Source: Faecalibacterium sp. I4-3-84
GTDB lineage: Bacteria; Bacillota; Clostridia; Oscillospirales; Ruminococcaceae
Length of the DNA stretch: 64,000 bases
NCBI RefSeq assembly: GCF_023347255.1
Contig: NZ_CP094466.1
Location: forward strand, 620,001 to 684,000
Direction of reading: 5' to 3'
Below, piece after piece: positions 1 through 64,000 of the stretch. The position numbers and the translations under genes are program-made. Positions within the stretch are counted from its first letter, which is position 1. The number at the start of each line of letters is the position of its first letter. The notes below the pieces were generated by a model. The model saw only the letters and a list, made by a program, of their open reading frames with translations. It was not told the DNA's origin and did no database searches.

Positions 1-3000
1 TCATCTACATCATCACAGGCACGGACAGGCGATTTGGAAGTCATGATCTGAGAAATGAACTTCTGCTTATTTTCCAGAATCTGCCACATATACGAATCAA
101 ACGTATTTTCAGTGACATAACGATAGATTTTTACCTGCTTATTCCGGTTTCCCTGCCGAAGAATACGCCCCTCCTGCTGTTCCAGATCAGACGGCTTCCA
201 CGGGCAATCCAGATGATGCAGGGCAATCAGCCGATCCTGAATATTGGTTCCTGCGCCAAGTTTCGGCGTAGACCCCATCAGAATACGCACCTGTCCGGCG
301 CGCACCTTTGCAAACAGGTCTGCCTTTTTCGTTTCTGTGTTGTACTCGTGGATGAACGCCACCTCTTCACGGGGAACACCTCTCGCCACCAGCTTCTCCC
401 GCACATCATCGTAGACGTTGAATGTGCCATCGGCTTTTGGTGTCGATAAATCGCAGAAGATCAACTGTGTTCCTCTATCTGCCGCAGATTCTTCCCAGAC
501 CTTGAACGCATTGTCCACACAGCGATTCACCTTACTCTCCGGCTCGTCCGGCAGCATCTCGTTCATAAGACGCTGGTCGAGTGCCAGTTTTCTGCCATCG
601 TTGGTGATCTTGAGCATATTATCGAACTTCGGATTCACGCTGCCGTTGCGTACAGCCTCGGCACGGTCTGCAAAGGAACTGACCATTTCTTCCTGCGTTT
701 CGCTCGGTTTCAGCACTTCGTTAATGTACTCTGCTTGCGGCACAGGCAGGTTCAGCATATCTGCTGTCTGTACATCTGCGGATTCCTTGAACAGAGAAAT
801 CAGCTCCGGCAGATTAAAGAACCTGGCAAAACGTGTTTTGGCACGGTAGCCGGTTCCTTCCGGGGAAAGCTCAATTGCCGTGACGGTTTCACCAAAGGAT
901 GCCGCCCAATCATCGAAGTGGCTCAATCCCATCTTCTGCAGGGTGTCATACTGGAGATAACGCATAATGGTGTACAGCTCCACCATCGAGTTGCTGACCG
1001 GGGTTCCGGTTGCAAAGGTCACGCCCTTGCCGCCTGTCAGTTCGTCCAGATACTGACACTTTGCAAACATATCGCTGGATTTCTGTGCATCGGTCTGTGC
1101 AATACCTGCGATATTCCGCATTTTTGTGTAGAGGAACATATTTTTATAGAAATGTGACTCGTCCACAAACAGACGGTCAACACCCAGTTCCTCAAATGTA
1201 ACTACATCATCCTTTCTCGTCTGGTCGTTCAGCTTTTGCAGCTTTGCTTCCAGCATTTTCTTTGTTTTTTCCATCTGCTTGACCGTAAAACTGCGACTAT
1301 CCTCACTCCGGGCATCGGCCAGAGCCAGCGTAATATCGTCGATCTGACGCTCTACAATGGCTTTCTGCCGTTCCGGGGAAAGCGGCACACGCTCAAACTG
1401 CGAATGACCGATCACGATGGCATCGTAATCGCCGGTTGCGATACGGGAGCAGAACTGCTTTCGATTGCTGGGTTCAAAATCCTTCTTCGTTGCCACCAAC
1501 ACATTCGCATTGGGATAGAGCCGCAGGAAATCTGCGCCCCACTGCTCTGTGAGGTGGTTCGGCACCACATAGAGGTTTTTCTGCGACAGGCCCAGTCTGC
1601 GGCTCTCCATGCCGGCAGCAATCATCTGGAAGGTCTTGCCTGCGCCCACGCAATGCGCCAGCAGCGTATTGTTGCCGTACAGAATGTGCGCTACCGCATT
1701 TTTCTGGTGCGGCATCAGAGAGATTTCCGGGGTCATGCCCTCGAAGCGGATGTGACTGCCATCGTACTCACGGGGCCGAATCGCATTGAAAATCCGATTA
1801 TAGGTCGCACACAAATCCTCACGGCGATCTAAATCTTTGAAAATCCACTGCTTAAACGCTTCCCGAATGGATTCCTGCGCTTGCTGTGCAAGCATGGTTT
1901 CCTGCTTATTCAGCACACGATGGTCGCCATCCGCATCGTGAATCGTATCGTAGATTTTGGTATCGCGGAGATTCAGCGCATCTTCCAGCAGCTTATAGCC
2001 GTTGACGCGCAGGGTTCCGTAAGTGTTGGTGACAAGCGGATTGCCGCGATCCAGCGACTTGCCCGAAATGTTCCATGCACCAGAAATTTCGGAATAGGTT
2101 GCCTTAATGTCAATCCCGGCATAGTAGTTCGGTGTTTTGAACACTTCTTTCATAAACTGCGTGATGTACTCCGGCTTTACCCAGTTTGCACCAAGCCGCA
2201 CTTCAATTTCCGAAGCATCCAAATCCTTGGGCTGTACCCGTTTCAGGTAATCCACATTGATTTGATATTCAGCATGGTTTGCCACAAAGGTTTCTGCTGT
2301 GGCCAGTTTTTCACGAACATTGCCGGACAGGTATTCATCCGAGGTTTCCCACTGCTGTGTCACAGGGTTTCGGAAAATCGCACCTGCCAGTTCATCCGTG
2401 ATCTCCTGTTCCGGTTTACCGCAGAGCTGCACCATAAACGGCACATCCACCTTTGCTTTTTCTCCAATGGAAAGTGCCAGGGCTTCGCTTGGCGTGTCCA
2501 CTGAGGTAACAGGCTCCGGCTTACGGATGGTACGTTTGGTAAAAATATCGGCCAGCCGTTTGAGATTCTTCTCCTCGTCCAGAATTTCCAGTGATGCCAG
2601 CAGACAATAGCTGCTGTCCTGTCGGAATGCCCGCTTGTTGGCCGTGCTGTTGATAAGGCCATACTGCGCCTTAAATGCAGTGTACTGCTGTTTCAGTTCA
2701 TTCTGTAAAAGCTGTACTTCCGCATCCGAACCATCATGCAGCTGACAATCCAACAGCTTCCGGGTGGTTTCCCGCAGAGCGATCATGCCCAGCACCCGCT
2801 CTGCAGTTACGGCAGGCAGTTCTACCTTGTTCATAAAGGAGTTTTCACGGTAGTAAATCTGCCCATCCACGTTCGTGAAGCTGAAATTCTTCACGCTGGG
2901 GTCTGCTGGAATAGGTTCTTCCTGCACTTCCAGCTCATCATCGGAGATTTCCGGCTCCGTGATGGTAGCCTGGATGTTGCCGACTGCCTCTTTTAACTGC

Positions 3001-6000
3001 TTAGCAAGGTCTGCTCCCTCGATGGGCTTGACCGTAATTTCCTGCTTACCGTACTGGGTGCTTTCGGTGGTGATCTCGCCCAGCACCATTTCAGGATGCT
3101 GCGCAAAATACTGGTTGATGGAATATCCCTCCGACGTTTCACCGAGATCCACCCAGTCAGCCCGTTCCACCGCTGCACGGTCACGCTTCTGCAGGAACAG
3201 AATGTCAGCCACCACGCCCGTGTTGGCATTGCGCTGGAACGCATTGTTCGGCAGACGAATCGCGCCTACCAGATCGGCACGGTTGGCAAGGTACTCACGG
3301 ACAGAGGAATCCTTCTTATCCATCGTACCGCTGGACGTTACCACTGCTACCACACCGCCCGGACGCACAAGGTCAAGGCTCTTGGCGATAAAATAATCGT
3401 GGATGAGGAAATTGTGGCGATCATACCGCTTGTCCGGTACTTTGTAATTGCCGAACGGTACGTTGCCCACAACACAGTCAAAAAAGCTGTCCGGGAACTG
3501 CATCGTTTCAAAGCCCTGCACCGCAATCTTGTTTTTCTGGTACAACTGCTGTGCAATGCGGCCTGAAATGCTGTCCAGCTCCACACCGTACATCCGAATC
3601 TTTTCCATGCTGACCGGCACCAGACCCATGAAATTGCCGACACCGCAGGACGGTTCCAGCACATTGCCTTTGGACAATCCCATATTGCCCAGAGCTTCAT
3701 ACATTGCCTTGATGACCGTAGGGGAAGTGTAAAACGCATTCAGGGTACTGGCGCGGGCTTCCTTATACTCATCTGCCGTGAGCAGGGACTGCAGTTCGGC
3801 ATACTCTTTCAACCATTCCGCGTTGTTTTCATCGAACGCCTGCGGAATGCCGCCCCAGCCCACATACCGAGAAAGGATTTCCTGTTCCTCCGCTGTGGCC
3901 TGCCGCTGCTCTGCATCCAGCGTTTGCAGCACCCGAATGGCTTCCACATTGGCTTTATACTTTGTTTTCGGCCCTCCTGCGCCGAGATCATCGTCCGTAA
4001 TACGGAAGTTCATAGGTTCCTGTTTGGGCTGTACAGGCTGTTCTGTTTCTGCTTCACTGTCCAGTGGAAGGTTGTGCTGCCGCCTTGCATGGTTGACCTC
4101 TGCCGGGGTCATAGGTTGCTTGGTCAGTGGTTCAAGGACTTCCTCTGCCGCCGCACGGCTGATGGCATCCGTTCTGTTCTGCACATCTGCGATCAGCTGC
4201 ATCTGTTCCGGCGGAAAGTCAGGGTTAAGCAGTTCTTCCAACTCGCCACCCGATTCTGCCACCGAATAGATCACATCCATCTGCTCCGGGGAAAAATCTT
4301 CGTAGGCTACACCTGCATTGTGCAGAGCCGTAAAGACCGTAATTTCCACCGCTTCTTCCATCGGCACATCAGCCTGTTCGTACAAATGCCGAATGTACTC
4401 CAGCGGTTCCGTTCGGAAGATTGGATACCGGGCTTCTTTCGCAAGGGTCATGTCCTGCAAACTGACCGTTCCCTGCTCAAAGTTGACCGAATCCACACGG
4501 AACTCTCTATCGTCCAGTTCAACGATGGTATTGACTGGCAGATATTCCTCTCTGCGGAAATACTTTGTCTGCGCATGGGTTCCATCTTCCTGCTGGCCGG
4601 ACAGATAGATACTCTCCCCCTGTTTCCAGAGCTTCATTGCCTGCGAAACCCACTGTTCACGCGGAAAACCAGATACCTTAACCTTGCCGAGTGCGGTTTC
4701 CTTTTCCAACAGCTTGCTGCTAAGAAGTTCTGAAACGCGCTTTGCATCCTCGCCGTAGAACTCAAAGTTTCCGTACTGCTCATAGCCGACCAGAGCATCC
4801 GGGTAGCGCTCTTTCAGAGTGTTATACTCGTTGGCAGCATCCAGTGGCAGGGGCTGCAGCGTCTGCTCCGAAGACTTTTCATCTGCAATGGACACATCTT
4901 TTGGGGGTTCCTCAACCGCTGCGGCGGTTGACTGCTCTTTCGCTTGCGGCTCCTGCTCCATGAAGTCAAACATGGACATCTGTCCCTGTTCAGGAACCGC
5001 AATCTCAACAGCCCTCTTCTTTTCCGGGAAAATCGTGTACGTTCCCTCGACATATTGGTGCAGGATAGAGAGGGATTCTGCCTTACGCTCATATTCTCCC
5101 GAATCCAGCGGCACGGACAGCAGTGCATTGTCCATCTGCTCCAGCAGTTCCACCGCCTGTTCAGGGGCTTCCAGCTTTTCAACGAGAGCCTTTCGTCCTT
5201 CTTCATGGTAAAGGTCTTGCGGATAAGGCCGCTCCACGTCGTTCGGCAGATGGTGATAGAATCCCATCACCCGCATTGCCATCCGCTCGCGCTCATAAGC
5301 AGGCATCCGGGAGTAGTCTGCCGGCTTCAAATACTCACTGTCACGGATAAGCTGGTCGATTCGGCCTGCGGCCTGATTCCAGTTCAGATGAACGCTTGCA
5401 TCCGGGTTCCCGTATGAGCCACGCTCCAAAGAAATGCCCCTGCCATCGTGATCTTCGTGAGAATCGTCTGCCCCGCAGAGTGCATGGCTGCTGCCGCCGA
5501 TCCCGTAATGCTCTTTCAGGAAGTCAGCCCGTTCTTTTTTGTCCTCATGATTCAGAAAGAACGAATAGATTGCCAGCCGACTATCCGAGTAATTGCTTCC
5601 CCGCGTGAAATATCCATTGATTTCATCTTCCGTGATGAATCGTTTGTACTCATTCCAGTGAAAGCCATCCCGCGCCGAGTAGTTTTGATAAGGCTTTGCA
5701 AACTGCTGAAACAGAGCTGCCACTTTATCCGGCTTATAAAAGTGCATCCGCATCAGATCTTTATCTTCGGCATAGGCTTCCCCCAGCGCAGACAATCTCT
5801 CGTTGAGGTCAGTCAGAAAATCTGTATCATCCAGCAAGCCTGCCAGCCTGTCCGTCAGTTCCGGGAAACCGCCCCGGAAGATTTCTGTATCCTGAAACAC
5901 TGCTTCAGCAACACCGTCTGCCAAATCACGTTCCATATAAGCCAACGTCTGCGCGTGTTCCTGTAAGGCGTTCTGCCGTGCAGCATCCAGAACCGCCTGC

Positions 6001-7661
6001 GGCGCATACTCGCCCTGCCGGAGCAGTTCATGGATACGATTGCTGATATCCTCCCACGAAAGAAACGCATTGACAACCGTGCCGCCCTTGGCCGTGCTGC
6101 CTGCTGCAATACGCAGCCCTAAATCATCGAACCAGACCGCATACTTTGCACCACCAATTTCAAAGCCTTTGCCGCCCGTACCATATTCGTTTTTCACGAA
6201 CTCCGTGTATTCTTCCGGGGTTTTCTCGACCATAAAATTGTAGATCAGGCGCAGCTGGCCTTTGCTGCGGTTGCTGCCCGTGCGCAGGATTTCATCGACT
6301 ACTTCGGAATCAAGTGCAATTTCATCCGCATACCGCGCTTGGATTGGTGCTTCAATGGCGCGGATCTGCTGTTCCACGGTCGGCAAATCAGGAAAAGAAA
6401 AAGCAGAGGCAATTTCTTCCTCTGCTTCGCTCAAATCCTGTTCTGTTGTCGGTTCGGTTAATTGTATACCAATTCCTTCAAGACGATTTCTTCTGCCATC
6501 GCCGTCAGGCTGTTCTGATGTGCCGCCCATGCCAGCGGGTCTTTCTCCTTGTTCGGTGCCGGAAACTTCTCGTTCAGACTGTCCAGCAGGGTTTCCACCC
6601 GACTCTCCGCTGCTTCCTCGATCTGCGCCAGATGCTGGTTCAGCCTGCCGCTCATCAGCATACTCTGATACCAGTTCCTTCGGTTCTCTTTCAGGTACGT
6701 CCTGCGCAGCATCCCGTACTTCCCGATAATCTGCGGCTCGTCCTTCACGGCCAGATTCGGGAACAGATAATCTCCCTTGCGGTAATACGTCAACTCCATT
6801 TTCTTGTCCTCCTTTGGTCGTGGTATCTTCGGTTTCACGCTTTAACGCGTTAAAGTCCGTATTTGTATTATACAAGCTATCAACGGATTTTTCAAGCTGC
6901 TGCGTGATTTCTTTTTTGTAAATTTTCCGCATCTCTCGGCCAATGTCAAAAAGAACCGCTTCGCACTGTTCGGAAACCGCGTTGCCAAGGAACGACAGCA
7001 CAGGCAGCTTGTTGAAATCCACGATGCGGATAAAGTCATCATCGTCCAGTACATCCAAAGGCTCCTGCCCGCAGCGGCGGGAAAGCGTATAGAAGATACT
7101 GTTGGTCATCAGTTCCCGGAAACGGACACGGATGTTATCTTCGTCCAGTTCCTCCAGAAAAGTGTCTTTCACCTCATAGGCCAGACCGTCCATCGCTTCA
7201 TCCAGATTGTCGGCAGTCAACTGCTGTGCCAGTTCCAGCAGGGCAGTATTCATGCTGTCTGTCTGCGACAGGCCGTAGGTATCTGCCAGATGGTCTAAGA
7301 TAGCCTGCTCATGCTCGTGGCTGTCCAGATTCCATAAGAGCGGTGTTCTGCCGCCGCGCACCAGATGGGTGTCAGCAATATCGAACACATACCGCAGTTT
7401 GGTACGCGGTCCGGTATCATCCAGAAGCGCGATGCCTTTTGCGCCACGGTTGACCCATCGGCTCATTTTCTGATTCCAGAGTTCCAGTTCTGCGCAGGCG
7501 GTTGCATCAGGTCGCTGCGCGTGGATCAGGAGCGCATCGGTAAACGAATAGCGGTACAGCCGCGCCGCCACATCCAGATAACTCATCCAGTCCTGTGGCG
7601 AGTTACTGACATACCGGGCGTTCTGCTGCGCCAATTCTCGAATATCGTTAATCTGTGGCAA
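1..7661 (-). CDS. ICE-encoded SNF2-type helicase / N6-adenine DNA methylase giant protein (3' end cut by window)
   Basis: A very large conjugative-element protein, probably acting on transferred DNA in the cytoplasm. The start is TTG at 7661, eight bases after AAAGGAGG and 15 bp past the topB stop. About 2,553 codons are open to the window edge; the family usually runs some hundreds of residues further. Order seen: an N-terminal ArdC-like region ([18 protein letters not shown] at about 40, [12 protein letters not shown]); a Gly/Glu/Arg-rich linker (residues about 260-400) that overlaps tnpV in another frame; a methyltransferase domain with SCGVGNFMG (about 1335) and NVPFG (about 1399, in place of NPPF/Y); then a superfamily 2 helicase with AHCVGAGKT (about 2003), DESH (about 2167) and [11 protein letters not shown] (about 2500). 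Family role is known only as ICE-associated restriction evasion or DNA processing; the exact activity is inferred. I translated this frame by eye, and the motifs appear in the expected order. Confidence 0.9.
6458..6799 (-). CDS. tnpV: TnpV family transposon-encoded protein, nested out of frame in the giant helicase gene
   Basis: 113 residues from ATG at 6799, preceded by AAAGGAGG (6809-6816) at 9 nt spacing; an upstream in-frame start at 6838 is less likely. The sequence fits the TnpV family known from Tn4451-like and clostridial conjugative elements: GDYLFPNL near the start, [24 protein letters not shown], a central acidic helix and the typical end [10 protein letters not shown]...[11 protein letters not shown]. 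Function of TnpV is unknown. It lies completely inside the helicase/methylase gene on the same strand in a different frame, over that protein's low-complexity linker. The helicase frame stays open across the whole overlap, so both products can be made. The strong internal SD argues that this is a real gene and not a shadow ORF. Confidence 0.8.
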
Positions 7662-7675
7662 GGGTCAAACCTCCT

Positions 7676-9724
7676 TTACGTTTTCATTTTCATCGGTGTT
7701 TTGGGAAATTCCAGACTGTACTGTGCGCGGCCCTCTTCGACGCGCATCACAAGGTCAGCGGCGAATGTCTTATCTTTTTTCGCGGAATAAAAGTCTTTTA
7801 CATGGGTGCGGCCTTTCTTCAAAAGGTCTACCGCCATCTTCTTGTCCAGCGTTTTTCTCATGTTGGACAAGTATCTGCTTTCTTTCCAAAGGGCGAATTT
7901 GCAGCTGCGGTCTGCACAACAAAAGCTGAGCTTACTCTCATGTACAGGATTTCCGCAGACCGGGCAGCTTCCTACGCTTACCTTATTATGATGGGGAGCT
8001 GCCGCGACGGTAGGAATCTGCCGGAGGTCAGCCAGCATCTTGTCGATCAGTCCATGGATGCCCTGCATAAAATCATGGGGCTTGATCTCACCGCGCTCCA
8101 TCCGCAGCAGGTCATTTTCCCATTCGGCTGTCATGCTGGCAGATTTCAGGTAGTCCGGGATATTGTGAATCGCTGCCACACCGTCCTCCGTTGGAATCAT
8201 CTGCCTGCCCTTGCGCTGCACATAGCCGGAGGATACCAGCTTTTCCAAAATTGCGGCGCGCGTTGCAGGGGTTCCCAGGCCTTTCTTCTCCGTGTCCTTA
8301 TCAAATTCTTTGTTGCCTGCCGTTTCCATGGCCGACAACAGGGTATCTTCGGTGTAGACTTTCGGCGGCGAAGTAAAGCCCTGCTTTTTCTCTGCCCGTA
8401 CCACAGGAAGAACGGTTCCCTGCTCCAGCTTTTTCGGAAGCGGCACATCCTTGTTCTTCTCCGGCTCCACAAGCGGAACAGGTTTTGCAGTATAACCAGG
8501 CTGCAGAACATCCTTATATTTTGCCGTGAAGTTCCTGCCCTGGCAGCACACTGTTACCAGCACATCCTCATAGATGAACGGCGGCTGCACAGCCTGCACC
8601 AGTTTCCAGATGATAAGCGAAAGAATCTTCTGTTTGGTTTCGGACAACTTTTCCTTATTACACTTTGCGCCCTGCATCGTCGGCAGGATCGCGTGGTGGT
8701 CTGTGACTTTGCTGTTATTGATAACGCAGCTCACATCCACAGTCTGGCCATCCAGAGCCAGTACCAGAGATTCCACTGTCTTGCGCATATCCTCGGTCAC
8801 AAACTGGCTGTCCGTTCTGGGATATGTCACCAGCTTTTCTTCATACAGTTCCTGCAATGCCTGCAAGGTCTGGCTTGCAGGCAGACCATAATAGCGGTTT
8901 GCTTCTCGCTGCAAGGTCGTCAGGTCATACAGCTTCGGGGGCTTCTTTTCTACCCTCTTGCGTTCGATGCTGCCGACCACCGCGCACTGCCCATCACAAG
9001 CAACCTGCATAGCATCTGCGTCCTGCTCCTGCGCCATCTGTTCCGATACCGCTACGACACCTGCGCCGGACAGTTCCACTTTATAATAGGGTTCCTTTAC
9101 AAAGTTCTGGATTTTAGCCTGCCGTTCGGCCAGCATCGCCAGCGTCGGGGTCTGCACCCGGCCAATGGTCTGTTTTCTGCCGTACTTTTTCGTAAAAGCA
9201 CGGGTTCCGTTCATGCCGATCAGCCAGTCCGCTTTTGCCCTGCACTCGGACGCTGCAAACAGATTATCATACGCCGCACCATCTTTCAGGTTTTCAAAGC
9301 CCTGCTGGATAGCGGCATCCTCCATGCTGCTGATCCATAGCCGCTTGATGGGGAGGTTGCTTCCGGCAAGAGCATACACACGCCGGAAAATTGCTTCGCC
9401 CTCGCGCCCGGCGTCGCAGGCGTTCACCACATAATCGAATTTCTTGCTGCGGAGCAGTTTACGCAGGACATTGAACTGCGGCTTCTTGGTGCTATGCACC
9501 AGCAGTTTCCACTCGACAGGGAGAATCGGCAAATCCTCAAAACGCCAGCTTTCATAGCGTTCATCATAGTGTTCCGGGGCTGCATACTCTGCCAGATGCC
9601 CCAGACACCAGCTGACCACGCAATCCCCACCCTCCAGATACCCGTCCTCCTGCCGATATGCACCGATCACTTTTGCAATGGATTTCGATACACTCGGTTT
9701 TTCTGCAATCACCAGATATTTCAA
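7676..9724 (-). CDS. topB: DNA topoisomerase III (type IA), ICE copy
   Basis: 682 residues from TTG at 9724 with AAGGAG seven bases upstream. It cleaves and rejoins one DNA strand and is a regular partner of conjugation modules of this type. Visible: N-terminal TOPRIM domain (EKPSVSKSIA at 8-17, DAGREGEAIF at 104-113), active-site tyrosine in TYPRTDSQF (Tyr301), RVQTPTLAML at about 189-198, and a C-terminal Cys-rich zinc-finger-like part (CPVCGNPV...CCADRSC, about residues 590-615). Length is normal for Firmicutes ICE TopB. It is followed after 14 bp by the helicase/methylase gene and preceded by a terminator-like hairpin that separates it from the DUF4366 gene. Confidence 0.96.
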   Translation of the reverse strand: MKYLVIAEKPSVSKSIAKVIGAYRQEDGYLEGGDCVVSWCLGHLAEYAAPEHYDERYESWRFEDLPILPVEWKLLVHSTKKPQFNVLRKLLRSKKFDYVVNACDAGREGEAIFRRVYALAGSNLPIKRLWISSMEDAAIQQGFENLKDGAAYDNLFAASECRAKADWLIGMNGTRAFTKKYGRKQTIGRVQTPTLAMLAERQAKIQNFVKEPYYKVELSGAGVVAVSEQMAQEQDADAMQVACDGQCAVVGSIERKRVEKKPPKLYDLTTLQREANRYYGLPASQTLQALQELYEEKLVTYPRTDSQFVTEDMRKTVESLVLALDGQTVDVSCVINNSKVTDHHAILPTMQGAKCNKEKLSETKQKILSLIIWKLVQAVQPPFIYEDVLVTVCCQGRNFTAKYKDVLQPGYTAKPVPLVEPEKNKDVPLPKKLEQGTVLPVVRAEKKQGFTSPPKVYTEDTLLSAMETAGNKEFDKDTEKKGLGTPATRAAILEKLVSSGYVQRKGRQMIPTEDGVAAIHNIPDYLKSASMTAEWENDLLRMERGEIKPHDFMQGIHGLIDKMLADLRQIPTVAAAPHHNKVSVGSCPVCGNPVHESKLSFCCADRSCKFALWKESRYLSNMRKTLDKKMAVDLLKKGRTHVKDFYSAKKDKTFAADLVMRVEEGRAQYSLEFPKTPMKMKT

Positions 9725-9740
9725 CGCTTTCTCCTTTTTG

Positions 9741-9774
9741 AAAAAAGCAGGGATAGCCTTTCGACTACCCCTGC
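9741..9774 (-). terminator. Intrinsic terminator-like hairpin inside the conjugation operon
   Basis: On the minus strand a 10-bp stem (9747-9756 with 9765-9774, one G-U pair, 8-nt loop) is followed directly by six U. It sits between the DUF4366 gene and topB, which otherwise read as one operon. Transcription of topB and the helicase would therefore need readthrough or antitermination. Confidence 0.75.
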
Positions 9775-9794
9775 ATCCTTATGTTACGGTTTTC

Positions 9795-10454
9795 TTATGT
9801 GTCATTTTCGTTGTCCGGCTGATTATCTTCGTTCACAGTCGCAAGGCTCTGGTCGGTTTCCAGATTTTCACTCTGCGGCGTTTCTTCTTTCGGCTTCGGC
9901 TTATAAATGTAGAAGTAGAAGAAAGCACCTGCACCGCCCAGTGCCGCCACGAATACCAGCAGCAGAATCTTATTCATGCCACCGCTCGATTCCTCTTTCG
10001 GTTCTTCGATTTCCACATCCGGGGTAGGTTCGGGTTTGGTTTCGGGCAGAACTACCGCAGGCGTTTCTTCTTCCTGCTTGCCGTTCCGCTCTTCATCGTC
10101 CAGAAACTCCTGCAAATCGTACTCGTCGATCATCGAGAGCATATAGACGTTCTCACTGTTCCGCGCCCGGTCGATCACCAGAAAGAACGTGTTGCCTCCC
10201 TTGGTCTTTACTGTGAAGAACTCCTTGCTGGGGTCATCTACGATGTTGTCCTCCACCTCGCCGTTGCCTGCGATGGTGAACGGGATCTTTTCTTCCTCCG
10301 TTGGCTCGGCTTCCTCGACCACTTGCACAGGTTCCTCCGCCACCGCAGTGGTATCCACATAAGCAAAGACCGGTGTCGAAAAGCCCACTGCCATCAGCAG
10401 GGTCAGAATTGTGCTGGGGATAACAACTCCCAGCCGTTTAAGCATCTTTTTCAA
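9795..10454 (-). CDS. DUF4366 (CD1107-type) ICE membrane protein
   Basis: 219 residues. An N-terminal signal-like hydrophobic stretch (residues about 8-31, ending in STPVFA) is followed by an acidic region, a compact domain with TKGGNTFFLVIDR and MLSMIDEYDLQEFL, and a second membrane segment (about 160-182) with a Lys-rich cytoplasmic tail. This layout matches the CD1107 mobile-element family, which is found next to DUF4315 and NlpC/P60 proteins in clostridial conjugative elements. It is probably part of the cell-envelope side of the mating channel. The start overlaps the end of the upstream DUF4315 gene by 17 bp, so the two are probably translationally coupled. Confidence 0.85.
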   Translation of the reverse strand: MKKMLKRLGVVIPSTILTLLMAVGFSTPVFAYVDTTAVAEEPVQVVEEAEPTEEEKIPFTIAGNGEVEDNIVDDPSKEFFTVKTKGGNTFFLVIDRARNSENVYMLSMIDEYDLQEFLDDEERNGKQEEETPAVVLPETKPEPTPDVEIEEPKEESSGGMNKILLLVFVAALGGAGAFFYFYIYKPKPKEETPQSENLETDQSLATVNEDNQPDNENDT

Positions 10455-10710
10455 TCGCTTCCTCCGTTTCTGCTTCCTCCGAAGCGTTGTTTACAGCGGT
10501 CAGGAACGTCACGTTGCCCGCCTGAATGTTGTCCAGCAGAGCCAGCAGTTCGCGCCCGCCCATCTTGGTGCTGCGGATGGCACGAATGATCTCGCTGTCC
10601 TCTTCCTTTTTCTGTGCTGCCCGGATGGTTCTCAGCCGTTCTTCCAGTTCCGCGATCTGCTGTTCCGTCTTTTCGGCTTCATCCAGATATTTCTGTAATT
10701 TTTTGCCCAT
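10438..10710 (-). CDS. DUF4315 family ICE protein
   Basis: 90 residues with a good SD (AAAGGAGGG) before ATG. The first half is a predicted coiled coil (KYLDEAEKTEQQIAELEERL), followed by a short conserved block IRAIRSTKMGGRELLALLD and an acidic tail. DUF4315 proteins sit between the NlpC/P60 gene and the DUF4366 gene in clostridial conjugative elements, as here. Function unknown; the position suggests a small accessory of the mating apparatus. It starts 11 bp after the upstream stop and overlaps the downstream gene. Confidence 0.85.
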   Translation of the reverse strand: MGKKLQKYLDEAEKTEQQIAELEERLRTIRAAQKKEEDSEIIRAIRSTKMGGRELLALLDNIQAGNVTFLTAVNNASEEAETEEAIEKDA

Positions 10711-10721
10711 CGGCCCTCCTT

Positions 10722-12728
10722 TCAGTTGATGCGGCCAAAGCCTAAAAAGTGGCTCTGCCAGTAGGTCGAATTGATGCTGGTATAGGAAATGGGGTCGCCG
10801 CAGTGGATCATCATGCCATTGCCGACGTAGATTCCAACGTGCGACGCGCCAACGGTGTTATAGGTTTTCTCAAAGAAAATCAAGTCACCAGGCTGTGCAT
10901 CCGCAGGAGAGACATAGCTGCATTTTCCTCGCAGACCGTTGGCCGTTGTACGCCCAACGCTCCACCCATTGCCGCTGTTATTGATGACCCAGCAGACGAA
11001 GCCGGAGCAGTCAAAACTGGTGCTTGGGGAACTGCCGCCCCACACATACGGCATACCTAGATACTTTTCGGCTTCCTCAATCATCCTTGCGAACTTTTCA
11101 TCCGAAAGGGCTTCCGATGGAATATCATACTTGAAACCACCGCCGGAGCCACCAGCACCGCCTGTGCCGATACTGCCCGTTGTGCCGCCGCTGTATGTCG
11201 GGGAGCCTGCGCCGAACAGTTCGGGGCGGTTGCCGTAGGTCAGGTTATAGGCATCGTACCGTCCGGTTTGCTTCCGGTTCATGTTCTTCCGCGCGATGGT
11301 ATCGAAGCCCTTATTTTTCAGCAGGACATTGAGGATTTTATACTCGTACTCCACTTCTTCCTGATAGGTATAGGTTTCCATACTGACATTTCCAAAAGCG
11401 TCAATCGTTGGCCGAATCCCTACTCTGGTTTCCATGCGAGTGCGAATCTCAATGGTTTCCCACACTTTCAGGAGATACTGTTGCTTGAACAGTTCTTTGA
11501 TAACAGGCTTGACCTGTCCTCTGGTGAACTGCTCATAAACCGCAGTCAGATGGGAAATAAGCTGATACGGGTCATGCCCGATCTCATCCAGCTGATAACG
11601 GTATTCATCATAGCCCGGATGGGTGGATTCCATCTGCCGAATCTGCTTATCCAGTTCTTTTTCCAGTTCCAGATAATCCTCTTCTGCACCTTTCATGTCG
11701 GCATCTTTGCTGGGGTAGGTCGTTCCCACAAAGGTACTGCCCGTTCCCTGAATTGCCGCACCACAGCTTGAAAAGGCTCCCAACATGACCATCACCAGCA
11801 GGATGCCAACACCAATACTGACCCACAGGGTTTTATTCTGCACGACGATCTCCTGCACCGCCGCTTTCGCTTTCTCCGTAATGGTGTTTGTTGCCGCTGC
11901 TGCCTGCTTGCTGGCGGCAGTTCCGACTTTCTGGCCGCGCTTGGCGGCTGCATAGGCATCCTTATACTGCTTTTTCTGGTAAAACTTCGCACCGACTGTT
12001 TTTGCTTCACCTCCTGCGGCAGTCGGTGGCGGCTGGGGCCGTTTCTTTTTCAGCGACGGTTCTGCTACATTTTCTGCCGTGCCGCCCTCGCCCTCGGTGA
12101 ATTTCAGGCGGCTGGACTTCTGATCCTCGCCACCTCTTTTCTCTGCTCTGGCAGATTTGTCTTTGGGCTTTTTTCTATCTTTGACAAAGTGGTGCAGGCG
12201 TTCGGCGGTTTCTTCCGACTTGTGAGCAGCTTCCACGCCGGAGTTGTCCTTTTCTACCTGATGTACTTTCTGATGGGCGAACCCGATGGCGGTATCCACT
12301 CCTTTCTTGGCCACCTTCTTAACACCCATTCCTACGCCACGGACAATGCCGCCTTTTTCATCTTCAAAAGAGAGCCGGCTTTTCTTGGTCTGCGGCTCTG
12401 TATCCGGTTCAGCAGATTCATCCTTCGGCTTGCCATCCTCCTGATGAGCTTTGTAATAGTCTGCACTCTGTTTGGCAGTGCTGCGATGCCGGGGCGCATC
12501 CTCCTCTCCCTCCTCGGCATCCATGCACCGTTCTTCTTCCACGATAGGTTCTTCGTCAGCTTCCTTTTCTGCAGTTTCTTTTGCCGAATCTTCCTGCTCC
12601 GGCTTTTCTGCTGCGGTTGCGGACTTCTGTTCCCCGGTGCGGAGGTTTTCATCTACCAGACCACCCTTGGTCATTTTCTGGACGATTTTATCTCTGCCCC
12701 GAAACTTTTTGTCTGCTATGGAAATCAC
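10722..12728 (-). CDS. Membrane-anchored NlpC/P60 cell-wall hydrolase, CD1108 family ICE protein
   Basis: About 668 residues. It cuts peptidoglycan peptides so that the conjugation channel can cross the wall. Order: a long charged, low-complexity cytoplasmic N-terminus (about 1-290), one membrane segment (TLWVSIGVGILLVMVMLGAF, about 300-320), a linker, a helical extracellular region (about 350-480), a Gly/Ser hinge, and a C-terminal C40 peptidase domain with catalytic Cys in FDCSGFVCW and His in ASHVGIYVGNG. The start is uncertain: GTG at 12728 directly abuts the SD (AAGGAGGTG), whereas an ATA codon three codons later has normal 8-nt spacing. No nearby ATG fits. Confidence 0.9.
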   Translation of the reverse strand: MISIADKKFRGRDKIVQKMTKGGLVDENLRTGEQKSATAAEKPEQEDSAKETAEKEADEEPIVEEERCMDAEEGEEDAPRHRSTAKQSADYYKAHQEDGKPKDESAEPDTEPQTKKSRLSFEDEKGGIVRGVGMGVKKVAKKGVDTAIGFAHQKVHQVEKDNSGVEAAHKSEETAERLHHFVKDRKKPKDKSARAEKRGGEDQKSSRLKFTEGEGGTAENVAEPSLKKKRPQPPPTAAGGEAKTVGAKFYQKKQYKDAYAAAKRGQKVGTAASKQAAAATNTITEKAKAAVQEIVVQNKTLWVSIGVGILLVMVMLGAFSSCGAAIQGTGSTFVGTTYPSKDADMKGAEEDYLELEKELDKQIRQMESTHPGYDEYRYQLDEIGHDPYQLISHLTAVYEQFTRGQVKPVIKELFKQQYLLKVWETIEIRTRMETRVGIRPTIDAFGNVSMETYTYQEEVEYEYKILNVLLKNKGFDTIARKNMNRKQTGRYDAYNLTYGNRPELFGAGSPTYSGGTTGSIGTGGAGGSGGGFKYDIPSEALSDEKFARMIEEAEKYLGMPYVWGGSSPSTSFDCSGFVCWVINNSGNGWSVGRTTANGLRGKCSYVSPADAQPGDLIFFEKTYNTVGASHVGIYVGNGMMIHCGDPISYTSINSTYWQSHFLGFGRIN

Positions 12729-12747
12729 CTCCTTCCGGCTGGAACCG

Positions 12748-13068
12748 TCATGCGATCAGGGCTGCGTGGGTTTCCCACTTGTCAAGCACCTGTTCCAGCT
12801 TCCGGGCAAAGGCGATCAGACGGGCGTTCACTTCCTCACGGTCAAGATAACCGCGGGCTTCCATGTGAAAGCTGTCAGTCAGTTCATCGGCCAGTGTGCC
12901 AACGGCATAGAAATCTTCCAGCACCGTATGCACCACCGATTCTTCATCGTGGAAGTTGAGCGGCTCCACCTCACCAAAGGGCGGGCCGGAATCACTTTCG
13001 TGCGGCTCCATGTCAGAGTGATGATGAATCTTACGGCTCAGTCGGTCAAAAATGTTCGGTGTGTTCAT
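12748..13068 (-). CDS. Small conserved ICE protein between virB4-like and NlpC/P60 genes, function unknown
   Basis: 106 residues, acidic, no membrane segment. The visible pattern is a His/Asp-rich N-terminal third followed by an amphipathic helical half (VVHTVLEDFYAVGTLADELTDSFHMEA, then EEVNARLIAFARKLEQVLDKWET). Its ATG overlaps the VirB4 stop in an ATGA junction, so it is translationally coupled to the ATPase, and it ends 19 bp before the hydrolase start. I do not recognise a named domain. The position suggests an accessory of the type IV secretion ATPase. Confidence 0.75.
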   Translation of the reverse strand: MNTPNIFDRLSRKIHHHSDMEPHESDSGPPFGEVEPLNFHDEESVVHTVLEDFYAVGTLADELTDSFHMEARGYLDREEVNARLIAFARKLEQVLDKWETHAALIA

Positions 13069-15377
13069 GCTTCTTTTTTCTCCTTGTATTTTCCCATCTC
13101 ATTGGGCTTCGTTGTCATCAGACTGTACAGTTTCAGCGAAGTGTCGAACTTATCCTTGAACGGGATAATCGTATTGCCGTAGAACAGCAGCCCCTCGCCC
13201 TCGTTGCTGTTCGTCACATACGACAGCTGGAACGGTGAAATATTCAGCTGCTTTGCAAGGATTTGTCGGTCGCCCGATGCCTGGTTGAGCATATAAATAA
13301 AATCGCTGTTCTCAAAGATGTTCTCGATTTCCCGGCTTGCGAGCAAATCCTTGATGTTCTGGGTGATGCCTGTGGGTACGCCGCCCCATTTTCGGAACCG
13401 CTTCCAGATCTCGACGCTGTATGCTGCGGTCTGTTCCTCTTTCAGCAGGAGGTGGAACTCGTCTATATAGTACCGGGTGTTCTTTTTGCTGTTGCGGTTG
13501 ATGGTAACGCGGTTCCAGACCTGATCCTGGACGATGAGCATACCCAGTTTTTTCAGCTGTTTGCCCAACTCTTTGATATCGAAACAGATAATTCTGTTAT
13601 CCAGTTGCACATTGGTCTGGTGATTGAACACTCGCAGCGAACCATTGACGTAGATTTCCAATGCCGTGGCGATACGCTGCGCCTGCCGCTCTTTCTGCTC
13701 CCGCAGGCAGTCGTACAGATCACCGAGCGTTGGCATATTTTCCGGCTTCGGGTCGTTCAGATACTTCTGGTAGACCAGCGGCAGGCAGCGGTCTATAACC
13801 GACTTTTCTTCTGGCTCCATGCCATCCCGTGCGCCCATGATAAGTTCGCACAGGGAAAGAATAAAGTCCGATTTCATGCCCAGTGGGTTATCATCGTCCG
13901 CGTAGTTGAGGTTAATGTCCATCGGGTTGATGTAGTCCTTACTGGTGGACGAAATATGGATAACCTGACCGCCCAACGCTTCCACCAGCGGATAATACTC
14001 GCCTTCCGGGTCTGCAACGATAATATCGTCCGTTGTGGTAAAGAATACGTTCGTGATTTCACGCTTTGCACTGAACGACTTACCGCTTCCCGGTGTGCCG
14101 AGGATCAGACCGTTCGGGTTTTTCAGCTGCTTCCGGTCTGCCATAATCATGTTGTTGGACACTGCGTTCAAACCGTAATAGAGGGAATCGCCCTCCATAA
14201 AAAGCTCCTGCGTGGTGAAGGGAACGAAGATGGCTGTGGAAGTGGTGGTCAGTGCGCGCTTGATGGGAACGAGATTATTTGCCAGCGGCAGGCTGCTCAT
14301 AAGGCCCTGTTCCTGCAAATAATCCAGACGGTTCAGAGTGCAGTTGAACTTCTGCGCGATACCAGCAGTCTGAAACACAGCACTATCCAATTCCTGCTTG
14401 GTCTTGGCTGTATTAAGGAACAGCACCGTAACAAGGAACATACGCTCATTGCGGCTCTGCAGATCATCCAGAATCTTCTTGGCCTCGCCACCATAAGTTG
14501 CAAGGTCGCTCGGAATAATTTCCATATCATAACCAGACCTCACAGCTTTCTTCTGTTCCTCGATTTTCATACGGTCCAGGTCGGTAATTTTGCCCTTGAT
14601 CAGTTTGATGGCTTTCAACTGGTCTACCGACTGCACATGAATACTGACCACCAGATTTTTGTCCATATCCAGGAACTCTGCCAGAATTTTATCCGTCAGT
14701 TCCGGGGCAAGGATGTTCAGATAGGATGCAGCACCATAGGTATCGCCCATCATAAAGTCCTTGCCGCTTTTGAACAGGAAACTGGTCGGGGCAATGAAGT
14801 CTTTGGTCGTCATGCCGCTCTGCAGGATGCGGTCATAGCTGAAATCGAACTTCTGCTGTTCCTCCTGATGAAAGGTTTCGTACATGATCTGAAGCCGTTC
14901 CACGCCGTTCAGCGGGTAGGCTTTCACGCCCAGCACCTTGAAATTGTTGAGAATATCGGTTTCAATACGCTCCAGCCGGGGCTTTGCTTCCCGGACGCTT
15001 TTTGCTTCAATGCTGAACGTGATGTACTTCGTCCGAACCAGACCGTTGTTACCCTTGGCAAGCTGCTGTTTCAGCATCTGCGCATATTCCATATGCCACT
15101 CGCAGTTTTCAAAGTATTCTTCCTTGATCACTTCGCCCTTTCCCTTTGATGCACCGTAGGCATAGTCTCCACAGCAGTCATGGATATGGAACACGGTGTT
15201 TCGCTTTCCTGTAGAAAACCAAACATAGCCGCTGTGATAAAGCGTCAGGTGACTGTCGTGCTCAAATTCTTTACGCAGAAGAATCCGCCCATCTTCCAAA
15301 AGCACCTTTGGAGAGGGTACGCGCTTGGTATGTACCGGTGCTTTTACCATTTCCTTGACCTTTTTCAATGTAAGCAT
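13065..15377 (-). CDS. VirB4-like conjugation ATPase (CD1110 family)
   Basis: 770 residues from ATG at 15377, chosen because AGAAAGGTGG sits five bases upstream; a longer in-frame start at 15446 would lie inside the leader hairpin and lacks an SD. This is the motor ATPase of the type IV secretion channel and acts at the inner face of the membrane. N-terminal domain about 1-400, then the P-loop GTPGSGKS (427-434), Walker B-type YYIDEFHLLL (about 620) and a C-terminal RecA-like core with FENSDFIYMLNQ. Length is normal for the family. It is the first gene of the leftward conjugation operon and follows a long leader with two terminator-like hairpins. Confidence 0.93.
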   Translation of the reverse strand: MLTLKKVKEMVKAPVHTKRVPSPKVLLEDGRILLRKEFEHDSHLTLYHSGYVWFSTGKRNTVFHIHDCCGDYAYGASKGKGEVIKEEYFENCEWHMEYAQMLKQQLAKGNNGLVRTKYITFSIEAKSVREAKPRLERIETDILNNFKVLGVKAYPLNGVERLQIMYETFHQEEQQKFDFSYDRILQSGMTTKDFIAPTSFLFKSGKDFMMGDTYGAASYLNILAPELTDKILAEFLDMDKNLVVSIHVQSVDQLKAIKLIKGKITDLDRMKIEEQKKAVRSGYDMEIIPSDLATYGGEAKKILDDLQSRNERMFLVTVLFLNTAKTKQELDSAVFQTAGIAQKFNCTLNRLDYLQEQGLMSSLPLANNLVPIKRALTTTSTAIFVPFTTQELFMEGDSLYYGLNAVSNNMIMADRKQLKNPNGLILGTPGSGKSFSAKREITNVFFTTTDDIIVADPEGEYYPLVEALGGQVIHISSTSKDYINPMDINLNYADDDNPLGMKSDFILSLCELIMGARDGMEPEEKSVIDRCLPLVYQKYLNDPKPENMPTLGDLYDCLREQKERQAQRIATALEIYVNGSLRVFNHQTNVQLDNRIICFDIKELGKQLKKLGMLIVQDQVWNRVTINRNSKKNTRYYIDEFHLLLKEEQTAAYSVEIWKRFRKWGGVPTGITQNIKDLLASREIENIFENSDFIYMLNQASGDRQILAKQLNISPFQLSYVTNSNEGEGLLFYGNTIIPFKDKFDTSLKLYSLMTTKPNEMGKYKEKKEA

Positions 15378-15415
15378 TTTGTCCACCTTTCTGCCTTTCG
15401 GCTTCGGGTGAACTG

Positions 15416-15486
15416 AAAAAAGCAGCAAAAATCGTCTCAGATTCACCCGTTTTTTTTGAACGGGAATCTAAGATTCCTCTTGCTGC
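15416..15486 (-). terminator. Terminator/attenuator hairpin in the leader of the conjugation operon
   Basis: On the minus strand, GCAGCAA (15480-15486) pairs with TTGCTGC (15422-15428) and encloses an inner hairpin, AGATTC-CCGTT with AACGG-GAATCT (15439-15469). The outer stem is followed by six U (15416-15421), 39 bases before the virB4 start. The layout is that of an intrinsic terminator in a 5' leader. Confidence 0.7.
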
Positions 15487-15562
15487 TTTCTATTATTTTT
15501 TTAAGTCCCTATACTAACATGAATCCGTAGAGCCACCTGGGAATACAGATTTTCAAGAAAAT

Positions 15563-15639
15563 TAAAAAAGAAAAAGCCGGAACAGGATGAACTACTTACA
15601 GGCGCACTACTGCGCTGTATTCGCTCATTCTGTCCCGGC
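15563..15639 (-). terminator. Intrinsic terminator upstream of the conjugation operon
   Basis: On the minus strand, a 15-bp imperfect stem (15625-15639 with 15576-15590) encloses a second small hairpin (CAGCGCA / TGCGCCTG, about 15598-15617) and is followed by a U-rich tract (TTTTTCTTTTTT). It probably ends the transcript of the small gene at 15787-15993. Confidence 0.75.
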
Positions 15640-15786
15640 CTATATCACATATTGCTACGGTATCGCTCTAAACAAACAGATATTATATTGTAGACCCAAA
15701 AGGACGTCTGGTGGAGCTGGTCGGCTAACCAGGTGCCGCCTAAGATTCCACCTCTGCGCTTTCAGTGTCCGATGATGCTCTCTGCT

Positions 15787-15993
15787 TCAGGCTTCTTTCC
15801 GATGACTCTCTGCTGTGAAAAATTCGATACTCTTCACAGGAAGGCCGTGAATGCACTCCACCAGAGATTCAGCAGAAATATAATCTTCACAGCCACCACG
15901 CTTGATCTGAAGCATATTCTTTCCATCAACGACACTGCGATTCCCGATCCGCAGCCCCTTTGGGGTGCGGATTTCATGTTCTCCGTTGCTCAT
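15787..15993 (-). CDS. Small ICE protein of unknown function
   Basis: 68 residues from ATG at 15993 with a strong SD (AAAGGAGG, 10-nt spacing). Basic and compact, no membrane segment: NGEHEIRTPKGLRIGNRSVVD, then IKRGGCEDYISAESLVECI. The pattern suggests a small beta-rich protein. No family recognised. It is transcribed leftward, upstream of the conjugation operon and divergently from the XRE repressor, with a strong terminator behind it, so it may be an early or regulatory gene of the element. Confidence 0.65.
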   Translation of the reverse strand: MSNGEHEIRTPKGLRIGNRSVVDGKNMLQIKRGGCEDYISAESLVECIHGLPVKSIEFFTAESHRKEA

Positions 15994-16085
15994 CTTCTCA
16001 CGGCCTCCTTTGTGTTGGTTTAAGTTTCTTCTTTTCTTCTATTCAATTTCACCTTTTGAACTTCCGCTCTTTTTTCACCTTTTTC

Positions 16086-16233
16086 GGCTTGCATATTCAC
16101 AATTTTTACGGTATAATAATCCAAAAGATGATAGAATATAGCATATATTATAAGCAAGTCATGTCGCCGTGTCAAGAGGAAAATGTGAAAATTCGTTGCA
16201 TCTTTCAGCTTGAATATTTACAAATTCCTTGCA
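16086..16233. promoter_or_regulatory. Divergent control region with two pairs of direct repeats (candidate repressor operators)
   Basis: Two repeat pairs lie between the divergent genes. AAATTCGTTGCA (16189-16200) and AAATTCCTTGCA (16222-16233) differ at one base and are 33 bp apart, about three helical turns. A longer pair, GCTTGCATATTCACAA (from about 16087) and GCTTGAATATTTACAA (from about 16208), is about 121 bp apart. TATAAT-like sequence at 16111-16117 lies between them. Repeats flanking an XRE-family gene start are typical of phage/ICE repressor operators; binding is inferred. Confidence 0.5.
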
Positions 16234-16276
16234 CATTGTTACCGCACGATAACTACTCCATAGAAAGGTTGCAAAC

Positions 16277-16678
16277 ATGAAATTTGGAGAGAAAGTTCGC
16301 GATCTACGAAAGAAACATTCTTTAACACAGGACGAATTGGCACAATGTCTGGGTATCAACAAAAGAACGATCATCGGATGGGAACGTGATGGCCGCTATC
16401 CTCGCAGTATTGAAATGCTTGAAAAGATGGCCGATATATTCCATGTACCTCTGACCTATTTACAGCCGGATCAGTCTTTATTTATCGAACGTGCCGCCGA
16501 AGCCTACGGAAAAAAGGGTAAAATAGAAGCCCAGCATCTCGCATTTGAGCTTACTGAGCTATTTGCTAGCGGAGAGTTGACCCCGCAGGATATGGACGGC
16601 ATTATGTATGAAATGCACAAAGCCTATTTTAAGTATCGAGAACAAAAACGAGAAAAGGAACGAATAATGAACCTGTAA
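16277..16678 (+). CDS. XRE-family (Cro/CI-like) transcriptional regulator
   Basis: 133 residues. The N-terminal helix-turn-helix is clear: FGEKVRDLRKKHSLTQDELAQCLGINKRTIIGWERDGRYP (residues 3-42), followed by SIEMLEKMADIFHVPLTYL. The C-terminal half is helical and charged and probably mediates dimerisation. It is transcribed away from the conjugation genes and is followed 45 bp later by an ImmA-like gene, the arrangement of ICE/phage repressor-antirepressor pairs such as ImmR-ImmA of ICEBs1. It probably represses transfer genes through the repeats upstream of its own start. Confidence 0.9.
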   Translation: MKFGEKVRDLRKKHSLTQDELAQCLGINKRTIIGWERDGRYPRSIEMLEKMADIFHVPLTYLQPDQSLFIERAAEAYGKKGKIEAQHLAFELTELFASGELTPQDMDGIMYEMHKAYFKYREQKREKERIMNL

Positions 16679-16723
16679 ATCACTGTTCTATTCACTATGC
16701 CATCCCCGAAAGGAGATCACATT

Positions 16724-17278
16724 ATGGATTCTGCGTTTATTCACCAAGCTGCCAACGAGCTTGTCCAAACTGCCGGAACTCGCAACATTAAACAGATCGC
16801 GCGCAGTTGTAGTCTGGACATCAGTGAAACATCTCGCATTAAAGATATGTTGGGTTTACTTTCACTCTATTTTGATAAGCCACTGATCCTTATCAATCGT
16901 CAGCTTGACAAACAGACAAAGCAGATGGTGTGCGGCTACGCACTCGGACATTATCTGGAGCATCAGCTGCTTATGGACCTGCATACCATGAACAAGTTTC
17001 TGACCATTAAGGATAAGCACATCCGTCTTTACGAGCATAACGCTTTCACATCCCACCTGATGCTGGACAGTGATGAAGTCTATCAAATGACGAAGCGCGG
17101 GCTGGATGCTGCTCAGATTGCCGCTGCTAAGGGAATCCACCTGAACCTGGTGCTGGTGAAGCTGCTTGAACTGCATCATCTGGGGTACGATCTGCGTCAC
17201 TACCACGCCCAGCACCATGCGTTTATCAAACAGTTCAACCTTCCGGCACATTTTCAATTTGATGTTACCGCCGGATGA
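16724..17278 (+). CDS. ImmA/IrrE-like protein with degenerate metalloprotease motif
   Basis: 184 residues from ATG at 16724 (GAAAGGAG 8-9 nt upstream); the ATG at 16697 has no SD. Fold and context resemble ImmA/IrrE: an N-terminal helical part, then VCGYALGHYLEHQLL at about 68-82, and the later YEHNAFTSHLML block that corresponds to the third zinc ligand region (E-x-x-N-x-F). In active members the first motif reads HELGHxxxH; here the first His and the catalytic Glu are Tyr and Ala (GYALGH). The usual repressor-cleaving activity is therefore probably lost or altered. It is cotranscribed with the XRE gene. An alternative is a DNA- or repressor-binding protein on the same scaffold. Confidence 0.7.
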   Translation: MDSAFIHQAANELVQTAGTRNIKQIARSCSLDISETSRIKDMLGLLSLYFDKPLILINRQLDKQTKQMVCGYALGHYLEHQLLMDLHTMNKFLTIKDKHIRLYEHNAFTSHLMLDSDEVYQMTKRGLDAAQIAAAKGIHLNLVLVKLLELHHLGYDLRHYHAQHHAFIKQFNLPAHFQFDVTAG

Positions 17279-17299
17279 ACTTATGTTCTTATAACCCTA

Positions 17300-17345
17300 A
17301 AACCCGTAATGAACGGCGCGTTACGCCTGTCCATCACGGGTTTTT
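17300..17345 (+). terminator. Bidirectional intrinsic terminator
   Basis: AAACCCGT (17300-17307) pairs with ACGGGTTT (17336-17343) around an inner GGCG/CGCC hairpin (17315-17327) and ends in a T-run. It closes the XRE-ImmA operon and, read the other way, the coiled-coil gene. Confidence 0.8.
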
Positions 17346-17349
17346 CGTG

Positions 17350-17679
17350 TTATTTCAGTTTTTCGAGGATTTCATCAGCACTCATGCCTTCAGCAAGCAG
17401 CTTTTTCAGAACAGATTCTGCCTCTGCTTTCTTTGCTTCCTCTGCAGCCTTAGCATCTGCCTTTGCTTTCTTTTCTTCCAGAGTGGCCACTTCTTTTTCG
17501 GCCTTCCTCAAAGCAGCCTTTTTTGCTTTCAAATCAGCCTTCAAAGTGTCAATGTTGGCGGTGATGGATGCAATCTCGGCTGTGAGTGCTTCCTTCGCGG
17601 ACTGCTTTTCCGCAATCTGCGTTGCAAAATCAGCAGTCACAGTTTTGGGCTTATTCTTGCTACCTTTGGTTCTGGGCAT
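17350..17679 (-). CDS. Small Lys/Ala-rich coiled-coil ICE protein
   Basis: 109 residues. The basic N-terminus (MPRTKGSKNKPKTVT) resembles an AT-hook-like or nucleic-acid-binding tail. It is followed by a long coiled coil of Ala/Lys/Glu heptads (about 22-90) and a short C-terminal helix LLAEGMSADEILEKLK. Proteins of this shape are common in clostridial conjugative elements and have no assigned function. It is a single-gene unit convergent with the repressor operon and the last recognisable gene of the element on this side. Confidence 0.7.
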   Translation of the reverse strand: MPRTKGSKNKPKTVTADFATQIAEKQSAKEALTAEIASITANIDTLKADLKAKKAALRKAEKEVATLEEKKAKADAKAAEEAKKAEAESVLKKLLAEGMSADEILEKLK

Positions 17680-17910
17680 AGGTGATAACCTCTTTCCTGT
17701 TATGATGGTTTAATTATATCACTGTGGGATAATAAATGAAATATATAATATCGTCCATAATGATAGCACCTATTTGTTTTTCTACATTTATTCGTTATCA
17801 CATCTCTGCCGATCACAGATCGTTGCCTGCTGCTCACCACGAAGAGGTGTGTGATTATCCGAGCAGCATCGGGAGCCAACGCTCCCAATATTCCACATAA
17901 TTCTATTCTT
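17680..17910. other. Probable right edge of the conjugative element, no gene seen
   Basis: This 231-bp AT-rich stretch separates the last element gene from the polysaccharide locus. It contains a perfect small hairpin, GGGAGC-CAAC-GCTCCC (about 17870-17885), without a U-run. A 62-residue ORF here has no SD. Gene content and composition both change across this stretch. No att repeat can be defined because the other end is outside the window. Confidence 0.4.
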
Positions 17911-18522
17911 TTACAGACGCTTTTTTTCCTTCGTAATTCCGTAGTACATTAAACCGCCAATCATTCCACCGACTGTGTTATAGAACAAATCAGACAGTTG
18001 GAATGTACCGATCCTTAAAAACAGCTGTAGCACCTCAATGCTTATCGAAAAAATGAACGCTATCTTTCCGCTATACCACAGTATCTTCTTCCAGCTACTG
18101 CCCACTTTCTCTTGAAATGTCCATATAACCATGCTGGTGAACGGCACCATCATGATCACGTTCTCAATGCACTCAGTTGTAAGTTTCTGCTCACCGTTCA
18201 CGGTCTCCCAGATGCCCCAGCCACCCATGACATTTGACAAAGGATTTAGCCACAGGTTCCGATTCAGCAGCGTTCGGAACAAGATCATCGATGTCACGAA
18301 AACCAGTAAGAACATCTTCCGAAAGAACACGCTCTCTTTAAATTTCTGATACCAAGTCACTATTGCGCTCTTCCATCCTTTGCCGGCTTCGGTAGGTTCA
18401 TAAGCATAAAGATAGAAAAACATAGCTAGGAAGGAAAGCAGGAGTGAAAATCCAAATGGCTCATAGAGAGCAGTCAGGATGTTTGTGATGATCTTTCCGA
18501 GTAAATCAATCGTTTCTTTCAT
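17911..18522 (-). CDS. VanZ-like membrane protein
   Basis: 203 residues with five or so membrane segments. The VanZ-type core is recognisable: TECIENVIMMVPF, then ISIEVLQLFLRIGTFQLSDLFYNTVGGMIG near the C-terminus, with the family's conserved Glu-Gln, Asp and Asn-Gly positions. VanZ-like proteins are linked to teicoplanin tolerance and are common in Gram-positive envelope and polysaccharide loci; their biochemical role is unresolved. This is the last gene of the leftward locus, six bases after the nucleotidyltransferase stop, so it belongs to the same operon. Confidence 0.85.
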   Translation of the reverse strand: MKETIDLLGKIITNILTALYEPFGFSLLLSFLAMFFYLYAYEPTEAGKGWKSAIVTWYQKFKESVFFRKMFLLVFVTSMILFRTLLNRNLWLNPLSNVMGGWGIWETVNGEQKLTTECIENVIMMVPFTSMVIWTFQEKVGSSWKKILWYSGKIAFIFSISIEVLQLFLRIGTFQLSDLFYNTVGGMIGGLMYYGITKEKKRL

Positions 18523-18528
18523 CGTCGT

Positions 18529-19431
18529 TTACAGATCACTGAACAGGTCGGCCTTATACACGCCGTTCTCCAACATCTTCTTGAAGCTGTCCTTTACAGC
18601 TGCAACATCCTCATGGTAGGTCATACCATACCAGGTGTCGTTGGTCTTCAGAACTTTTACGGACATCTTTCCCTGCTCCAGCAGTTCGCCGATGAAGATA
18701 GGGATCAGATACTCTGCTTTCAGCGGATTGCCCGGAACTTCTTTCTCAAAGAACTCTTTGAAGCCTTCCTCCAGTACATCCAGGAACTCCGGAGTCAATC
18801 CCCACATGTTCATGGAAACCAGAGAATTTACATCCACAGCCACGCCGTCTGCTTCCGCTCCAGTTGCGGTCTTTACAATGTTCTTGGTCTCCACAACTTC
18901 CGTCAGATTGTTCTGCTCATCCATCTTGCAGATACCACGAGTCACACCACCGTTATCGGACAGAGTATTCTTCAGAACAAAGCCTGCCATGCAGGAATTG
19001 CCACCATTCACCAGATACTCATGTACGGCTTTGAAACCTTCCTTGCCATAGTAATCGTCTGCATTGATCACAATGAATGGAGTATCAATCACATTTTTAG
19101 CAGCAAGCACGGCCTGACCGGTTCCCCACGGCTTCGTGCGACCTTCCGGCAGAGTTCCCGGGATATCGTTAATATCCTGGAAAGCATAGTCCACAGTTAC
19201 ATTATGAGAAGAGCAAATGGAGGCAATGCGATCACCGATGACCTCTTTGAACTCCCTCTCAATATCCTTGCGGATGATAAATACTACATGGTTGAAGCCA
19301 GCCTCGATTGCATCATGAATCGAATAGTCCATGATAATATGTCCAGCATCATCCACCGGCTCTAACTGTTTGATTCCTGTTCCGAAACGGCTACCGATAC
19401 CGGCGGCCATGATAAGTAATGTTGTGTTCAT
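18529..19431 (-). CDS. Sugar-phosphate nucleotidyltransferase family protein
   Basis: 300 residues. It should transfer a nucleotide to a sugar phosphate to give an activated donor for the polysaccharide. Visible: N-terminal nucleotide-binding signature LLIMAAGIGSRFGTGIKQLEPV (Gly-rich loop), the metal-binding stretch FIVINADDYYGKEGF at about 115-129, and a Rossmann-like core. The length fits a stand-alone NTP-transferase without a hexapeptide tail. The exact sugar cannot be told from sequence. It lies between the ferredoxin gene and the VanZ-like gene. Codon use is more GC-rich than the genes just upstream and resembles the chromosome. Confidence 0.88.
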   Translation of the reverse strand: MNTTLLIMAAGIGSRFGTGIKQLEPVDDAGHIIMDYSIHDAIEAGFNHVVFIIRKDIEREFKEVIGDRIASICSSHNVTVDYAFQDINDIPGTLPEGRTKPWGTGQAVLAAKNVIDTPFIVINADDYYGKEGFKAVHEYLVNGGNSCMAGFVLKNTLSDNGGVTRGICKMDEQNNLTEVVETKNIVKTATGAEADGVAVDVNSLVSMNMWGLTPEFLDVLEEGFKEFFEKEVPGNPLKAEYLIPIFIGELLEQGKMSVKVLKTNDTWYGMTYHEDVAAVKDSFKKMLENGVYKADLFSDL

Positions 19432-19443
19432 ATTCTTTCTCCT

Positions 19444-19647
19444 TTACTGTACTCGTGCTGCTTTTATAGGACATACTTTAATACATTGGTAGCACCGCAC
19501 GCATTTACTTTCATCAATTTGTGGATACTCAAAGCCCTCTTCGTCCTCTACCATAGAAATGGCTTCTTTCGGACAAATGGCATAACAGGCCGTACACCCA
19601 CAGCAATCTTCTTTTCTTTTATATAATACTGGTATTTTTCTTTCCAC
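19444..19647 (-). CDS. Small 2x[4Fe-4S] ferredoxin, partner of the FrhB-like proteins
   Basis: 67 residues with two full CxxCxxCxxxCP clusters: CCGCTACYAICP and CVRCYQCIKVCP. The sequence matches the N-terminal ferredoxin domain fused to FrhB-like proteins elsewhere in this locus (28222 and 29437 genes), including DEEGFxYPxID between the clusters. It is therefore a free-standing version of the same module. The start (GTG at 19647) overlaps the preceding FrhB gene by 29 bp, so it is translationally coupled. Role: probably supplies or takes electrons for the two adjacent FrhB-like proteins that lack their own ferredoxin domain. Confidence 0.88.
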   Translation of the reverse strand: MERKIPVLYKRKEDCCGCTACYAICPKEAISMVEDEEGFEYPQIDESKCVRCYQCIKVCPIKAARVQ

Positions 19648-20611
19648 CTTTACTCACCAACTTTTTGATTTTTCTCTTTATTTTTCTCAATAGTGATTTT
19701 GCATCATTCTTTAATCCAATGCCCCCATATTTCTTGGCAACATACTCAAACGACCGATTTTGGAAATCGTGCCAAAACTGTTCTCTATTGTGGGGCTTTG
19801 AAAATGGGGCTTTAAGAGGCGGCTGTAAACTGTCTTCCAACTTTGTCTGCTTCCAGATCAACCTCTCTTTTACTTTTTCAAAAGCCCTTTCACCAGCTTC
19901 ATTGTTTATCAGCACCAATGAAACGCCCTTGTTATCATCAAACTCAGGAGCTGCTTTTTCGATACCCCAGTAGTCTGCAATTGTAATATCACCCGGATGC
20001 ATCACAGACTTATAAGGGCATTCGTAGCAACTGGGCCGCAACACCGTATGCCCATAAAAAAGTTCTTTGAACACCCGGCTGCTCGTAGACCTGCCATTTT
20101 CAAAACAAAGTGTTTCCACATGGTCATGCCAACCAAAATCCTTCTTATTTCGGAAATCCACCATTGCAACTTCAGAGTGATTTTTCTGCTCTTGCCAACG
20201 CAGATATGCGTTCCATACTTTTTTACTTGGCACACCGTGACAGACAATGTCCACACAGAATAGGTTATCATACTCTTTTCCAAGGTATTTTTTCAGTCCA
20301 GATACCTGACAGGAAGTTCCAGAAAAAAGTACATCTCTCCTCACATCAAGATCTTCTTTCACATTTCTGAATGTATCACCCAACTTGCTCTGGATGTATT
20401 TTGAGCCTCGCATTCGATTACGCTCTTCTGCATTATCAGCGCGAATATGTACGGCATCAAATTCATCCGTCAAAACACACCCATAGACCACACCACCGTT
20501 GGATAAAACCTGATCCGAAAGAGCTGTAAAAATACCACCCGATCTGGAAGCTGCTCTTGTTGCTTCATCCTTATGTCTTACTGCATATACTTTAGGCTGC
20601 TTCCAATTCAT
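19619..20611 (-). CDS. F420-hydrogenase beta-subunit (FrhB/FdhB)-like protein without ferredoxin domain
   Basis: 330 residues. Family core visible: ASRSGGIFTALSDQVL near the start, RMRGSKYIQSKLGD (about 86-99), FSGTSCQVSGLKKYLG with the conserved Cys (about 115-130), CVDIVCHGVPSKKVW, and a Cys cluster SCYECPY followed by GDITIADYWGI. In F420-dependent enzymes this fold carries flavin and Fe-S and moves electrons; homologues in polysaccharide loci have no proven substrate. It lacks the N-terminal ferredoxin, which is encoded by the next, overlapping gene. Its start shares one base (TAATG) with the preceding paralogue. Confidence 0.88.
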   Translation of the reverse strand: MNWKQPKVYAVRHKDEATRAASRSGGIFTALSDQVLSNGGVVYGCVLTDEFDAVHIRADNAEERNRMRGSKYIQSKLGDTFRNVKEDLDVRRDVLFSGTSCQVSGLKKYLGKEYDNLFCVDIVCHGVPSKKVWNAYLRWQEQKNHSEVAMVDFRNKKDFGWHDHVETLCFENGRSTSSRVFKELFYGHTVLRPSCYECPYKSVMHPGDITIADYWGIEKAAPEFDDNKGVSLVLINNEAGERAFEKVKERLIWKQTKLEDSLQPPLKAPFSKPHNREQFWHDFQNRSFEYVAKKYGGIGLKNDAKSLLRKIKRKIKKLVSKGGKKNTSII

Positions 20612-21618
20612 TATGCCGCCCTCCTTTCGGAGTAATCAGCATAATCGAGGTTATTTAGTTCGTACCCCCCCCTCAAAATTTTGATGAGTTTATTCTTTAC
20701 TTTTGTCTTCATTGGAACTGTTCCATATTTCTTCATCACGAAATCAATTCCTTTCTTTTGATAATCGTTCCAGAATGCATCTCTTTGTTCAGACTTTTGA
20801 GTCGGCGCTTCAAGATTCGCCTGCCAACATTGTGTTGTATTGCTTAATCTATAATCCAAATTATCTCGAATCTTTTCAAACAATTCTTCACCCCGGTCAG
20901 TATGAATCAAGAACAGAGAATTACCATTAGGGTCATAAAAATCTGGAATAGTCTCTTCAATATGCCAGAAATCCCCAATGGTCATATCTGTTTTTCGTTC
21001 TGTGGTCGCATAAGGGCATTCATAGCAAGACGGCCGTAACGCACACCGATTATAAAACACCTTAACATAATCTTTAAGCGGTCTCTCTGACCCGTTGACT
21101 TTCACGTAAGCTGTAGGCGATTTCCAACCATTGCGCTTGTCTTTGAAGGTAAGATAAGTTATCCTTCCATCCTTCTTTTGTATTGATTCTGCATATTCTC
21201 TCCACAGTTTCGGACTTGGAGAGCCGTGGCAGATAATGTCTACGATATACACCCTATCACGAATTCCTTTTATTTCACTGAACTTCCGAAATCCATCTGA
21301 TTGACATCCCATGCCAACAAAGAGCAATTCTTTCTTTGGATTATCCATTAACCAATGATACGCTTTCTGGTAAATATCACCGGGCTTGCTCTGCATATAT
21401 TTTGAGCCTTTTGCTCTTTCACGCTGCTTCTCATCCAGAATCATCTGGAATTCCACAGTATGATTCTCATAATTATAGACTGCAGCCACCACAGCATCTC
21501 CGCTTTTCAGAAAAGCATCCGAAAGTGCAGTAAATGCGCCACCAGAAGAACTGCTCATCAAGGCAGATTTGTCTTTTAACCTTCCTGCATATACTATTGT
21601 ATCTATCAAATCCACCAT
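20611..21618 (-). CDS. FrhB/FdhB-like protein, divergent paralogue with a G8 tract near its 3' end
   Basis: 335 residues, same fold as its neighbour: SSSSGGAFTALSDAFL, RAKGSKYMQSKPGDIY, VDIICHGSPSPKLW, SCYECPYATTERKTDMTIGDFW. The usual G-T-P/S-C-Q block reads VGMGCQSDGF, so the Cys is kept but its surroundings differ. No ferredoxin domain. A run of eight G (minus strand, about 20654-20662, codons for Arg-Gly-Gly) lies 15 codons or so before the end; a slip there would replace only the C-terminal tail and remove the in-frame stop that couples it to the next gene. AT-rich composition. First of a three-gene redox block with the 19619 and 19444 genes. Confidence 0.86.
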   Translation of the reverse strand: MVDLIDTIVYAGRLKDKSALMSSSSGGAFTALSDAFLKSGDAVVAAVYNYENHTVEFQMILDEKQRERAKGSKYMQSKPGDIYQKAYHWLMDNPKKELLFVGMGCQSDGFRKFSEIKGIRDRVYIVDIICHGSPSPKLWREYAESIQKKDGRITYLTFKDKRNGWKSPTAYVKVNGSERPLKDYVKVFYNRCALRPSCYECPYATTERKTDMTIGDFWHIEETIPDFYDPNGNSLFLIHTDRGEELFEKIRDNLDYRLSNTTQCWQANLEAPTQKSEQRDAFWNDYQKKGIDFVMKKYGTVPMKTKVKNKLIKILRGGYELNNLDYADYSERRAA

Positions 21619-21836
21619 AGGCTGTTCCTCCTGCGTATTATTTGTTTTTAATTACAGTTTTGACCTTGTGTAAACCAACAAGAAATATAATCGTTGCACA
21701 AAAAGCACATTTGTCGCAATATATCTATAAATCGATTAACCTCCGAGCTTATCTACTACTCTCTAAAAAGCAGTAATAAGAATCGAATGAAAAATATAAA
21801 ATCATGTGGAATACTCTCTTTAATCACAGCCAAAAC

Positions 21837-23243
21837 CTATTTTCCAAAGCGACTTTTTACTAATTTCATGCCAGATTTCAACATATCAACATTCGTCAGC
21901 ACTGCATAGATTGCTGTGATACAAAGTGCGATGAGCTGAATCATCTTATTTTCACAATAGTATGTTCCTATCAGCATAGTACCAATTAGAATGCTTCCAA
22001 TAATAATTGGCTTCCGAATTCGCATATGCACAGTCTTATTAACATCAATATAGCGAATGATAAACATTGAAAAGAATGCAACCAGTGTAGATATTGACGC
22101 TGCAAAAATCTTAATTTTATTTATTAAAATCAAATTCACTGTAATATTGATTATAGCTGCAGAAATAGAAGTATAAGCAATCTTTTTTGCATTTTTCTGA
22201 GCTACATATATGCAACTATATAATCCGACGAGCACTCTAAAAAGCATTGCATACATCAAAATCAAGATTTGATCATATCCAGCGACATACTTCTCATTAA
22301 TCAAAATCGGGAATACAAATGGCATACACGCAACAATGCCAAAGCATGCAGCTGCAAACAGTTTAAAAAGAGATGTCATTGTTTCCGTTAGAAATTCATC
22401 GCGATCCTCATCATCAAAATGTAATGATACTGTCTCCGTCCAGGACAAATTCAAGATATTATAAAAATTGATAAACACATTAGGAAACTTATTTGCTATA
22501 GAATAAATACCATTGGCAGCGGTTCCTAAAAAATGTGCAATTATAGTTCTATCCGACGCATTTACAACCCACCAAGCCAGATTATTGGGAATTAAAGGAA
22601 TAGAATAAGCACCAACCCGTTTGAATACCGTCGGCCGAATACTCTTAACAGAAAAATACTCCCACGCTCTGGATGTAAACACCAAATACAACAACGTCAA
22701 AAACTGAGCTATCAGAGTGGACAAGAACAATCCTTGCAGCCCCATTTTCAAAATAGCCAGCGCAATGACATTTAAAACTGTTGTTGCCGAAGCGGATATA
22801 AACGATGCAATTGTATATTTAACACTATCTCCCAATCCTCTAACAAATTGAAGAAACAATGCCGTGTAGACATGCAACACCACATACAGCAACAAAAAAT
22901 ATGCATTTTGAATTTTCAAAAAAGGTTCTACACAAACAAAAAGAATAATGTAAATAATACTTTGTATTGTACTAGATAGTAACAGCGTAGAAAAGAGTTT
23001 TCCTTGTTCTTCTTTGTTTCCACGATAATCAAGCATAAATCGGAACAGTCCCTGATCCAACTGCCAGTTTACGAGTGGAAGTAATAATGTTGAATATGTG
23101 ACCAATAAATCAAACGTGCCATACTCTTCCGTTGACAAAATTGCCGTATATAAAGGAAGAAGGAAAAAACTAATACATTGTGTGCATAGTTTTCCCACTG
23201 TAAGTATAGCCGTATTTTTTGCTAATTCTGTTTTACGACTCAT
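21837..23243 (-). CDS. Oligosaccharide flippase, Wzx type (MOP superfamily)
   Basis: 468 residues with about 12-14 hydrophobic segments throughout. It should move lipid-linked repeat units across the membrane. Start KTELAKNTAILTVGKLCTQCISFFLLPLYT has the typical N-terminal helix pattern of polysaccharide biosynthesis exporters, and NLAWWVVNASDRTIIAHFLG at about 225 is the usual mid-protein block with a conserved Arg/Asp. AT-rich, like the genes on both sides. The gene stands alone between two non-coding stretches, 218 bp from the FrhB genes downstream and 352 bp from the pyruvyl transferase upstream. Confidence 0.9.
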   Translation of the reverse strand: MSRKTELAKNTAILTVGKLCTQCISFFLLPLYTAILSTEEYGTFDLLVTYSTLLLPLVNWQLDQGLFRFMLDYRGNKEEQGKLFSTLLLSSTIQSIIYIILFVCVEPFLKIQNAYFLLLYVVLHVYTALFLQFVRGLGDSVKYTIASFISASATTVLNVIALAILKMGLQGLFLSTLIAQFLTLLYLVFTSRAWEYFSVKSIRPTVFKRVGAYSIPLIPNNLAWWVVNASDRTIIAHFLGTAANGIYSIANKFPNVFINFYNILNLSWTETVSLHFDDEDRDEFLTETMTSLFKLFAAACFGIVACMPFVFPILINEKYVAGYDQILILMYAMLFRVLVGLYSCIYVAQKNAKKIAYTSISAAIINITVNLILINKIKIFAASISTLVAFFSMFIIRYIDVNKTVHMRIRKPIIIGSILIGTMLIGTYYCENKMIQLIALCITAIYAVLTNVDMLKSGMKLVKSRFGK

Positions 23244-23595
23244 TAATATTATCCCTCATATAATTAAGTATTTTTTGACTGTGTAGAATTTTTCAGTTCT
23301 CAATATCTCAGTGAATGAGCCAAAGCTATAGGCACTTCACTGCGTCAGATACTAAAATGGCAACAGAAGGCTACTCGAAATTAACCTTCATTGATGTTCG
23401 TTTAACCATTCCTAGCGTATCTCCATTTCTCTATGGAAAAATATCTTCCATATCCATCAAGAATATCATTGTCTCCAGAAATCCTAACTGCCTTTACCTA
23501 TAACTATAGTGGCTATCAAGCGGGTGTCCTCCCCCATGGATACTATTCCTATCGACTCATTCCTTGAATTGTTGATTACTGACTCACTTTCCGTT
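23244..23595. other. AT-rich gap without an intact gene
   Basis: 352 bp between the flippase and the pyruvyl-transferase genes. I find no ORF with an SD on either strand. On the minus strand two short open stretches (IATIVIGKGS; then a block with DGYGRYFSIEKWRY) end in stop codons, which could be remains of a decayed gene, but they are too short to assign. A possible promoter for the flippase would have to lie here. Confidence 0.35.
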
Positions 23596-24636
23596 TCAGA
23601 CTTCACATGATTTAAGAGCGTCTATATATCTCTTTTGTGATTCCTGCCTTTTTCTTTCGATTATAGTCTCGAATAATTCATAACTATGTTGTTTGGTAAT
23701 CAGGCTCTCAAATTCATCATATGTAGCTGTCAATGACAACATTGTCTCTTCTTTATGTGTCCACTCAAGTAAATCTTTCAATTTTTTTGAACAACTATAG
23801 ATAGCGCACTTCTTATGATTCAACAATGTGAAAATCGTCCCATGGAATGTCGTTGTATAAACACACTCAGAAAAACGAATATATGAACTAAACTCCATCG
23901 GGTGACAGTTAATATTCAAATCACACCAGGACTGATACAAACATATCGATACAAGTTTTAAATTATTCTTTCTTGCATATCTTTTTATATATGCCTGATG
24001 TTCTTTAGGAACGCTATATGAATAAACAATCATATATTTATCTTTAATCTTACGTTCGTGCGGAAAATCAAATTCATTAATAGGCAGTAACATCGTAGGA
24101 TCACAAACAATTTCTACTTGCTTTGCAACAAGTTTTCCAACAATATTCCTAGTATTTTCATCTCTTACACCCACATACGTCATTTTTTCCAAGCACTCTC
24201 TAACCCATGGAAAATCATTATAATCCTTGAGTGCTGCCTGTCCTGCACTAGGTGCATATGCTATACAGCTTTTTTGCTCCACACCACCATAAAAAATCGG
24301 ATTTTGAAATTGTGAAACCTTTATGTTCCAAATTTCATCACTACCTACTACTATACAATCTAAATCATCAGTATTTTTCTGAATATCAAATTCCTTTAAT
24401 GCCTGAGTCATGCGCTTATAACGTGCACATAAAAAGGGATATCGTTGAATACACCTAATCAATTCCTTTATGGTCTTGGGTTTAGAAAAAAATTCCTTTT
24501 TTCGCTGCTTTTCATTTCTCCACTGTATAAAACACACATTATGGTTATTCTTTTCTAAAAAACATTTATTAGCATATGCTTGCAAATAAGCACCGCAGTT
24601 CGCCGAATCATACGGAGTTACTATTCCTATTTTCAT
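23596..24636 (-). CDS. Polysaccharide pyruvyl transferase family protein (copy 1)
   Basis: 346 residues. Members transfer a pyruvyl group from phosphoenolpyruvate to form pyruvate ketals on surface sugars. Seen: start MKIGIVTPYDSANCGAYLQAYANKCFL, CIVVGSDEIWNI (about 94-105), CIAYAPSAGQA, the block VGVRDENTRNIV, and the C-terminal CVYTTTFHGTIFTLLNHKKCAIY, which corresponds to the family's D-x-F-H-G-x motif (here TTFHGT). Length normal. It ends the sub-operon with the Wzy-like gene, four bases away. The specific sugar acceptor cannot be read from sequence. A second family member lies at 30661-31830. Confidence 0.87.
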   Translation of the reverse strand: MKIGIVTPYDSANCGAYLQAYANKCFLEKNNHNVCFIQWRNEKQRKKEFFSKPKTIKELIRCIQRYPFLCARYKRMTQALKEFDIQKNTDDLDCIVVGSDEIWNIKVSQFQNPIFYGGVEQKSCIAYAPSAGQAALKDYNDFPWVRECLEKMTYVGVRDENTRNIVGKLVAKQVEIVCDPTMLLPINEFDFPHERKIKDKYMIVYSYSVPKEHQAYIKRYARKNNLKLVSICLYQSWCDLNINCHPMEFSSYIRFSECVYTTTFHGTIFTLLNHKKCAIYSCSKKLKDLLEWTHKEETMLSLTATYDEFESLITKQHSYELFETIIERKRQESQKRYIDALKSCEV

Positions 24637-24639
24637 AAT

Positions 24640-25896
24640 TTACTCTAATTCACTCCCATCATCATTATTAGCATAATTAACACTTATTGCGCATGCAATA
24701 AAATACGGCACAAACATTTCACGATCATACAAAGGATTTCCTGTGAAGCCATATAATAAAAAAAATATTTGCATTGCCAACGAAAAATTCATCAAGCAAT
24801 AATCTTTATTCATATAATCTTGTGGATTTACACGCATTTTTGAATACGTCGACCATGTCCTTACTAGATGAAACAGAAACCATCCACAATAGATTATAAA
24901 TCCTATTATACCGGTTTCAACAAGTAACTGAATATATATGTTATGAATATTCCAGAACCAGCCACCTTGGTTAACATACTGTCCCCAACCTATACCAACA
25001 AGACTATGCTTGCCGAACATAGAAAACGCCTTTAACCATACATCAACTCTACCTACTGACATATCCCCAGTCTCTGCAGTATCAATAAAACGAAAAACAA
25101 CAGTTGCAAGTGCCGGCACGCAATAACTTGCTACAGCAAATACAGTTAATGCTCCCAATAAAACGCCTATGCATTTTACGAGTCGACTTTTTTTAGCATT
25201 TGAATTATATGCAAAATAGCAGAGGTACAACGCAGTAAGTCCAAAAACAGTATGTGCTCTTTTTCCTGATAAAAGCAATGCAGCAACCGATATCAAAAAC
25301 AATAAATAGTCAGAACGTCTTTTTTCAGTCAATGCATAGCTTCCAAATATCATCGTCCCAACAGCAAGAAGCATTCCATTTGTTGAATAGTGCTTTGTTA
25401 ACCCTGGGATTCCCGCATTATGATACTGATTAAGAATTGTACTCGCAGCATCCGGGAACAAATTACATACAAAATTTATCGCTGAACTATCTAAAAACAT
25501 ATAAATGGTAAATGCAATATAAATAAAGTAAAGATATCGCCAAGAGCTTACCATTTTTATCATCCAACACCGATCATTGAAACCTCCCGATGCTGAAAAT
25601 AATATACAGCAGACAAAAAGCAATAAAACCTGGATATACGTTAGACTATAGAATTTAATATTGGGATTATTTCGTACATAAAAGAATATCATTAATGGTA
25701 TCCACAATAATCCAATATTTTTTTTTATACCTTTAGTGCCAAATATAAAAACAACTTGTCCCGCCAAAATAACTGCAGCACTGAACGGAACTACGCTTGG
25801 CAAAAGCGAACCAAGAGACGCTAGCGTAGCAAAAGTCAAAATTGGTATACATTGGAGTAAAAGTCGTAGTTCATGTTTCTTAACTTTTAATTGCAT
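24640..25896 (-). CDS. O-antigen polymerase / ligase-like membrane protein (Wzy type)
   Basis: 418 residues with 10-12 hydrophobic segments and one large extracellular loop containing TAETGDMSVGRVDVWLKAFSMFGKHSLVGIGWGQYVNQGGWFWNIHN, which holds the R-x-x-x-W...H-x-x-x-G-x-G-x-G and H-N pattern of Wzy/WaaL proteins (W, H and G positions visible). It should polymerise repeat units on the outer face of the membrane. Extremely AT-rich with a transmembrane bias. It is four bases upstream of the pyruvyl transferase and 74 bases after the GT2 gene, in one leftward transcript. Confidence 0.85.
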   Translation of the reverse strand: MQLKVKKHELRLLLQCIPILTFATLASLGSLLPSVVPFSAAVILAGQVVFIFGTKGIKKNIGLLWIPLMIFFYVRNNPNIKFYSLTYIQVLLLFVCCILFSASGGFNDRCWMIKMVSSWRYLYFIYIAFTIYMFLDSSAINFVCNLFPDAASTILNQYHNAGIPGLTKHYSTNGMLLAVGTMIFGSYALTEKRRSDYLLFLISVAALLLSGKRAHTVFGLTALYLCYFAYNSNAKKSRLVKCIGVLLGALTVFAVASYCVPALATVVFRFIDTAETGDMSVGRVDVWLKAFSMFGKHSLVGIGWGQYVNQGGWFWNIHNIYIQLLVETGIIGFIIYCGWFLFHLVRTWSTYSKMRVNPQDYMNKDYCLMNFSLAMQIFFLLYGFTGNPLYDREMFVPYFIACAISVNYANNDDGSELE

Positions 25897-25970
25897 CTAT
25901 ATCCCTCCATCTAGCAAATAGATTTTTCATACAAAATACATTCTCTCTGCAGCACGTTTTTTCAAGATAA

Positions 25971-26924
25971 TCATTTTGAAACACACCTCATAAATTTATA
26001 CAAAAGAATGCAATATTTTATAGATAAAACACCAAACACTTGTTTTTTGTCCATATATGAAAGCACTGATTTAAAACTAGTAGATTTAATTTTATCAATA
26101 ACTAGCTGATACTCCTTTTTGTATTGATCTCTGAAAGGATACATCCTACGTAGAACAGTGTAGTATGCAATCAATAATTGATATCTTGCAAAGACTTCCA
26201 AATTATTACGGCCTTTAAGTTCTTCATATATTCTATCCGCAAAGTACAGTGAATCGAACCATCTTTCAGAGAAGGATTGATTAGTCACCGAATTTTCCCT
26301 GCAATAATAATAATACAATTTTTCAGCACAATAGACTATTTTTTTACTTTTCAGCAGAGATCTAAATACAAAATATTTATCTTCATTTATCTTCTTACCT
26401 TCTTCAAAATGAACATCCTCGATCGTAGAAGCTTTAAACAACTTATTCCATGCGCCCGACTCAATTTTTTGGCCCAACAACAGCCATTCTATCGCCTGAT
26501 CAACAGTAATTTCCTCATAATTGCAATGATACTTTTGCTTCTCCTCTTGCTTTTTTTCAAAAATCCTATCAACTCCACACACAGATATATCTGAATCAGT
26601 TTTCCTTGCTTGAGTATATAAAATCTCAAGCATTCTGCAATCAAGTTCATCGTCAGCATCTATAAAAATAATATAGTCACCTGTTGCATTTTGCTTTCCT
26701 ACATTACGAGCTTTTGATACGCCTTGATTATCTTGATTTATTATGATAATGCGCTTATCAATCTCTTGTAATCTATAGCATTCAGCAAGAGATTGATCAT
26801 TAGATCCGTCATTTACGACAATAACTTCTATATCTTTCAATGTTTGTTGCAAAACTGAATTTAAAGTATCAACTATATAATTTCCTGCGTTATAGACAGG
26901 GATAATAACACTAATATGTGGCAT
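25971..26924 (-). CDS. Family 2 glycosyltransferase
   Basis: 317 residues. The GT-A fold is clear: ISVIIPVYNAGNYIVDTLNSVLQQT (4-28), EVIVVNDGSNDQS with the nucleotide-binding Asp (33-45), NQGVSKARNVG, and the DxD-type motif FIDADDELD (about 91-99). The C-terminal third is helical and basic. It adds one sugar to the lipid-linked intermediate at the cytoplasmic membrane face; donor unknown. The start has the typical M-P-x-I-S-V-I-I pattern. Its neighbours are the Wzy-like gene downstream and a FrhB-ferredoxin fusion gene 86 bp upstream. Confidence 0.92.
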   Translation of the reverse strand: MPHISVIIPVYNAGNYIVDTLNSVLQQTLKDIEVIVVNDGSNDQSLAECYRLQEIDKRIIIINQDNQGVSKARNVGKQNATGDYIIFIDADDELDCRMLEILYTQARKTDSDISVCGVDRIFEKKQEEKQKYHCNYEEITVDQAIEWLLLGQKIESGAWNKLFKASTIEDVHFEEGKKINEDKYFVFRSLLKSKKIVYCAEKLYYYYCRENSVTNQSFSERWFDSLYFADRIYEELKGRNNLEVFARYQLLIAYYTVLRRMYPFRDQYKKEYQLVIDKIKSTSFKSVLSYMDKKQVFGVLSIKYCILLYKFMRCVSK

Positions 26925-27010
26925 TGGTGTCCTCCCATAGAATCATTCTATTCAAAAATCTTACACTCTCCATCTTCAAATATGTGTGTGAATAAATCGA
27001 AGCAATCCAA

Positions 27011-28222
27011 TTACTTATTCTCAACAACCTCAACTTTTTTTCCTTTATTTAAATGGCGTGCAACAGTTATTAGGCCTGTTTTGAATAGAAATCTTTTAGA
27101 TTTTTCAATTATTTTATCCTTTAATGTAATTGGATCAATTTTATTCAAAGCCTTATCAATTGGATAATGTTCAGCCAGCTGGTAAAATTCAGCCCGCCTA
27201 GGATGTGGTTTTGCACTATTGCAAACCATAACACCATTTTCCGTCACAAGACTATTTACATCTTCTTCTTGTATTTCAATATGTGATTTTATGGCCTCTA
27301 AAATCTTTCCACCTTTTTCAGTATGCACAAATATTGATGAATACCCTCTATTATCATCTTTTCTTCCGGTGATTTTTGAATATTCATAACAATCAAAGAC
27401 AGTGATATCGCTTGGTCTTTCTATTCCTTTAAAAGCACATGCTGCGCAAGATGGTCTTGATGAGATTTCTCTTACAAACGCCTTCATGTATGGATCGACT
27501 CTACCAGACCCATAGTAGGTTTTTCCATTTGCAAAATCTATTTTCATCGTGCTCGTGTGATACCCATATGTTTTATGTTTAAAACGGGCTCCAACTATTT
27601 TCGAGCTGTATTTGTTTTCCATATACTTCACATAGTTATCCCACAAGCCAGGCGATGGTACACCTCGGCAAACAAAATCCACACATAAAAGGTTATCTGG
27701 TTTTTTCCTTAAAAAGCTTAGCAGCCCTGCCACTTGACAAGGTGTCCCAGAAAACAAAATAGTCGTGCCTTCTTTTAATTCTTTTTTAATATCTTGAAAA
27801 ATGTTTCCAAGATCACTTTGAACAAATTTAGAGCCTCGCATCTCCTGCAACTGTTGCTTTGTAGTAGCCCTTTTACACACTACTCTCATGTTATTGTCGT
27901 ATCCAGCTCCATAAACTATACCATTCTGCTCAAGGATATAATCAGCTAGAGCTGTGAATGCACCACCAGAGGTACTCTCATAGAGAATTTTGTTATCTTT
28001 AATTCTAATAATATAGCCTTCTGTTTTTTCAGATATTACCGTTTTTTTATTAAGAATCGGGCATGCTCTTTCGCATGCTCCACATTCAATACAACGTCTC
28101 ATATCAATTTTAGGATACAGAAAACCTTCTTCGTCAGGAACCATCGTAATTGCACTTTTAGGACAAGAACTTGCACAGGCAGTGCAGCCACAACAATCCA
28201 ATTTGCTCTTTATTTGAATCAT
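27011..28222 (-). CDS. Ferredoxin-FrhB fusion protein (copy 1)
   Basis: 403 residues from ATG at 28222 (GGAGG five bases upstream; the longer reading from 28255 has no SD). N-terminal 2x[4Fe-4S] ferredoxin: CCGCTACASSCP and CIECGACERACP (about 7-55), then the FrhB-like domain with STSGGAFTALADYIL, EMRGSKFVQSDLGNIF, LFSGTPCQVAGLLSFL (conserved Cys), CVDFVCRGVPSPGLW and SCAACAFKGIERPSDITVFDCYEY. A C-terminal basic helix may contact the membrane. Domains present separately at 19444-20611 are joined here. The substrate in polysaccharide loci is unknown. Confidence 0.9.
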   Translation of the reverse strand: MIQIKSKLDCCGCTACASSCPKSAITMVPDEEGFLYPKIDMRRCIECGACERACPILNKKTVISEKTEGYIIRIKDNKILYESTSGGAFTALADYILEQNGIVYGAGYDNNMRVVCKRATTKQQLQEMRGSKFVQSDLGNIFQDIKKELKEGTTILFSGTPCQVAGLLSFLRKKPDNLLCVDFVCRGVPSPGLWDNYVKYMENKYSSKIVGARFKHKTYGYHTSTMKIDFANGKTYYGSGRVDPYMKAFVREISSRPSCAACAFKGIERPSDITVFDCYEYSKITGRKDDNRGYSSIFVHTEKGGKILEAIKSHIEIQEEDVNSLVTENGVMVCNSAKPHPRRAEFYQLAEHYPIDKALNKIDPITLKDKIIEKSKRFLFKTGLITVARHLNKGKKVEVVENK

Positions 28223-28265
28223 ATATCCTCCTGAATCCAAATCATTCAGAAGCAATAACAGATTC

Positions 28266-29437
28266 TCATTTCTTGTTCTTCAGAAACTTATACACACCCA
28301 TCCGATAAAAGATTCCTTTAGATTTCTCTATTAAATAATCCCTTATTCTGATTGGTACAAACTTTTGTATATGTGCTCTTAGGGTTTCTTTATCCAAATT
28401 CAGATAGTATTCATCTCGTCTTGGATGAGGCTCTGCTGAATGGCAAATCATCGTGCCATCCAATTCTATAGCCTTTTCCAAATTTGTTGCATAAAGCTCA
28501 TACCTGTCTGCAATTCTATCCAGAATCCTTTCTCCCTTTGAAGACTGCACGATCAGATTAGTAAAGCCTTTATCATCATCAACAAGACCTTCCACTAAGT
28601 TATTTGCATGCCAGCAATCATAAATAGTGAAATCACTACATCGTTCCACTGATTTAAAGTGACATTGATAGCAACTTGGTCTTGACGAAATTTCAGCAAA
28701 GAAACTCTTAAGCATTGGATCCACACGGGCGCTTCCATAATAAACAAACTGATTTTTGAATCTTATACGCATGGTGCCACTGTGATATCCATATGTTTTA
28801 TTTCTGAAAACAATATCATCTATTTCTGAATGATATTTGTCTTTTTGTTCGTCTAAATATTTTTTCCAAAGTTTCGGCGACGGTGTACCATGGCAAACCA
28901 AATCTACGGTTACCAGATTATCGTATTCTTTTCTCAGATATGATTTTAATCCATACACCTGACACGGCGTTCCAATAAAGCACACTTTCGTTTCTTGCAT
29001 CAAGTGTTTTTTTATTTCAGAAAAGCAATCGCCTAAATCGCTCTGCACGTATTTTGAACCTCGAAATTCTTCTGCCCCCCGGAAATTTTATGAATTACCT
29101 TATATTCTTCATTATAAGTTGCGCCACAAATAACACCTCCCTGATTTAGGATCCATTCGCCTAACGGTGTTACAAATCCTCCAGAGGTACTTGTAGAAAC
29201 AATTTCTACGTCCTTTGCTCTGAGTACGTATGCTTTTCTATCAAACATTTTAGACTCGATTTTATTTTCAATAGGACAAGCAGAATCGCACAATTTGCAA
29301 TCTATACACTTTGAAATTTCCACGAATGGATATAAAAAGCCCTCTTGATCCTGCTGCATACTTATAGCTTTTTTCGGGCATACACTATAGCATGCCGTAC
29401 ATCCACAGCAATCTGCTTTATTCTTCACTACAATCAT
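28266..29437 (-). pseudogene. Ferredoxin-FrhB fusion protein (copy 2), frameshifted at a G6 tract
   Basis: Two overlapping frames make one protein of about 390 residues. The first (29437-29033) has the ferredoxin (CCGCTACYSVCP, CIDCKLCDSACP) and the start of the FrhB domain up to HKISGG, then runs into QKNFEVQNTCRAI and stops. In the -1 frame the same DNA reads AEEFRGSKYVQSDLGD and continues to 28266 through FIGTPCQVYGLKSYL, VDLVCHGTPSPKLW and SCYQCHFKSVERCSDFTIYDC. The shift falls exactly at six G (minus strand, about 29076-29081); one more G restores the frame. It could be a fixed mutation, a phase-variable tract or a sequencing error. About 35% GC. SD GGAAGGAG before ATG at 29437. Confidence 0.85.
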
Positions 29438-29460
29438 TAAGCACTTTCTCCTTCCATCCT

Positions 29461-30597
29461 TTATAGTTTTTCAGCAACATTCAAATACAGTTGTGCAAGT
29501 GTATCTGCTGTCTGCTGAATATCATAACCTGCCTGCTCCAATATTTTTCTTTCACTTTTCCTTTGCACATTCATATACTTCAAAACATGTTCCGCCCACA
29601 CATCAGGTTTTTCTTGAAGAGAAAGGAATTCTGTATTTGAAGTTAAGCCTACTTCTTTTGTTATTGCATCTGAGAAAACACATGGCAATCCGCTCGCCTG
29701 TGCCTCAACCCCCGTGACCGGAAGACCTTCATGTAAAGATGGCATTACAAAAACATCCATTGCCTGCCACATTTTATTCATTTCATTTGAAGCTCCATAA
29801 AAAATTACAGCGTCTTCAATTCCTAATGTCCTAGCCTTATTTTTCATCGCTTCTTGTAGTTCACCAACGCCAAATAAAAGTAACACAGTATTTGGATTTT
29901 TTCGGTGTACTGCTTGAAAGATGTCCAGCAAAAAGCTGTGATTTTTTTGATCAGAAAACCGTCCAGCGTGTCCTACAACATACTTACCTTCCAGATTCAG
30001 CTTTTTTCGTATTTCTCGACGAATAGCTTCATTATAATCATATTTCTCCAAATCAATTCCATTCGGAAGTACTGAATACCTACCAGATTCAATAATCGAC
30101 CTCGGAAATAGAAATCTTGCAGCTAGTTCTGAACAGCCATAAAAGTTATCGCAAAAGAGTGGAATTAATGGCTTTAAGATTTTGCTCATAAATCGAATTC
30201 CATTACCTGCTGCTCCAAAGCCAGCATTGTGACTATGTATTGTAATATATTGAACCCCACCCAATTTTGCGCCAATAATATTTGTCATATCTGCTGCACA
30301 ATCCGCATTATAATGTAGGATTTTAATATGATTTCTCTTGCAGACTTTCCGAATTTCATTAATTCTCCAAATTCTTCTAAAAGGTCTAAATTTCACATTA
30401 TCCGCTGAGGCAACATACTTTTTACTTCCCAATGAAAGAACTTTGTCTTCCATAGGTTCGTGCCTATCATGAAAAACAAGATAGTCAAAATTTATTTTAG
30501 ATCTGTCCAGGTGTTCCTGGATATGAATCATCATATTAGTTACACCTCCAACACCAAGCGGAGATGTCACCAATACTCTAACTACTTCATTATTCAT
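29461..30597 (-). CDS. Family 4 glycosyltransferase (GT-B fold)
   Basis: 378 residues from ATG at 30597 (AAAGGAT upstream); an in-frame ATG at 30630 lacks an SD. N-terminal acceptor domain with VLVTSPLGVGGVTNMMIHI (Gly-rich loop), central HYNADCAADMTNIIGAKLGGVQYITIHSHN, and the C-terminal donor domain with GHAGRFSDQKNHSFLLDIF, LLLFGVGELQEAM, and the E-x7-E motif region SLHEGLPVTGVEAQASGLPCVFS. This matches EpsF-like family 1/4 transferases. Donor sugar unknown. It precedes the frameshifted ferredoxin-FrhB gene by 24 bp and is part of the leftward operon. Confidence 0.9.
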   Translation of the reverse strand: MNNEVVRVLVTSPLGVGGVTNMMIHIQEHLDRSKINFDYLVFHDRHEPMEDKVLSLGSKKYVASADNVKFRPFRRIWRINEIRKVCKRNHIKILHYNADCAADMTNIIGAKLGGVQYITIHSHNAGFGAAGNGIRFMSKILKPLIPLFCDNFYGCSELAARFLFPRSIIESGRYSVLPNGIDLEKYDYNEAIRREIRKKLNLEGKYVVGHAGRFSDQKNHSFLLDIFQAVHRKNPNTVLLLFGVGELQEAMKNKARTLGIEDAVIFYGASNEMNKMWQAMDVFVMPSLHEGLPVTGVEAQASGLPCVFSDAITKEVGLTSNTEFLSLQEKPDVWAEHVLKYMNVQRKSERKILEQAGYDIQQTADTLAQLYLNVAEKL

Positions 30598-30660
30598 ATA
30601 ATATTTATCCTTTCGCGGCGACAATCTCATGCATTATTTCATATTCCTATTTCGGCACGA

Positions 30661-31830
30661 TTACACACGCTTTCTAATTTCTTTCAATACAGTCTTTAAA
30701 TATTGATCTGTTACCATCTTAAGGTTTTTATACTTTTCCCCTACAGCTTTATAGTCAATATCATCTTTTACAACGTCTGATAAGTCCATTCCATTTTTAT
30801 AGCGCCGACTTTCTAGACCAAAATTCACACACAGGGTATCAATACGAGAATTTTTTGAAAAGCTGGAATTTTCAGCATATCTGTTAAATACCACAAACTG
30901 CTTTTCATTAAGAATAGAAAATGCTGTTCCGTGGAAAGAATCCGTGCAGACATACTCTGCATTTCGCAGAAGATTTAGAAATCTTTCTGGACTCACATCA
31001 TACGGAGCAAAGTCTCCAAAGTTTTCATCTTCTTCTACATACTGATCCATGTGTCGTAACGCAACGACTTTCATGCCCTTGTCATGAGCTAATTTCTTTA
31101 CTGCATTGCGATATTCCTGTGTGGCACCAAGGAAGTATGCAAAAATATATGGCTCATTGATTTCTCTCTTATTAGGAATTCTCTCCAGCCATTCTTTTTT
31201 ACTCAAAAAGAAAACAGGATCTAAAATCGTAGGAACATCTCGACCAGTCAGTTCCTTGACAATCTCACTTCCTCGATTTTCACGCATACTAATGTATTCG
31301 ATGCGGTTCAAATACTGTACCGTTCTTTTCCTTTGATACCACGGAATTTCCTTTACTCCAAAACTAGAAGCAATTGAAATTTTTAGCGTGTCATCCGGAA
31401 CAAACATCAAATTGTAATAATTCGTCGGCAATCCTGCCGGACTCCAAAGCTGATCGCTTCCTGTTATAACCGCCGAATATTTCTTTCCACCCTCGCATAA
31501 TGCCGCATAGCCGATATACTCATCGGAGAAATCCTTAAAAGCCCATTTTTTGAAACTCGCAAATGCTTTCATACGAACTTCATTGTTTTTTGCATACTCA
31601 GGATGCTTTTTCAGACTAAGCTTTCTCTGAATTCCCTCATACCTGCTATTAAACCAAACTGCATTAAAAAGACGCGGCACGTCTTTCAGTGCTTCTGTCA
31701 TAGTCTTCTTTCTAGTATATCGAACCAGCTCATACTCAATATTCTGATTTTCCAAATAACTAACAGTTGCATATGCTTGCAATATGCCTCCGTAATTTTC
31801 ATGCATATATTTTATGCATACTCCAACCAT
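30661..31830 (-). CDS. Polysaccharide pyruvyl transferase family protein (copy 2)
   Basis: 389 residues from ATG at 31830 (GAGGAG seven bases upstream). Family features: N-terminal CIKYMHENYGGILQAYATVSYLE (cf. S-x-N-x-G-A-x-L-Q-A-Y), YSAVITGSDQLWSPAGLP (about 108-125), SIASSFGVKEIP, SMRENRGSEIVKEL, TILDPVFFLSKKEW and EYVCTDSFHGTAFSILNEKQFVVF, with the D-S-F-H-G-T motif intact. In copy 1 the same site reads TTTFHGT. Role as for copy 1: addition of pyruvate to a sugar of the repeat unit. It lies between two glycosyltransferases. Confidence 0.88.
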   Translation of the reverse strand: MVGVCIKYMHENYGGILQAYATVSYLENQNIEYELVRYTRKKTMTEALKDVPRLFNAVWFNSRYEGIQRKLSLKKHPEYAKNNEVRMKAFASFKKWAFKDFSDEYIGYAALCEGGKKYSAVITGSDQLWSPAGLPTNYYNLMFVPDDTLKISIASSFGVKEIPWYQRKRTVQYLNRIEYISMRENRGSEIVKELTGRDVPTILDPVFFLSKKEWLERIPNKREINEPYIFAYFLGATQEYRNAVKKLAHDKGMKVVALRHMDQYVEEDENFGDFAPYDVSPERFLNLLRNAEYVCTDSFHGTAFSILNEKQFVVFNRYAENSSFSKNSRIDTLCVNFGLESRRYKNGMDLSDVVKDDIDYKAVGEKYKNLKMVTDQYLKTVLKEIRKRV

Positions 31831-31857
31831 TTTAACCTCTCCTCTATGCTGCACATC

Positions 31858-33175
31858 TTACTCTTTCAGCAGTTCCTCATATATTGCCTGATACTTCTCG
31901 TTTTTTTTCTGCCAGGTATACTTTTCTGCTTTCTTTCGTGCGTTTTTTCCACGCCTTGTTACTTCATCAGGATAAGCAATACATTCAAGAATTGCCTTTT
32001 TTAAATTCTCAATGTATTCCTCTTTCGAGTTTCCTCCATAAAGCCAACCGGTGTTTTCATCAAAAAGAGTTGCTCCGCCAAACTTATTAATGGTGATAAC
32101 CGGAATACCTTTTGACATTGCCTCCAGTAAGACCGTGCCTGTCGTCTCTCGAATGCTCGGCATAATAAATACATCCGCACCTGCATATTCCTTTTCCATT
32201 TCCATATAGGGAATAGAACCCATGCAGTGCACATGCTCAGACAAGTTCAGGTCTTCCTTACCGCGTTTACGTAGATGCTCAAGTTCCGGGCCATCGCCTA
32301 CAACTCTAACCTGATATCTAGTCTCCTGCGGAATTCTCATCAATGCATCAAAAAGAAAATCCAAGCCCTTTCGATATATCATTCTTCCAGCAACCAGAAA
32401 GACGCATTCTTCATTTCTGCCCTTTTCATTGCAATTATCTTTAATATCATTTATATCTACCGCAACCTCAGTCACTGGCTCATCACTTACATTGTAATTC
32501 TTCATTCACTTTTTCCTTTTCTGTCCAGTTCACCAATTCGTCCGGTCTTAATCCGTTATCAAAGACTAATTCATACGGACAGTTTAGTTCTGCCCCCTCT
32601 ACGAGGAATTCTTGAGTCTCTTTATTTGCAAACATAATATAGTCGCAGCGATTTAGTTTGCCAGTGATTCTCAGTTTAAAACGATACCAGCGATTTATCC
32701 CTGAGCGAACGACTTCAATGATTTCATGCCCCTTTGCGTAATCTTTTAATCCATTAGGCAAAGACTCTCCTCCGCCAAGTGGTCCGCAGACGAATTTGAT
32801 ATTTGCTATCTTTCCATAGTCTCCAATTGCACGGAATTCAATTGGCGTAATCTGATGAATAACGTCAATTTTTTGATCCGCACAGATTTTTTTTGCGAGA
32901 GGAAGTACCCGTCTATTCCACACATTAAGTCTTCCAGAATACATAAATCCCTTGAAGATTTTTTTGTAAAAATTAGGGATGTCAACATAATAAAACTTTA
33001 TATTTTCAAGTGGGTGACTCTGCAAATATTTTTCGACTGGTTCACGTTGTTCTTCTTTTGTAATTACATAAACTTTATTTGTTTTTGAACTTTCATAAGG
33101 AACGCACCAACCGATTTTATCTTCACTTCCAGCAAAAGGGTTACATGAATAAGCTATATACAGGATATTCATCAC
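31858..33175 (-). CDS. Family 4 glycosyltransferase split into two overlapping ORFs (33175-32483 and 32505-31858)
   Basis: The first ORF (230 residues) is a GT-B N-terminal domain: ILYIAYSCNPFAGSEDKIGWCVPYE, CADQKIDVIHQITPIEFR, FVCGPLGGGESLPNGL. The second (215 residues) is the matching donor domain: VFLVAGRMIYRKGLDFLFDALMRIP, VVGDGPELEHLRK, MPSIRETTGTVLLEAMSKGIPVITI. Together they equal one normal family-4 enzyme. The ORFs overlap by 23 bp in different frames. The second ATG has its own SD (AAAAGGA, 8-nt spacing) and a stop codon directly before it in frame. A one-base change after that point would fuse them, but coupled expression of two halves is also possible. Gene is AT-rich. Confidence 0.8.
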
Positions 33176-34353
33176 TTCGTCTCCATCTGCTGTGCAATAT
33201 CAGCATCCACGATTTCCTCGCCAGTCTTATGCTTCAGCTGCTCCTTGGATGCTTCACTCAGACCGTTGTTGATCACGCAGTTCATATCGCAGGTACTGCA
33301 CTTATCCAGTTCCTCTTTGGTAACTTTTCCATCACGGTAGTCACGGCAGATTTTCAGCTCATACATGCTGTACGGATGCTTTGTGAACAGAGCCTTGAAC
33401 TTATGAACCAGAACCCAGGTAGCAGGCTTCCAGATGTACTTGTGCATAGCCGGGGAAACAGAACCGATCATCCAGCAATCGCGGTCACAGCAACGAACCT
33501 TCGCACGAACCTTCTCTGCTTCAGGGCTGTTCCACAGCTCATCCCAGGTCTGATTGTTCAAGTTACCCATGACCTCTTTATCCTTGGTGCCGTTGCAAGG
33601 CATAACATCGCCATACGGATCAATGAAGAAGGTATCAAAGCTCATGTCGCAAGGCAGCAGACGCTTCTGGCCGTAGATGTAGTTGATCAGGCCGTGGTTG
33701 AAGTAAGCACGGAACCACTTCTTCGGGCTATTGCTGCGGAGTAGTTCATTGACCAAATTCTCGAAGTTCTTTGCAACCATCGGACGATCGTGGATGATGT
33801 TCTTCGCCTCAACGAAGTAGAAGCTGTTATGCAGAGAAGCAGTTGCAAACTCCATGCCCATCTCGTCAGAGATCTTGTACAGCGGAACCAGGTCAGGAGC
33901 GTTCTTGTCCTGAACGGTCATACCGAAGCCAACGTCCTTCATGCCCATTTCACGCAGCTTCTTCAGTGTGCCGTAACCACGCTGGTAGCCGTTCTGCAGG
34001 CCACGAATCTCATTATTGGTCTGCTCCAGACCCTCGATAGAGATACGAATACCGATCTGAGGGAACTCCTTACACAAATCAACGATACGATCTGTGAAGA
34101 AACCGTTCGTGGAAATAACGATACGGTCAGACTTCTTGTACAGTTCACGCACGATATCTTTCAGGTCAGTACGGATGAACGGCTCGCCGCCGGTGATGTT
34201 TGTGAAGTACATCTTCGGTAGCTTCTTGATGGTCTCGATGCTGATTTCCTCTTCCGGCTTGGAAGGTGCCTTATAACGGTTGCACATAGAGCAACGAGCA
34301 TTGCAACGATAAGTGACGATGACCGTACCATTTAACTTCTTTTCTTCAGACAT
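33172..34353 (-). CDS. Radical SAM enzyme with SPASM-type C-terminal Fe-S domain
   Basis: 393 residues. It should cleave S-adenosylmethionine at a [4Fe-4S] cluster held by CNARCSMC (Cys17, 21, 24). Then GGEPFIRTDL (about 54-63), STNGFFTD and a radical SAM barrel. The C-terminal region carries a SPASM-like series: CDMSFDTFFIDPYGDVMPCNG, EVMGNLNNQTWDELWNSPEA, RCCDRDCW and KCSTCDMNC, enough for auxiliary clusters. Substrate unknown; SPASM proteins in surface-sugar loci have been connected with sugar or peptide modification. Codon use is GC-rich and chromosomal, unlike the AT-rich genes directly downstream. It overlaps the acyltransferase upstream by 8 bp and the glycosyltransferase downstream by 4 bp. 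Confidence 0.9.
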   Translation of the reverse strand: MSEEKKLNGTVIVTYRCNARCSMCNRYKAPSKPEEEISIETIKKLPKMYFTNITGGEPFIRTDLKDIVRELYKKSDRIVISTNGFFTDRIVDLCKEFPQIGIRISIEGLEQTNNEIRGLQNGYQRGYGTLKKLREMGMKDVGFGMTVQDKNAPDLVPLYKISDEMGMEFATASLHNSFYFVEAKNIIHDRPMVAKNFENLVNELLRSNSPKKWFRAYFNHGLINYIYGQKRLLPCDMSFDTFFIDPYGDVMPCNGTKDKEVMGNLNNQTWDELWNSPEAEKVRAKVRCCDRDCWMIGSVSPAMHKYIWKPATWVLVHKFKALFTKHPYSMYELKICRDYRDGKVTKEELDKCSTCDMNCVINNGLSEASKEQLKHKTGEEIVDADIAQQMETK

Positions 34354-35377
34354 GATTAACTCTCCTAACTCTTTCTTTTAAGAATGTTTCGATTTTATTT
34401 AAGAACCACTTGGCACATACCGAGAACACAACCGAACCGCAGATAACTGCAACAGCTGTAAAGATATATGCCAGCAGACCGTTTCCAAATAGATGAACAA
34501 GGTGTAACTTTTCAAACACACGATAAATTACCATGTGGCACAGGTAAATCTCGAAGCTGATACCGCCGAGGAACTTGACAATTGGATTGACCAATACCCC
34601 CCTCCGATTGCAGCCAATGGTATAAATCAATGCTGCCACACAGAAAAGCAACATCATGAGCGTATAGCCACCTACGGCAAAATAGACAACCGTGGCAATC
34701 AGCAGAATCGCTCCGGCGATAACCTTGTGCTTCGATGCGAACTCAGCCAGCTCTTTCCGATAGAGGAAGATCAATCCACCAGCGATAAAGTAAATCGCAT
34801 CATAAACAATATTGCCTCTTCCTGCGCTGAAATAGGAAGAACACAGCCAGTTAAACATCAGTGCCGCAACTGCTACGCCCCACGCCCTCTTCTTATTTCC
34901 AATCAGGAAGCAGAAAAACGGGAACAGCATGTAGAACACAAAAATAACCGCCAGTGTCCAACTCACACCAATGACCGTAATATTCGCATTTGGCAGAAGT
35001 CCCTGACATAAAGTCAAGTTTGCGAAAACTTCAAACAAGGATTCCTTGCTTGGTGAAATCACAAAGTCTAACCCACAGAGCAATGCAAAGTACGGCCAGA
35101 TTTTGATGTACCGTTTCTTGTAGAAATCCTCTACGCTGATCTTCTGGTCAATAATTTTCTGGTAATAGCCACAGCACATGCCAAAACCGCTGACCATCAT
35201 AAAAAGGAAAACGAGGTTTGTGAATGATGGTATTAGCCGTTCAAACACAAATCCTCCTATCCCATATTCTCCATTTGCGAGGACGTGCATCAGTGCAATG
35301 CCAATGATGGCATATGCCTTCAAACCGTCAATTCCCTCGTATCGTTCCGCTTTTGTAGCCACAAATTCTCTCCTCAC
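34346..35377 (-). CDS. Acyltransferase family 3 membrane protein
   Basis: 343 residues with about 10 membrane segments. It probably O-acetylates the polysaccharide. Start region RYEGIDGLKAYAIIGIALMHVLANG contains the family's first block with a conserved His in the first membrane helix; FLFMMVSGFGMCCGYYQKI is the second block (S-G-F). C-terminal EIYLCHMVIYRVFEKL is also typical (x-x-Y-L-x-H). A six-G tract (minus strand, about 34596-34601) lies in codons for Arg-Gly-Val near residue 260. The gene overlaps the radical SAM gene by 8 bp and follows the GT4 gene by 9 bp. Confidence 0.9.
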   Translation of the reverse strand: MRREFVATKAERYEGIDGLKAYAIIGIALMHVLANGEYGIGGFVFERLIPSFTNLVFLFMMVSGFGMCCGYYQKIIDQKISVEDFYKKRYIKIWPYFALLCGLDFVISPSKESLFEVFANLTLCQGLLPNANITVIGVSWTLAVIFVFYMLFPFFCFLIGNKKRAWGVAVAALMFNWLCSSYFSAGRGNIVYDAIYFIAGGLIFLYRKELAEFASKHKVIAGAILLIATVVYFAVGGYTLMMLLFCVAALIYTIGCNRRGVLVNPIVKFLGGISFEIYLCHMVIYRVFEKLHLVHLFGNGLLAYIFTAVAVICGSVVFSVCAKWFLNKIETFLKERVRRVNHV

Positions 35378-35386
35378 ATACCAGTC

Positions 35387-36586
35387 TTACTGATACACCT
35401 TCATAATTTTCTCGTAATACTCATCAATGGTATCGAAGCTAATATCCTTACAGTTCGCACTGTACTCCGCACACAGCTTCTTATCACCCCAGAGCTTCTC
35501 GATCTTCTTCTTCAGATCTTCAGCATTACCACTCTCGAACAGCTCGCCGGTCTTGCCAACCTGAATCAGTTCCGGGATGCCGCCGATGTTTGCACCCAGC
35601 ACCGGCGTGCCGTACATCTGGGATTCCATCACAGAGAACGGGCAGTTCTCATACCACTCAGACGGGTAGATGGAGAACCGTGCCTCACGGATGAGCTTTT
35701 CCAGTGCCTCGCCTTTCTGGAAGCCAACGTTCTTGATATTCTTAATACCATTTACCGTCTCTTCCAGAGGACCGGTGCCAGCGAAGATGAACTGTACATC
35801 CGGCAGATCCTTGCAGACCTTGATGAGTGTGCCGATGCCTTTCTCCTCGGAGAAGCGGCCAAAGTAAAGGACGTAGTCTTTTTTCTCCGTCTCTTTCCAC
35901 TCCACCTTGTCGATGAAGTTGTGCATTGCCACAGTCTTCGTTGCAAACAGCGGGTTGCTGTCCATTTTGCTCTTCATGAACTCCGAGCAGCAGATCATGG
36001 TGTCAATGTACTTATAGGTACCTTTCCACTTCCAGAACTCGGCTTCCATCATGCCGATGGCAGATTTTGCCGTGGAACCGTGGATGCACTTGCCTTTCAT
36101 GCAGTTCACGAAATGGCCGCCGAGGCACTTCTCACAGTTCTGGTGGGTGTTTGGATTGTTCAGCATGTGGTTCGGGCAGACCAGCTGGTAGTCATGTGCC
36201 GTGAAGATGATCTTGCAATCTCTTCCGGTCTCCTTACGCCACTTCACAATTTCCAGGATGATGGAAGGTGTCAGCTGGTAGTTGAAGTTGTTCAGGTGAC
36301 AGACATCCGGCTTGAAGTCGTCCAGAACTTTCCGCAGCTGCACTCTTGCTTCCTTGCTGTAGATGGTCTTGATCGGGTAGGTCAGCTTGCTCAGTTTGCT
36401 GCCACCGTGGAAGTCCATATCAGATGTATAAGCATTGACCCGGTTGCCCACGCAGCGGCCTTCATGCTCCATACCGAAGTACTGAACCTCATGTCCGTGC
36501 TGCTCTAGCGCCTCACCCAGCTTAAATATGTAGGTTTCTGATCCACCGTTTGGATATAGAAATTTATTTATTATCAATACTCTCAT
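35387..36586 (-). CDS. Family 4 glycosyltransferase
   Basis: 399 residues. GT-B fold: N-terminal INKFLYPNGGSETYIFKLGEALEQHGHEV (Gly-rich loop, 4-32), a Cys-rich middle (CPNHMLNNPNTHQNCEKCLGGHFVNC, about 130-155) that is typical of one GT4 subgroup, then YVLYFGRFSEEKGIGTLIKVC, IFAGTGPLEETV and YPSEWYENCPFSVMESQMYGTPVLG with the E-x7-E donor motif. Full length. GC content close to the chromosome. It follows the first glycosyltransferase of the locus by 3 bp. Confidence 0.92.
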   Translation of the reverse strand: MRVLIINKFLYPNGGSETYIFKLGEALEQHGHEVQYFGMEHEGRCVGNRVNAYTSDMDFHGGSKLSKLTYPIKTIYSKEARVQLRKVLDDFKPDVCHLNNFNYQLTPSIILEIVKWRKETGRDCKIIFTAHDYQLVCPNHMLNNPNTHQNCEKCLGGHFVNCMKGKCIHGSTAKSAIGMMEAEFWKWKGTYKYIDTMICCSEFMKSKMDSNPLFATKTVAMHNFIDKVEWKETEKKDYVLYFGRFSEEKGIGTLIKVCKDLPDVQFIFAGTGPLEETVNGIKNIKNVGFQKGEALEKLIREARFSIYPSEWYENCPFSVMESQMYGTPVLGANIGGIPELIQVGKTGELFESGNAEDLKKKIEKLWGDKKLCAEYSANCKDISFDTIDEYYEKIMKVYQ

Positions 36587-36589
36587 CTA

Positions 36590-37714
36590 TTATTTTCTCC
36601 TGTACAGTTTCATCGTTTCCTTTACAACTTTATCCCAGTTGTATTTCTCGCAGATAAAGTCAGCTGCCTGATTCTTCATTCTTATAACCATTTCTGGATG
36701 GTCACAGGCATCTTGCAATTTTTCTCGCAAGTCCTCTACATCTGACTTTTTGAAAATCAATGCCTTATCTTCCACAACCTCTGCACATTCTGGAATATCG
36801 GATACCAGACAGCAATTGCCGTAGCTCATCGCCTCCAGCAGACTTAATGGCATTCCTTCCAGATCGGACGGCAACGTGTAAATGTAAGCGTTGCTGTACA
36901 GTTCATCCAGCATTGCTCCCTGCACAAACCCAGTAAAGAGAATCCGATCGTCACCCTTCGCCAGTTCTTTCAATTCCTCCATAAAGGAATCCGTATCACT
37001 AGAGCCACCTGCGATGACCAGTTTTTTATCTGTCTTGACATTCTTGAATGCCTCAACCAGATATCGAATCCCCTTCTCCGGCACCAGACGACCGAGGAAC
37101 AGTATGTAGGAATCCTTTTCCAGTCCAAAATGATCCGTGATCAGCTTTGCCTCCCGAACCTCTGGCCGATTGACACCATTAGGGATAAAATGTGTCTCCC
37201 TTCCGTAGGTCTCCATGAAATATTTCTGAACGCCTTTGCTTAGAACAATGATTTCATCTGCATATTTCACAGCATTTTTTTCACCCTGCCGGATAAATTT
37301 TGATCCAACGCCAAATTTCCATTTTTCGCGGGCCCAGTCCAAACCGTGAATAGTGCTGATTACACGCTTGCCAAAAAGTTTTGGTATCCAACAGAAAAAA
37401 GCAGGACCTTCCGCATGGATATGCACCACATCATATCTTCCAAATGCACTACAAAGTGCTGCGAAAAAGGAAGAGCTTACCGCTGCAAGTCCCTTCTTCT
37501 CAATGGTCGGAACAACCTTTTGACGGATGCCATCATATTCAATTGTTTTATCATACTCTGCACCGCTCACATGATGGCCTGCTCTATTGTAGCAAGTTAT
37601 ATCACAACCATTCTGTGCCATTCGGGTGCATAACTCTTTTACAACAATCTCTATCCCGCCTTCACGAGAAAGACGTTTCTGTCCGAAAACCGCAAGTCTG
37701 ATTTTTTCTTCCAT
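36590..37714 (-). CDS. Family 4 glycosyltransferase, first intact gene of the polysaccharide operon
   Basis: 374 residues. N-terminal LAVFGQKRLSREGGIEIVVKELCTRMAQNG (8-37), YDVVHIHAEGPAFFCWIPKLFGKRVISTIHGLDWAREKW (about 93-131), then donor domain SYILFLGRLVPEKGIRYLVEAF, LVIAGGSSDTDSF, and LPSDLEGMPLSLLEAMSYGNCCLVS with the E-x7-E motif. Such enzymes often add the first or second sugar onto the lipid-linked primer. Two truncated copies of its 5' part lie upstream at 38036-38476 and 38625-38879, in the same orientation, so the locus has gained or exchanged this gene several times. Confidence 0.92.
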   Translation of the reverse strand: MEEKIRLAVFGQKRLSREGGIEIVVKELCTRMAQNGCDITCYNRAGHHVSGAEYDKTIEYDGIRQKVVPTIEKKGLAAVSSSFFAALCSAFGRYDVVHIHAEGPAFFCWIPKLFGKRVISTIHGLDWAREKWKFGVGSKFIRQGEKNAVKYADEIIVLSKGVQKYFMETYGRETHFIPNGVNRPEVREAKLITDHFGLEKDSYILFLGRLVPEKGIRYLVEAFKNVKTDKKLVIAGGSSDTDSFMEELKELAKGDDRILFTGFVQGAMLDELYSNAYIYTLPSDLEGMPLSLLEAMSYGNCCLVSDIPECAEVVEDKALIFKKSDVEDLREKLQDACDHPEMVIRMKNQAADFICEKYNWDKVVKETMKLYRRK

Positions 37715-38035
37715 TACTTCTCTCCAACCGTCATTCCATAGTTTCTATTCTTGTCCTAGGCTTATACACAATCCCAGCAGTTCTTTTCCTTAAATTGTCA
37801 TGCTCGTCTTTCACTATTCACCTTTCCTACTTCATAGCACAACAACAAGCCTGTATACAGATTGCAGCAACAATCTATACGCAGGCTTGTCCTCATACCT
37901 CCTCATTCTGTTTTCTGCTCTATCAGCTTTCGCTGTGGTGGGTTAAGTATAGAGCGCAACCAGAAGCCATCAACCCCTGAAAACACGCTGGCCATAACGC
38001 ACCATGACAAGCAGAAACAAGTTGAGGTGAAAAGG
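37715..38035. other. Intergenic region with a long inverted repeat
   Basis: 321 bp without a credible gene. It contains an imperfect inverted repeat of about 19 bp with an 8-nt loop: ACAAGCCTGTATACAGATT (about 37849-37867) against AATCTATACGCAGGCTTGT (about 37876-37894). There is no U-run on either side, so it is not a simple intrinsic terminator. It sits in the leader of the intact glycosyltransferase gene, and an equivalent hairpin is found upstream of the truncated copy. Confidence 0.5.
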
Positions 38036-38476
38036 TCAAGCCGCGCAAACCCGCATGAAATCAGGCTTTTCTCTGGTTGTCCATATTATTTCACACTCCC
38101 CATGGATGGTAACCACCACCCTTTTACCGAACATTTTGGGCAGCCATGAGAAGAAGGCCGGTCCCTCTGCGTGGATATGCACTACATCGTATTTTCCAAA
38201 CGCACTATAAAGAGCCGCGAAGAATGAAGAACTTACCGCCGCGAGTCCGCGCCGTTCAATAGTCGGAACAGACTTCTGACGGATTCCCTCGTACTCCGTT
38301 TTACCAGCATCGTCATATTCTGCACCACTCACATGATGGCCTGCTCTATTGTAGCAGGTCACGTCACAACCCTTCTGTGCCATTCGGGTGCAGAGCTCTT
38401 TGACAACGATCTCTATTCCGCCTTCTCTCGATAATCGCTTCTGTCCGAACATCGCAATTGCAAGTTTCTTACTCAT
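38036..38476 (-). pseudogene. Truncated glycosyltransferase, 5' copy 1 of the 36590-37714 gene
   Basis: About 146 codons from ATG at 38476. Residues 1 to about 128 match the intact glycosyltransferase closely (FGQKRLSREGGIEIVVKELC, CYNRAGHHVSGAEYD, RGLAAVSSSFFAALYSAFGK, HIHAEGPAFFSWLPKMFGKR), up to TIHG. After that the sequence is unrelated (ECEIIWTTREKPDFMRVCAA) and stops. The donor-binding half is missing, so it cannot be an active GT-B enzyme. This is a remnant of a duplication or of gene replacement by recombination in the conserved 5' part. Confidence 0.88.
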
Positions 38477-38527
38477 AAATCTTTCCCACAATCCCACTCA
38501 ATTTCTTCATCAATATCTCAGCCAACA

Positions 38528-38555
38528 CAAAGAGCGGATAGGCTAGCTCGCCTGT
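38528..38555 (-). repeat. Inverted repeat (hairpin) between the two glycosyltransferase remnants
   Basis: On the minus strand AGCGGACAGGC and GCCTATCCGCT pair over 11 bp (one G-U) around a short loop, then CTTTGTG follows. It occupies the same place relative to remnant 1 as the 37849-37894 hairpin does to the intact gene. It could be a weak terminator or a leader element. Confidence 0.5.
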
Positions 38556-38624
38556 CCGCTGGCTGTCACCCCACCCTCATGGTCGAGATTTCTTCCTGTG
38601 CGGCATTTCTGCCACACAAAAAGA

Positions 38625-38879
38625 TCATTCGTTCATTCTTCGGGTAAGAAAATATGAACTTCGAGTCGCGGAGCCTTTCATTCTCTGCCGTACCCTTGTC
38701 CCTATTATGACAGCCGCATATTCCGCACCGCTCACATGATGTCCCGATCTGTTGTAGCATGTCACCTGACAGCCCTGCTGCGCCATCCGTGTGCACAGCT
38801 CTTTTACCACGATCTCCACGCCGCCCTCTCTCGACCACCTTTTGTGGCCAAAAACAGCAAGCCTCAATTTCTCTTTCAT
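38625..38879 (-). pseudogene. Shorter glycosyltransferase remnant, 5' copy 2
   Basis: About 84 codons from ATG at 38879. The first 55 or so residues match the intact gene: LAVFGHKRWSREGGVEIVVKELCTRMAQQG and CYNRSGHHVSGAEY. Homology then stops (AAVIIGTRVRQRMKGSATRS) and the frame ends. At the DNA level it shares the conserved start with both other copies but uses different third positions, so the three copies are old relative to each other. Non-functional remnant. It lies closest to the operon promoter. Confidence 0.85.
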
Positions 38880-38963
38880 TTTCCCTTTCCCGTCGCTTTC
38901 CCCATTTAGGGATCTCATCCCCATACCGTGCCAAACTCCGGCCCGGTTTCCTTTACATCACAA

Positions 38964-38989
38964 AAAGCCCGGACGCATTTACGCCCAGG
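38964..38989 (-). terminator. Terminator-like hairpin in the leader of the polysaccharide operon
   Basis: On the minus strand CCTGGGCG (38982-38989) pairs with CGTCCGGG (38968-38975, with G-U pairs) around TAAATG and is followed by CTTTTTG. It lies about 85 nt downstream of the likely transcription start and before any gene of the locus. This is the layout used for processive antitermination of capsule operons (RfaH/UpxY/LoaP-type), although no such factor is seen in this window. Confidence 0.6.
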
Positions 38990-39080
38990 TTTTTGACTGA
39001 TTTACGCCGCAATTCATTGACATTTTATTTCCAGAATCATCAATATCAATTTCATAAATGTATTTATCGACACTAAAAAT

Positions 39081-39109
39081 ATTTTACCATTTTTTCCTTT
39101 GGGATACAA
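39081..39109 (-). promoter_or_regulatory. Promoter of the polysaccharide operon
   Basis: On the minus strand TTGTAT (39104-39109), 17-bp spacer, TAAAAT (39081-39086) with an upstream TG (TGG-TAAAAT, close to an extended -10). The direction and place fit transcription of the whole leftward locus. About 200 nt of leader precede the first remnant ORF. Confidence 0.65.
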
Positions 39110-39223
39110 TACTTTTCAGCTGTATCATTGCCTGCTTCATGGCTAAGATTTCCGTACTTTATTCCGTCTTTTTGTTGCAACATATTCATTTTGGAAAGAA
39201 ACTCGTTCCATTGCTTTTTTCAG

Positions 39224-39271
39224 CAAAAAAACACCCTTCCCCTCACGGAAACCCGCAAAAGGAAGGGTGTT
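39224..39271 (-). terminator. Intrinsic terminator of gap
   Basis: On the minus strand an 11-bp perfect stem (AACACCCTTCC at 39261-39271 read in reverse complement, with 39230-39240) and a run of seven U. It lies 111 bp downstream of the gap stop codon. Confidence 0.9.
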
Positions 39272-39381
39272 GAACTCAATATCCTGTTGTCATGCCAATC
39301 ACAGCATGTTCGTACCGGCAAAGCCGGTATCAACTGTTATTCAGCACGGCACCTCAAGCGCTTTTGAGCGTAGAGCTATGA

Positions 39382-40413
39382 TTAGCAGTTCTCAGCGAAG
39401 TACTTAATGGTACGGACCATCTGAGAGGTGTAGGAGTTCTCGTTGTCGTACCAAGACACGACCTGAACCTGATAGGTGTCGTCGTCGATCTTAGCGACCA
39501 TGGTCTGGGTAGCATCGAACAGAGAGCCGTAACGCATGCCGATGACATCGGAAGAAACGATCTGATCCTCGTTGTAGCCGAAGGACTCAGAAGTAGCAGC
39601 CTTCATAGCAGCATTGATGGACTCCTTGGTGACATCCTTGCCCTTGACGACAGCAACCAGAATGGTGGTAGAGCCGGTGGGAACAGGCACACGCTGAGCA
39701 GAACCGATCAGCTTGCCGTTCAGCTCGGGGATGACCAGGCCGATAGCCTTAGCAGCGCCGGTGGTGTTGGGAACGATGTTCTGTGCGCCAGCACGAGCAC
39801 GGCGCAGATCGCCCTTGCGCTGAGGACCATCCAGGATCATCTGGTCGCCGGTGTAAGCATGAACAGTGGTCATGATACCGGAGACGATGGGGTAGGTCTT
39901 GTTCAGGGTGTTAGCCATGGGAGCCAGGCAGTTGGTGGTGCAGGAAGCAGCAGAAATGACCTGATCCTCAGCGGTCAGGGTCTTCTCGTTGACGGAGAAG
40001 ACAATGGTCTTCAGATCGTTGCCTGCGGGAGCAGAGATAACGACCTTCTTTGCGCCAGCCTGAATGTGAGCCATGCTCTTCTCCTTGCTGGTGTAGAAGC
40101 CGGTGCACTCCAGAACGACATCAACGTTCAGTTCGCCCCAGGGAGCGTCCTTTGCGTCCTTAACAGCGTAGATCTTGATCTCCTTGCCGTCAACAATGAT
40201 GGAGTCCTCGGTAGCCTCGACGGTGTGCTTGCCCTCGCCGATCTTGCCGCAGAAAGAACCCTGAGCAGTATCGTACTTCAGCAGGTGAGCCAGCATCTTG
40301 GGGCTGGTCAGGTCGTTGATTGCGACGACCTCGTAACCCTCAGCATCAAACATCTGACGGAAAGCCAGACGACCAATACGACCGAAACCATTGATAGCAA
40401 CTCTAACAGCCAT
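39382..40413 (-). CDS. gap: Glyceraldehyde-3-phosphate dehydrogenase, type I
   Basis: 343 residues. Glycolytic enzyme that oxidises glyceraldehyde-3-phosphate with NAD and phosphate. N-terminal NAD-binding [16 protein letters not shown] (8-23), catalytic cysteine in [12 protein letters not shown] (Cys about 156), His in the later [24 protein letters not shown] block, and the C-terminal [15 protein letters not shown]. Length normal (about 335-345). SD AGGAGG ten bases upstream. Monocistronic with its own promoter and terminator. Codon use is strongly biased, as expected of a highly expressed gene. Confidence 0.98.
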
Positions 40414-40468
40414 GTTAATAGTACCTCCTAATTATTTTACCCATAATCGGATAAATCACGGTATCTTT

Positions 40469-40497
40469 ATTTTAGACCAAAACGCAGAAAGTTTCAA
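40469..40497 (-). promoter_or_regulatory. gap promoter
   Basis: On the minus strand TTGAAA (40492-40497), 17-bp spacer, TAAAAT (40469-40474), about 50 bp upstream of the gap start codon. Near-consensus sigma-A spacing. Confidence 0.8.
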
Positions 40498-40611
40498 GTA
40501 TCTGCCAAAAAATTAACAAGAGATTCACTGCATTTTTTGCTTTTGTACGATTTTAATTCCTTTCATTCCCTGCTTTTCGGCAATTGCGCCAACAGAGTGC
40601 CAACATTTTTG

Positions 40612-41397
40612 TCAGCTCTCCCCGTTCAAGCAGGCTGCAGCGCACGCTCCGCCAATGCCGCCCACGCAGCAAAGGCCCAGTCCGGCAAAGATCTCCGGCC
40701 AGACAGCCGGTGTGGCCCAGCTCAGGCCGCTCATCAAAACCAGTACGTAGGGCAGCTGCCAGCACAGGCAAAGTGCAAATGCGGCAAGCCCGGCTGCGCA
40801 CAGTGTTTTGCCATTGCCCGGCTGCGGGACATGCAGCGCCCGGGCCAGCGCTGCCAAAAACACCAGTGCCGCAAGCGCCTGCCACACCGCCGCTGTAGGG
40901 GTCACGCGGTGCCAGCTGGAGCTGTTCTCCATAAAGCGCAGCAGCACGTTCCAGTAGAACAGCAGACTGCCCGCCACGGCCAGATACAGCCCGCCAAAGG
41001 GCTTTTTCCACTCGTTGGGGCTGAGCCAGCAGCGGCCCATGGTGCTGAGCCACGCGGAGCACAGGCATTCCAGAATGCACCGCACAAAGCCGCCCAGACC
41101 GGAAGCTGCGCCCAGCGCGATCTGTGCACCCGCTGCGGCCAGAAAACATACTGCACCGACAAAAGCCAGAATACCGGCCAGCGGCCTGCGGCTACGCACC
41201 GCTTCCGAGCGGGAAGGCTGTGTACGGCCCACAAGCACTGCAGCCAGCACCACGATACCCAGTGCCAGATAGCGCCACCACACCGAGCCGACCACGCACA
41301 AACCGGTGACGGCATCGGTGCCAAAGGCAAGGTCTGCCGCGCGCAGCACGCCCAGCAGAATGCTCAGGATAAAAACGAACAAAACAGAAGGATTCAT
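40612..41397 (-). CDS. Membrane protein of unknown function behind citrate synthase
   Basis: 261 residues with about eight hydrophobic segments (for example PSVLFVFILSILLGVLRAADLAF, WRYLALGIVVLAAVLVG, AGILAFVGAVCFLAAAGAQIALG, LYLAVAGSLLFYWNVLLRF). Cys- and Ala-rich, no charged catalytic motif, no family recognised. Its ATG overlaps the citrate synthase stop (TGATG), so it is translationally coupled to it. A link with citrate/2-oxoglutarate metabolism or export is conceivable from context only. Confidence 0.75.
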   Translation of the reverse strand: MNPSVLFVFILSILLGVLRAADLAFGTDAVTGLCVVGSVWWRYLALGIVVLAAVLVGRTQPSRSEAVRSRRPLAGILAFVGAVCFLAAAGAQIALGAASGLGGFVRCILECLCSAWLSTMGRCWLSPNEWKKPFGGLYLAVAGSLLFYWNVLLRFMENSSSWHRVTPTAAVWQALAALVFLAALARALHVPQPGNGKTLCAAGLAAFALCLCWQLPYVLVLMSGLSWATPAVWPEIFAGLGLCCVGGIGGACAAACLNGES

Positions 41398-42767
41398 CAG
41401 CGTTCCTCAATCGGCTTATATTTCTGGCGCACGCCCAGATACTTGTAAGCGGGACGAATGATACGGTTGGCGAATACCACCTCTTCCACGCGGTGTGCAC
41501 ACCAGCCGGGCACACGGGCAATGGCGAACAGCGGGGTGTAGATATCCTCAGAGATGCCCAGCATGTTGTAGATCAGGCCGCTGAACAGGTCCACGTTGGC
41601 GCACACCGGCTTGGTGCTGCCCTTTTCCTCGGCAAAGATGCCGGGGGCCAGCCGTTCGATGCTGCACAGCATATTATACTCTTCCTCAAAGCCTTTGTCG
41701 TAGGCCAGATGGCGGGCGCGCTGCTTCAGGACCACTTCACGGGGGTCGCTGATGGTGTACACCGCGTGGCCCATGCCGTAGATCAGGCCGGAGCCATCGC
41801 CCGCCTGCTTGCGCAGGATGCGGCGCAGATACTCGCGCACCTCATCGTCGTCCTCGGGGTTTTCCACATGCTTGAGGATATCCTTCAGCTGACGGTTCAC
41901 CATCAGGTTGGCACCGCCGTGCTTGGGGCCCTTCAGTGCACCGATGGCCGCCGCGATTGCGGAGTAGGTATCGGTGCCGGAGGAGGACAGCACACGGGTG
42001 GTAAAGGTGGAGCAGTTGCCGCCGCCGTGGTCGGCGTGCACCAGCAGGCACATATCCAGCAGCTTTGCTTCCTCGTGGGTGAACTTCTGGTCCGGACGGT
42101 AGGTGCTGAGGATGTGCTCTGCCGTGCTCTGGCCGGGCTTGGGCAGGTGGAAGAACATGCTCTGCTTATCGTAGTAGCGGCGTTTCATCTGGTAAGCGTT
42201 CACCATCATGGTGGGCATGCTGGCGATCAGATTGATGCTCTGGCTCAGGATGTTCTCCAGACTCAGATCCTCGGCGTGCTCATCGTAAGAGTAAAGGCCC
42301 AGCACGCAGCGCTGCAGCTTATTCATGATATTGGGCGAGGGGGCGTTCATGGTGTCCATGAAGCCTTCCGGCAGGGCGCGGTGCTCTGCCAGGATCTCAC
42401 AGAAATCGTCCAGCTGCTCCCGGTTGGGCAGACTGCCGAACAGCAGCAGCCAGATCACCTCTTCAAACACAAAGCGGTCATTGCGGTAGGCCTCGTCCAC
42501 GATCTCGTTGATGTTCACGCCGCGGTAGATCAGCTTGCCGGGAGTGGGGATCACATGGCCTTCCTGATCCTTTTTATAGCCTACAACGTCGCAGACGTTG
42601 GTCAGGCCGGCCAGCACACCGGTGCCATCCGGGTTGCGCAGGCCGCGCTTGACCCCCAGACGTTCGCTCGTCTCCGGATCGATGTAGTTGTTGGCAACAT
42701 ATTCCTCACACAAAGTCCGCATTGTGTTCGGGTCCAGCGTTGCCACCTCCGAATGTGCAAAATTCAT
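41397..42767 (-). CDS. gltA: Citrate synthase (citrate/2-methylcitrate synthase family)
   Basis: 456 residues. It condenses acetyl-CoA with oxaloacetate, at the entry to 2-oxoglutarate and glutamate synthesis in fermentative Clostridia. Seen: LIYRGVNINEIVD (about 83-95), FEEVIWLLLFGSLP, LVHADHGGGNCSTFTTRVLSS with the first active-site His (about 242), GALKGPKHGGANLMVNRQL with the second (about 285), GMGHAVYTISDPREVVL with the third (about 327-343), and the C-terminal Asp region NVDLFSGLIYNMLGI. Length is slightly above the usual 430. SD GAAAGGAG-like before ATG. Followed by an overlapping membrane-protein gene. Confidence 0.95.
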   Translation of the reverse strand: MNFAHSEVATLDPNTMRTLCEEYVANNYIDPETSERLGVKRGLRNPDGTGVLAGLTNVCDVVGYKKDQEGHVIPTPGKLIYRGVNINEIVDEAYRNDRFVFEEVIWLLLFGSLPNREQLDDFCEILAEHRALPEGFMDTMNAPSPNIMNKLQRCVLGLYSYDEHAEDLSLENILSQSINLIASMPTMMVNAYQMKRRYYDKQSMFFHLPKPGQSTAEHILSTYRPDQKFTHEEAKLLDMCLLVHADHGGGNCSTFTTRVLSSSGTDTYSAIAAAIGALKGPKHGGANLMVNRQLKDILKHVENPEDDDEVREYLRRILRKQAGDGSGLIYGMGHAVYTISDPREVVLKQRARHLAYDKGFEEEYNMLCSIERLAPGIFAEEKGSTKPVCANVDLFSGLIYNMLGISEDIYTPLFAIARVPGWCAHRVEEVVFANRIIRPAYKYLGVRQKYKPIEER

Positions 42768-43013
42768 AAGGGGAATTCTCCTTTCATCCTATTTATATAC
42801 TTTCCCGCCCACCCTCAATGATGGGTATAATTCTATATTATCGCTTTTGACGAGTAAATTCAAGCATCAACTGCACCGTTCAGCGCACAAAAAGCCGGTT
42901 TGGTGCTTTTTTGCGCTTGCACCACAAAAGGCTTTTTCCCTGTTTCGCATCTTTTTTCAGGGTATATCCGGTATTCTGATTAAAAAAACACCGCTGTCGG
43001 AGGGTTTGGGACT
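42768..43013. other. Divergent intergenic region between gltA and the SpoIID-like gene
   Basis: 246 bp. It contains an inverted repeat GCGCACAAAAAGCC / GGTGCTTTTTTGCGC (about 42888-42917) and a TATAAT-like box read rightward near 42830. No ORF with an SD. Confidence 0.5.
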
Positions 43014-44018
43014 ATGAAAAAGTTTTTTCTGCCAATCTTTGCGGTCCTGCTGGTGCTGGGCAGCATTCTGCCGCTGGCTGCCTACCGGATCACACGCGCC
43101 GTGCTCAGTGGGGCAGAGCCCGCATCTTCTGCCGTATCTTCGCCTGCAGCATCTGCGCAGCCGCCAAGTGCCGTGCCTTCTGCGGATGCCGAGACCTTTC
43201 TGGTGGAGGATCAGGCCACCGGACAGGTGTTGGAGCTTTCCCGTCAGGAATACGTTCTGGGTGCTGTCGCCGCCGAGATGCCGGTGAGCTGGCCGGACGA
43301 AGCGCTCAAGGCACAGGCCGTTGCCGCCCACAGCTATGCGCTCTACTGCCGGGATCACACCACCCTGCAAAGCGGCGCCTGGCTCACTGCCGACCCAGCC
43401 CGGCGGCAGGGCTGCCTGACCGAGCCGGTGCTGCGCAGCTACTGGGGCACCGCCTACGAGCAGAATTACGCCCGCCTCGCCGCCCTTGTGGACGAGGTCT
43501 TGGATGAGATACTTTATTATGAGAATGTTCCTGCCTGCGCCAGCTACTTTGCCATTTCCAATGGGCAGACCGAGGCCAGCGAAAATGTATGGGGTTCCGC
43601 CCTGCCCTACCTCATTTCAGTGGACAGCAGCACCGACCGTTCCGCTGACAACTACGAATACACCGTCACCTTTTCCGCAGAGCAGGTGCAGCAGGCCCTT
43701 GCAGGCCTTGGCATTTCTGCCGATCTCGTCGCGCCGGAGGTCTGGTTCGGCCCGGCAGAGCTGACCAGCGCCGGATACACAAAAACCGTCACGGTCTGCG
43801 GGCAGACCGTTTCCGGCACGACCCTGCGCCGGGCGCTGGGCCTGCGCAGCACATGCTTTACGGTACAGTACCAGAGCGGGAATTTCAGCTTTGTCACCCG
43901 GGGTTACGGCCACGGTGTGGGCCTGAGCCAGTGGGGCACAAAGGCCATGGCGGAGCAGGGCAAGAGCTATGCCGATATTCTGGCACACTACTACCCCGGC
44001 ACGCAGCTGCAAGAATGA
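43014..44018 (+). CDS. SpoIID/LytB-domain protein (lytic transglycosylase-like)
   Basis: 334 residues, SD GGAGGG ten bases upstream. One N-terminal membrane/signal segment (FFLPIFAVLLVLGSILPLAAY), an Ser/Ala/Pro-rich linker (about 35-60), then the SpoIID domain: LSRQEYVLGAVAAEMPVSWPDEALKAQAVAAHSYALYCRD with the catalytic Glu in AAEMP, CASYFAISNGQTEASENVWG, and the C-terminal RGYGHGVGLSQWGTKAMAEQGKSYADILAHYYPG. The family cleaves denuded glycan strands; in spore formers it acts in engulfment, but many non-sporulating Clostridia keep a copy. Monocistronic, ended by a bidirectional terminator. Confidence 0.92.
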   Translation: MKKFFLPIFAVLLVLGSILPLAAYRITRAVLSGAEPASSAVSSPAASAQPPSAVPSADAETFLVEDQATGQVLELSRQEYVLGAVAAEMPVSWPDEALKAQAVAAHSYALYCRDHTTLQSGAWLTADPARRQGCLTEPVLRSYWGTAYEQNYARLAALVDEVLDEILYYENVPACASYFAISNGQTEASENVWGSALPYLISVDSSTDRSADNYEYTVTFSAEQVQQALAGLGISADLVAPEVWFGPAELTSAGYTKTVTVCGQTVSGTTLRRALGLRSTCFTVQYQSGNFSFVTRGYGHGVGLSQWGTKAMAEQGKSYADILAHYYPGTQLQE

Positions 44019-44055
44019 AAAAGCGGCCCGCACCGCAAAGGCACAGGCCGCTTTT
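44019..44055. terminator. Bidirectional terminator
   Basis: AAAGCGGCC (44020-44028) pairs with GGCCGCTTTT (44046-44055) around a 17-nt loop, with A/T runs on both sides. It serves the converging SpoIID-like and FMN oxidase genes. Confidence 0.85.
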
Positions 44056-44071
44056 CTATTCACTCTTTTTC

Positions 44072-45091
44072 TTATACCCGCACCATATCCGGGGTGATCT
44101 CGGCCAGAGAATGCGCACCGCACATCTGCATGGTGTCAGCCAGCTCACCGGCCAGCTTATCAATGTAGCACTTCACGCCTTCCTCGCCGCCGCCATACAC
44201 AGCCGTGACGAACGGGCGGCAGATCAGCACGCCGTCTGCACCCAGTGCCAGTGCCTTGAACACATCCACACCGGTGCGGATGCCGCCGTCCACCAGGATC
44301 TTCACGCCGGTGCCCTTGAGGGCTGCTGCGATCTCCGGCAGCACCTCGGCAGTGGCCGGGCACTGATCCAGCACGCGGCCGCCGTGGTTGGACACCACGA
44401 TAGCAGCCGCGCCGGCTTCCTTTGCCTTCAGTGCGCCCTTAACGGTCATAACGCCCTTGACGATGAAGGGGCGCTCGGCCAGCTTGACGATCTCGGCAAG
44501 CTCTGCCACGCTCTTGCTGCCTGCGGGCGGAGTCATGTTCTTCAGGAAGGGCAGACCGGCTGCATCCACATCCATGGCCACGGCAAAGCAGCCGCTGGCC
44601 TTGGCCTCGGCCATCTTTTCCTTAATTGTATCAATGTTCCAGGGCTTGATGGTGGGCACGCCGCAGCCGTTTGCTGCGCCAATGGCCTTGGTGGCCATCT
44701 CCATAACGGTGGGGTTGGTGCCGTCGCCGGTAAAGGCAGCGATGCCGTTCTCTGCACAGGCGCGCACCAGCACATCATTATAGGTCATATCGGTATAGGC
44801 TTCGGAGTAGTGCAGGTTCACAGCACCCACCGGGCCTGCAAAGAACGGGTACTTGAAGCTCTTGCCAAACAGCTCAATATGGGTGTCCGGGGTGCCGCCC
44901 TCGCACAGGGTGTCCATGTTCACGCGGATCTCGGCCCACTTATTATAATTGCGGATGGCCGTATCGCCCACGCCCTTGGCACCGGGGCCGGGGATCTGGT
45001 TTTTGCAGGCCACGCCGTTGCACACCGGGCAGGCCTTGCAGTATTTTCCGATGCACTCACGCGCATTCGCCAGCACTTCAGGATAAGTCAT
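44072..45091 (-). CDS. FMN-dependent alpha-hydroxy-acid oxidizing protein (lactate oxidase / dehydrogenase family)
   Basis: 339 residues from ATG at 45091 (AAAGGAGG nine bases upstream); the longer reading from 45259 crosses the promoter region and is rejected. The family oxidises L-2-hydroxy acids through FMN. Seen: an N-terminal Cys-rich stretch CIGKYCKACPVCNGVACKNQIPGPGAKG typical of the clostridial branch, FFAGPVGAVNLHY, FVIMDVDAAG-like FAVAMDVDAAGLPF, the catalytic His-Arg block IVVSNHGGRVLDQCPA (about 240), and the phosphate-binding ILVDGGIRTGVDVFKALALGADGV. Isopentenyl-diphosphate isomerase type 2 shares the fold but lacks this Cys-rich start. Confidence 0.9.
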   Translation of the reverse strand: MTYPEVLANARECIGKYCKACPVCNGVACKNQIPGPGAKGVGDTAIRNYNKWAEIRVNMDTLCEGGTPDTHIELFGKSFKYPFFAGPVGAVNLHYSEAYTDMTYNDVLVRACAENGIAAFTGDGTNPTVMEMATKAIGAANGCGVPTIKPWNIDTIKEKMAEAKASGCFAVAMDVDAAGLPFLKNMTPPAGSKSVAELAEIVKLAERPFIVKGVMTVKGALKAKEAGAAAIVVSNHGGRVLDQCPATAEVLPEIAAALKGTGVKILVDGGIRTGVDVFKALALGADGVLICRPFVTAVYGGGEEGVKCYIDKLAGELADTMQMCGAHSLAEITPDMVRV

Positions 45092-45277
45092 AATAAAATA
45101 TCCTCCTTTTATTCCTTTTCTGCAGGGCAAACTCTCTCCGCAGCACTCTCTGCCCCCCATCATAGCCCGGTTTTCAGTCGTCGTCAAGGGTTTTGCACGG
45201 TTTTCAGTGCAAAGTTCGGAGGCCAGAAACGCAGGCACGTGCTTTTTGAAAAAATACAATTTTTTTCAAAAAAATCC

Positions 45278-45306
45278 TTGACAAAAGTGCTTCTTTCAGG
45301 TATTAT
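45278..45306 (+). promoter_or_regulatory. Promoter of tRNA-Ser
   Basis: TTGACA (45278-45283), 17-bp spacer, TATTAT (45301-45306), about 45 bp upstream of the tRNA. A good sigma-A promoter. Confidence 0.85.
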
Positions 45307-45350
45307 AGTGGAGCGCTGAGGGCCACGGCCCAAAACGCAGAACCGAATAT

Positions 45351-45442
45351 GGAAAGATGGCTGAGTTGGTCTAAGGCGCACGACTGGAAATCGTGTAACG
45401 TGTCAAAAGCGTTCTGGGGTTCGAATCCCCATCTTTCCGCCA
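45351..45442 (+). tRNA. tRNA-Ser (anticodon GGA)
   Basis: Class II tRNA of 92 nt including an encoded CCA. The acceptor stem GGAAAGA pairs with TCTTTCC; the anticodon loop CTGGAAA gives GGA; a long variable arm (TAACGTGTCAAAAGCGTT) and the T-arm GGGGTTCGAATCCCC follow. Confidence 0.97.
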
Positions 45443-45445
45443 GAG

Positions 45446-45476
45446 ATCCGAAACCTTACGGTTTCGGATTTTTTGT
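45446..45476 (+). terminator. Intrinsic terminator of tRNA-Ser
   Basis: ATCCGAAACC pairs with GGTTTCGGAT around TTAC, followed by TTTTTG TTTTTTT. It begins three bases after the tRNA CCA. Confidence 0.92.
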
Positions 45477-45559
45477 TTTTTTCAGCGCTTCTCTGTTCCT
45501 CCTTGACTTTTGTCCGCCGTTCCGCTATGCTGAATAAAACATCTGAGGGAGGATTTTTT

Positions 45560-46435
45560 ATGGCATCTTCCAAACGAAAAAAGCACGGCGCGGGCTATGT
45601 GGTCCTGATCGCAGTGCTCATTCTTGTACTGCTTGCAGCCGTGGCCGCTGCAACCGGGTACAGTCTGGTAGCCCGCCGGGTGAAAGCGCTGCAGGCAGGC
45701 GCGGCCTTTACCTTTGATTATGAGATCACATCCACAGCCGATTCCCCTGCCCTTTACACCATCCTGCAAAAGACAGGCTCCACCAAGGGCACCGTCAACG
45801 GCCTGTATGCACCGGACGCACTGCAGCTGAGCATCTCGGCCCCGGATGCCGTTATCCCGGCAGGCCCGCTCACCCGGGTGTATATCAGCAGCAGCGAGAC
45901 CTTATACGATGTCGGGCAGCTGTACAAAAATATCCGCTCTTCCATCACCGGCAGCTACCCGCTGGCGAGCCTTCTGCTGCCGGACTGGAGCCTTGGCAGT
46001 TATATCTCGCAGGCCCAGCTGGCAAGCCTACTGGGTGTGGACACCACAGCCACCAGCCTGCAGGACATGACCGAGTTTGAGCTGCCGCAGAAAAAGCTGC
46101 AGCGCGTACAGCCGGAAAACGCAAAGGATGGCTACCTTTATTTTCAGCTGGATACCGGTGATGCCAGCGCCAATGCACCGGTACTTGTTATCGGGCTGGA
46201 AAAGAGCAGATTCTTTGCGGATGCCATCCCGGTGCACATCCTGCTCACCATCCCGGAACACGGGGTCAGCATCCAGCTCACTGGCACCGTGAGTGCCCAG
46301 ACCGTGGTACTCACTGCGCCCACATCCCGCATGAAGGACGAAGACATCCAGACGCTGGTGCAGATCCGCGATACCATCCAGAGCGTGCTGCAGTTCGTGC
46401 AGACCGCTGCCAACAGCGTACAGAACGCGGGCTGA
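45560..46435 (+). CDS. Membrane-anchored extracytoplasmic protein, function unknown
   Basis: 291 residues from ATG at 45560 (GAGGGAGG upstream). A basic N-terminus (SSKRKKHG) is followed by one membrane segment (YVVLIAVLILVLLAAVAAATGYSLV, about 12-36); the rest is outside and rich in Ser/Thr/Gln with no recognised domain. Motifs seen only as general beta-rich repeats (AVIPAGPLTRVYISSSETLYDVGQLYK; VLTAPTSRMKDEDIQTLVQIRDTI). Single gene between the tRNA and a bidirectional terminator. It may be a cell-surface protein; no family assigned. Confidence 0.75.
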   Translation: MASSKRKKHGAGYVVLIAVLILVLLAAVAAATGYSLVARRVKALQAGAAFTFDYEITSTADSPALYTILQKTGSTKGTVNGLYAPDALQLSISAPDAVIPAGPLTRVYISSSETLYDVGQLYKNIRSSITGSYPLASLLLPDWSLGSYISQAQLASLLGVDTTATSLQDMTEFELPQKKLQRVQPENAKDGYLYFQLDTGDASANAPVLVIGLEKSRFFADAIPVHILLTIPEHGVSIQLTGTVSAQTVVLTAPTSRMKDEDIQTLVQIRDTIQSVLQFVQTAANSVQNAG

Positions 46436-46451
46436 TCTTTCCGCAAACATC

Positions 46452-46487
46452 AAAAGCCAGAAACGGCAGCAGTCGTTTCTGGCTTTT
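46452..46487. terminator. Bidirectional terminator
   Basis: A perfect 14-bp stem, AAAAGCCAGAAACG with CGTTTCTGGCTTTT, around an 8-nt loop, between two convergent genes. Confidence 0.92.
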
Positions 46488-46498
46488 GTTCTGTCATT

Positions 46499-47227
46499 TT
46501 ACCGGTCGAGGATGCGGCCATCGGTGGAGAAGGTGACTACATTCCACGGGATGAACTTGCCGCTGTTCTTCAGAGCAGTGATGGCAGCGTGCTCCAGCCC
46601 GCCGCAGCAGGGCACCTCCATGCGCAGCACGGTCACGCTCTTGATATCATTGCTGCGGATGATCTCGGTCAGCTTTTCGCTGTAATCCACAGCATCCAGC
46701 TTTGGGCAGCCGATGATGGTCACATGGCCCCTCATGAACTCCTCGTGGATATTGGCGTAGGCATAGGCGGTGCAGTCGGCGGCGATCAGCAGCTTGGCAC
46801 CGTCAAAGTAGGGCGCGTTCACCGGCACCAGCTTGATCTGGCAAGGCCACTGTGCCAGCTGGGACTGCATGGGCACTGCGGCTGCGGCAGGTGCGGTCTG
46901 CTCACGGTGGAACTGTTTCATCATGCTGCCCGGGCAGCCATGGAACGCCGGTGCGGCGGGCTGTGCCTGCTGCTGGGCGGCAGCGGCCTTTTTCTGCTTG
47001 TTTTCCAGCACAGCCTGCTCGTCATAAGCGGCGGCTTCGCGCTCGGTAAAGGTGATGGCACCGGTGGGGCATCCGGGCAGGCAGTCGCCAAAGCCGTCGC
47101 AGTAGTCGTCCCGCATCAGCTTGGCCTTGCCGTTCACAAGGCCGATGGCACCCTCGTGGCAGGCGGTGACGCAGGCACCGCAGCCGTTGCATTTTTCTTC
47201 GTCTATATGAATGATTTTGCGGATCAT
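46499..47227 (-). CDS. 4Fe-4S ferredoxin-type protein (2x4Fe-4S plus C-terminal Cys domain)
   Basis: 242 residues. N-terminal ferredoxin with CNGCGACVTACHEGA (13-27) and CDGFGDCLPGCPTGA (the second cluster has C-x5-C-x3-C spacing, unlike a standard CxxCxxC). Then an Ala/Gln-rich linker and a C-terminal domain with LLIAADCTAYAYANIHEEFMRGHVTIIGCPKLD and RMEVPCCGGLEHAA, whose Cys residues suggest another cofactor site. Homologues occur next to Crp/Fnr regulators in anaerobic Clostridia, as here. Probably a redox carrier used under oxidative or nitrosative stress; the role is inferred. Confidence 0.85.
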   Translation of the reverse strand: MIRKIIHIDEEKCNGCGACVTACHEGAIGLVNGKAKLMRDDYCDGFGDCLPGCPTGAITFTEREAAAYDEQAVLENKQKKAAAAQQQAQPAAPAFHGCPGSMMKQFHREQTAPAAAAVPMQSQLAQWPCQIKLVPVNAPYFDGAKLLIAADCTAYAYANIHEEFMRGHVTIIGCPKLDAVDYSEKLTEIIRSNDIKSVTVLRMEVPCCGGLEHAAITALKNSGKFIPWNVVTFSTDGRILDR

Positions 47228-47313
47228 GGAAAAATCCTCCTTGCTTTGATGTTCTGAGTATACTATAATCAGACCGTGCTTTCGGTTGTTATAACCACAG
47301 AAAGAGGATTTTT
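47228..47313. promoter_or_regulatory. Divergent promoter region with a symmetric site
   Basis: 86 bp between the ferredoxin gene and the Crp/Fnr gene. GGTTgttatAACC (47283-47295) is an interrupted palindrome and a likely site for the Crp/Fnr-type regulator encoded next to it. TATACTATAATC (about 47258-47270) can provide a -10 in either direction. Confidence 0.5.
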
Positions 47314-47964
47314 ATGAAAAAGATCGCGTCGCCCCTATTTCAGGATCTTTCAGAAGCCGAGCTGGATACCCTTGCCGCTGCCGGGCACCTGCGCACCCGG
47401 CAGTTTGCAAAGCACGAGGTCATCTTCCACGCCGGAGGCTTCGTGCGGGAGATCGGCATTGTGCTGCGTGGTTCCGTGCACATTGAAAATCTGGATCTCT
47501 GGGGCACCAAAAGCATCCTGAGCAGCGCAGGTGCCGGGCAGGCCTTTGCCGAGACCTACGCCTTTTGCGGCGAGGCCTTGATGGTGGATGCTGTTGCGGC
47601 CGAACATTGCGAAATACTGTTCCTGCACACTGCCGCCTTTACCGATGCGCGGATCGAGCCAGCGCTGCAGGACAAGCTGCTGCGCCGCCTGCTGGCGGTG
47701 TCCATGCGCAAGAACCTCAGCCTTTCGCAGCGCATCTTCTGCACAACGCCCAAGACTGTGCGCGGACGGCTGCTGACCTATTTTTCCGCACAGGCAGCAC
47801 GCTGCGGCAGGATGGCGTTCGAGGTGCCCTTCAACCGCCAGCAGATGGCCGACTACCTCAATCTGGACCGCAGCGCCCTCTCCAAAGAGCTGTGCAAAAT
47901 GCGGGACGAAGGTTTGCTGGAATTTGATAAAAACCGCTTTGTTTTAAAGCGGCTTCCAGAATAA
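47314..47964 (+). CDS. Crp/Fnr family transcriptional regulator
   Basis: 216 residues. N-terminal cyclic-nucleotide-binding fold (FAKHEVIFHAGGFVREIGIVLRGSVHIENLDLWGTKSILSSAGAGQAFAETYAFCGE), a long dimer helix, and a C-terminal winged helix with FEVPFNRQQMADYLNLDRSALSKELCKMRDEGLLEFDKNRFVL (about 168-210). No Fnr-type N-terminal Cys set is present, so it is probably not an oxygen-sensing Fe-S Fnr but binds a small ligand or haem. Divergent from the ferredoxin gene, which is its likely target. Ended by an intrinsic terminator. Confidence 0.93.
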   Translation: MKKIASPLFQDLSEAELDTLAAAGHLRTRQFAKHEVIFHAGGFVREIGIVLRGSVHIENLDLWGTKSILSSAGAGQAFAETYAFCGEALMVDAVAAEHCEILFLHTAAFTDARIEPALQDKLLRRLLAVSMRKNLSLSQRIFCTTPKTVRGRLLTYFSAQAARCGRMAFEVPFNRQQMADYLNLDRSALSKELCKMRDEGLLEFDKNRFVLKRLPE

Positions 47965-47966
47965 CC

Positions 47967-48010
47967 AAAAACGCCCGCCGGGCAGGGCTGGACCTCCGGC
48001 GGGCGCTTTC
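47967..48010. terminator. Terminator between the Crp/Fnr gene and the lectin gene
   Basis: A 10-bp GC-rich stem (47972-47981 with 47996-48005) followed by CTTTC ATTTT in the plus direction and a run of A on the other side. Confidence 0.8.
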
Positions 48011-48035
48011 ATTTTAACAAATCAACAGAACGAGA

Positions 48036-48845
48036 TCAGACCGTCTCCTTCTTCTTGCGGGGTGCGCACTTGCGCTTGGGCTTCTCCGCAGCGGGCTTTT
48101 CCTCTGCAGGTACTTCTGCCTTTGCAGGCTCTGCTTTTTCGGCAGCCTTGGCGGCGGTCTTTTTTGCGGCGGTCTTACGGGCAGGCTTTGCGGGCTTTTC
48201 TGCCGGTGCTGCGGTCTCTGCCTTCCCCTCTTCTGCAGCTTCTGCCTTGGCGGCAACCGCCTTTTTGGTGGTGCGGGGCTTGCGGGCCGCACTCTTCTTG
48301 GCCGGTGCCTTTTCTGCAGCGGGTGCAGCTTCAGCGGCAGCCTCCACAGCAGGTTCCTCGGCCTTCTTTGCGGCACGCTTTGCGCGCTCCTTCACCTCGG
48401 CAATGGTCCACAGCTGGTCATCTGCGCCGGACACCTCCTGCCAGATCTGCAGCACGGTGCCAACCGCAGCGCCCATGCCAACGGTGTCCACGCACTTGCC
48501 GCCAGCCCAGGAAGAGCGCAGGCGCACAGTTCCTTCCGGGGTGGGCTGAACGGTCCACATCTGAGAGGTACCGCCCACATCCTCCCACAGGTGCAGCCAG
48601 GTGCCGTTGGCGGTGCCGGTCATGGTCAGGTCCAGCAGCTTGCCGGATGCGCGGTTGCGGATGCGGTAAACGCCGTCACCCACGCGGATAAAGCTCCACT
48701 CCTGCTCAGGCTTATGCTCGTACTTGCCCAGACGGACGGTACCGGCTTCCTTGGTGCCCTCCACGGCCTGAATGACGTTGCCGGTGTGCGCGGCAATGGT
48801 GTAAAAGTGATCGGCTTCGATCACGGTCTGTGCAACAGTTTTCAT
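48036..48845 (-). CDS. Ricin-type beta-trefoil lectin fused to a histone-H1-like Lys/Ala/Pro tail
   Basis: 269 residues, no signal peptide or membrane segment. Residues 1 to about 150 form a beta-trefoil with three QxW-type repeats: EQEWSFIRV, SQMWTVQP and DDQLWTIAEV. From about 155 to the end the protein is a low-complexity, very basic and Ala-rich tail (AKRAAKKAEEP, APAKKSAARKPRTTKKAVAAKAEA, RKTAAKKTAAKAAEKA, KPKRKCAPRKKKETV) like bacterial H1 (HctA/AlgP-type) tails that bind nucleic acid. A sugar-binding domain joined to a DNA-binding-like tail in a cytoplasmic protein is unusual. Its targets are unknown. Single gene; SD AGGAGG before ATG. Confidence 0.85.
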   Translation of the reverse strand: MKTVAQTVIEADHFYTIAAHTGNVIQAVEGTKEAGTVRLGKYEHKPEQEWSFIRVGDGVYRIRNRASGKLLDLTMTGTANGTWLHLWEDVGGTSQMWTVQPTPEGTVRLRSSWAGGKCVDTVGMGAAVGTVLQIWQEVSGADDQLWTIAEVKERAKRAAKKAEEPAVEAAAEAAPAAEKAPAKKSAARKPRTTKKAVAAKAEAAEEGKAETAAPAEKPAKPARKTAAKKTAAKAAEKAEPAKAEVPAEEKPAAEKPKRKCAPRKKKETV

Positions 48846-49218
48846 GGTTTGTTCCTCCTATGGATCGCAGCCGCCCGGCTCTGCCTGCGGCTGCCGCTTA
48901 TATTTTGTATGCAGCCTGTACAGATGCACAGGCTCTTTTGTTTCCCTTATGGTAAATGATACCACATATCGTGATTTTCTACAAGCAATTCGACCAGCCT
49001 TTAGCAAAACAGACAAAAACAGTCAAGCTTTCCGTCCGTTTTTCTCCCGCTCCATGGGCATTTCAGGCACCATTCTGTGCCGGTTCGGCTCTCGACTTTT
49101 TGCCGCAGCTGCGTTATACTATGGAACGTGCATCCCGTGCACACATTCAAATTATCCGCCGCTCTGCTGCTGGGCGGCTTTTCTTGACCTATTCCTTATG
49201 ATAAAAGGAGGTTCTTTC
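48846..49218. other. Divergent intergenic region with MATE leader
   Basis: 373 bp. It contains a hairpin AGCCTGT-ACAGATGC-ACAGGCT with CTTTTG behind it (about 48913-48937), the likely MATE promoter (TCGACT 49092-49097, 17-bp spacer, TATACT 49115-49120), and in the MATE leader a GTGCA/TGCAC hairpin (about 49129-49143) followed by a terminator-like hairpin CCGCC...GGCGG with CTTTTCTT (about 49158-49185). ORFs here have no SD. Confidence 0.55.
49158..49185 (+). terminator. Terminator-like hairpin in the MATE exporter leader
   Basis: CCGCC(GCT...)GGCGG with a U-rich tail CTTTTCTT, about 35 bp before the MATE start codon and downstream of its likely promoter. Possible attenuator. Confidence 0.5.
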
Positions 49219-50601
49219 ATGTCAGCAGACGAGCTCAACATTCAGCAATACAAAAAAATGACCGAAACCCCCATTCCAAAGCTGATCCTCGGTCTTGCCG
49301 CCCCTACCATTTTAAGTATGCTCATTACCAGCATCTACAACTTGGCCGATACCTTTTTTGTGGGCCAGATCTCCACCAGCGCTTCCGGTGCGGTGGGCAT
49401 TGTTTCCAGCCTGATGGCCATTATTCAGGCGCTTGGCTTTACACTGGGCCACGGCTCCGGCACCATCATCAGCCGCAGCCTTGGCAGCCGGAACACTGAT
49501 GCCGCCACCCGCTTTGCTTCCACCAGCTTTTTTACTGCTCTGGCCGCTGGCGTGGTGCTGGCCGTTGTGGGCCTTGCCACTCTGCCCAGCTTCATGATGC
49601 TGCTGGGCAGCACCGAGACCATTCTGCCCCACGCCTGCGCTTATGCACGGCCCATCCTCATTGCAGCCCCGCTTATGATCTCCAGCCTTGTGATGAACAA
49701 CATCCTGCGCTATGAGGGCAAGGCGAACTTTGCCATGATCGGCCTTGTGACCGGCGGCGTGCTGAACATTGTGCTGGACCCCATCTTTATGTTCGGCTTG
49801 GGCCTTGGCACCGCCGGTGCAGGCATTGCTACGGCTCTCAGCCAAAGCATCAGCTTCTGCATCCTGCTGTCCATGTTCCTGCGGGGCAAAACCGTCAGTC
49901 AGTTCCGTATTGCTGCCGTCACCCGTGAAGCGCGGGAGTTCGGCATGATCCTGGTGGGCGGCGCGCCCAGCTTTGGCCGCCAGGGCCTGCAGAGCATCGG
50001 CGGCATGCTGCTGAACATTGCCGCCCGCAGCTACGGCGATGCCGCTGTGGCCGGCATGAGCATCGTTTCCCGCATTTTCATGTTCATCATCTCGGTAGCC
50101 ATTGGCGTTGGGCAGGGTCTGCAGCCGGTGGCCGCGTTCAACTACGGTGCGCGCAAATTCCGCCGGGTGCAAAAAGCCGCAGTTTTTACCATGGGTGCAG
50201 CCTTTTGTATGCTGGTGGTGCTGGTGAGCCTGTGCTGGGTCAACAGCGATGCCCTCATCCGCCTGTTCCGTGATGACCCGGATGTTACCGCCGTGGCGCT
50301 GCCCGCCTTCCACTATCAGTGCCTTGCCATTCTGCTGCAGCCGGTCATTGTGGTGGCAAACATGACCTTCCAGAGCGTGGGCAAAGCCGGGCGCGCCACC
50401 TTTCTGGCCTGTTGCCGTCAGGGCGTGTTCTTCATTCCGCTCATCCTCATTCTGCCCCGCACTTTCGGCCTTGTGGGCGTAGAGATCTGCCAGCCCATTG
50501 CGGATGCGCTCACCTTTATTGTTTCCCTGCCGTTCCTGCTGGCCTTCCTTAAGCAGCTGGACCGGATGGACGATGCTGAAAAAGCCAAAGTACAGTCCTG
50601 A
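49219..50601 (+). CDS. MATE family efflux transporter
   Basis: 460 residues from ATG at 49219 (AAAAGGAGG eight bases upstream). About 12 membrane segments in two homologous halves; the first has PIPKLILGLAAPTILSMLITSIYNLADTFFVGQISTSASGAVGI, and the second begins near VGGAPSFGRQGLQSIGGMLLNIAARSYGDAAVAGMSIVSRIFMF. Exports cationic drugs or metabolites using an ion gradient. Substrate unknown. A possible attenuator lies in its leader. Ended by an intrinsic terminator. Confidence 0.93.
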   Translation: MSADELNIQQYKKMTETPIPKLILGLAAPTILSMLITSIYNLADTFFVGQISTSASGAVGIVSSLMAIIQALGFTLGHGSGTIISRSLGSRNTDAATRFASTSFFTALAAGVVLAVVGLATLPSFMMLLGSTETILPHACAYARPILIAAPLMISSLVMNNILRYEGKANFAMIGLVTGGVLNIVLDPIFMFGLGLGTAGAGIATALSQSISFCILLSMFLRGKTVSQFRIAAVTREAREFGMILVGGAPSFGRQGLQSIGGMLLNIAARSYGDAAVAGMSIVSRIFMFIISVAIGVGQGLQPVAAFNYGARKFRRVQKAAVFTMGAAFCMLVVLVSLCWVNSDALIRLFRDDPDVTAVALPAFHYQCLAILLQPVIVVANMTFQSVGKAGRATFLACCRQGVFFIPLILILPRTFGLVGVEICQPIADALTFIVSLPFLLAFLKQLDRMDDAEKAKVQS

Positions 50602-50625
50602 AAGTCTGTCATAAAACTGTAATCA

Positions 50626-50663
50626 ACAGCCGCGTTTTCCTGCAATGGAATGCGCGGCTGTTT
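50626..50663 (+). terminator. Intrinsic terminator of the MATE gene
   Basis: ACAGCCGCG (50626-50634) pairs with CGCGGCTGT (50653-50661), 18-nt loop, followed by TTTCGT. Confidence 0.75.
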
Positions 50664-50742
50664 CGTATTATAATTGAACTGGAAAACCTTTCCGGCTTTC
50701 TTTTAAACTTTGTTTCTTTCCATACTGTAAGGAGTGATCTTT

Positions 50743-52362
50743 ATGAAGCGTAACGTTTGCCGCATAGGCAGCGCTGCTGTATGCGCTGCCCTGTGCCTTG
50801 CCCTTGGCTGCAGCTGCAGCGTGCTGCCGCCCGCTTCCGGCAAGCCTGCTGCTCCTGCTTCCTCAGTGCCCACCGATGCACATGGGGATCCGCTTTACGA
50901 CAGCTCCCGGCTGGACGACGGAAAGCTGCGGATTCTTTACGGTTACGACAATTCCGGCGGTGCCTGCACCGTTCTGTGCGGCAGCAAGGTGCTGTACCAG
51001 TCCTTCCGCAGCGAGAACGTGAACCTTCTGCAGGACACCGTGACCGGTGAGACCAACTACTGGTTCCGCACCTGGGCCGACCCGGACGCTTATTGCGGAC
51101 GGCGCAGCGGCCTGTTTGACAAAGACGGCAATGAAGTCATGACCTTTGAGGGGGAGCAGAACGCCTCCATGCAGAACGGTCTGCTGGTGCTGCAGGAAGC
51201 CCACGCCGTGAACGGCAGCTACGAAAACGGCTACGACGATTACGGCACCTGTCAGGTGATCGACCTTTCCACCGGCGAACGTCTGCCCGTGCCGGATGGC
51301 GCATACCGCTGCATCGTGTGCGGGGACAGGCTGGTGTTCACCTGCTATGCCCGCCCAGCAGACCTTGCCGAGGACGCATGGGACGATGAACCCGCCCTGC
51401 ACAGCTGGATCATTATACAGACGAAGGACGGTACACAGACTTACGGCGCAGATGCCACTACTGCTCTGAGCCTTTCCTATGCACCGGACGTTCTGAACGA
51501 CTGGGTGGAGCTGGACACCTGCCACGCCAGCGGCGAACCAACGGACGAAACGCTCTATAACCCCGCCACCGGCGAAGGCTTCACCGGCTTCCGACAGGTA
51601 TGCGGCAGCGGCACCGCCTGCTTCGAGACCAGCGATGGCCGCTACGAGCTGCGGGATCTCGCCACCGTGGACCGCACCCTCATTGGCACCTTCGACGACC
51701 AGCCCAGCAGCTATTTCCCGGGCTATGTGGTCACATGGCGCACGAGCGGCGGCTTCGGCTATGATCTGCACGACCTTGTTACCGGTGAGGTGACACCGCT
51801 GTACGCTTCCAGCGTCATGAGCGACACCATCGCCCTTTACTATGAGGACGGACGGTTGAAGGTGTTCAACACCGAAACCGGCGATTTGATCACTGATACC
51901 ACCGTGGAGCCAGTGGAGGGCCAGCAAAGCGTGATGATGGATAACAAAGGTGACGGCTACGTCTGGCTGGAGCTGCGGGATAACGATAACTTTGAGACCA
52001 CCGCCACCCGCGTGTACGGCCCCGAAGGCCTTGTCTCCGACCTGACCCATCTGCAGGACAAGTATTATGCCCTGAACTATCTCATCACCACACCGGAGGG
52101 CAGGCCGCTGTACTGTGGCAACGCCAATGCGCCCAGCAGCAACGGCTCAATGTGTGACGTGCTGGATGAAAACGGCAACATTGTGTTCTATGGCCTTGGC
52201 AGCTGCTACAGCTACTACGACAACAGCCTGAACCAGCTGCCAGAACACGTGTTCGTTGCAAAACGCGGCTTTTACTACGGCTGGATGGATACGAACGGCA
52301 AATGGCTTTACTGCCAAAGCATCTTCTCTTCCATCAACGCCGACGATGAAATGGGCTATTGA
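50743..52362 (+). CDS. Large lipoprotein of unknown function
   Basis: 539 residues from ATG at 50743 (AAGGAGTGATC upstream). N-terminal lipoprotein signal (RIGSAAVCAALCLALGCSCS, lipobox LALGC) and a Pro/Ala/Ser linker, so it is anchored on the outer face. The rest is a beta-rich domain with short repeats of the D-x-D/N-G type (LFDKDGNEVMTFEGE, YEDGRLKVFNTETGD, DENGNIVFYG, GWMDTNGKWLYC), which resembles WG or propeller-like repeats. No catalytic motif recognised. It is followed after 23 bp by a PstS-like binding protein and probably forms an operon with it. Confidence 0.8.
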   Translation: MKRNVCRIGSAAVCAALCLALGCSCSVLPPASGKPAAPASSVPTDAHGDPLYDSSRLDDGKLRILYGYDNSGGACTVLCGSKVLYQSFRSENVNLLQDTVTGETNYWFRTWADPDAYCGRRSGLFDKDGNEVMTFEGEQNASMQNGLLVLQEAHAVNGSYENGYDDYGTCQVIDLSTGERLPVPDGAYRCIVCGDRLVFTCYARPADLAEDAWDDEPALHSWIIIQTKDGTQTYGADATTALSLSYAPDVLNDWVELDTCHASGEPTDETLYNPATGEGFTGFRQVCGSGTACFETSDGRYELRDLATVDRTLIGTFDDQPSSYFPGYVVTWRTSGGFGYDLHDLVTGEVTPLYASSVMSDTIALYYEDGRLKVFNTETGDLITDTTVEPVEGQQSVMMDNKGDGYVWLELRDNDNFETTATRVYGPEGLVSDLTHLQDKYYALNYLITTPEGRPLYCGNANAPSSNGSMCDVLDENGNIVFYGLGSCYSYYDNSLNQLPEHVFVAKRGFYYGWMDTNGKWLYCQSIFSSINADDEMGY

Positions 52363-52385
52363 GCCAGACTTTGGAGGAACGCCTT

Positions 52386-53384
52386 ATGAAAAATGCTAAA
52401 ATTTCCCGCCGCAGCTTTCTGCTTGGCCTTGCCGCCTGCTCTGCCGCAGGCATTCTCACTGCCTGTAAGGGGGATGACACCCCCGCCAGCAGCGCTTCCA
52501 CCTCGCCGGAAGCACCCGCTTCTTCCGTGAGCGAGCTTGAACCCATCGGGCTGTTTACCGTGGAAGATTTTCCCAAGCTGGATGGCAGCACTGCCTGCAT
52601 CCCGCTGATGGCCCAGATGATGGCCGATACCACCGGCATCGATCTGGAAGTAGCCCAGAGCGGCATTTCGGTCAGCACCACGGCCTATGCGTGGGAAAAC
52701 TTCGGCCTGTACCCGGATGAGGAATACACTGCCAGGATGCTGGTGGTCTACGAAGCGCCGGACTACGTAAAGGAAGAGCTGAAAGAAGCAAACGCCCAGC
52801 TGGAACAGAAACCCATTGGCCGGGACGCACTGGTGTTCATCGTGAACGAGAACAATCCGGTCAAGAGCCTGACCCGGCAGCAGCTGAAGGACATCTATGC
52901 CGGTAAGATCACCAACTGGAAGGAAGTGGGCGGCGAGGATCTTGCCATCGTGCCCTTCCAGCGGGGCGAAGACTCCGGCAGCCAGACCCTGTTCCGCAAG
53001 CTGCTCATTCAGGGCGGCGAACTGATGGACCCGCCCACCGAGCTGGCTCCCGCTGCCATGGGTGAGCTGGTGGACAGCATCGCCGCCTACAACAACAGCG
53101 CCAATGCCATCGGCTTCTCGGTCTACTACTACATCGACCAGATGTACTCCCAGCCCGGCCTGCGTCTGCTGGCCGTGGACGGCGTGACCCCTTCCAACGA
53201 CACCATCGCCAGCGAAAGCTACCCGCTGTGCAACGAGTTCTATGCCGTTCTCCATGCGGACGCTGCCGCCGACAGCCCGGAACGCCAGCTTTACGACTGG
53301 CTGGATACCGCCGCCGGACAGGACTGCATCAAAAAATCCGGCTATGTAGCGGTGGCACCCGCCACCGGAACCACGGTAGATTAA
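52386..53384 (+). CDS. PstS-like substrate-binding lipoprotein with a Tat-type signal
   Basis: 332 residues from ATG at 52386 (GGAGG upstream). The signal has twin arginines (ISRRSFLLGLAACSAAGILTAC) and a lipobox (LTAC). The mature part has the phosphate-binding-protein pattern: ALVFIVNENNPVKSLTRQQLKDIYAGKITNWKEVGG (about 148-182), RGEDSGSQTLFRKLL (phosphate-site loop, about 200-214) and YNNSANAIGFSVYYYI. Phosphate or a similar oxyanion is the likely ligand. No pstC, pstA or pstB genes follow; the neighbours are a lipoprotein upstream and a PsiE-like gene downstream, so it may sense rather than transport. Confidence 0.88.
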   Translation: MKNAKISRRSFLLGLAACSAAGILTACKGDDTPASSASTSPEAPASSVSELEPIGLFTVEDFPKLDGSTACIPLMAQMMADTTGIDLEVAQSGISVSTTAYAWENFGLYPDEEYTARMLVVYEAPDYVKEELKEANAQLEQKPIGRDALVFIVNENNPVKSLTRQQLKDIYAGKITNWKEVGGEDLAIVPFQRGEDSGSQTLFRKLLIQGGELMDPPTELAPAAMGELVDSIAAYNNSANAIGFSVYYYIDQMYSQPGLRLLAVDGVTPSNDTIASESYPLCNEFYAVLHADAAADSPERQLYDWLDTAAGQDCIKKSGYVAVAPATGTTVD

Positions 53385-53394
53385 CCCTGCTGAA

Positions 53395-53423
53395 TTGACA
53401 CCTTTCTGCGTTTCTGCTACAAT
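53395..53423 (+). promoter_or_regulatory. Promoter of the PsiE-like gene
   Basis: TTGACA (53395-53400), 17-bp spacer, TACAAT (53418-53423), with the gene start 57 bp downstream. Near-consensus sigma-A promoter. Confidence 0.88.
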
Positions 53424-53479
53424 AAAGAAAAACTTCTGTCAAAAGTTTTGCAGCAGTTTACCGAAAGGAAGACCATTGT

Positions 53480-54085
53480 ATGGAACACCCTGCAGAGCAC
53501 TCTTCTACCGTAAACCATGTGGAAAGCCACTGGCGCACCCAGCTGCGCAACCGCATCATTCAGGCATCCAGCCTGCTGGAGATCCTGCTGTCCGGCCTTG
53601 TACTCATTGGTCTGCTGTTCAGCGCCGTGCCTCTCATCAAATGGATGCCGGGCCTTTTGTTCTACGGCAACGAGGTGGAGATCCGCAGCTTTCTGGAACG
53701 CAGCCTTGATATCGTGATCGGCATTGAGTTCATCAAAATGCTGGCCAAGCACAGCCCCGGCAGCAGTCTGGAGGTTTTGCTGTATGCCATTGCCCGCCAT
53801 CTGGTAGTGGGCCACGACTCCGCACTGGAAAACCTGCTCAGCGTGGGAGCCATCGCCCTGATCTTTATTGTGCGCAAGTTCTTCTTTGTGCCAGCCTTTG
53901 GTGCCCACCTGCCGGACGGCCATCCGGCACCGGATCTTTCTCCAAAGCAGAGCGGCATCCCGGCAGAGGAGTTTATCTCCCGTCTGAAAGACCGCGCCAA
54001 GGCCGAGGCGGCCGAGGCCATTCCTTCCGAAGAAGAGACTTTTGACGAGTACGATTTTGAGCAGGCCGCCCCGGAACCAAAATAA
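53480..54085 (+). CDS. PsiE-like small membrane protein
   Basis: 201 residues with about four membrane segments: ASSLLEILLSGLVLIGLLFSAVPLI (29-53), LDIVIGIEFIKMLA (about 76-89), LEVLLYAIARHLVVG, LLSVGAIALIFIVRKFFF. The pattern, including ARHLVV and the final RKFF, resembles the phosphate-starvation-inducible PsiE family. The C-terminal 60 residues are a charged cytoplasmic tail. Function of PsiE is not known. Presence directly after a PstS-like gene supports a phosphate link, though it has its own promoter. Confidence 0.65.
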   Translation: MEHPAEHSSTVNHVESHWRTQLRNRIIQASSLLEILLSGLVLIGLLFSAVPLIKWMPGLLFYGNEVEIRSFLERSLDIVIGIEFIKMLAKHSPGSSLEVLLYAIARHLVVGHDSALENLLSVGAIALIFIVRKFFFVPAFGAHLPDGHPAPDLSPKQSGIPAEEFISRLKDRAKAEAAEAIPSEEETFDEYDFEQAAPEPK

Positions 54086-54093
54086 CATAAACA

Positions 54094-54142
54094 AAAATGC
54101 CCCGCAGCACTGCCGGAAAACCAGCAGGCTGCGGGGCATTTT
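54094..54142. terminator. Bidirectional terminator
   Basis: AAAATGCCCCGCAG (54094-54107) pairs with CTGCGGGGCATTTT (54129-54142): a 14-bp perfect stem between the convergent PsiE-like and plsY genes. Confidence 0.92.
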
Positions 54143-54151
54143 ATAATGCTT

Positions 54152-54814
54152 TTATTTTTTATTGTGCTTTCCGAAGCGGTACTCTTTACCCTCACGGATG
54201 CGCTGGATATTGGCGCGGTGCATATAGATCACCATGCCGGACATAAAGCCGGAGCCAATGGCGCACACCAGCATATCACCGGCGGCATAGCCCTGCAGGG
54301 AACCGTAAATGATGGTCAGCACCGGGTAGAGTGCTGCCATGGCCACGCTGCCCAGCGACACCATGCCGGTGGGGATCAGGCACACCAGAAAGATAATGGC
54401 CAGAAACGGCAGCAGCACCGGCTGGATGGCCAGAATGGCACCAGCTGCCACCAGCACGCCCTTGCCGCCTTTGAACCCGAAGTACAGCGGGTACAGATGG
54501 CCCAGCACTGCAAAGATAGCGGCCAGATAGACACCCAGATACGGCGAAACGCCGGTATCGGCGGGCAGCATGTGGAACAGCCACCGGCCGATGCACACGG
54601 CCAGCACGCCCTTGAGCACATCGCCTGTCGCGGTCATGGCGGCAGCCTTCTTGCCAAAGGTGCGCAGCATGTTGGTCATGCCGGCCGCACCGCTGCCATG
54701 ATTGCGCACATCGTCATGATATACGAATTTGCTGACGAGGATGCCGGTATCCACACTGCCCAGCAGGTACGCCTGCAGGATGGTAGCTGCGGCGATCAGG
54801 ATCGCTTTCATCAT
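54152..54814 (-). CDS. plsY: Glycerol-3-phosphate acyltransferase PlsY
   Basis: 220 residues, five membrane segments. It transfers the acyl group from acyl-phosphate to glycerol-3-phosphate, the first step of phospholipid synthesis. Family motifs: LGSVDTGILVSK (motif 1, here with Val-Asp), VRNHGSGAAGMTNMLRTFGKKAA (motif 2), and GFKGGKGVLVAAGAILA (motif 3, about 116-132). Length normal. It follows der by 27 bp and is probably cotranscribed with it, as in many Firmicutes. Confidence 0.93.
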   Translation of the reverse strand: MMKAILIAAATILQAYLLGSVDTGILVSKFVYHDDVRNHGSGAAGMTNMLRTFGKKAAAMTATGDVLKGVLAVCIGRWLFHMLPADTGVSPYLGVYLAAIFAVLGHLYPLYFGFKGGKGVLVAAGAILAIQPVLLPFLAIIFLVCLIPTGMVSLGSVAMAALYPVLTIIYGSLQGYAAGDMLVCAIGSGFMSGMVIYMHRANIQRIREGKEYRFGKHNKK

Positions 54815-54841
54815 AGAAACGGATGCCTCCTTTGCGGGCGC

Positions 54842-56185
54842 TTACACGTCCTTTGCGCCCACTTCGCCGGAGCCGCGCTCGCGGATCACCAGACGGATGG
54901 GAGTGTGTTCCAGACCAAAGTTCTCGCGGATCTGGTTGATCAGATACCGCTGGTAGCTGAAATGGAACAACTGCTTCGAATTCACAAAGGCCACGAACGT
55001 GGGCGGGCGGGTGGATGCCTGAGTCAGATAGAAGATCTTCAGGCGGCGGCCCTTGTCGCTGGGCGGCTGCATCCGGGCTGTGGCGCGGGCCAGCATCTCG
55101 TTCAGCACGCCGGTGGGCACGCGGGCACCGTTCTGGCTGTCCACATCGCGGATCAGCTGCATGAGCTTGTTCACGTTGTAGCCGGTCTGAGCCGAGATGA
55201 AGATGATAGGAGCATAGCCCATAAAGCTGAAGCACTCGGCATAATCGCGGCGCTGCAGCTCCATGGTGTTGGTCTCCTTGCCTTCCACCGCGTCCCACTT
55301 GTTGACGACGATGATGCACGCCTTGCCCTGATCGTGGGCGTAACCGGCCACCTTGCTGTCCTGCTCGGTAAAGCCGACGGTGGCATCCACAAGGATCAGC
55401 GCCACGCGGCTGCGCTCCACAGCGGCCAGTGCGCGCACTACCATATAACGCTCCAGACCGTCGGTGATGTTGCTGCGCTTGCGCAGACCGGCGGTATCGG
55501 TAAAGATGAACTTGCCGTAAGCGTTGTCCACCGGGGTGTCAATGGCATCACGGGTGGTGCCCGCCTCGTTTGCCACGATCATGCGGTTCTCGCCCAGAAT
55601 GCGGTTGGTCAGGCTGGACTTGCCCACGTTGGGGCGGCCGATGATGGCAACCGGGATGCGGTCCTCTTCCACCACCGTCTCGCTGAAGTCCAGATGGGCG
55701 CACACAGCGTCCAGCAGGTCGCCGGTGCCGTGGCCGTGCACGGACGAAATGGGCATCACCTCGTCAAAGCCGAGGTTGTAGAACTCGTACATCTCCATGG
55801 GGGCATCGCCCACCTTGTCGCACTTGTTCACGGCCAGAATGATGGGCTTGTGGCTGCGGCGCAGCATGTGGGCCACATCCTCGTCCGCGGCGGTCAGGCC
55901 GTCGCGCACGTCCACCACCATGATGATGCAGTCTGCAGTGTCAATGGCGATCTGGGCCTGCTCCCGCATGTGGGCCAGAATGCCCTCGGTAGCCTTGGGC
56001 TCAATACCGCCGGTGTCCACCAGCAGGAAGTCGTGGCCGTTCCACTCGCAGTTGGCAAAAATGCGGTCACGGGTAATGCCCGGCGTGTCCTCCACAATGG
56101 CAAGGCGCTGACCGCACAGCTTGTTGAACAGGGTGGATTTGCCCACGTTGGGGCGGCCCACCACTGCTACGATCGGTTTGCTCAT
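54842..56185 (-). CDS. der: Ribosome-assembly GTPase Der (EngA)
   Basis: 447 residues. Tandem GTPase domains needed for 50S subunit maturation. First: GRPNVGKSTLFNKL (10-23), DTGGI, NKCD (about 118). Second: GRPNVGKSSLTNRI (about 182), DTAGL (about 230), NKWD (about 297). The C-terminal KH-like domain (MQPPSDKGRRLKIFYLTQASTRPPTFVAFVNS) is present. Full length, no oddities. SD GGAGG before ATG. It precedes plsY and follows the DUF512 gene by 30 bp. Confidence 0.98.
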   Translation of the reverse strand: MSKPIVAVVGRPNVGKSTLFNKLCGQRLAIVEDTPGITRDRIFANCEWNGHDFLLVDTGGIEPKATEGILAHMREQAQIAIDTADCIIMVVDVRDGLTAADEDVAHMLRRSHKPIILAVNKCDKVGDAPMEMYEFYNLGFDEVMPISSVHGHGTGDLLDAVCAHLDFSETVVEEDRIPVAIIGRPNVGKSSLTNRILGENRMIVANEAGTTRDAIDTPVDNAYGKFIFTDTAGLRKRSNITDGLERYMVVRALAAVERSRVALILVDATVGFTEQDSKVAGYAHDQGKACIIVVNKWDAVEGKETNTMELQRRDYAECFSFMGYAPIIFISAQTGYNVNKLMQLIRDVDSQNGARVPTGVLNEMLARATARMQPPSDKGRRLKIFYLTQASTRPPTFVAFVNSKQLFHFSYQRYLINQIRENFGLEHTPIRLVIRERGSGEVGAKDV

Positions 56186-56215
56186 AGGGGTTCCTCCTTT
56201 CTATAACAAAAGGTT

Positions 56216-57547
56216 TTATGCTCTTCTTCTCCTTGCAATGTGCAGGCCGCTGCGCAGCAGGGCGCGGGCTTCGTCGCCGCCAGAGGTCGGCAGCACCTCC
56301 ACCTTCACGCCAAGGCGCTGGGCCAGCTGGTCAGTGGTGATGTCGTCCAGAAAGGTGTCTTTTTCCTCCCGCAGCATCACGGCGGGCACGCCCAGCGTGC
56401 CGCTGGTCAGCTTGCCCTCGCACTGAGCAATGATATCGGTCGCCGTTACAAGCCCGGCCACACCCACATTGCCGCCGAAGAATTTGTTCTTGATGGTGTG
56501 CACCGTCACCTCGACCATGGGGTACTGGCGGTGCAGCTCGGCCATCATCTGGTGGATGAGCGGCGAAGCCATTTCGCCCGTGACCACGTCCATCTTTTTG
56601 GTGCCGTAGATGCGGTGGGGCTTTTCCAGCTCCGCCAGAAATTCCGAAGCGTACAGGCGCATCATGCCCACGCCGTTTTCCAGCTGGTCGAAGTCCTCGT
56701 AGAACTCTTCCGGCGGGATGGGCCTGCCTGCCTTGAGGTACCATTCATCGCTGGGATAAATGATGCGCTTGCCGTGGCGGCGCTTGCACTCATCGCCGAA
56801 TTCTTCCATGATGTCGATGACCTCGGCACTTGTTTTTGCATCATACGGTGTCTGCTTGAACAGCTTCTCGCGGTAGTCCGTCACACCGCAGGGCACCGCA
56901 GCGATGCTCTGCACCATAGGGGTCAGCTCCAAAAGGTCGGAGAGGGTACGGCGCAGCTCGTCGCCGTCGTTGATGCCGCGGCACAGCACCAGCTGACAGT
57001 TGACGGCGATGCCGCCCTCCACCAGACGGGGCAGATACTTGAGCACCTCGCCGCCGCGCTTGTTGGCCAGCATCCGCACACGGAGCTGTGGGTTCGTGGT
57101 GTGTACTGAAATGTTGATGGGCGAAATGTGCATCTTGATGATGCGGTCGATCTCGTGGTCCTGCATGTTCGTCATGGTGATATAGTTGCCGAACAAAAAG
57201 GAAAGCCGCTCGTCGTCGTCCTTGAAGTAAAGGCTCTCGCGCATACCGGGGGGCAGCTGGTCGATGAAGCAGAACATGCAGTGGTTGGAGCAGGAGTGCT
57301 TCTGATCGCCCAGATAGGTCTGGAAATCGCAGCCAAAGGGGCCGCGCTCCGTGCGCTGCACATCCCACTCGCGGATGCCGTCTGCCACCCTTGCTTTCAG
57401 GTGGAAGCTTTTGCTGTCGGTGTAGAAATCGTAGTCCAGACTGTCGTTCAGCTCGTTTTCGTCCACGCTCAAAAGCTCGTCACCCGGGCCAAGGCCCAGC
57501 ACTTCCGCTTCGCTGCCGGGTTCCACCCGTGCGATCTTCATTGCCAC
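56216..57547 (-). CDS. DUF512-family radical SAM protein with N-terminal PDZ-like domain
   Basis: About 443 residues. PDZ-like start (ARVEPGSEAEVLGLGPGDELLSVDENEL, about 6-34), then a radical SAM cluster CSNHCMFCF and FIDQLPPGMRESLYFKDDD. Further typical blocks: FLFGNYITMTNMQDHEIDRIIKMHISPINISVHTTNP and CQLVLCRGINDG; C-terminal DUF512 domain with FFGGNVGVAGLVTATDI. Common beside der in Clostridia; exact function is unknown. Start: a GTG at 57556 abuts the SD, while GTG at 57547 has 8-nt spacing and ATG at 57541 has 14. I take 57547. Confidence 0.9.
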   Translation of the reverse strand: MAMKIARVEPGSEAEVLGLGPGDELLSVDENELNDSLDYDFYTDSKSFHLKARVADGIREWDVQRTERGPFGCDFQTYLGDQKHSCSNHCMFCFIDQLPPGMRESLYFKDDDERLSFLFGNYITMTNMQDHEIDRIIKMHISPINISVHTTNPQLRVRMLANKRGGEVLKYLPRLVEGGIAVNCQLVLCRGINDGDELRRTLSDLLELTPMVQSIAAVPCGVTDYREKLFKQTPYDAKTSAEVIDIMEEFGDECKRRHGKRIIYPSDEWYLKAGRPIPPEEFYEDFDQLENGVGMMRLYASEFLAELEKPHRIYGTKKMDVVTGEMASPLIHQMMAELHRQYPMVEVTVHTIKNKFFGGNVGVAGLVTATDIIAQCEGKLTSGTLGVPAVMLREEKDTFLDDITTDQLAQRLGVKVEVLPTSGGDEARALLRSGLHIARRRRA

Positions 57548-57575
57548 CGCATCCACCTCCTTTCAGACAGAACAA

Positions 57576-57603
57576 GAAGGGGAAGGCATGCGCCCTCCCC
57601 TTC
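57576..57603 (-). terminator. Hairpin downstream of rpmF
   Basis: GAAGGGGAGGGC and GCCTTCCCCTTC pair over 12 bp with a 4-nt loop, followed on the minus strand by TTGTTCTG. It lies 38 bp after the rpmF stop. Weak U-run, so termination is only partly supported. Confidence 0.6.
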
Positions 57604-57640
57604 TGTACATAACACCATTATGCCACCAATTACGCGCAAA

Positions 57641-57820
57641 TTAGGCCTTCTTGATGACTTCCTCGCCCTTGTAGTAACCGCAGTTGCCACATGCCTGGTG
57701 GGGGAGCTTCAGAGAGCCGCAGTTGCTGCACTTGACCAGTGCGGGGGCCTCCAGCTTCCAAACATTGCTGCGACGCTTGTCGCGGCGGGCCTTGGAAAGA
57801 TGTCTCTTAGGTACTGCCAT
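57641..57820 (-). CDS. rpmF: 50S ribosomal protein L32
   Basis: 59 residues, read directly from the minus strand (too short for a 60-residue cut-off). It begins MAVPKRHLSKARRDKRRSN and has the zinc-ribbon Cys pairs CSNCGS and CGNCGYYKG of the Cys-type L32 (all four Cys present), ending in EEVIKKA. SD AGGAGG upstream. It follows the YceD gene by 26 bp, the conserved yceD-rpmF arrangement. Confidence 0.97.
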   Translation of the reverse strand: MAVPKRHLSKARRDKRRSNVWKLEAPALVKCSNCGSLKLPHQACGNCGYYKGEEVIKKA

Positions 57821-57846
57821 ATTTTTGCACCTCCTTGATGGGTTTA

Positions 57847-58347
57847 TCAGTTCAGCAGTGATTTAAGGATTGCGAGCCTTGTGTCTACGGGAGCTTCGGC
57901 ATGCTCTGCCGGCTGGCAGGTGCATTCCGCCTTCTTTTTGCCGCACACGGGGCAAAGCCCGGCGCAGTCGGCACTGCAAAGCAGCACCGTGGGGATCTGG
58001 AACATAAACTCCTGATTGAGCCATTCATCTACATCCAGATGTCCTTTTTCGTCCAGCGGAAGGTCAAAATCCGGGTCATCCAGATCCCGTTCCTTTACCG
58101 TCCACTCCGTATCGACCGTCTCCTCCCGAATGACCGGGTCCAGACAGCGGGCGCACTCTCCGTGCACCGATGCGTTTGCCCGCAGTGTCATCCGGACCTC
58201 GTCGCCGTCCGTCTCCGCTTCAAAAACAGCGGTGACCGGCTGCGGGATCCTTGCCCCGGCATAATCATGTGCAGATAAATCACACTGAAACTCTGCATGA
58301 TAGGGTTGTCTGCCGGTGGCGATAAACTTTCTCAGGTCAAATTGCAT
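57847..58347 (-). CDS. YceD / DUF177 family protein
   Basis: 166 residues. Family pattern: an N-terminal beta region, SVHGECARCLDPVIREETVDTEWTV with the C-x-x-C pair (about 60-64), acidic middle, and a C-terminal FQIPTVLLCSADCAGLCPVCGKKKAECTC with the extra Cys cluster (LCxxxCxGLCPxCG) that is standard in the family. YceD is linked to 23S rRNA accumulation and ribosome assembly and is nearly always upstream of rpmF, as here. Confidence 0.93.
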   Translation of the reverse strand: MQFDLRKFIATGRQPYHAEFQCDLSAHDYAGARIPQPVTAVFEAETDGDEVRMTLRANASVHGECARCLDPVIREETVDTEWTVKERDLDDPDFDLPLDEKGHLDVDEWLNQEFMFQIPTVLLCSADCAGLCPVCGKKKAECTCQPAEHAEAPVDTRLAILKSLLN

Positions 58348-58406
58348 AGTACACCTCTAAAAGGCTGCTTTGTTAGTATAGCGCCAACGCAGCCCTTTGT
58401 CAACAC

Positions 58407-58456
58407 CAAAACAGGCAGAAAACCGAAAAAATTTAAATTTCCCGGTTCTCTGCCTG
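58407..58456 (-). terminator. Intrinsic terminator
   Basis: On the minus strand AGGCAGAGAACCG (58443-58455) pairs with CGGTTTTCTGCCT (58413-58425), 17-nt loop, followed by GTTTTG. It ends the P-loop protein gene. Confidence 0.8.
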
Positions 58457-58488
58457 TTCAAAGTAGTTCAGATCCCGATTTTCCGGAA

Positions 58489-58893
58489 TTACAGGTACTT
58501 CTTCACATCGTGGGGCAGTGCAGCCTCGTCAGCGCTGACGGTAACGGTCACCTTCACGCTGTCGCCTGCAATGGCTGCCATCTCGTCCAGCACAACGCCC
58601 AGACGGTTGATGTCATGATCCAGCACCTTCAGGATGCCGTCAATGTACAGGTCGGTGATATCGTAGTTGCTTGCCATCAGGCCGGCAACAAAGCCGTACA
58701 GCATTTCGCCGCCGGAGATCTTGTACTCGTCCAAGTCGATCAGACGTGCAGCAGGAGCGATGTCGTAGGTGAGCTTCATGCCCTTTTCAACGACGACCAC
58801 GTTGCCCTTGGAGGTCTTGACCGCATCATTGATCTGGTCGATCATAGCCTTGGTCTTGCCGGAGCCCTTGGTACCAACAATCAGTTTAATCAT
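58489..58893 (-). CDS. Small P-loop protein of unknown function
   Basis: 134 residues, SD AGGAGG upstream. An N-terminal Walker A motif is clear (LIVGTKGSGKTKAM, G7-T14), followed by VVVVEKGMKLTYDI and an acidic helical half with DLYIDGILKVLDHDINRLGVVLDEMA. No Walker B of a known family can be named with confidence (LYIDG or VVLDE are candidates). Compact, cytoplasmic. It stands between pgi (upstream, 51 bp) and yceD (downstream). I do not recognise a named family. Confidence 0.8.
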   Translation of the reverse strand: MIKLIVGTKGSGKTKAMIDQINDAVKTSKGNVVVVEKGMKLTYDIAPAARLIDLDEYKISGGEMLYGFVAGLMASNYDITDLYIDGILKVLDHDINRLGVVLDEMAAIAGDSVKVTVTVSADEAALPHDVKKYL

Positions 58894-58944
58894 AGTTCAG
58901 TCCTCCTGTATTTTCCACGCCTTGCGGCGGGAGATCATTTTTAT

Positions 58945-60276
58945 TTACTTCAGCTTTGCTTCCAGCTCGGCGGTCAGGCCTTCGTAGCCCGGCTTGCCCA
59001 GCAGAGCAAACATATTCTTTTTATAGCTCTCAACGCCCGGCTGGTTGAAGGGATTGACGCTGAGCAGATAACCGCTGCAGGCACATGCACGCCAGAAGAA
59101 GTAGATCAGGTAGCCCACATTGTAAGCGGTCAGGTCGTCCACCTCGATCAGCACTTCGGGCACGCCGCCGTCGGTGTGTGCCAAAATGGTACCCTCCATG
59201 GCCTTGCGGTTGACAACGCTCATGTTCTGGTTTGCCAGGAAGTTCAGGCCGTCAAAATTGCCTTCCAGCGGGTCGATGAACAGATCCTGTGCAGGCTTCT
59301 TCACGTCCACGATGGTCTCGAACATGGTGCGGGAGCCTTCCTGAATGAACTGACCCATAGAGTGCAGATCGGTGGAGAAGATGCAGCTTGCGGGGAACAG
59401 GCCCTTGTTGTCCTTGCCCTCGCTCTCGCCGAACAGCTGCTTGTACCACTCGTTCATCAGGGCGAAGTCCGGCTCGTAGCACTCCAGAATTTCAACGCTC
59501 TTGCCCTTGCGGTACAGGATGTTGCGGATGGCAGCATACTTGTAAGCGTCGTTGTCCTTGCTCAGAACGGAGAAGCGCTCCATGGAATCGGCAGCGCCCT
59601 TCATCAGGTCGTCGATGCTGATACCGGCAGCAGCAATGGGCAGCAGGCCCACAGCGCTCAGCACGGAGTAGCGGCCGCCCACGTCGTCGGGGACCACGAA
59701 GGTGGGCCAGCCCTGTGCGTCGGCCAGCTGCTTCAGGGTGCCCTTGGCACGGTCGGTGGTGGCGTAGATGCGCTTGTTGGCTTCTTCCACGCCCATTTCC
59801 TTTTCCAGCAGTTCACGCAGCACGCGGAATGCCAGAGAAGTCTCGGTGGTAGTGCCGGACTTGGAAATGACGTTGATGGAGAAGCGCTTGCCCTTGCACA
59901 GGCTGATGATGTTGTTCAGGTAGGTGGGGCTGATGCTGTTGCCGCAGAAGTAGATCTTGGGGCCATTTTCCAGCTCGTTGTGGAACTGGCCCTTGACGGC
60001 CTCGATGACAGCGCGTGCGCCCAGATAGCTGCCGCCGATGCCGGCCACCACCAGCACATCGGAATCCTCGCGGATCTTTGCGGCGGCTTCCTTGATGCGG
60101 GCGAACTCTTCCTTATCGTAATCACGGGGCAGATACATCCAGCCGAGGAAATCATTGCCCGGGCCGGACTTTGCTTCCAGCTGGTTATGGGCAGCTTCCA
60201 CCTGCGGATAGATGGCTGCATATTCCTCTTCGCTGATAAAGCTGGAGAGGTGTTTGGTGTTCAGTGCGACACTCAT
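58945..60276 (-). CDS. pgi: Glucose-6-phosphate isomerase
   Basis: 443 residues from ATG at 60276 (GGAGG upstream). Interconverts glucose-6-phosphate and fructose-6-phosphate. Bacterial short-type: [19 protein letters not shown] (about 76-94), [23 protein letters not shown] with the phosphate-binding SKSGTT (about 135), the catalytic Glu region, [19 protein letters not shown] (about 313) and the C-terminal [20 protein letters not shown] with the catalytic Lys. Length normal. Its own gene unit with a good SD. Confidence 0.97.
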
Positions 60277-60489
60277 TTTATTATAACCTCCAAACGATTT
60301 GCCGGGCCTTTGCCCTGCGAGGAAATATCTTGGTATAAGTGTACCGTTCCCTCCGGGCAAAGTCAAGGTCAAAATCCTTGGATTTCATACAATTTTAATA
60401 GTGTTTTTTTGTTTCTTCATCCAGAATTGTTCACACAGACAGTTCCACGCAGCTTACCGCAGCGCACTTTTGTACGCTGAAGCGTGCAT

Positions 60490-61728
60490 TCAGTTTTCGC
60501 AGCCGGTCAAAGCGTTCCACAACAGGCCGAAAGCGGTGCCAAAGTCCATTTTTTCAGCATCGGCAGCGGCGCGCACCTCGTACTCGCCCAGTTGAGTCTC
60601 CCCGCTCAGGATGCGCACCGTGCCAACGGTCTGGCCCAGCTGCACCGGTGCTTCCAGCTCCTGCGGCAGATCCAGCTGCGCGGTGAGGGCGGCGGCGTTT
60701 TCCTTGGGCATCAGCAGCGTTTCGGGCAGAGCGGTGTAGTCCAGCGGTACGCTTTCCTCTGCACTGCCCTTTACTTTTATAAGAAGAGGCCGGTCCTCCA
60801 TGGCGGGCAGCGGCACGGCGGCGTAGGCCGCAAAGCCGTAGTCCAGCAGGGTAGTGGCCGCTGTGAACCGCTCCGAGCTGGAGAGCGACCCCAGCACCAC
60901 GGCGATCAGGTCCAGCCCGTCGCGGGTGGCGCTGGCGCTGATGCACACGCCCGCGCCGCTGGTGGTGCCGGTTTTCAGGCCGGTGATGCCGTTGTAGCGC
61001 TTGAGCAGCTTATTGGTGTTCACCAGCTGGGTGGCACCGCCGCGCAGGGTGTCCGTCCAGATGCCGGTATAGTGCAGCACCTCCGGGCAGGTGTTCAAAA
61101 TCTCGCGGCTCATGATGGCAACATCGTGGGCGGTGGAAAGATGCCCTTCGGTGTCCAGCCCGCAGGCATTGTGGAAGGTGGTGTTCACCATGCCCAGTTC
61201 TGCTGCGCGGGCGTTCATCATCTGCACAAAGCCCGGCTCGCTGCCGCCCACCAGCTCTGCCACAGCCACAGCGGCATCATTGGCAGAGGACACACAAATG
61301 GCTTTGATCATCTCGTCCAGTGTGAACTGCTCCCCCGGCTCCAGCCAGATCTGACTGCCGCCCATGTGGTAGGCGTGTTCACTTACCGGCACCAGCGTGT
61401 CCATGGCAATGCGGCCGTCGTGCACGGCTTCAAAGGTGAGCAGCAGGGTCATTACCTTGGTAATGGATGCAATGGGCATCTGCTGGTCGGCGTTCTTTTC
61501 ATATAATATAGTGCCCGTCTGCTGGTCGATCAGGCAGGCGGCGCGGCAGGGCAGCTCCAAGGCAGGCTGTGCCGCCGCGGGCTGCACCGGCTGGGTCTGG
61601 TCTGCAGCCGCCTGCACCGCCGGGTTTTGCTGCCGCAGCCCATTGCCCTGCGCCGTGCCAAAGGCCAGCGCAAACAGCCAGAAGCACACCACCCCTGCAC
61701 ACAAAAGCGCCAAGTTTTTCCGCTCCAT
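60490..61728 (-). CDS. D-alanyl-D-alanine carboxypeptidase (penicillin-binding protein 5/6 family, S11)
   Basis: 412 residues. N-terminal signal/anchor (LALLCAGVVCFWLFALAFG), then the S11 domain: S-x-x-K in PIASITKVMTLLLTF (Ser about 83), S-x-N in CVSSANDAAVAVAELVGG (about 143), K-T-G in GLKTGTTSGAGVC (about 247), and a C-terminal PBP5-C beta domain. It trims the terminal D-Ala from peptidoglycan stem peptides on the outer face. Full length. Single gene, leftward. SD AGGGAGGGA-like before ATG. Confidence 0.95.
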   Translation of the reverse strand: MERKNLALLCAGVVCFWLFALAFGTAQGNGLRQQNPAVQAAADQTQPVQPAAAQPALELPCRAACLIDQQTGTILYEKNADQQMPIASITKVMTLLLTFEAVHDGRIAMDTLVPVSEHAYHMGGSQIWLEPGEQFTLDEMIKAICVSSANDAAVAVAELVGGSEPGFVQMMNARAAELGMVNTTFHNACGLDTEGHLSTAHDVAIMSREILNTCPEVLHYTGIWTDTLRGGATQLVNTNKLLKRYNGITGLKTGTTSGAGVCISASATRDGLDLIAVVLGSLSSSERFTAATTLLDYGFAAYAAVPLPAMEDRPLLIKVKGSAEESVPLDYTALPETLLMPKENAAALTAQLDLPQELEAPVQLGQTVGTVRILSGETQLGEYEVRAAADAEKMDFGTAFGLLWNALTGCEN

Positions 61729-61942
61729 TTCGGTCCCTCCCTGCGCAATGTCTCTTGCTGAGAGAGTATGCAGGGGCCTTTTTGTTTAGAATATCCTGCG
61801 CCCGCACCGCAGCCTGCATTTTTTATTTTGTCTTTTTCTACAAAAGGGCTTGACTTTTGCCCACCTTATAGTGTAAATTGGAGATGGCCCAAAAAGGCTG
61901 TATTGCTTCATTTGTGGAATTATTTTTTAGGAGGATACTATT
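61729..61942. promoter_or_regulatory. Divergent promoter region of the carboxypeptidase and the small lipoprotein
   Basis: 214 bp. Rightward: TTGACT (about 61850-61855) and TAAATT, 18-bp spacer, with TG just upstream of the -10, then an AGGAGG SD at 61930. No ORF with an SD. Confidence 0.6.
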
Positions 61943-62302
61943 ATGATTCTGTCTCGTCGTTCTTTCCTGAAGATGGCTGGTCTGACCGTTGTTGCTGCTG
62001 CAGGTGCTTCCATGTTCACCGGCTGTGGTGCTTTCTCCACCACTCCTATCAAGGTAGTCGCCGCTAAGGATTCTACCAAGGAGTTCCAGGCTGCTGTTGC
62101 AGAGCTGAACAAAAAGAAGCTGGTCGTATGGCCTGCTGATGCAAACGGCGCTTATCTGAACAGCTTCCTGATGACCAATCTGACCGCTAATGGTCTCTCC
62201 GGCTTCGCTGTGGAAAAGGCCGAGTATAAGACCGCTAAGGACGCAGAGACTGGTAAAGAGTACAAGTATCTGGAAGTCACCGTCAAGTCCACTGCTAAAT
62301 AA
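61943..62302 (+). CDS. Small Tat-signal lipoprotein, function unknown
   Basis: 119 residues, strong SD (AGGAGG). Signal with twin arginines (ILSRRSFLKMAGLTVVAAAGASMFTGC) and lipobox FTGC, so probably exported folded through Tat and lipid-anchored. The mature part is about 90 residues, rich in Ala/Lys with KKKLVVWPADANGAYLNSFLM and a C-terminal YKYLEVTVKSTAK beta edge. No family recognised. Highly expressed by the look of its codons (GCT, AAG, CTG). Monocistronic, ended by a strong terminator. Confidence 0.8.
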   Translation: MILSRRSFLKMAGLTVVAAAGASMFTGCGAFSTTPIKVVAAKDSTKEFQAAVAELNKKKLVVWPADANGAYLNSFLMTNLTANGLSGFAVEKAEYKTAKDAETGKEYKYLEVTVKSTAK

Positions 62303-62322
62303 TTTTTCTAAAGTTCTCTTTG

Positions 62323-62350
62323 AGAGACGGGCGTTTGCCCGTCTCTTTTT
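62323..62350 (+). terminator. Intrinsic terminator of the small Tat lipoprotein
   Basis: AGAGACGGGC pairs with GCCCGTCTCT around GTTT, followed by TTTTG: a strong terminator. Confidence 0.93.
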
Positions 62351-62399
62351 GTTTTGCCCGCTTTCCAGCAAAAAAGTGCCTGCTGCTGTGCATCCGGTC

Positions 62400-62429
62400 T
62401 TGCGCCGCACCGCCGCTGTGATATATAAT
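62400..62429 (+). promoter_or_regulatory. Promoter of mtaB
   Basis: TTGCGC (62400-62405), 18-bp spacer, TATAAT (62424-62429), 50 bp before the start codon. Confidence 0.7.
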
Positions 62430-62479
62430 AAAGAGCAATGCAAACACCACCCCGTTTTTTGTCGAAAGGATACCCCCTC

Positions 62480-63775
62480 ATGCGAGTTTGTTTTTATACC
62501 CTTGGCTGCAAGGTCAACCTGAATGAGACCGGCGCGCTGGAACAGATGTTCCGCGCCAACGGCTTTACCATTGCGCAGGAGAACGAGCCTGCGGATGTTT
62601 TTGTGGTGAACAGCTGCACCGTGACCAACTTTGGCGACCAGAAAAGCCGCAAGTGGCTGCGCCGCAAAAAGCGCGAGAACCCCGGCGCGGTCACGGTGCT
62701 TACCGGCTGCTACCCGCAGGCTTTCCCGGAGGAAGCCGCCCAGTTCACCGAGGCCGACCTTGTGTGCGGCAACGGCGACCGCAAGGCCATTTTAGATAAC
62801 GTTCTCAAGCTGCTGGACGGCCATGAGCGCATTGTGGCCATCACGCCCCACCAGCGCGGCGAAAAATTTGAAGAGCTGCCCGTGGAGCGGTTCGAGACCC
62901 ACACCCGTGCCTTTATCAAGGTAGAGGACGGCTGCAACCGTCAGTGCGCCTACTGTGTCATCCCCCGGGCCCGCGGCCCGGTGCGCAGCCGCGACGAAGC
63001 CAGCATCCTTGCCGAGCTGCGCCAGCTGGCGGCTTCCGGCTACCGCGAGGTGGTGCTCAGTGCCATCTCCCTGCCCAGCTATGGTCTGGATACCGGCACC
63101 AACCTTGTGGAGCTGGTGGAGCACTGCGCTCAAGTGGAGGGCATCCAGCGCATCCGTCTGGGCAGTCTGGACCCGGATATGCTCACGCCGGAGTTCATCA
63201 CCCGCCTTGCCGCCGTGGAAAAGCTCTGCCCGCAGTTCCACCTGAGCCTGCAGAGCGGCTGCACTGCCACCCTGCGCCGGATGCGCCGCGTTTACACTGC
63301 CGAGCAGTATGCACAGGTGGTGGACCAGCTGCGCGCCGCCTACGGGGAGCGCCCGGTCAGCTTTACCACCGACTGCATCTGCGGCTTTCCCGGCGAGACG
63401 CAGGCCGATTTTGAAGAGAGCTGCGAATTCCTCAAGAAAATCGGCTTTCTCAAGGTACATGTGTTCCCCTACTCCCGCCGCAGCGGCACCCCGGCCTACG
63501 ACTTTCCGGAGCAGGTGCACGAGCGGGAAAAGCAGGAGCGCAGCCGCGTGATGAATGGCATTGCCGAGGAGGTGCGCCGCGAAGTGCTGGCCGCCTATGT
63601 GGGCACCGAGGACGATGTGCTGCTGGAGACCCCGCTTTCCGGCACGCTGTTCACCGGCTACACCCGGCTGTACATTCCGGTGGTGGTGTCCGCCCCCGGC
63701 CACGAAAGCGGGCAGATCGTGCACGTAACGCTTGGCGAGTACGACGGCGAGCGCGTCCGTGCAGCACTTTGCTAA
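62480..63775 (+). CDS. mtaB: tRNA (N6-threonylcarbamoyladenosine-37-C2)-methylthiotransferase MtaB
   Basis: 431 residues from ATG at 62480 (GAAAGGA upstream). It adds a methylthio group to t6A37 of ANN-decoding tRNAs. N-terminal UPF0004 domain with Cys in TLGCKVN (about 10), VNSCTVT (about 46) and LTGCYPQ (about 81) for one cluster, radical SAM CNRQCAYCVIPRARGPVRSR (about 154-173), and a C-terminal TRAM domain. TLGCKVNLNE rather than TFGCQMN marks MtaB over MiaB. Length normal. SD and promoter are both clear. Confidence 0.95.
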   Translation: MRVCFYTLGCKVNLNETGALEQMFRANGFTIAQENEPADVFVVNSCTVTNFGDQKSRKWLRRKKRENPGAVTVLTGCYPQAFPEEAAQFTEADLVCGNGDRKAILDNVLKLLDGHERIVAITPHQRGEKFEELPVERFETHTRAFIKVEDGCNRQCAYCVIPRARGPVRSRDEASILAELRQLAASGYREVVLSAISLPSYGLDTGTNLVELVEHCAQVEGIQRIRLGSLDPDMLTPEFITRLAAVEKLCPQFHLSLQSGCTATLRRMRRVYTAEQYAQVVDQLRAAYGERPVSFTTDCICGFPGETQADFEESCEFLKKIGFLKVHVFPYSRRSGTPAYDFPEQVHEREKQERSRVMNGIAEEVRREVLAAYVGTEDDVLLETPLSGTLFTGYTRLYIPVVVSAPGHESGQIVHVTLGEYDGERVRAALC

Positions 63776-64000
63776 GTTTACGCGCTTAAAACTGTTGATT
63801 CTGTACACGAGGACGAATACAACAAATTTTTAACAAATTTTGCGTTTTATCCCTTTTCATCCGGCACGCTTTATGCTAAAATGAAAGTGGATCATCCCGG
63901 GCACAGCGCTGTTTGCAGCAGTGCGTTACCAATGTGCCCTGTAACGCGCCCGCCCTGCGCGGCAGAACGCTGTCGGCAGCCGGGTGCAGCCCGTTTGTTT
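63776..64000 (+). ncRNA. Promoter and start of an unidentified structured transcript (possibly SRP RNA), cut by window end
   Basis: After mtaB no ORF with an SD is seen. TTTTCA, 17-bp spacer, TAAAAT with an upstream TG (about 63855-63885) forms a strong promoter. The following GC-rich sequence has several pairing segments (GGGCAC...GTGCCC; GCGTTAC...GTAACGC) and the stretch GTGCCCTGTAACGCGC, which resembles the GGTNCCCTGTANC part of Firmicutes large SRP RNA. Only about 110 nt are visible, so this is a guess; a leader of the next gene is an alternative. Confidence 0.3.

Follow-up and report, generated by a model that had tools for sequence, protein, structure and literature searches.

A surface polysaccharide locus of Faecalibacterium sp. 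I4-3-84 encodes FrhB-like proteins and polysaccharide pyruvyl transferases (PPTs) that together form a candidate two-step module for the synthesis of ether-linked lactate (1-carboxyethyl) on a sugar of a surface polysaccharide. We put the probability of this reading at roughly two in three. In the proposed reaction the PPT would transfer enolpyruvate from PEP to the sugar, after which FrhB would reduce the enolpyruvyl C=C bond, yielding the lactyl ether. From the observed fold and cysteines we expect FAD and a [4Fe-4S] cluster as the cofactors of FrhB, and a fused or free ferredoxin would feed it with electrons. The preliminary description of this DNA had suggested a dedicated electron chain for sugar modification without naming a reaction; among its options, action on a pyruvylated unit is favored by the linkage between FrhB and PPT described below.

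Gene content of the locus

The window, which is the whole stretch of 64,000 nucleotides that was analyzed, contains a locus with four FrhB-like genes, a gene for a free ferredoxin and two PPT genes (Table 1). Beyond this locus the 3.12 Mb genome has no PF04432 or PF04230 genes (four and two in total, E ≤ 0.001). The presence of four FrhB-like proteins with ferredoxin modules beside two PPTs, as described earlier, was borne out by Pfam searches, except that the fused FrhB at 28266-29437 is not one open gene and is split into two pieces. The frames of this protein, FrhB4, join at a run of six G near 29075-29080, and the break may reflect decay, variation or an assembly error. Gene order suggests two modules, one consisting of PPT2 with FrhB3/FrhB4 and the other of PPT1 with FrhB1/FrhB2 and the free ferredoxin. 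The stoichiometry of four FrhBs, one of them broken, for two PPTs counts against the proposed reaction.

Table 1. Genes of the locus, with positions in the window.
Feature	Position	Strand	Domain evidence
PPT2, pyruvyl transferase, 397 aa, SFH type	30661-31854	-	PF04230 E=6.9e-40
Family 4 glycosyltransferase	29461-30630	-	PF00534/PF13439
FrhB4 first piece: 2x[4Fe-4S] ferredoxin and FrhB N-terminus	29033-29437	-	
FrhB4 second piece: remaining FrhB, other frame	28266-29084	-	PF04432 E=1.3e-24
FrhB3, intact ferredoxin-FrhB fusion, 403 aa	27011-28222	-	Fer4_7, PF04422, PF04432
Family 2 glycosyltransferase	25971-26924	-	PF00535
Wzy-like polymerase/ligase	24640-25896	-	PF04932
PPT1, pyruvyl transferase, 346 aa, TFH type	23596-24636	-	PF04230 E=7e-27
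Wzx-like flippase	21837-23243	-	PF01943
FrhB1, without ferredoxin domain, 335 aa	20611-21618	-	PF04432 E=1.1e-22
FrhB2, without ferredoxin domain, 330 aa	19619-20611	-	PF04432 E=1.5e-22
Free 2x[4Fe-4S] ferredoxin, overlapping FrhB2 end	19447-19641	-	Fer4 E=3e-12
Nucleotidyltransferase	18529-19431	-	PF00483
Radical SAM/SPASM protein, same locus	33172-34353		

Properties of the FrhB proteins

The three intact FrhB genes score above the cut-offs of both PF04422 and PF04432, and the broken FrhB4 above that of PF04432 only. An AlphaFold model of FrhB3 had a pLDDT of 92 and a pTM of 0.90. The Cys of the G-x-x-C-Q block noticed in the preliminary description is present in all four proteins, together with the Cys of a C(H/R)G motif and a C-x2-C pair. 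These four Cys, which from family knowledge we take to be the ligands of the core [4Fe-4S] cluster, are found in 4/4 proteins of the locus and throughout a 35-row alignment. Both clusters are complete in each of the three ferredoxin modules, as had been claimed.

The earlier argument that these proteins must use a flavin or electron source other than F420, which is not known from Clostridia, holds as far as tested: a search with the CofH profile (TIGR03551), the only F420 gene searched for, gave no match in the genome. FrhB3 also scores far below the NCBIfam equivalog cut-offs of FpoF (43 bits against 475) and frhB (25 against 331). Among viral contigs, a search for FrhB returned five pattern matches and no relatives.

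Properties of the pyruvyl transferases

Both PPTs exceed the PF04230 cut-off of 25.3 bits, with 95.5 and 138.2 bits, and fall well short of the NCBIfam equivalog cut-off for CsaB (29 and 21 bits, against 213). The AlphaFold model of PPT2 had a pLDDT of 92, and the Foldseek matches listed for it include Pvg1p (5ax7). The RxH motif is absent from both proteins, being TxH in PPT1 and SxH in PPT2. The nearest neighbors of PPT2 in the PPT tree are PPTs adjacent to FrhB. A second group of FrhB-linked PPTs retains the RxH motif of the ketal enzymes; both PPT clades are thus linked to FrhB.

Linkage of FrhB and PPT across genomes

A statistical link between FrhB and pyruvyl transferases, chosen beforehand as the point on which the earlier proposal could fail, was found in samples of the genus and of the class. 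In the genus sample nine genomes had both genes, one only FrhB, two only PPT and 19 neither (Fisher p = 2.5e-5). At class level, where the statistics are Pfam PPT counts and a custom PPT profile missed divergent PPTs, a PPT lay within 10 kb of 57 of 71 FrhB matches, three weak FrhB matches being left out; three of the 14 matches without such a PPT are on contigs under 4 kb. Named relatives had a PPT nearby in 70 of 80 cases. A re-search of 34 class genomes, most of them picked for having no PPT listed nearby and therefore biased against linkage, found a PPT near 30 of 44 FrhB matches (in one of these pairs, G100:C51, the PPT is a fragment below the cut-off), compared to 14 of 83 for a Wzy control (p = 1.3e-8). 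When the 16 weakest of the 103 control rows were omitted (87 used), the Wzy value was 14/69 (p = 4.8e-7).

FrhB and PPT were separated by at most 150 bp for 38 of 87 FrhBs. Nine distinct fusion proteins were found, six with the order PPT-ferredoxin-FrhB and three with ferredoxin-FrhB-PPT (Pfam domain check on three of the nine), and the fusions occupy at least four places in the PPT tree. A distant blastn comparison of a Bacteroidales PPT-FrhB stretch with E. coli gave no match. Some FrhBs without a PPT lie outside polysaccharide loci, and three are beside a cytidylyltransferase-like gene. The control genomes of E. coli and B. subtilis, organisms that make pyruvate ketals, contain PF04230 without PF04432; ketals therefore need no FrhB.

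The same observations bear on the alternative that the PPTs form ordinary pyruvate ketals while FrhB acts independently in these loci, reducing or oxidizing a nucleotide sugar or a glycan in a ferredoxin-dependent manner. The family name and fold of the PPTs agree with this, as do the gathering of modification genes in polysaccharide loci, the FrhBs that have no PPT and the ketal-type motif in the RxH subgroup. However, the occurrence of fusions in both orders, the close spacing and the much weaker PPT linkage of Wzy argue against independent functions, and we consider this explanation unlikely.

Agreement with polysaccharide structures

The proposed lactate ether module was compared with polysaccharide structures. 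Five types were listed beforehand as carrying a lactate ether (O124, O164, O58 and two Shigella types), of which O124 and O164 were compared with loci. E. coli O-antigen clusters of the O124/O164 type, which before inspecting the loci we took to bear a lactic acid ether, have FrhB and PPT in five genomes. The E. coli O69 cluster also has both genes, and the O69 repeat published in 1978 is reportedly without lactate. If that repeat is correct, O69 is a counterexample to the lactate ether reading and fits an ordinary ketal better.

In Shigella dysenteriae, 4-O-[(R)-1-carboxyethyl]-D-glucose has been described (PMC10609480). Among 46 Klebsiella capsule types without a ketal, PPT genes occur only in K8, K22, K37, and K66 (PMC4616057). 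O-linked lactate is tabulated only for K22, K37, and K66, with K8 given as a ketal (PMC6856556). The agreement between PPT and lactate ether in Klebsiella has a chance probability of 2.6e-4, and PPT genes without a ketal in K22, K37, and K66 argue against ordinary ketal formation. Counted together, these non-ketal PPT loci contain two nitroreductases and one F420 hydrogenase, three in sum (PMC4616057). Ruminococcus albus and Butyrivibrio, considered as makers of lactate ether sugars, were given no weight; the parts of the literature checked do not describe them as such.

A nitroreductase also stands beside PPT where FrhB would be expected. The PPT genes that follow FrhB on one E. coli plasmid (L224) and a nitroreductase on another (L225) share 99.3% identity over 1227 bases, and Paracoccus has a nitroreductase-PPT fusion. 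Three of six nitroreductase neighborhoods checked were without a PPT. We tentatively suggest a general, horizontally mobile bacterial route to lactate ethers, unrelated to MurA/MurB, in which a PF04230 enolpyruvyl transferase works with an interchangeable flavin reductase, either ferredoxin-fed FrhB or nitroreductase; we regard this generalization as possible and somewhat doubtful. More speculatively, FrhB may set the (R) configuration and nitroreductase the opposite (S) configuration; this idea builds on a single structure of each kind, and the (S) structure is not linked to any particular reductase.

The lactyl ether could also arise if FrhB reductively opened a pyruvate ketal made by the PPT, which would leave the end product unchanged and alter the intermediate. 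The genetic evidence is identical for this route and for enol ether reduction, and FrhB is linked to both PPT clades, one of which retains the ketal-type motif. However, cleaving the C-O bond of a ketal reductively is chemically harder than reduction of an enol ether, for which MurB provides a precedent; we know of no flavoenzyme precedent for the former and consider this route improbable. A further alternative, that FrhB supplies electrons to a different redox enzyme encoded in the locus, for example the radical SAM/SPASM protein, is very improbable: a radical SAM gene also adjoins PPT-FrhB in Pseudobutyrivibrio, but the O124, IAI1-type, and O69 clusters have FrhB and no annotated radical SAM gene, and the fusions found join FrhB to PPT.

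Relation to earlier work

Co-location of FrhB (K00441) with LPS/EPS genes was reported in 2023 for gut strains from 123 strain genomes, and in the accessible part of that paper this link and its association with mucin-carrier enrichment are called uncharacterized (PMC10267222). The gene family and locus type are as found here; a PPT pairing or reaction is not named in the same part. Lactate ethers are a known decoration of surface polysaccharides, and among the matches listed from open-licence PMC we found neither a described pathway nor a paper proposing a PPT/FrhB lactate ether reaction; the O-antigen reviews of Liu et al. (Shigella 2008; E. coli 2020) may discuss it.

If correct, the enolpyruvyl transfer and reduction proposed here would give a function to 'F420 hydrogenase' genes that lie in the capsule and O-antigen loci of organisms not known as F420 producers and explain the origin of the ether-linked lactate reported in capsules and O antigens. 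Such decoration would become predictable from genomes. PF04230 would not always indicate a pyruvate ketal, which is relevant to serotype prediction. A concrete reaction also makes the question of FrhB in LPS/EPS loci, as posed in the part of the 2023 paper referred to above, a testable one.

Comparison with known systems

The ketal pyruvyltransferases CsaB, Pvg1p, and WcaK share with the locus PPTs the PF04230 domain, the conserved VR(E/D) arginine and the xxH histidine. In place of the Arg two positions before this His, R337 of Pvg1p, which contacts PEP in the Pvg1p model, PPT2 has Ser and PPT1 has Thr. Unlike these three enzymes, the locus PPTs are partnered with FrhB.

The FrhB, FdhB, and FpoF subunits of F420-dependent oxidoreductases have the PF04422 and PF04432 domains and the fold in common with the locus FrhBs, whereas the latter miss the NCBIfam cut-offs, occur in a genome without CofH, and have no recognized hydrogenase gene beside them. 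The FrhB fold is also shared with 7-hydroxymethyl chlorophyll a reductase (HCAR), whose structure 5dqr was matched by Foldseek with E = 7.7e-13; HCAR uses ferredoxin and not F420 as its electron donor. In contrast to the locus FrhBs, HCAR acts on chlorophyll and has no polysaccharide context.

The proposed chemistry resembles that of MurA and MurB, which act on UDP-GlcNAc: a flavoprotein converts the PEP-derived enolpyruvyl ether by reduction into a 1-carboxyethyl ether. The proteins differ, with a GT-B-like fold for PPT (Pvg1p being among its Foldseek matches) and an F420-hydrogenase beta fold for FrhB, and the electrons would come from ferredoxin in FrhB as opposed to NADPH in MurB. No homology to MurA or MurB was detected with Pfam (E ≤ 0.001) or among the 50 Foldseek matches listed per model. 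The FrhB-PPT route would thus most likely follow the logic of MurA/MurB with non-homologous proteins.

Organization of the locus

The window (positions 620001-684000) belongs to a single 3.12 Mb contig, and the relevant genes are all located on the minus strand within a low-GC island. The stretch at 22-32 kb has a GC content of 34-37%, whereas it is 51-53% up to 14 kb and 55-60% past 40 kb. In the order of transcription the genes encode the polysaccharide pyruvyl transferase (PPT) PPT2, a family 4 glycosyltransferase, the FrhB-like proteins FrhB4 and FrhB3, a family 2 glycosyltransferase, a Wzy-like protein, PPT1, a flippase, FrhB1, FrhB2, a free ferredoxin and a nucleotidyltransferase. N-terminal 2x[4Fe-4S] domains are present on FrhB3 and FrhB4 and absent from FrhB1 and FrhB2, which are followed by the free ferredoxin gene. 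A plasmid of Ruminococcus albus 7 likewise carries a split FrhB and a separate ferredoxin adjoining a PPT gene. At E ≤ 0.001 the whole genome contains four PF04432 (FrhB) and two PF04230 (PPT) genes, all in this locus. The genes of the preliminary description are real, but FrhB4 is not one open gene as had been assumed: it consists of two frames meeting at a run of six G.

Coordinates of the PPT and FrhB genes in the window
Gene	Position	Strand	Remark
PPT2	30661-31854	minus	
FrhB4	28266-29437	minus	frame-broken
FrhB3	27011-28222	minus	
PPT1	23596-24636	minus	

A second frame break concerns an apparently split family 4 glycosyltransferase gene (31858-33175, overlapping frames 32483-33175 and 31858-32505). 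The locus also includes a radical SAM/SPASM gene (33172-34353), and a radical SAM gene stands beside a PPT-FrhB pair in Pseudobutyrivibrio (L058, 9723-10895). Left of the island, NlpC/P60-like and VirB4-like genes, so named from their sequence (10722-15446), suggest a putative neighbouring conjugative element.

Properties of the FrhB and PPT proteins

An AlphaFold model of FrhB3 based on a 35-sequence alignment had a mean pLDDT of 91.8 and a pTM of 0.90. Foldseek matched it to beta subunits of F420-reducing enzymes, F420-dependent sulfite reductase and plant HCAR, and the ferredoxin cysteines and four core cysteines are invariant in all 35 aligned rows. Since CofH is absent from the genome and the F420 equivalog cut-offs (FrhB/FpoF) were missed by far, use of F420 by the FrhB proteins of the window is unlikely.

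The PPT2 model also was of high confidence (pLDDT 92.1). Foldseek matched it mainly to GT-B-type epimerases and glycosyltransferases, and the ketal-type pyruvyltransferase Pvg1p ranked 30th. Residues R148, H308 and K328 of CsaB, another ketal-type enzyme, are described as critical for PEP binding, and in a Pvg1p model PEP is contacted by R217 and R337 (both in the cited part of PMC10435577). The Arg of a VR(E/D) motif and a His are invariant in PPT1 and in 28 PPTs, FrhB-linked or related, that were picked for the Ser-x-His type. We take these residues as the likely counterparts of R148 and H308, based on an alignment of these PPTs among themselves. In the wider set, the position two residues ahead of this His holds Ser (37), Thr (2) or Arg (12) in the 51 FrhB-adjacent PPTs and Arg throughout the 14 CsaB-like PPTs.

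A tree of 76 PPTs combined random draws of adjacent (30 of 51) and near rows (12 of 47) with the first 10 CsaB-like rows out of 14, every fused or FrhB-less row of the set and 12 named proteins. It split into an SxH side of 45 rows and an RxH side of 28 rows with 100/100 support, leaving three rows ungrouped. The SxH side holds both window PPTs and the six E. coli PPTs of FrhB or nitroreductase loci; three SxH PPTs had no FrhB within the short stretch covered. The RxH side contains WcaK, proteins labeled CsaB-like here by similarity and a second FrhB-linked group; as this second group shows, the product cannot be read from the motif alone. Many CsaB-like PPTs lie in open frames of ~740-790 aa (e.g. 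G127:C56; G221:C1 445621) and are probably fused to another domain.

Genomic linkage of FrhB and PPT

Among 31 genomes of the genus, own included, nine carried both families and 19 carried neither, while FrhB alone was found in one and PPT alone in two (p=2.5e-5). In all nine the genes are on the same contig, ~5 kb apart at most. In G028, another strain of the window's species, neither family is present. In the class sample, 55 of 196 genomes (own included) gave 74 FrhB hits. With three weak hits left out (G037:C37, G119:C28, G125:C372), PPT was found within 10 kb of 57 of 71. All 27 FrhBs in the genomes covered by the initial listing, the window's own four among them, and 30 of 44 in 34 genomes searched a second time had PPT at this distance. 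For comparison, 14 of 83 Wzy_C genes without FrhB within 20 kb in the same 34 genomes had a near PPT (p=1.3e-8 versus FrhB), or 14 of 69 using stronger rows only (p=4.8e-7). The association with pyruvyl transferases anticipated earlier is found in genus and class.

Fourteen FrhBs lack a near PPT; three of these lie on contigs <4 kb. In the eleven stretches inspected, some FrhBs are surrounded by housekeeping genes and three adjoin a cytidylyltransferase-like gene, indicating that the family has other functions as well. In L078, L091 and L093 FrhB adjoins a gene named from sequence as glycerol-3-phosphate cytidylyltransferase-like, with no PPT within 10 kb.

In a scan of named genomes, the best 80 of at least 573 confirmed relatives, partly overlapping the class sample, belong by title to Bacillota, Bacteroidota, Spirochaetes, Actinobacteria (Adlercreutzia), Elusimicrobia, Kiritimatiellaeota, Lentisphaerae, Fibrobacter and Alphaproteobacteria. 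PPT was present in 70 of these 80 stretches; for their 87 FrhB frames it was fused in 4, within 150 bp in 38, within 2.5 kb in 22, further away in 12 and missing in 11.

Fusions and replacement of the reductase

The 80 named stretches and the class sample contain nine distinct fusion proteins (L099 is identical to L197), with the order PPT-Fd-FrhB (Fd, ferredoxin module) in L064, L068, L099, L102, L165 and L219 and Fd-FrhB-PPT in L100, L101 and L217; Pfam confirmed L064, L100 and L217. Seven of the nine occupied four separate places in the PPT tree, so the fusions do not reflect one inherited event. Their occurrence in both orders argues for consecutive steps of FrhB and PPT on one substrate. 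The window's own genus also has a fusion with a broken frame (G022, locus L112). Module PPT or FrhB genes are frame-broken in L222, L057, L058 and L112, which might reflect on-off variation of the decoration, or decay. In L069 (8558-10363) FrhB is fused to a C-terminal domain resembling left-handed-helix acyltransferases, and FrhB frames of ~600 aa occur in several of the 80 named loci.

On three small E. coli plasmids a nitroreductase gene adjoins PPT, the nitroreductase being cut short in one and PPT in another (plasmid scope, four of 36 records). One of them, L224, has a further PPT behind FrhB, which over 1227 bases shares 99.3% identity with the nitroreductase-following PPT of L225. The shared stretch begins immediately behind the reductase gene in both, the annotated L224 frame starting later; the same PPT thus occurs behind either reductase. 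Paracoccus alcaliphilus encodes a PPT-nitroreductase fusion of 849 aa, and a Lactiplantibacillus plasmid carries PPT, flippase and nitroreductase genes. Two class genomes have such a nitroreductase; PPT lies directly beside it in L230 and not in L231 (a weak partial match). No PPT was found near two Rhizobium nitroreductases of the same type. That two unrelated flavin reductases can fill the same genetic slot suggests a reduction step after pyruvyl transfer.

The dedicated electron chain for sugar modification proposed in the preliminary description is supported in outline and can be sharpened to reductive pyruvyl transfer. PPT would transfer the pyruvyl group as an enolpyruvyl intermediate, with FrhB as a putative FAD enzyme and ferredoxin as the presumed electron donor. 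Such a reaction would yield a lactate (1-carboxyethyl) ether on the sugar, also the predicted product in Faecalibacterium sp. I4-3-84.

Comparison with known polysaccharides

CsaB has been assayed in vitro with PEP and an acceptor (PMC10435577, as excerpted). In the control genomes of E. coli and B. subtilis, PF04230 is present and PF04432 absent. Both organisms make pyruvate ketals; since PPTs make ketals without FrhB, FrhB should add something. We take lactate ethers to occur in E. coli O58, O124 and O164 and Shigella dysenteriae 3 and 5, which were named before O124/O164-type loci were found. A fused-gene search matched five E. coli genomes, in each of which the matched stretch covers FrhB, PPT and an O124/O164-type wzx. 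The cluster order is galF, wzx, FrhB, PPT, four glycosyltransferases, wzy, glf, gnd (one cluster whole, a second in part), with no further modification gene annotated from galF to gnd in the fully viewed cluster. O124 and O164 presumably share 4-O-[(R)-1-carboxyethyl]-D-glucose. Three of the five genomes have an interrupted PPT frame; there are also intact copies. The O124 and O164 clusters are given as 98-99.9% identical (excerpt of PMC4732683), and a review lists 4-O-[(R)-1-carboxyethyl]-D-glucose for Shigella dysenteriae (excerpt of PMC10609480).

FrhB and PPT are both present in E. coli O69, as seen in one inspected genome of three. The published O69 repeat is reportedly a plain tetrasaccharide, which would count against the lactate-ether reading. 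The pair also occurs in an E. coli IAI1-type cluster (eight genomes) and, outside any evident polysaccharide locus, in one inspected Sinorhizobium meliloti record.

Agreement is found with published Klebsiella capsule types. In the portion of PMC4616057 cited here, only K8, K22, K37 and K66 have PPT genes among 46 ketal-less types. In Table 1 of PMC6856556, as excerpted, O-lac (lactate ether) sugars are confined to K22, K37 and K66, and K8 is listed with a pyruvylated galactose. Three given types would all fall within four of 46 with a chance of 2.6e-4. K22 is cited in reference lists as a further glycan with 4-O-[(S)-1-carboxyethyl]-D-glucuronic acid, and the K22 and K37 loci are described as differing only in acetyltransferase genes (PMC4616057, same portion). 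The 79 Klebsiella loci there include two genes for nitroreductase and one for F420 hydrogenase, three reductases which, as a total over all loci rather than per type, fit the three O-lac types.
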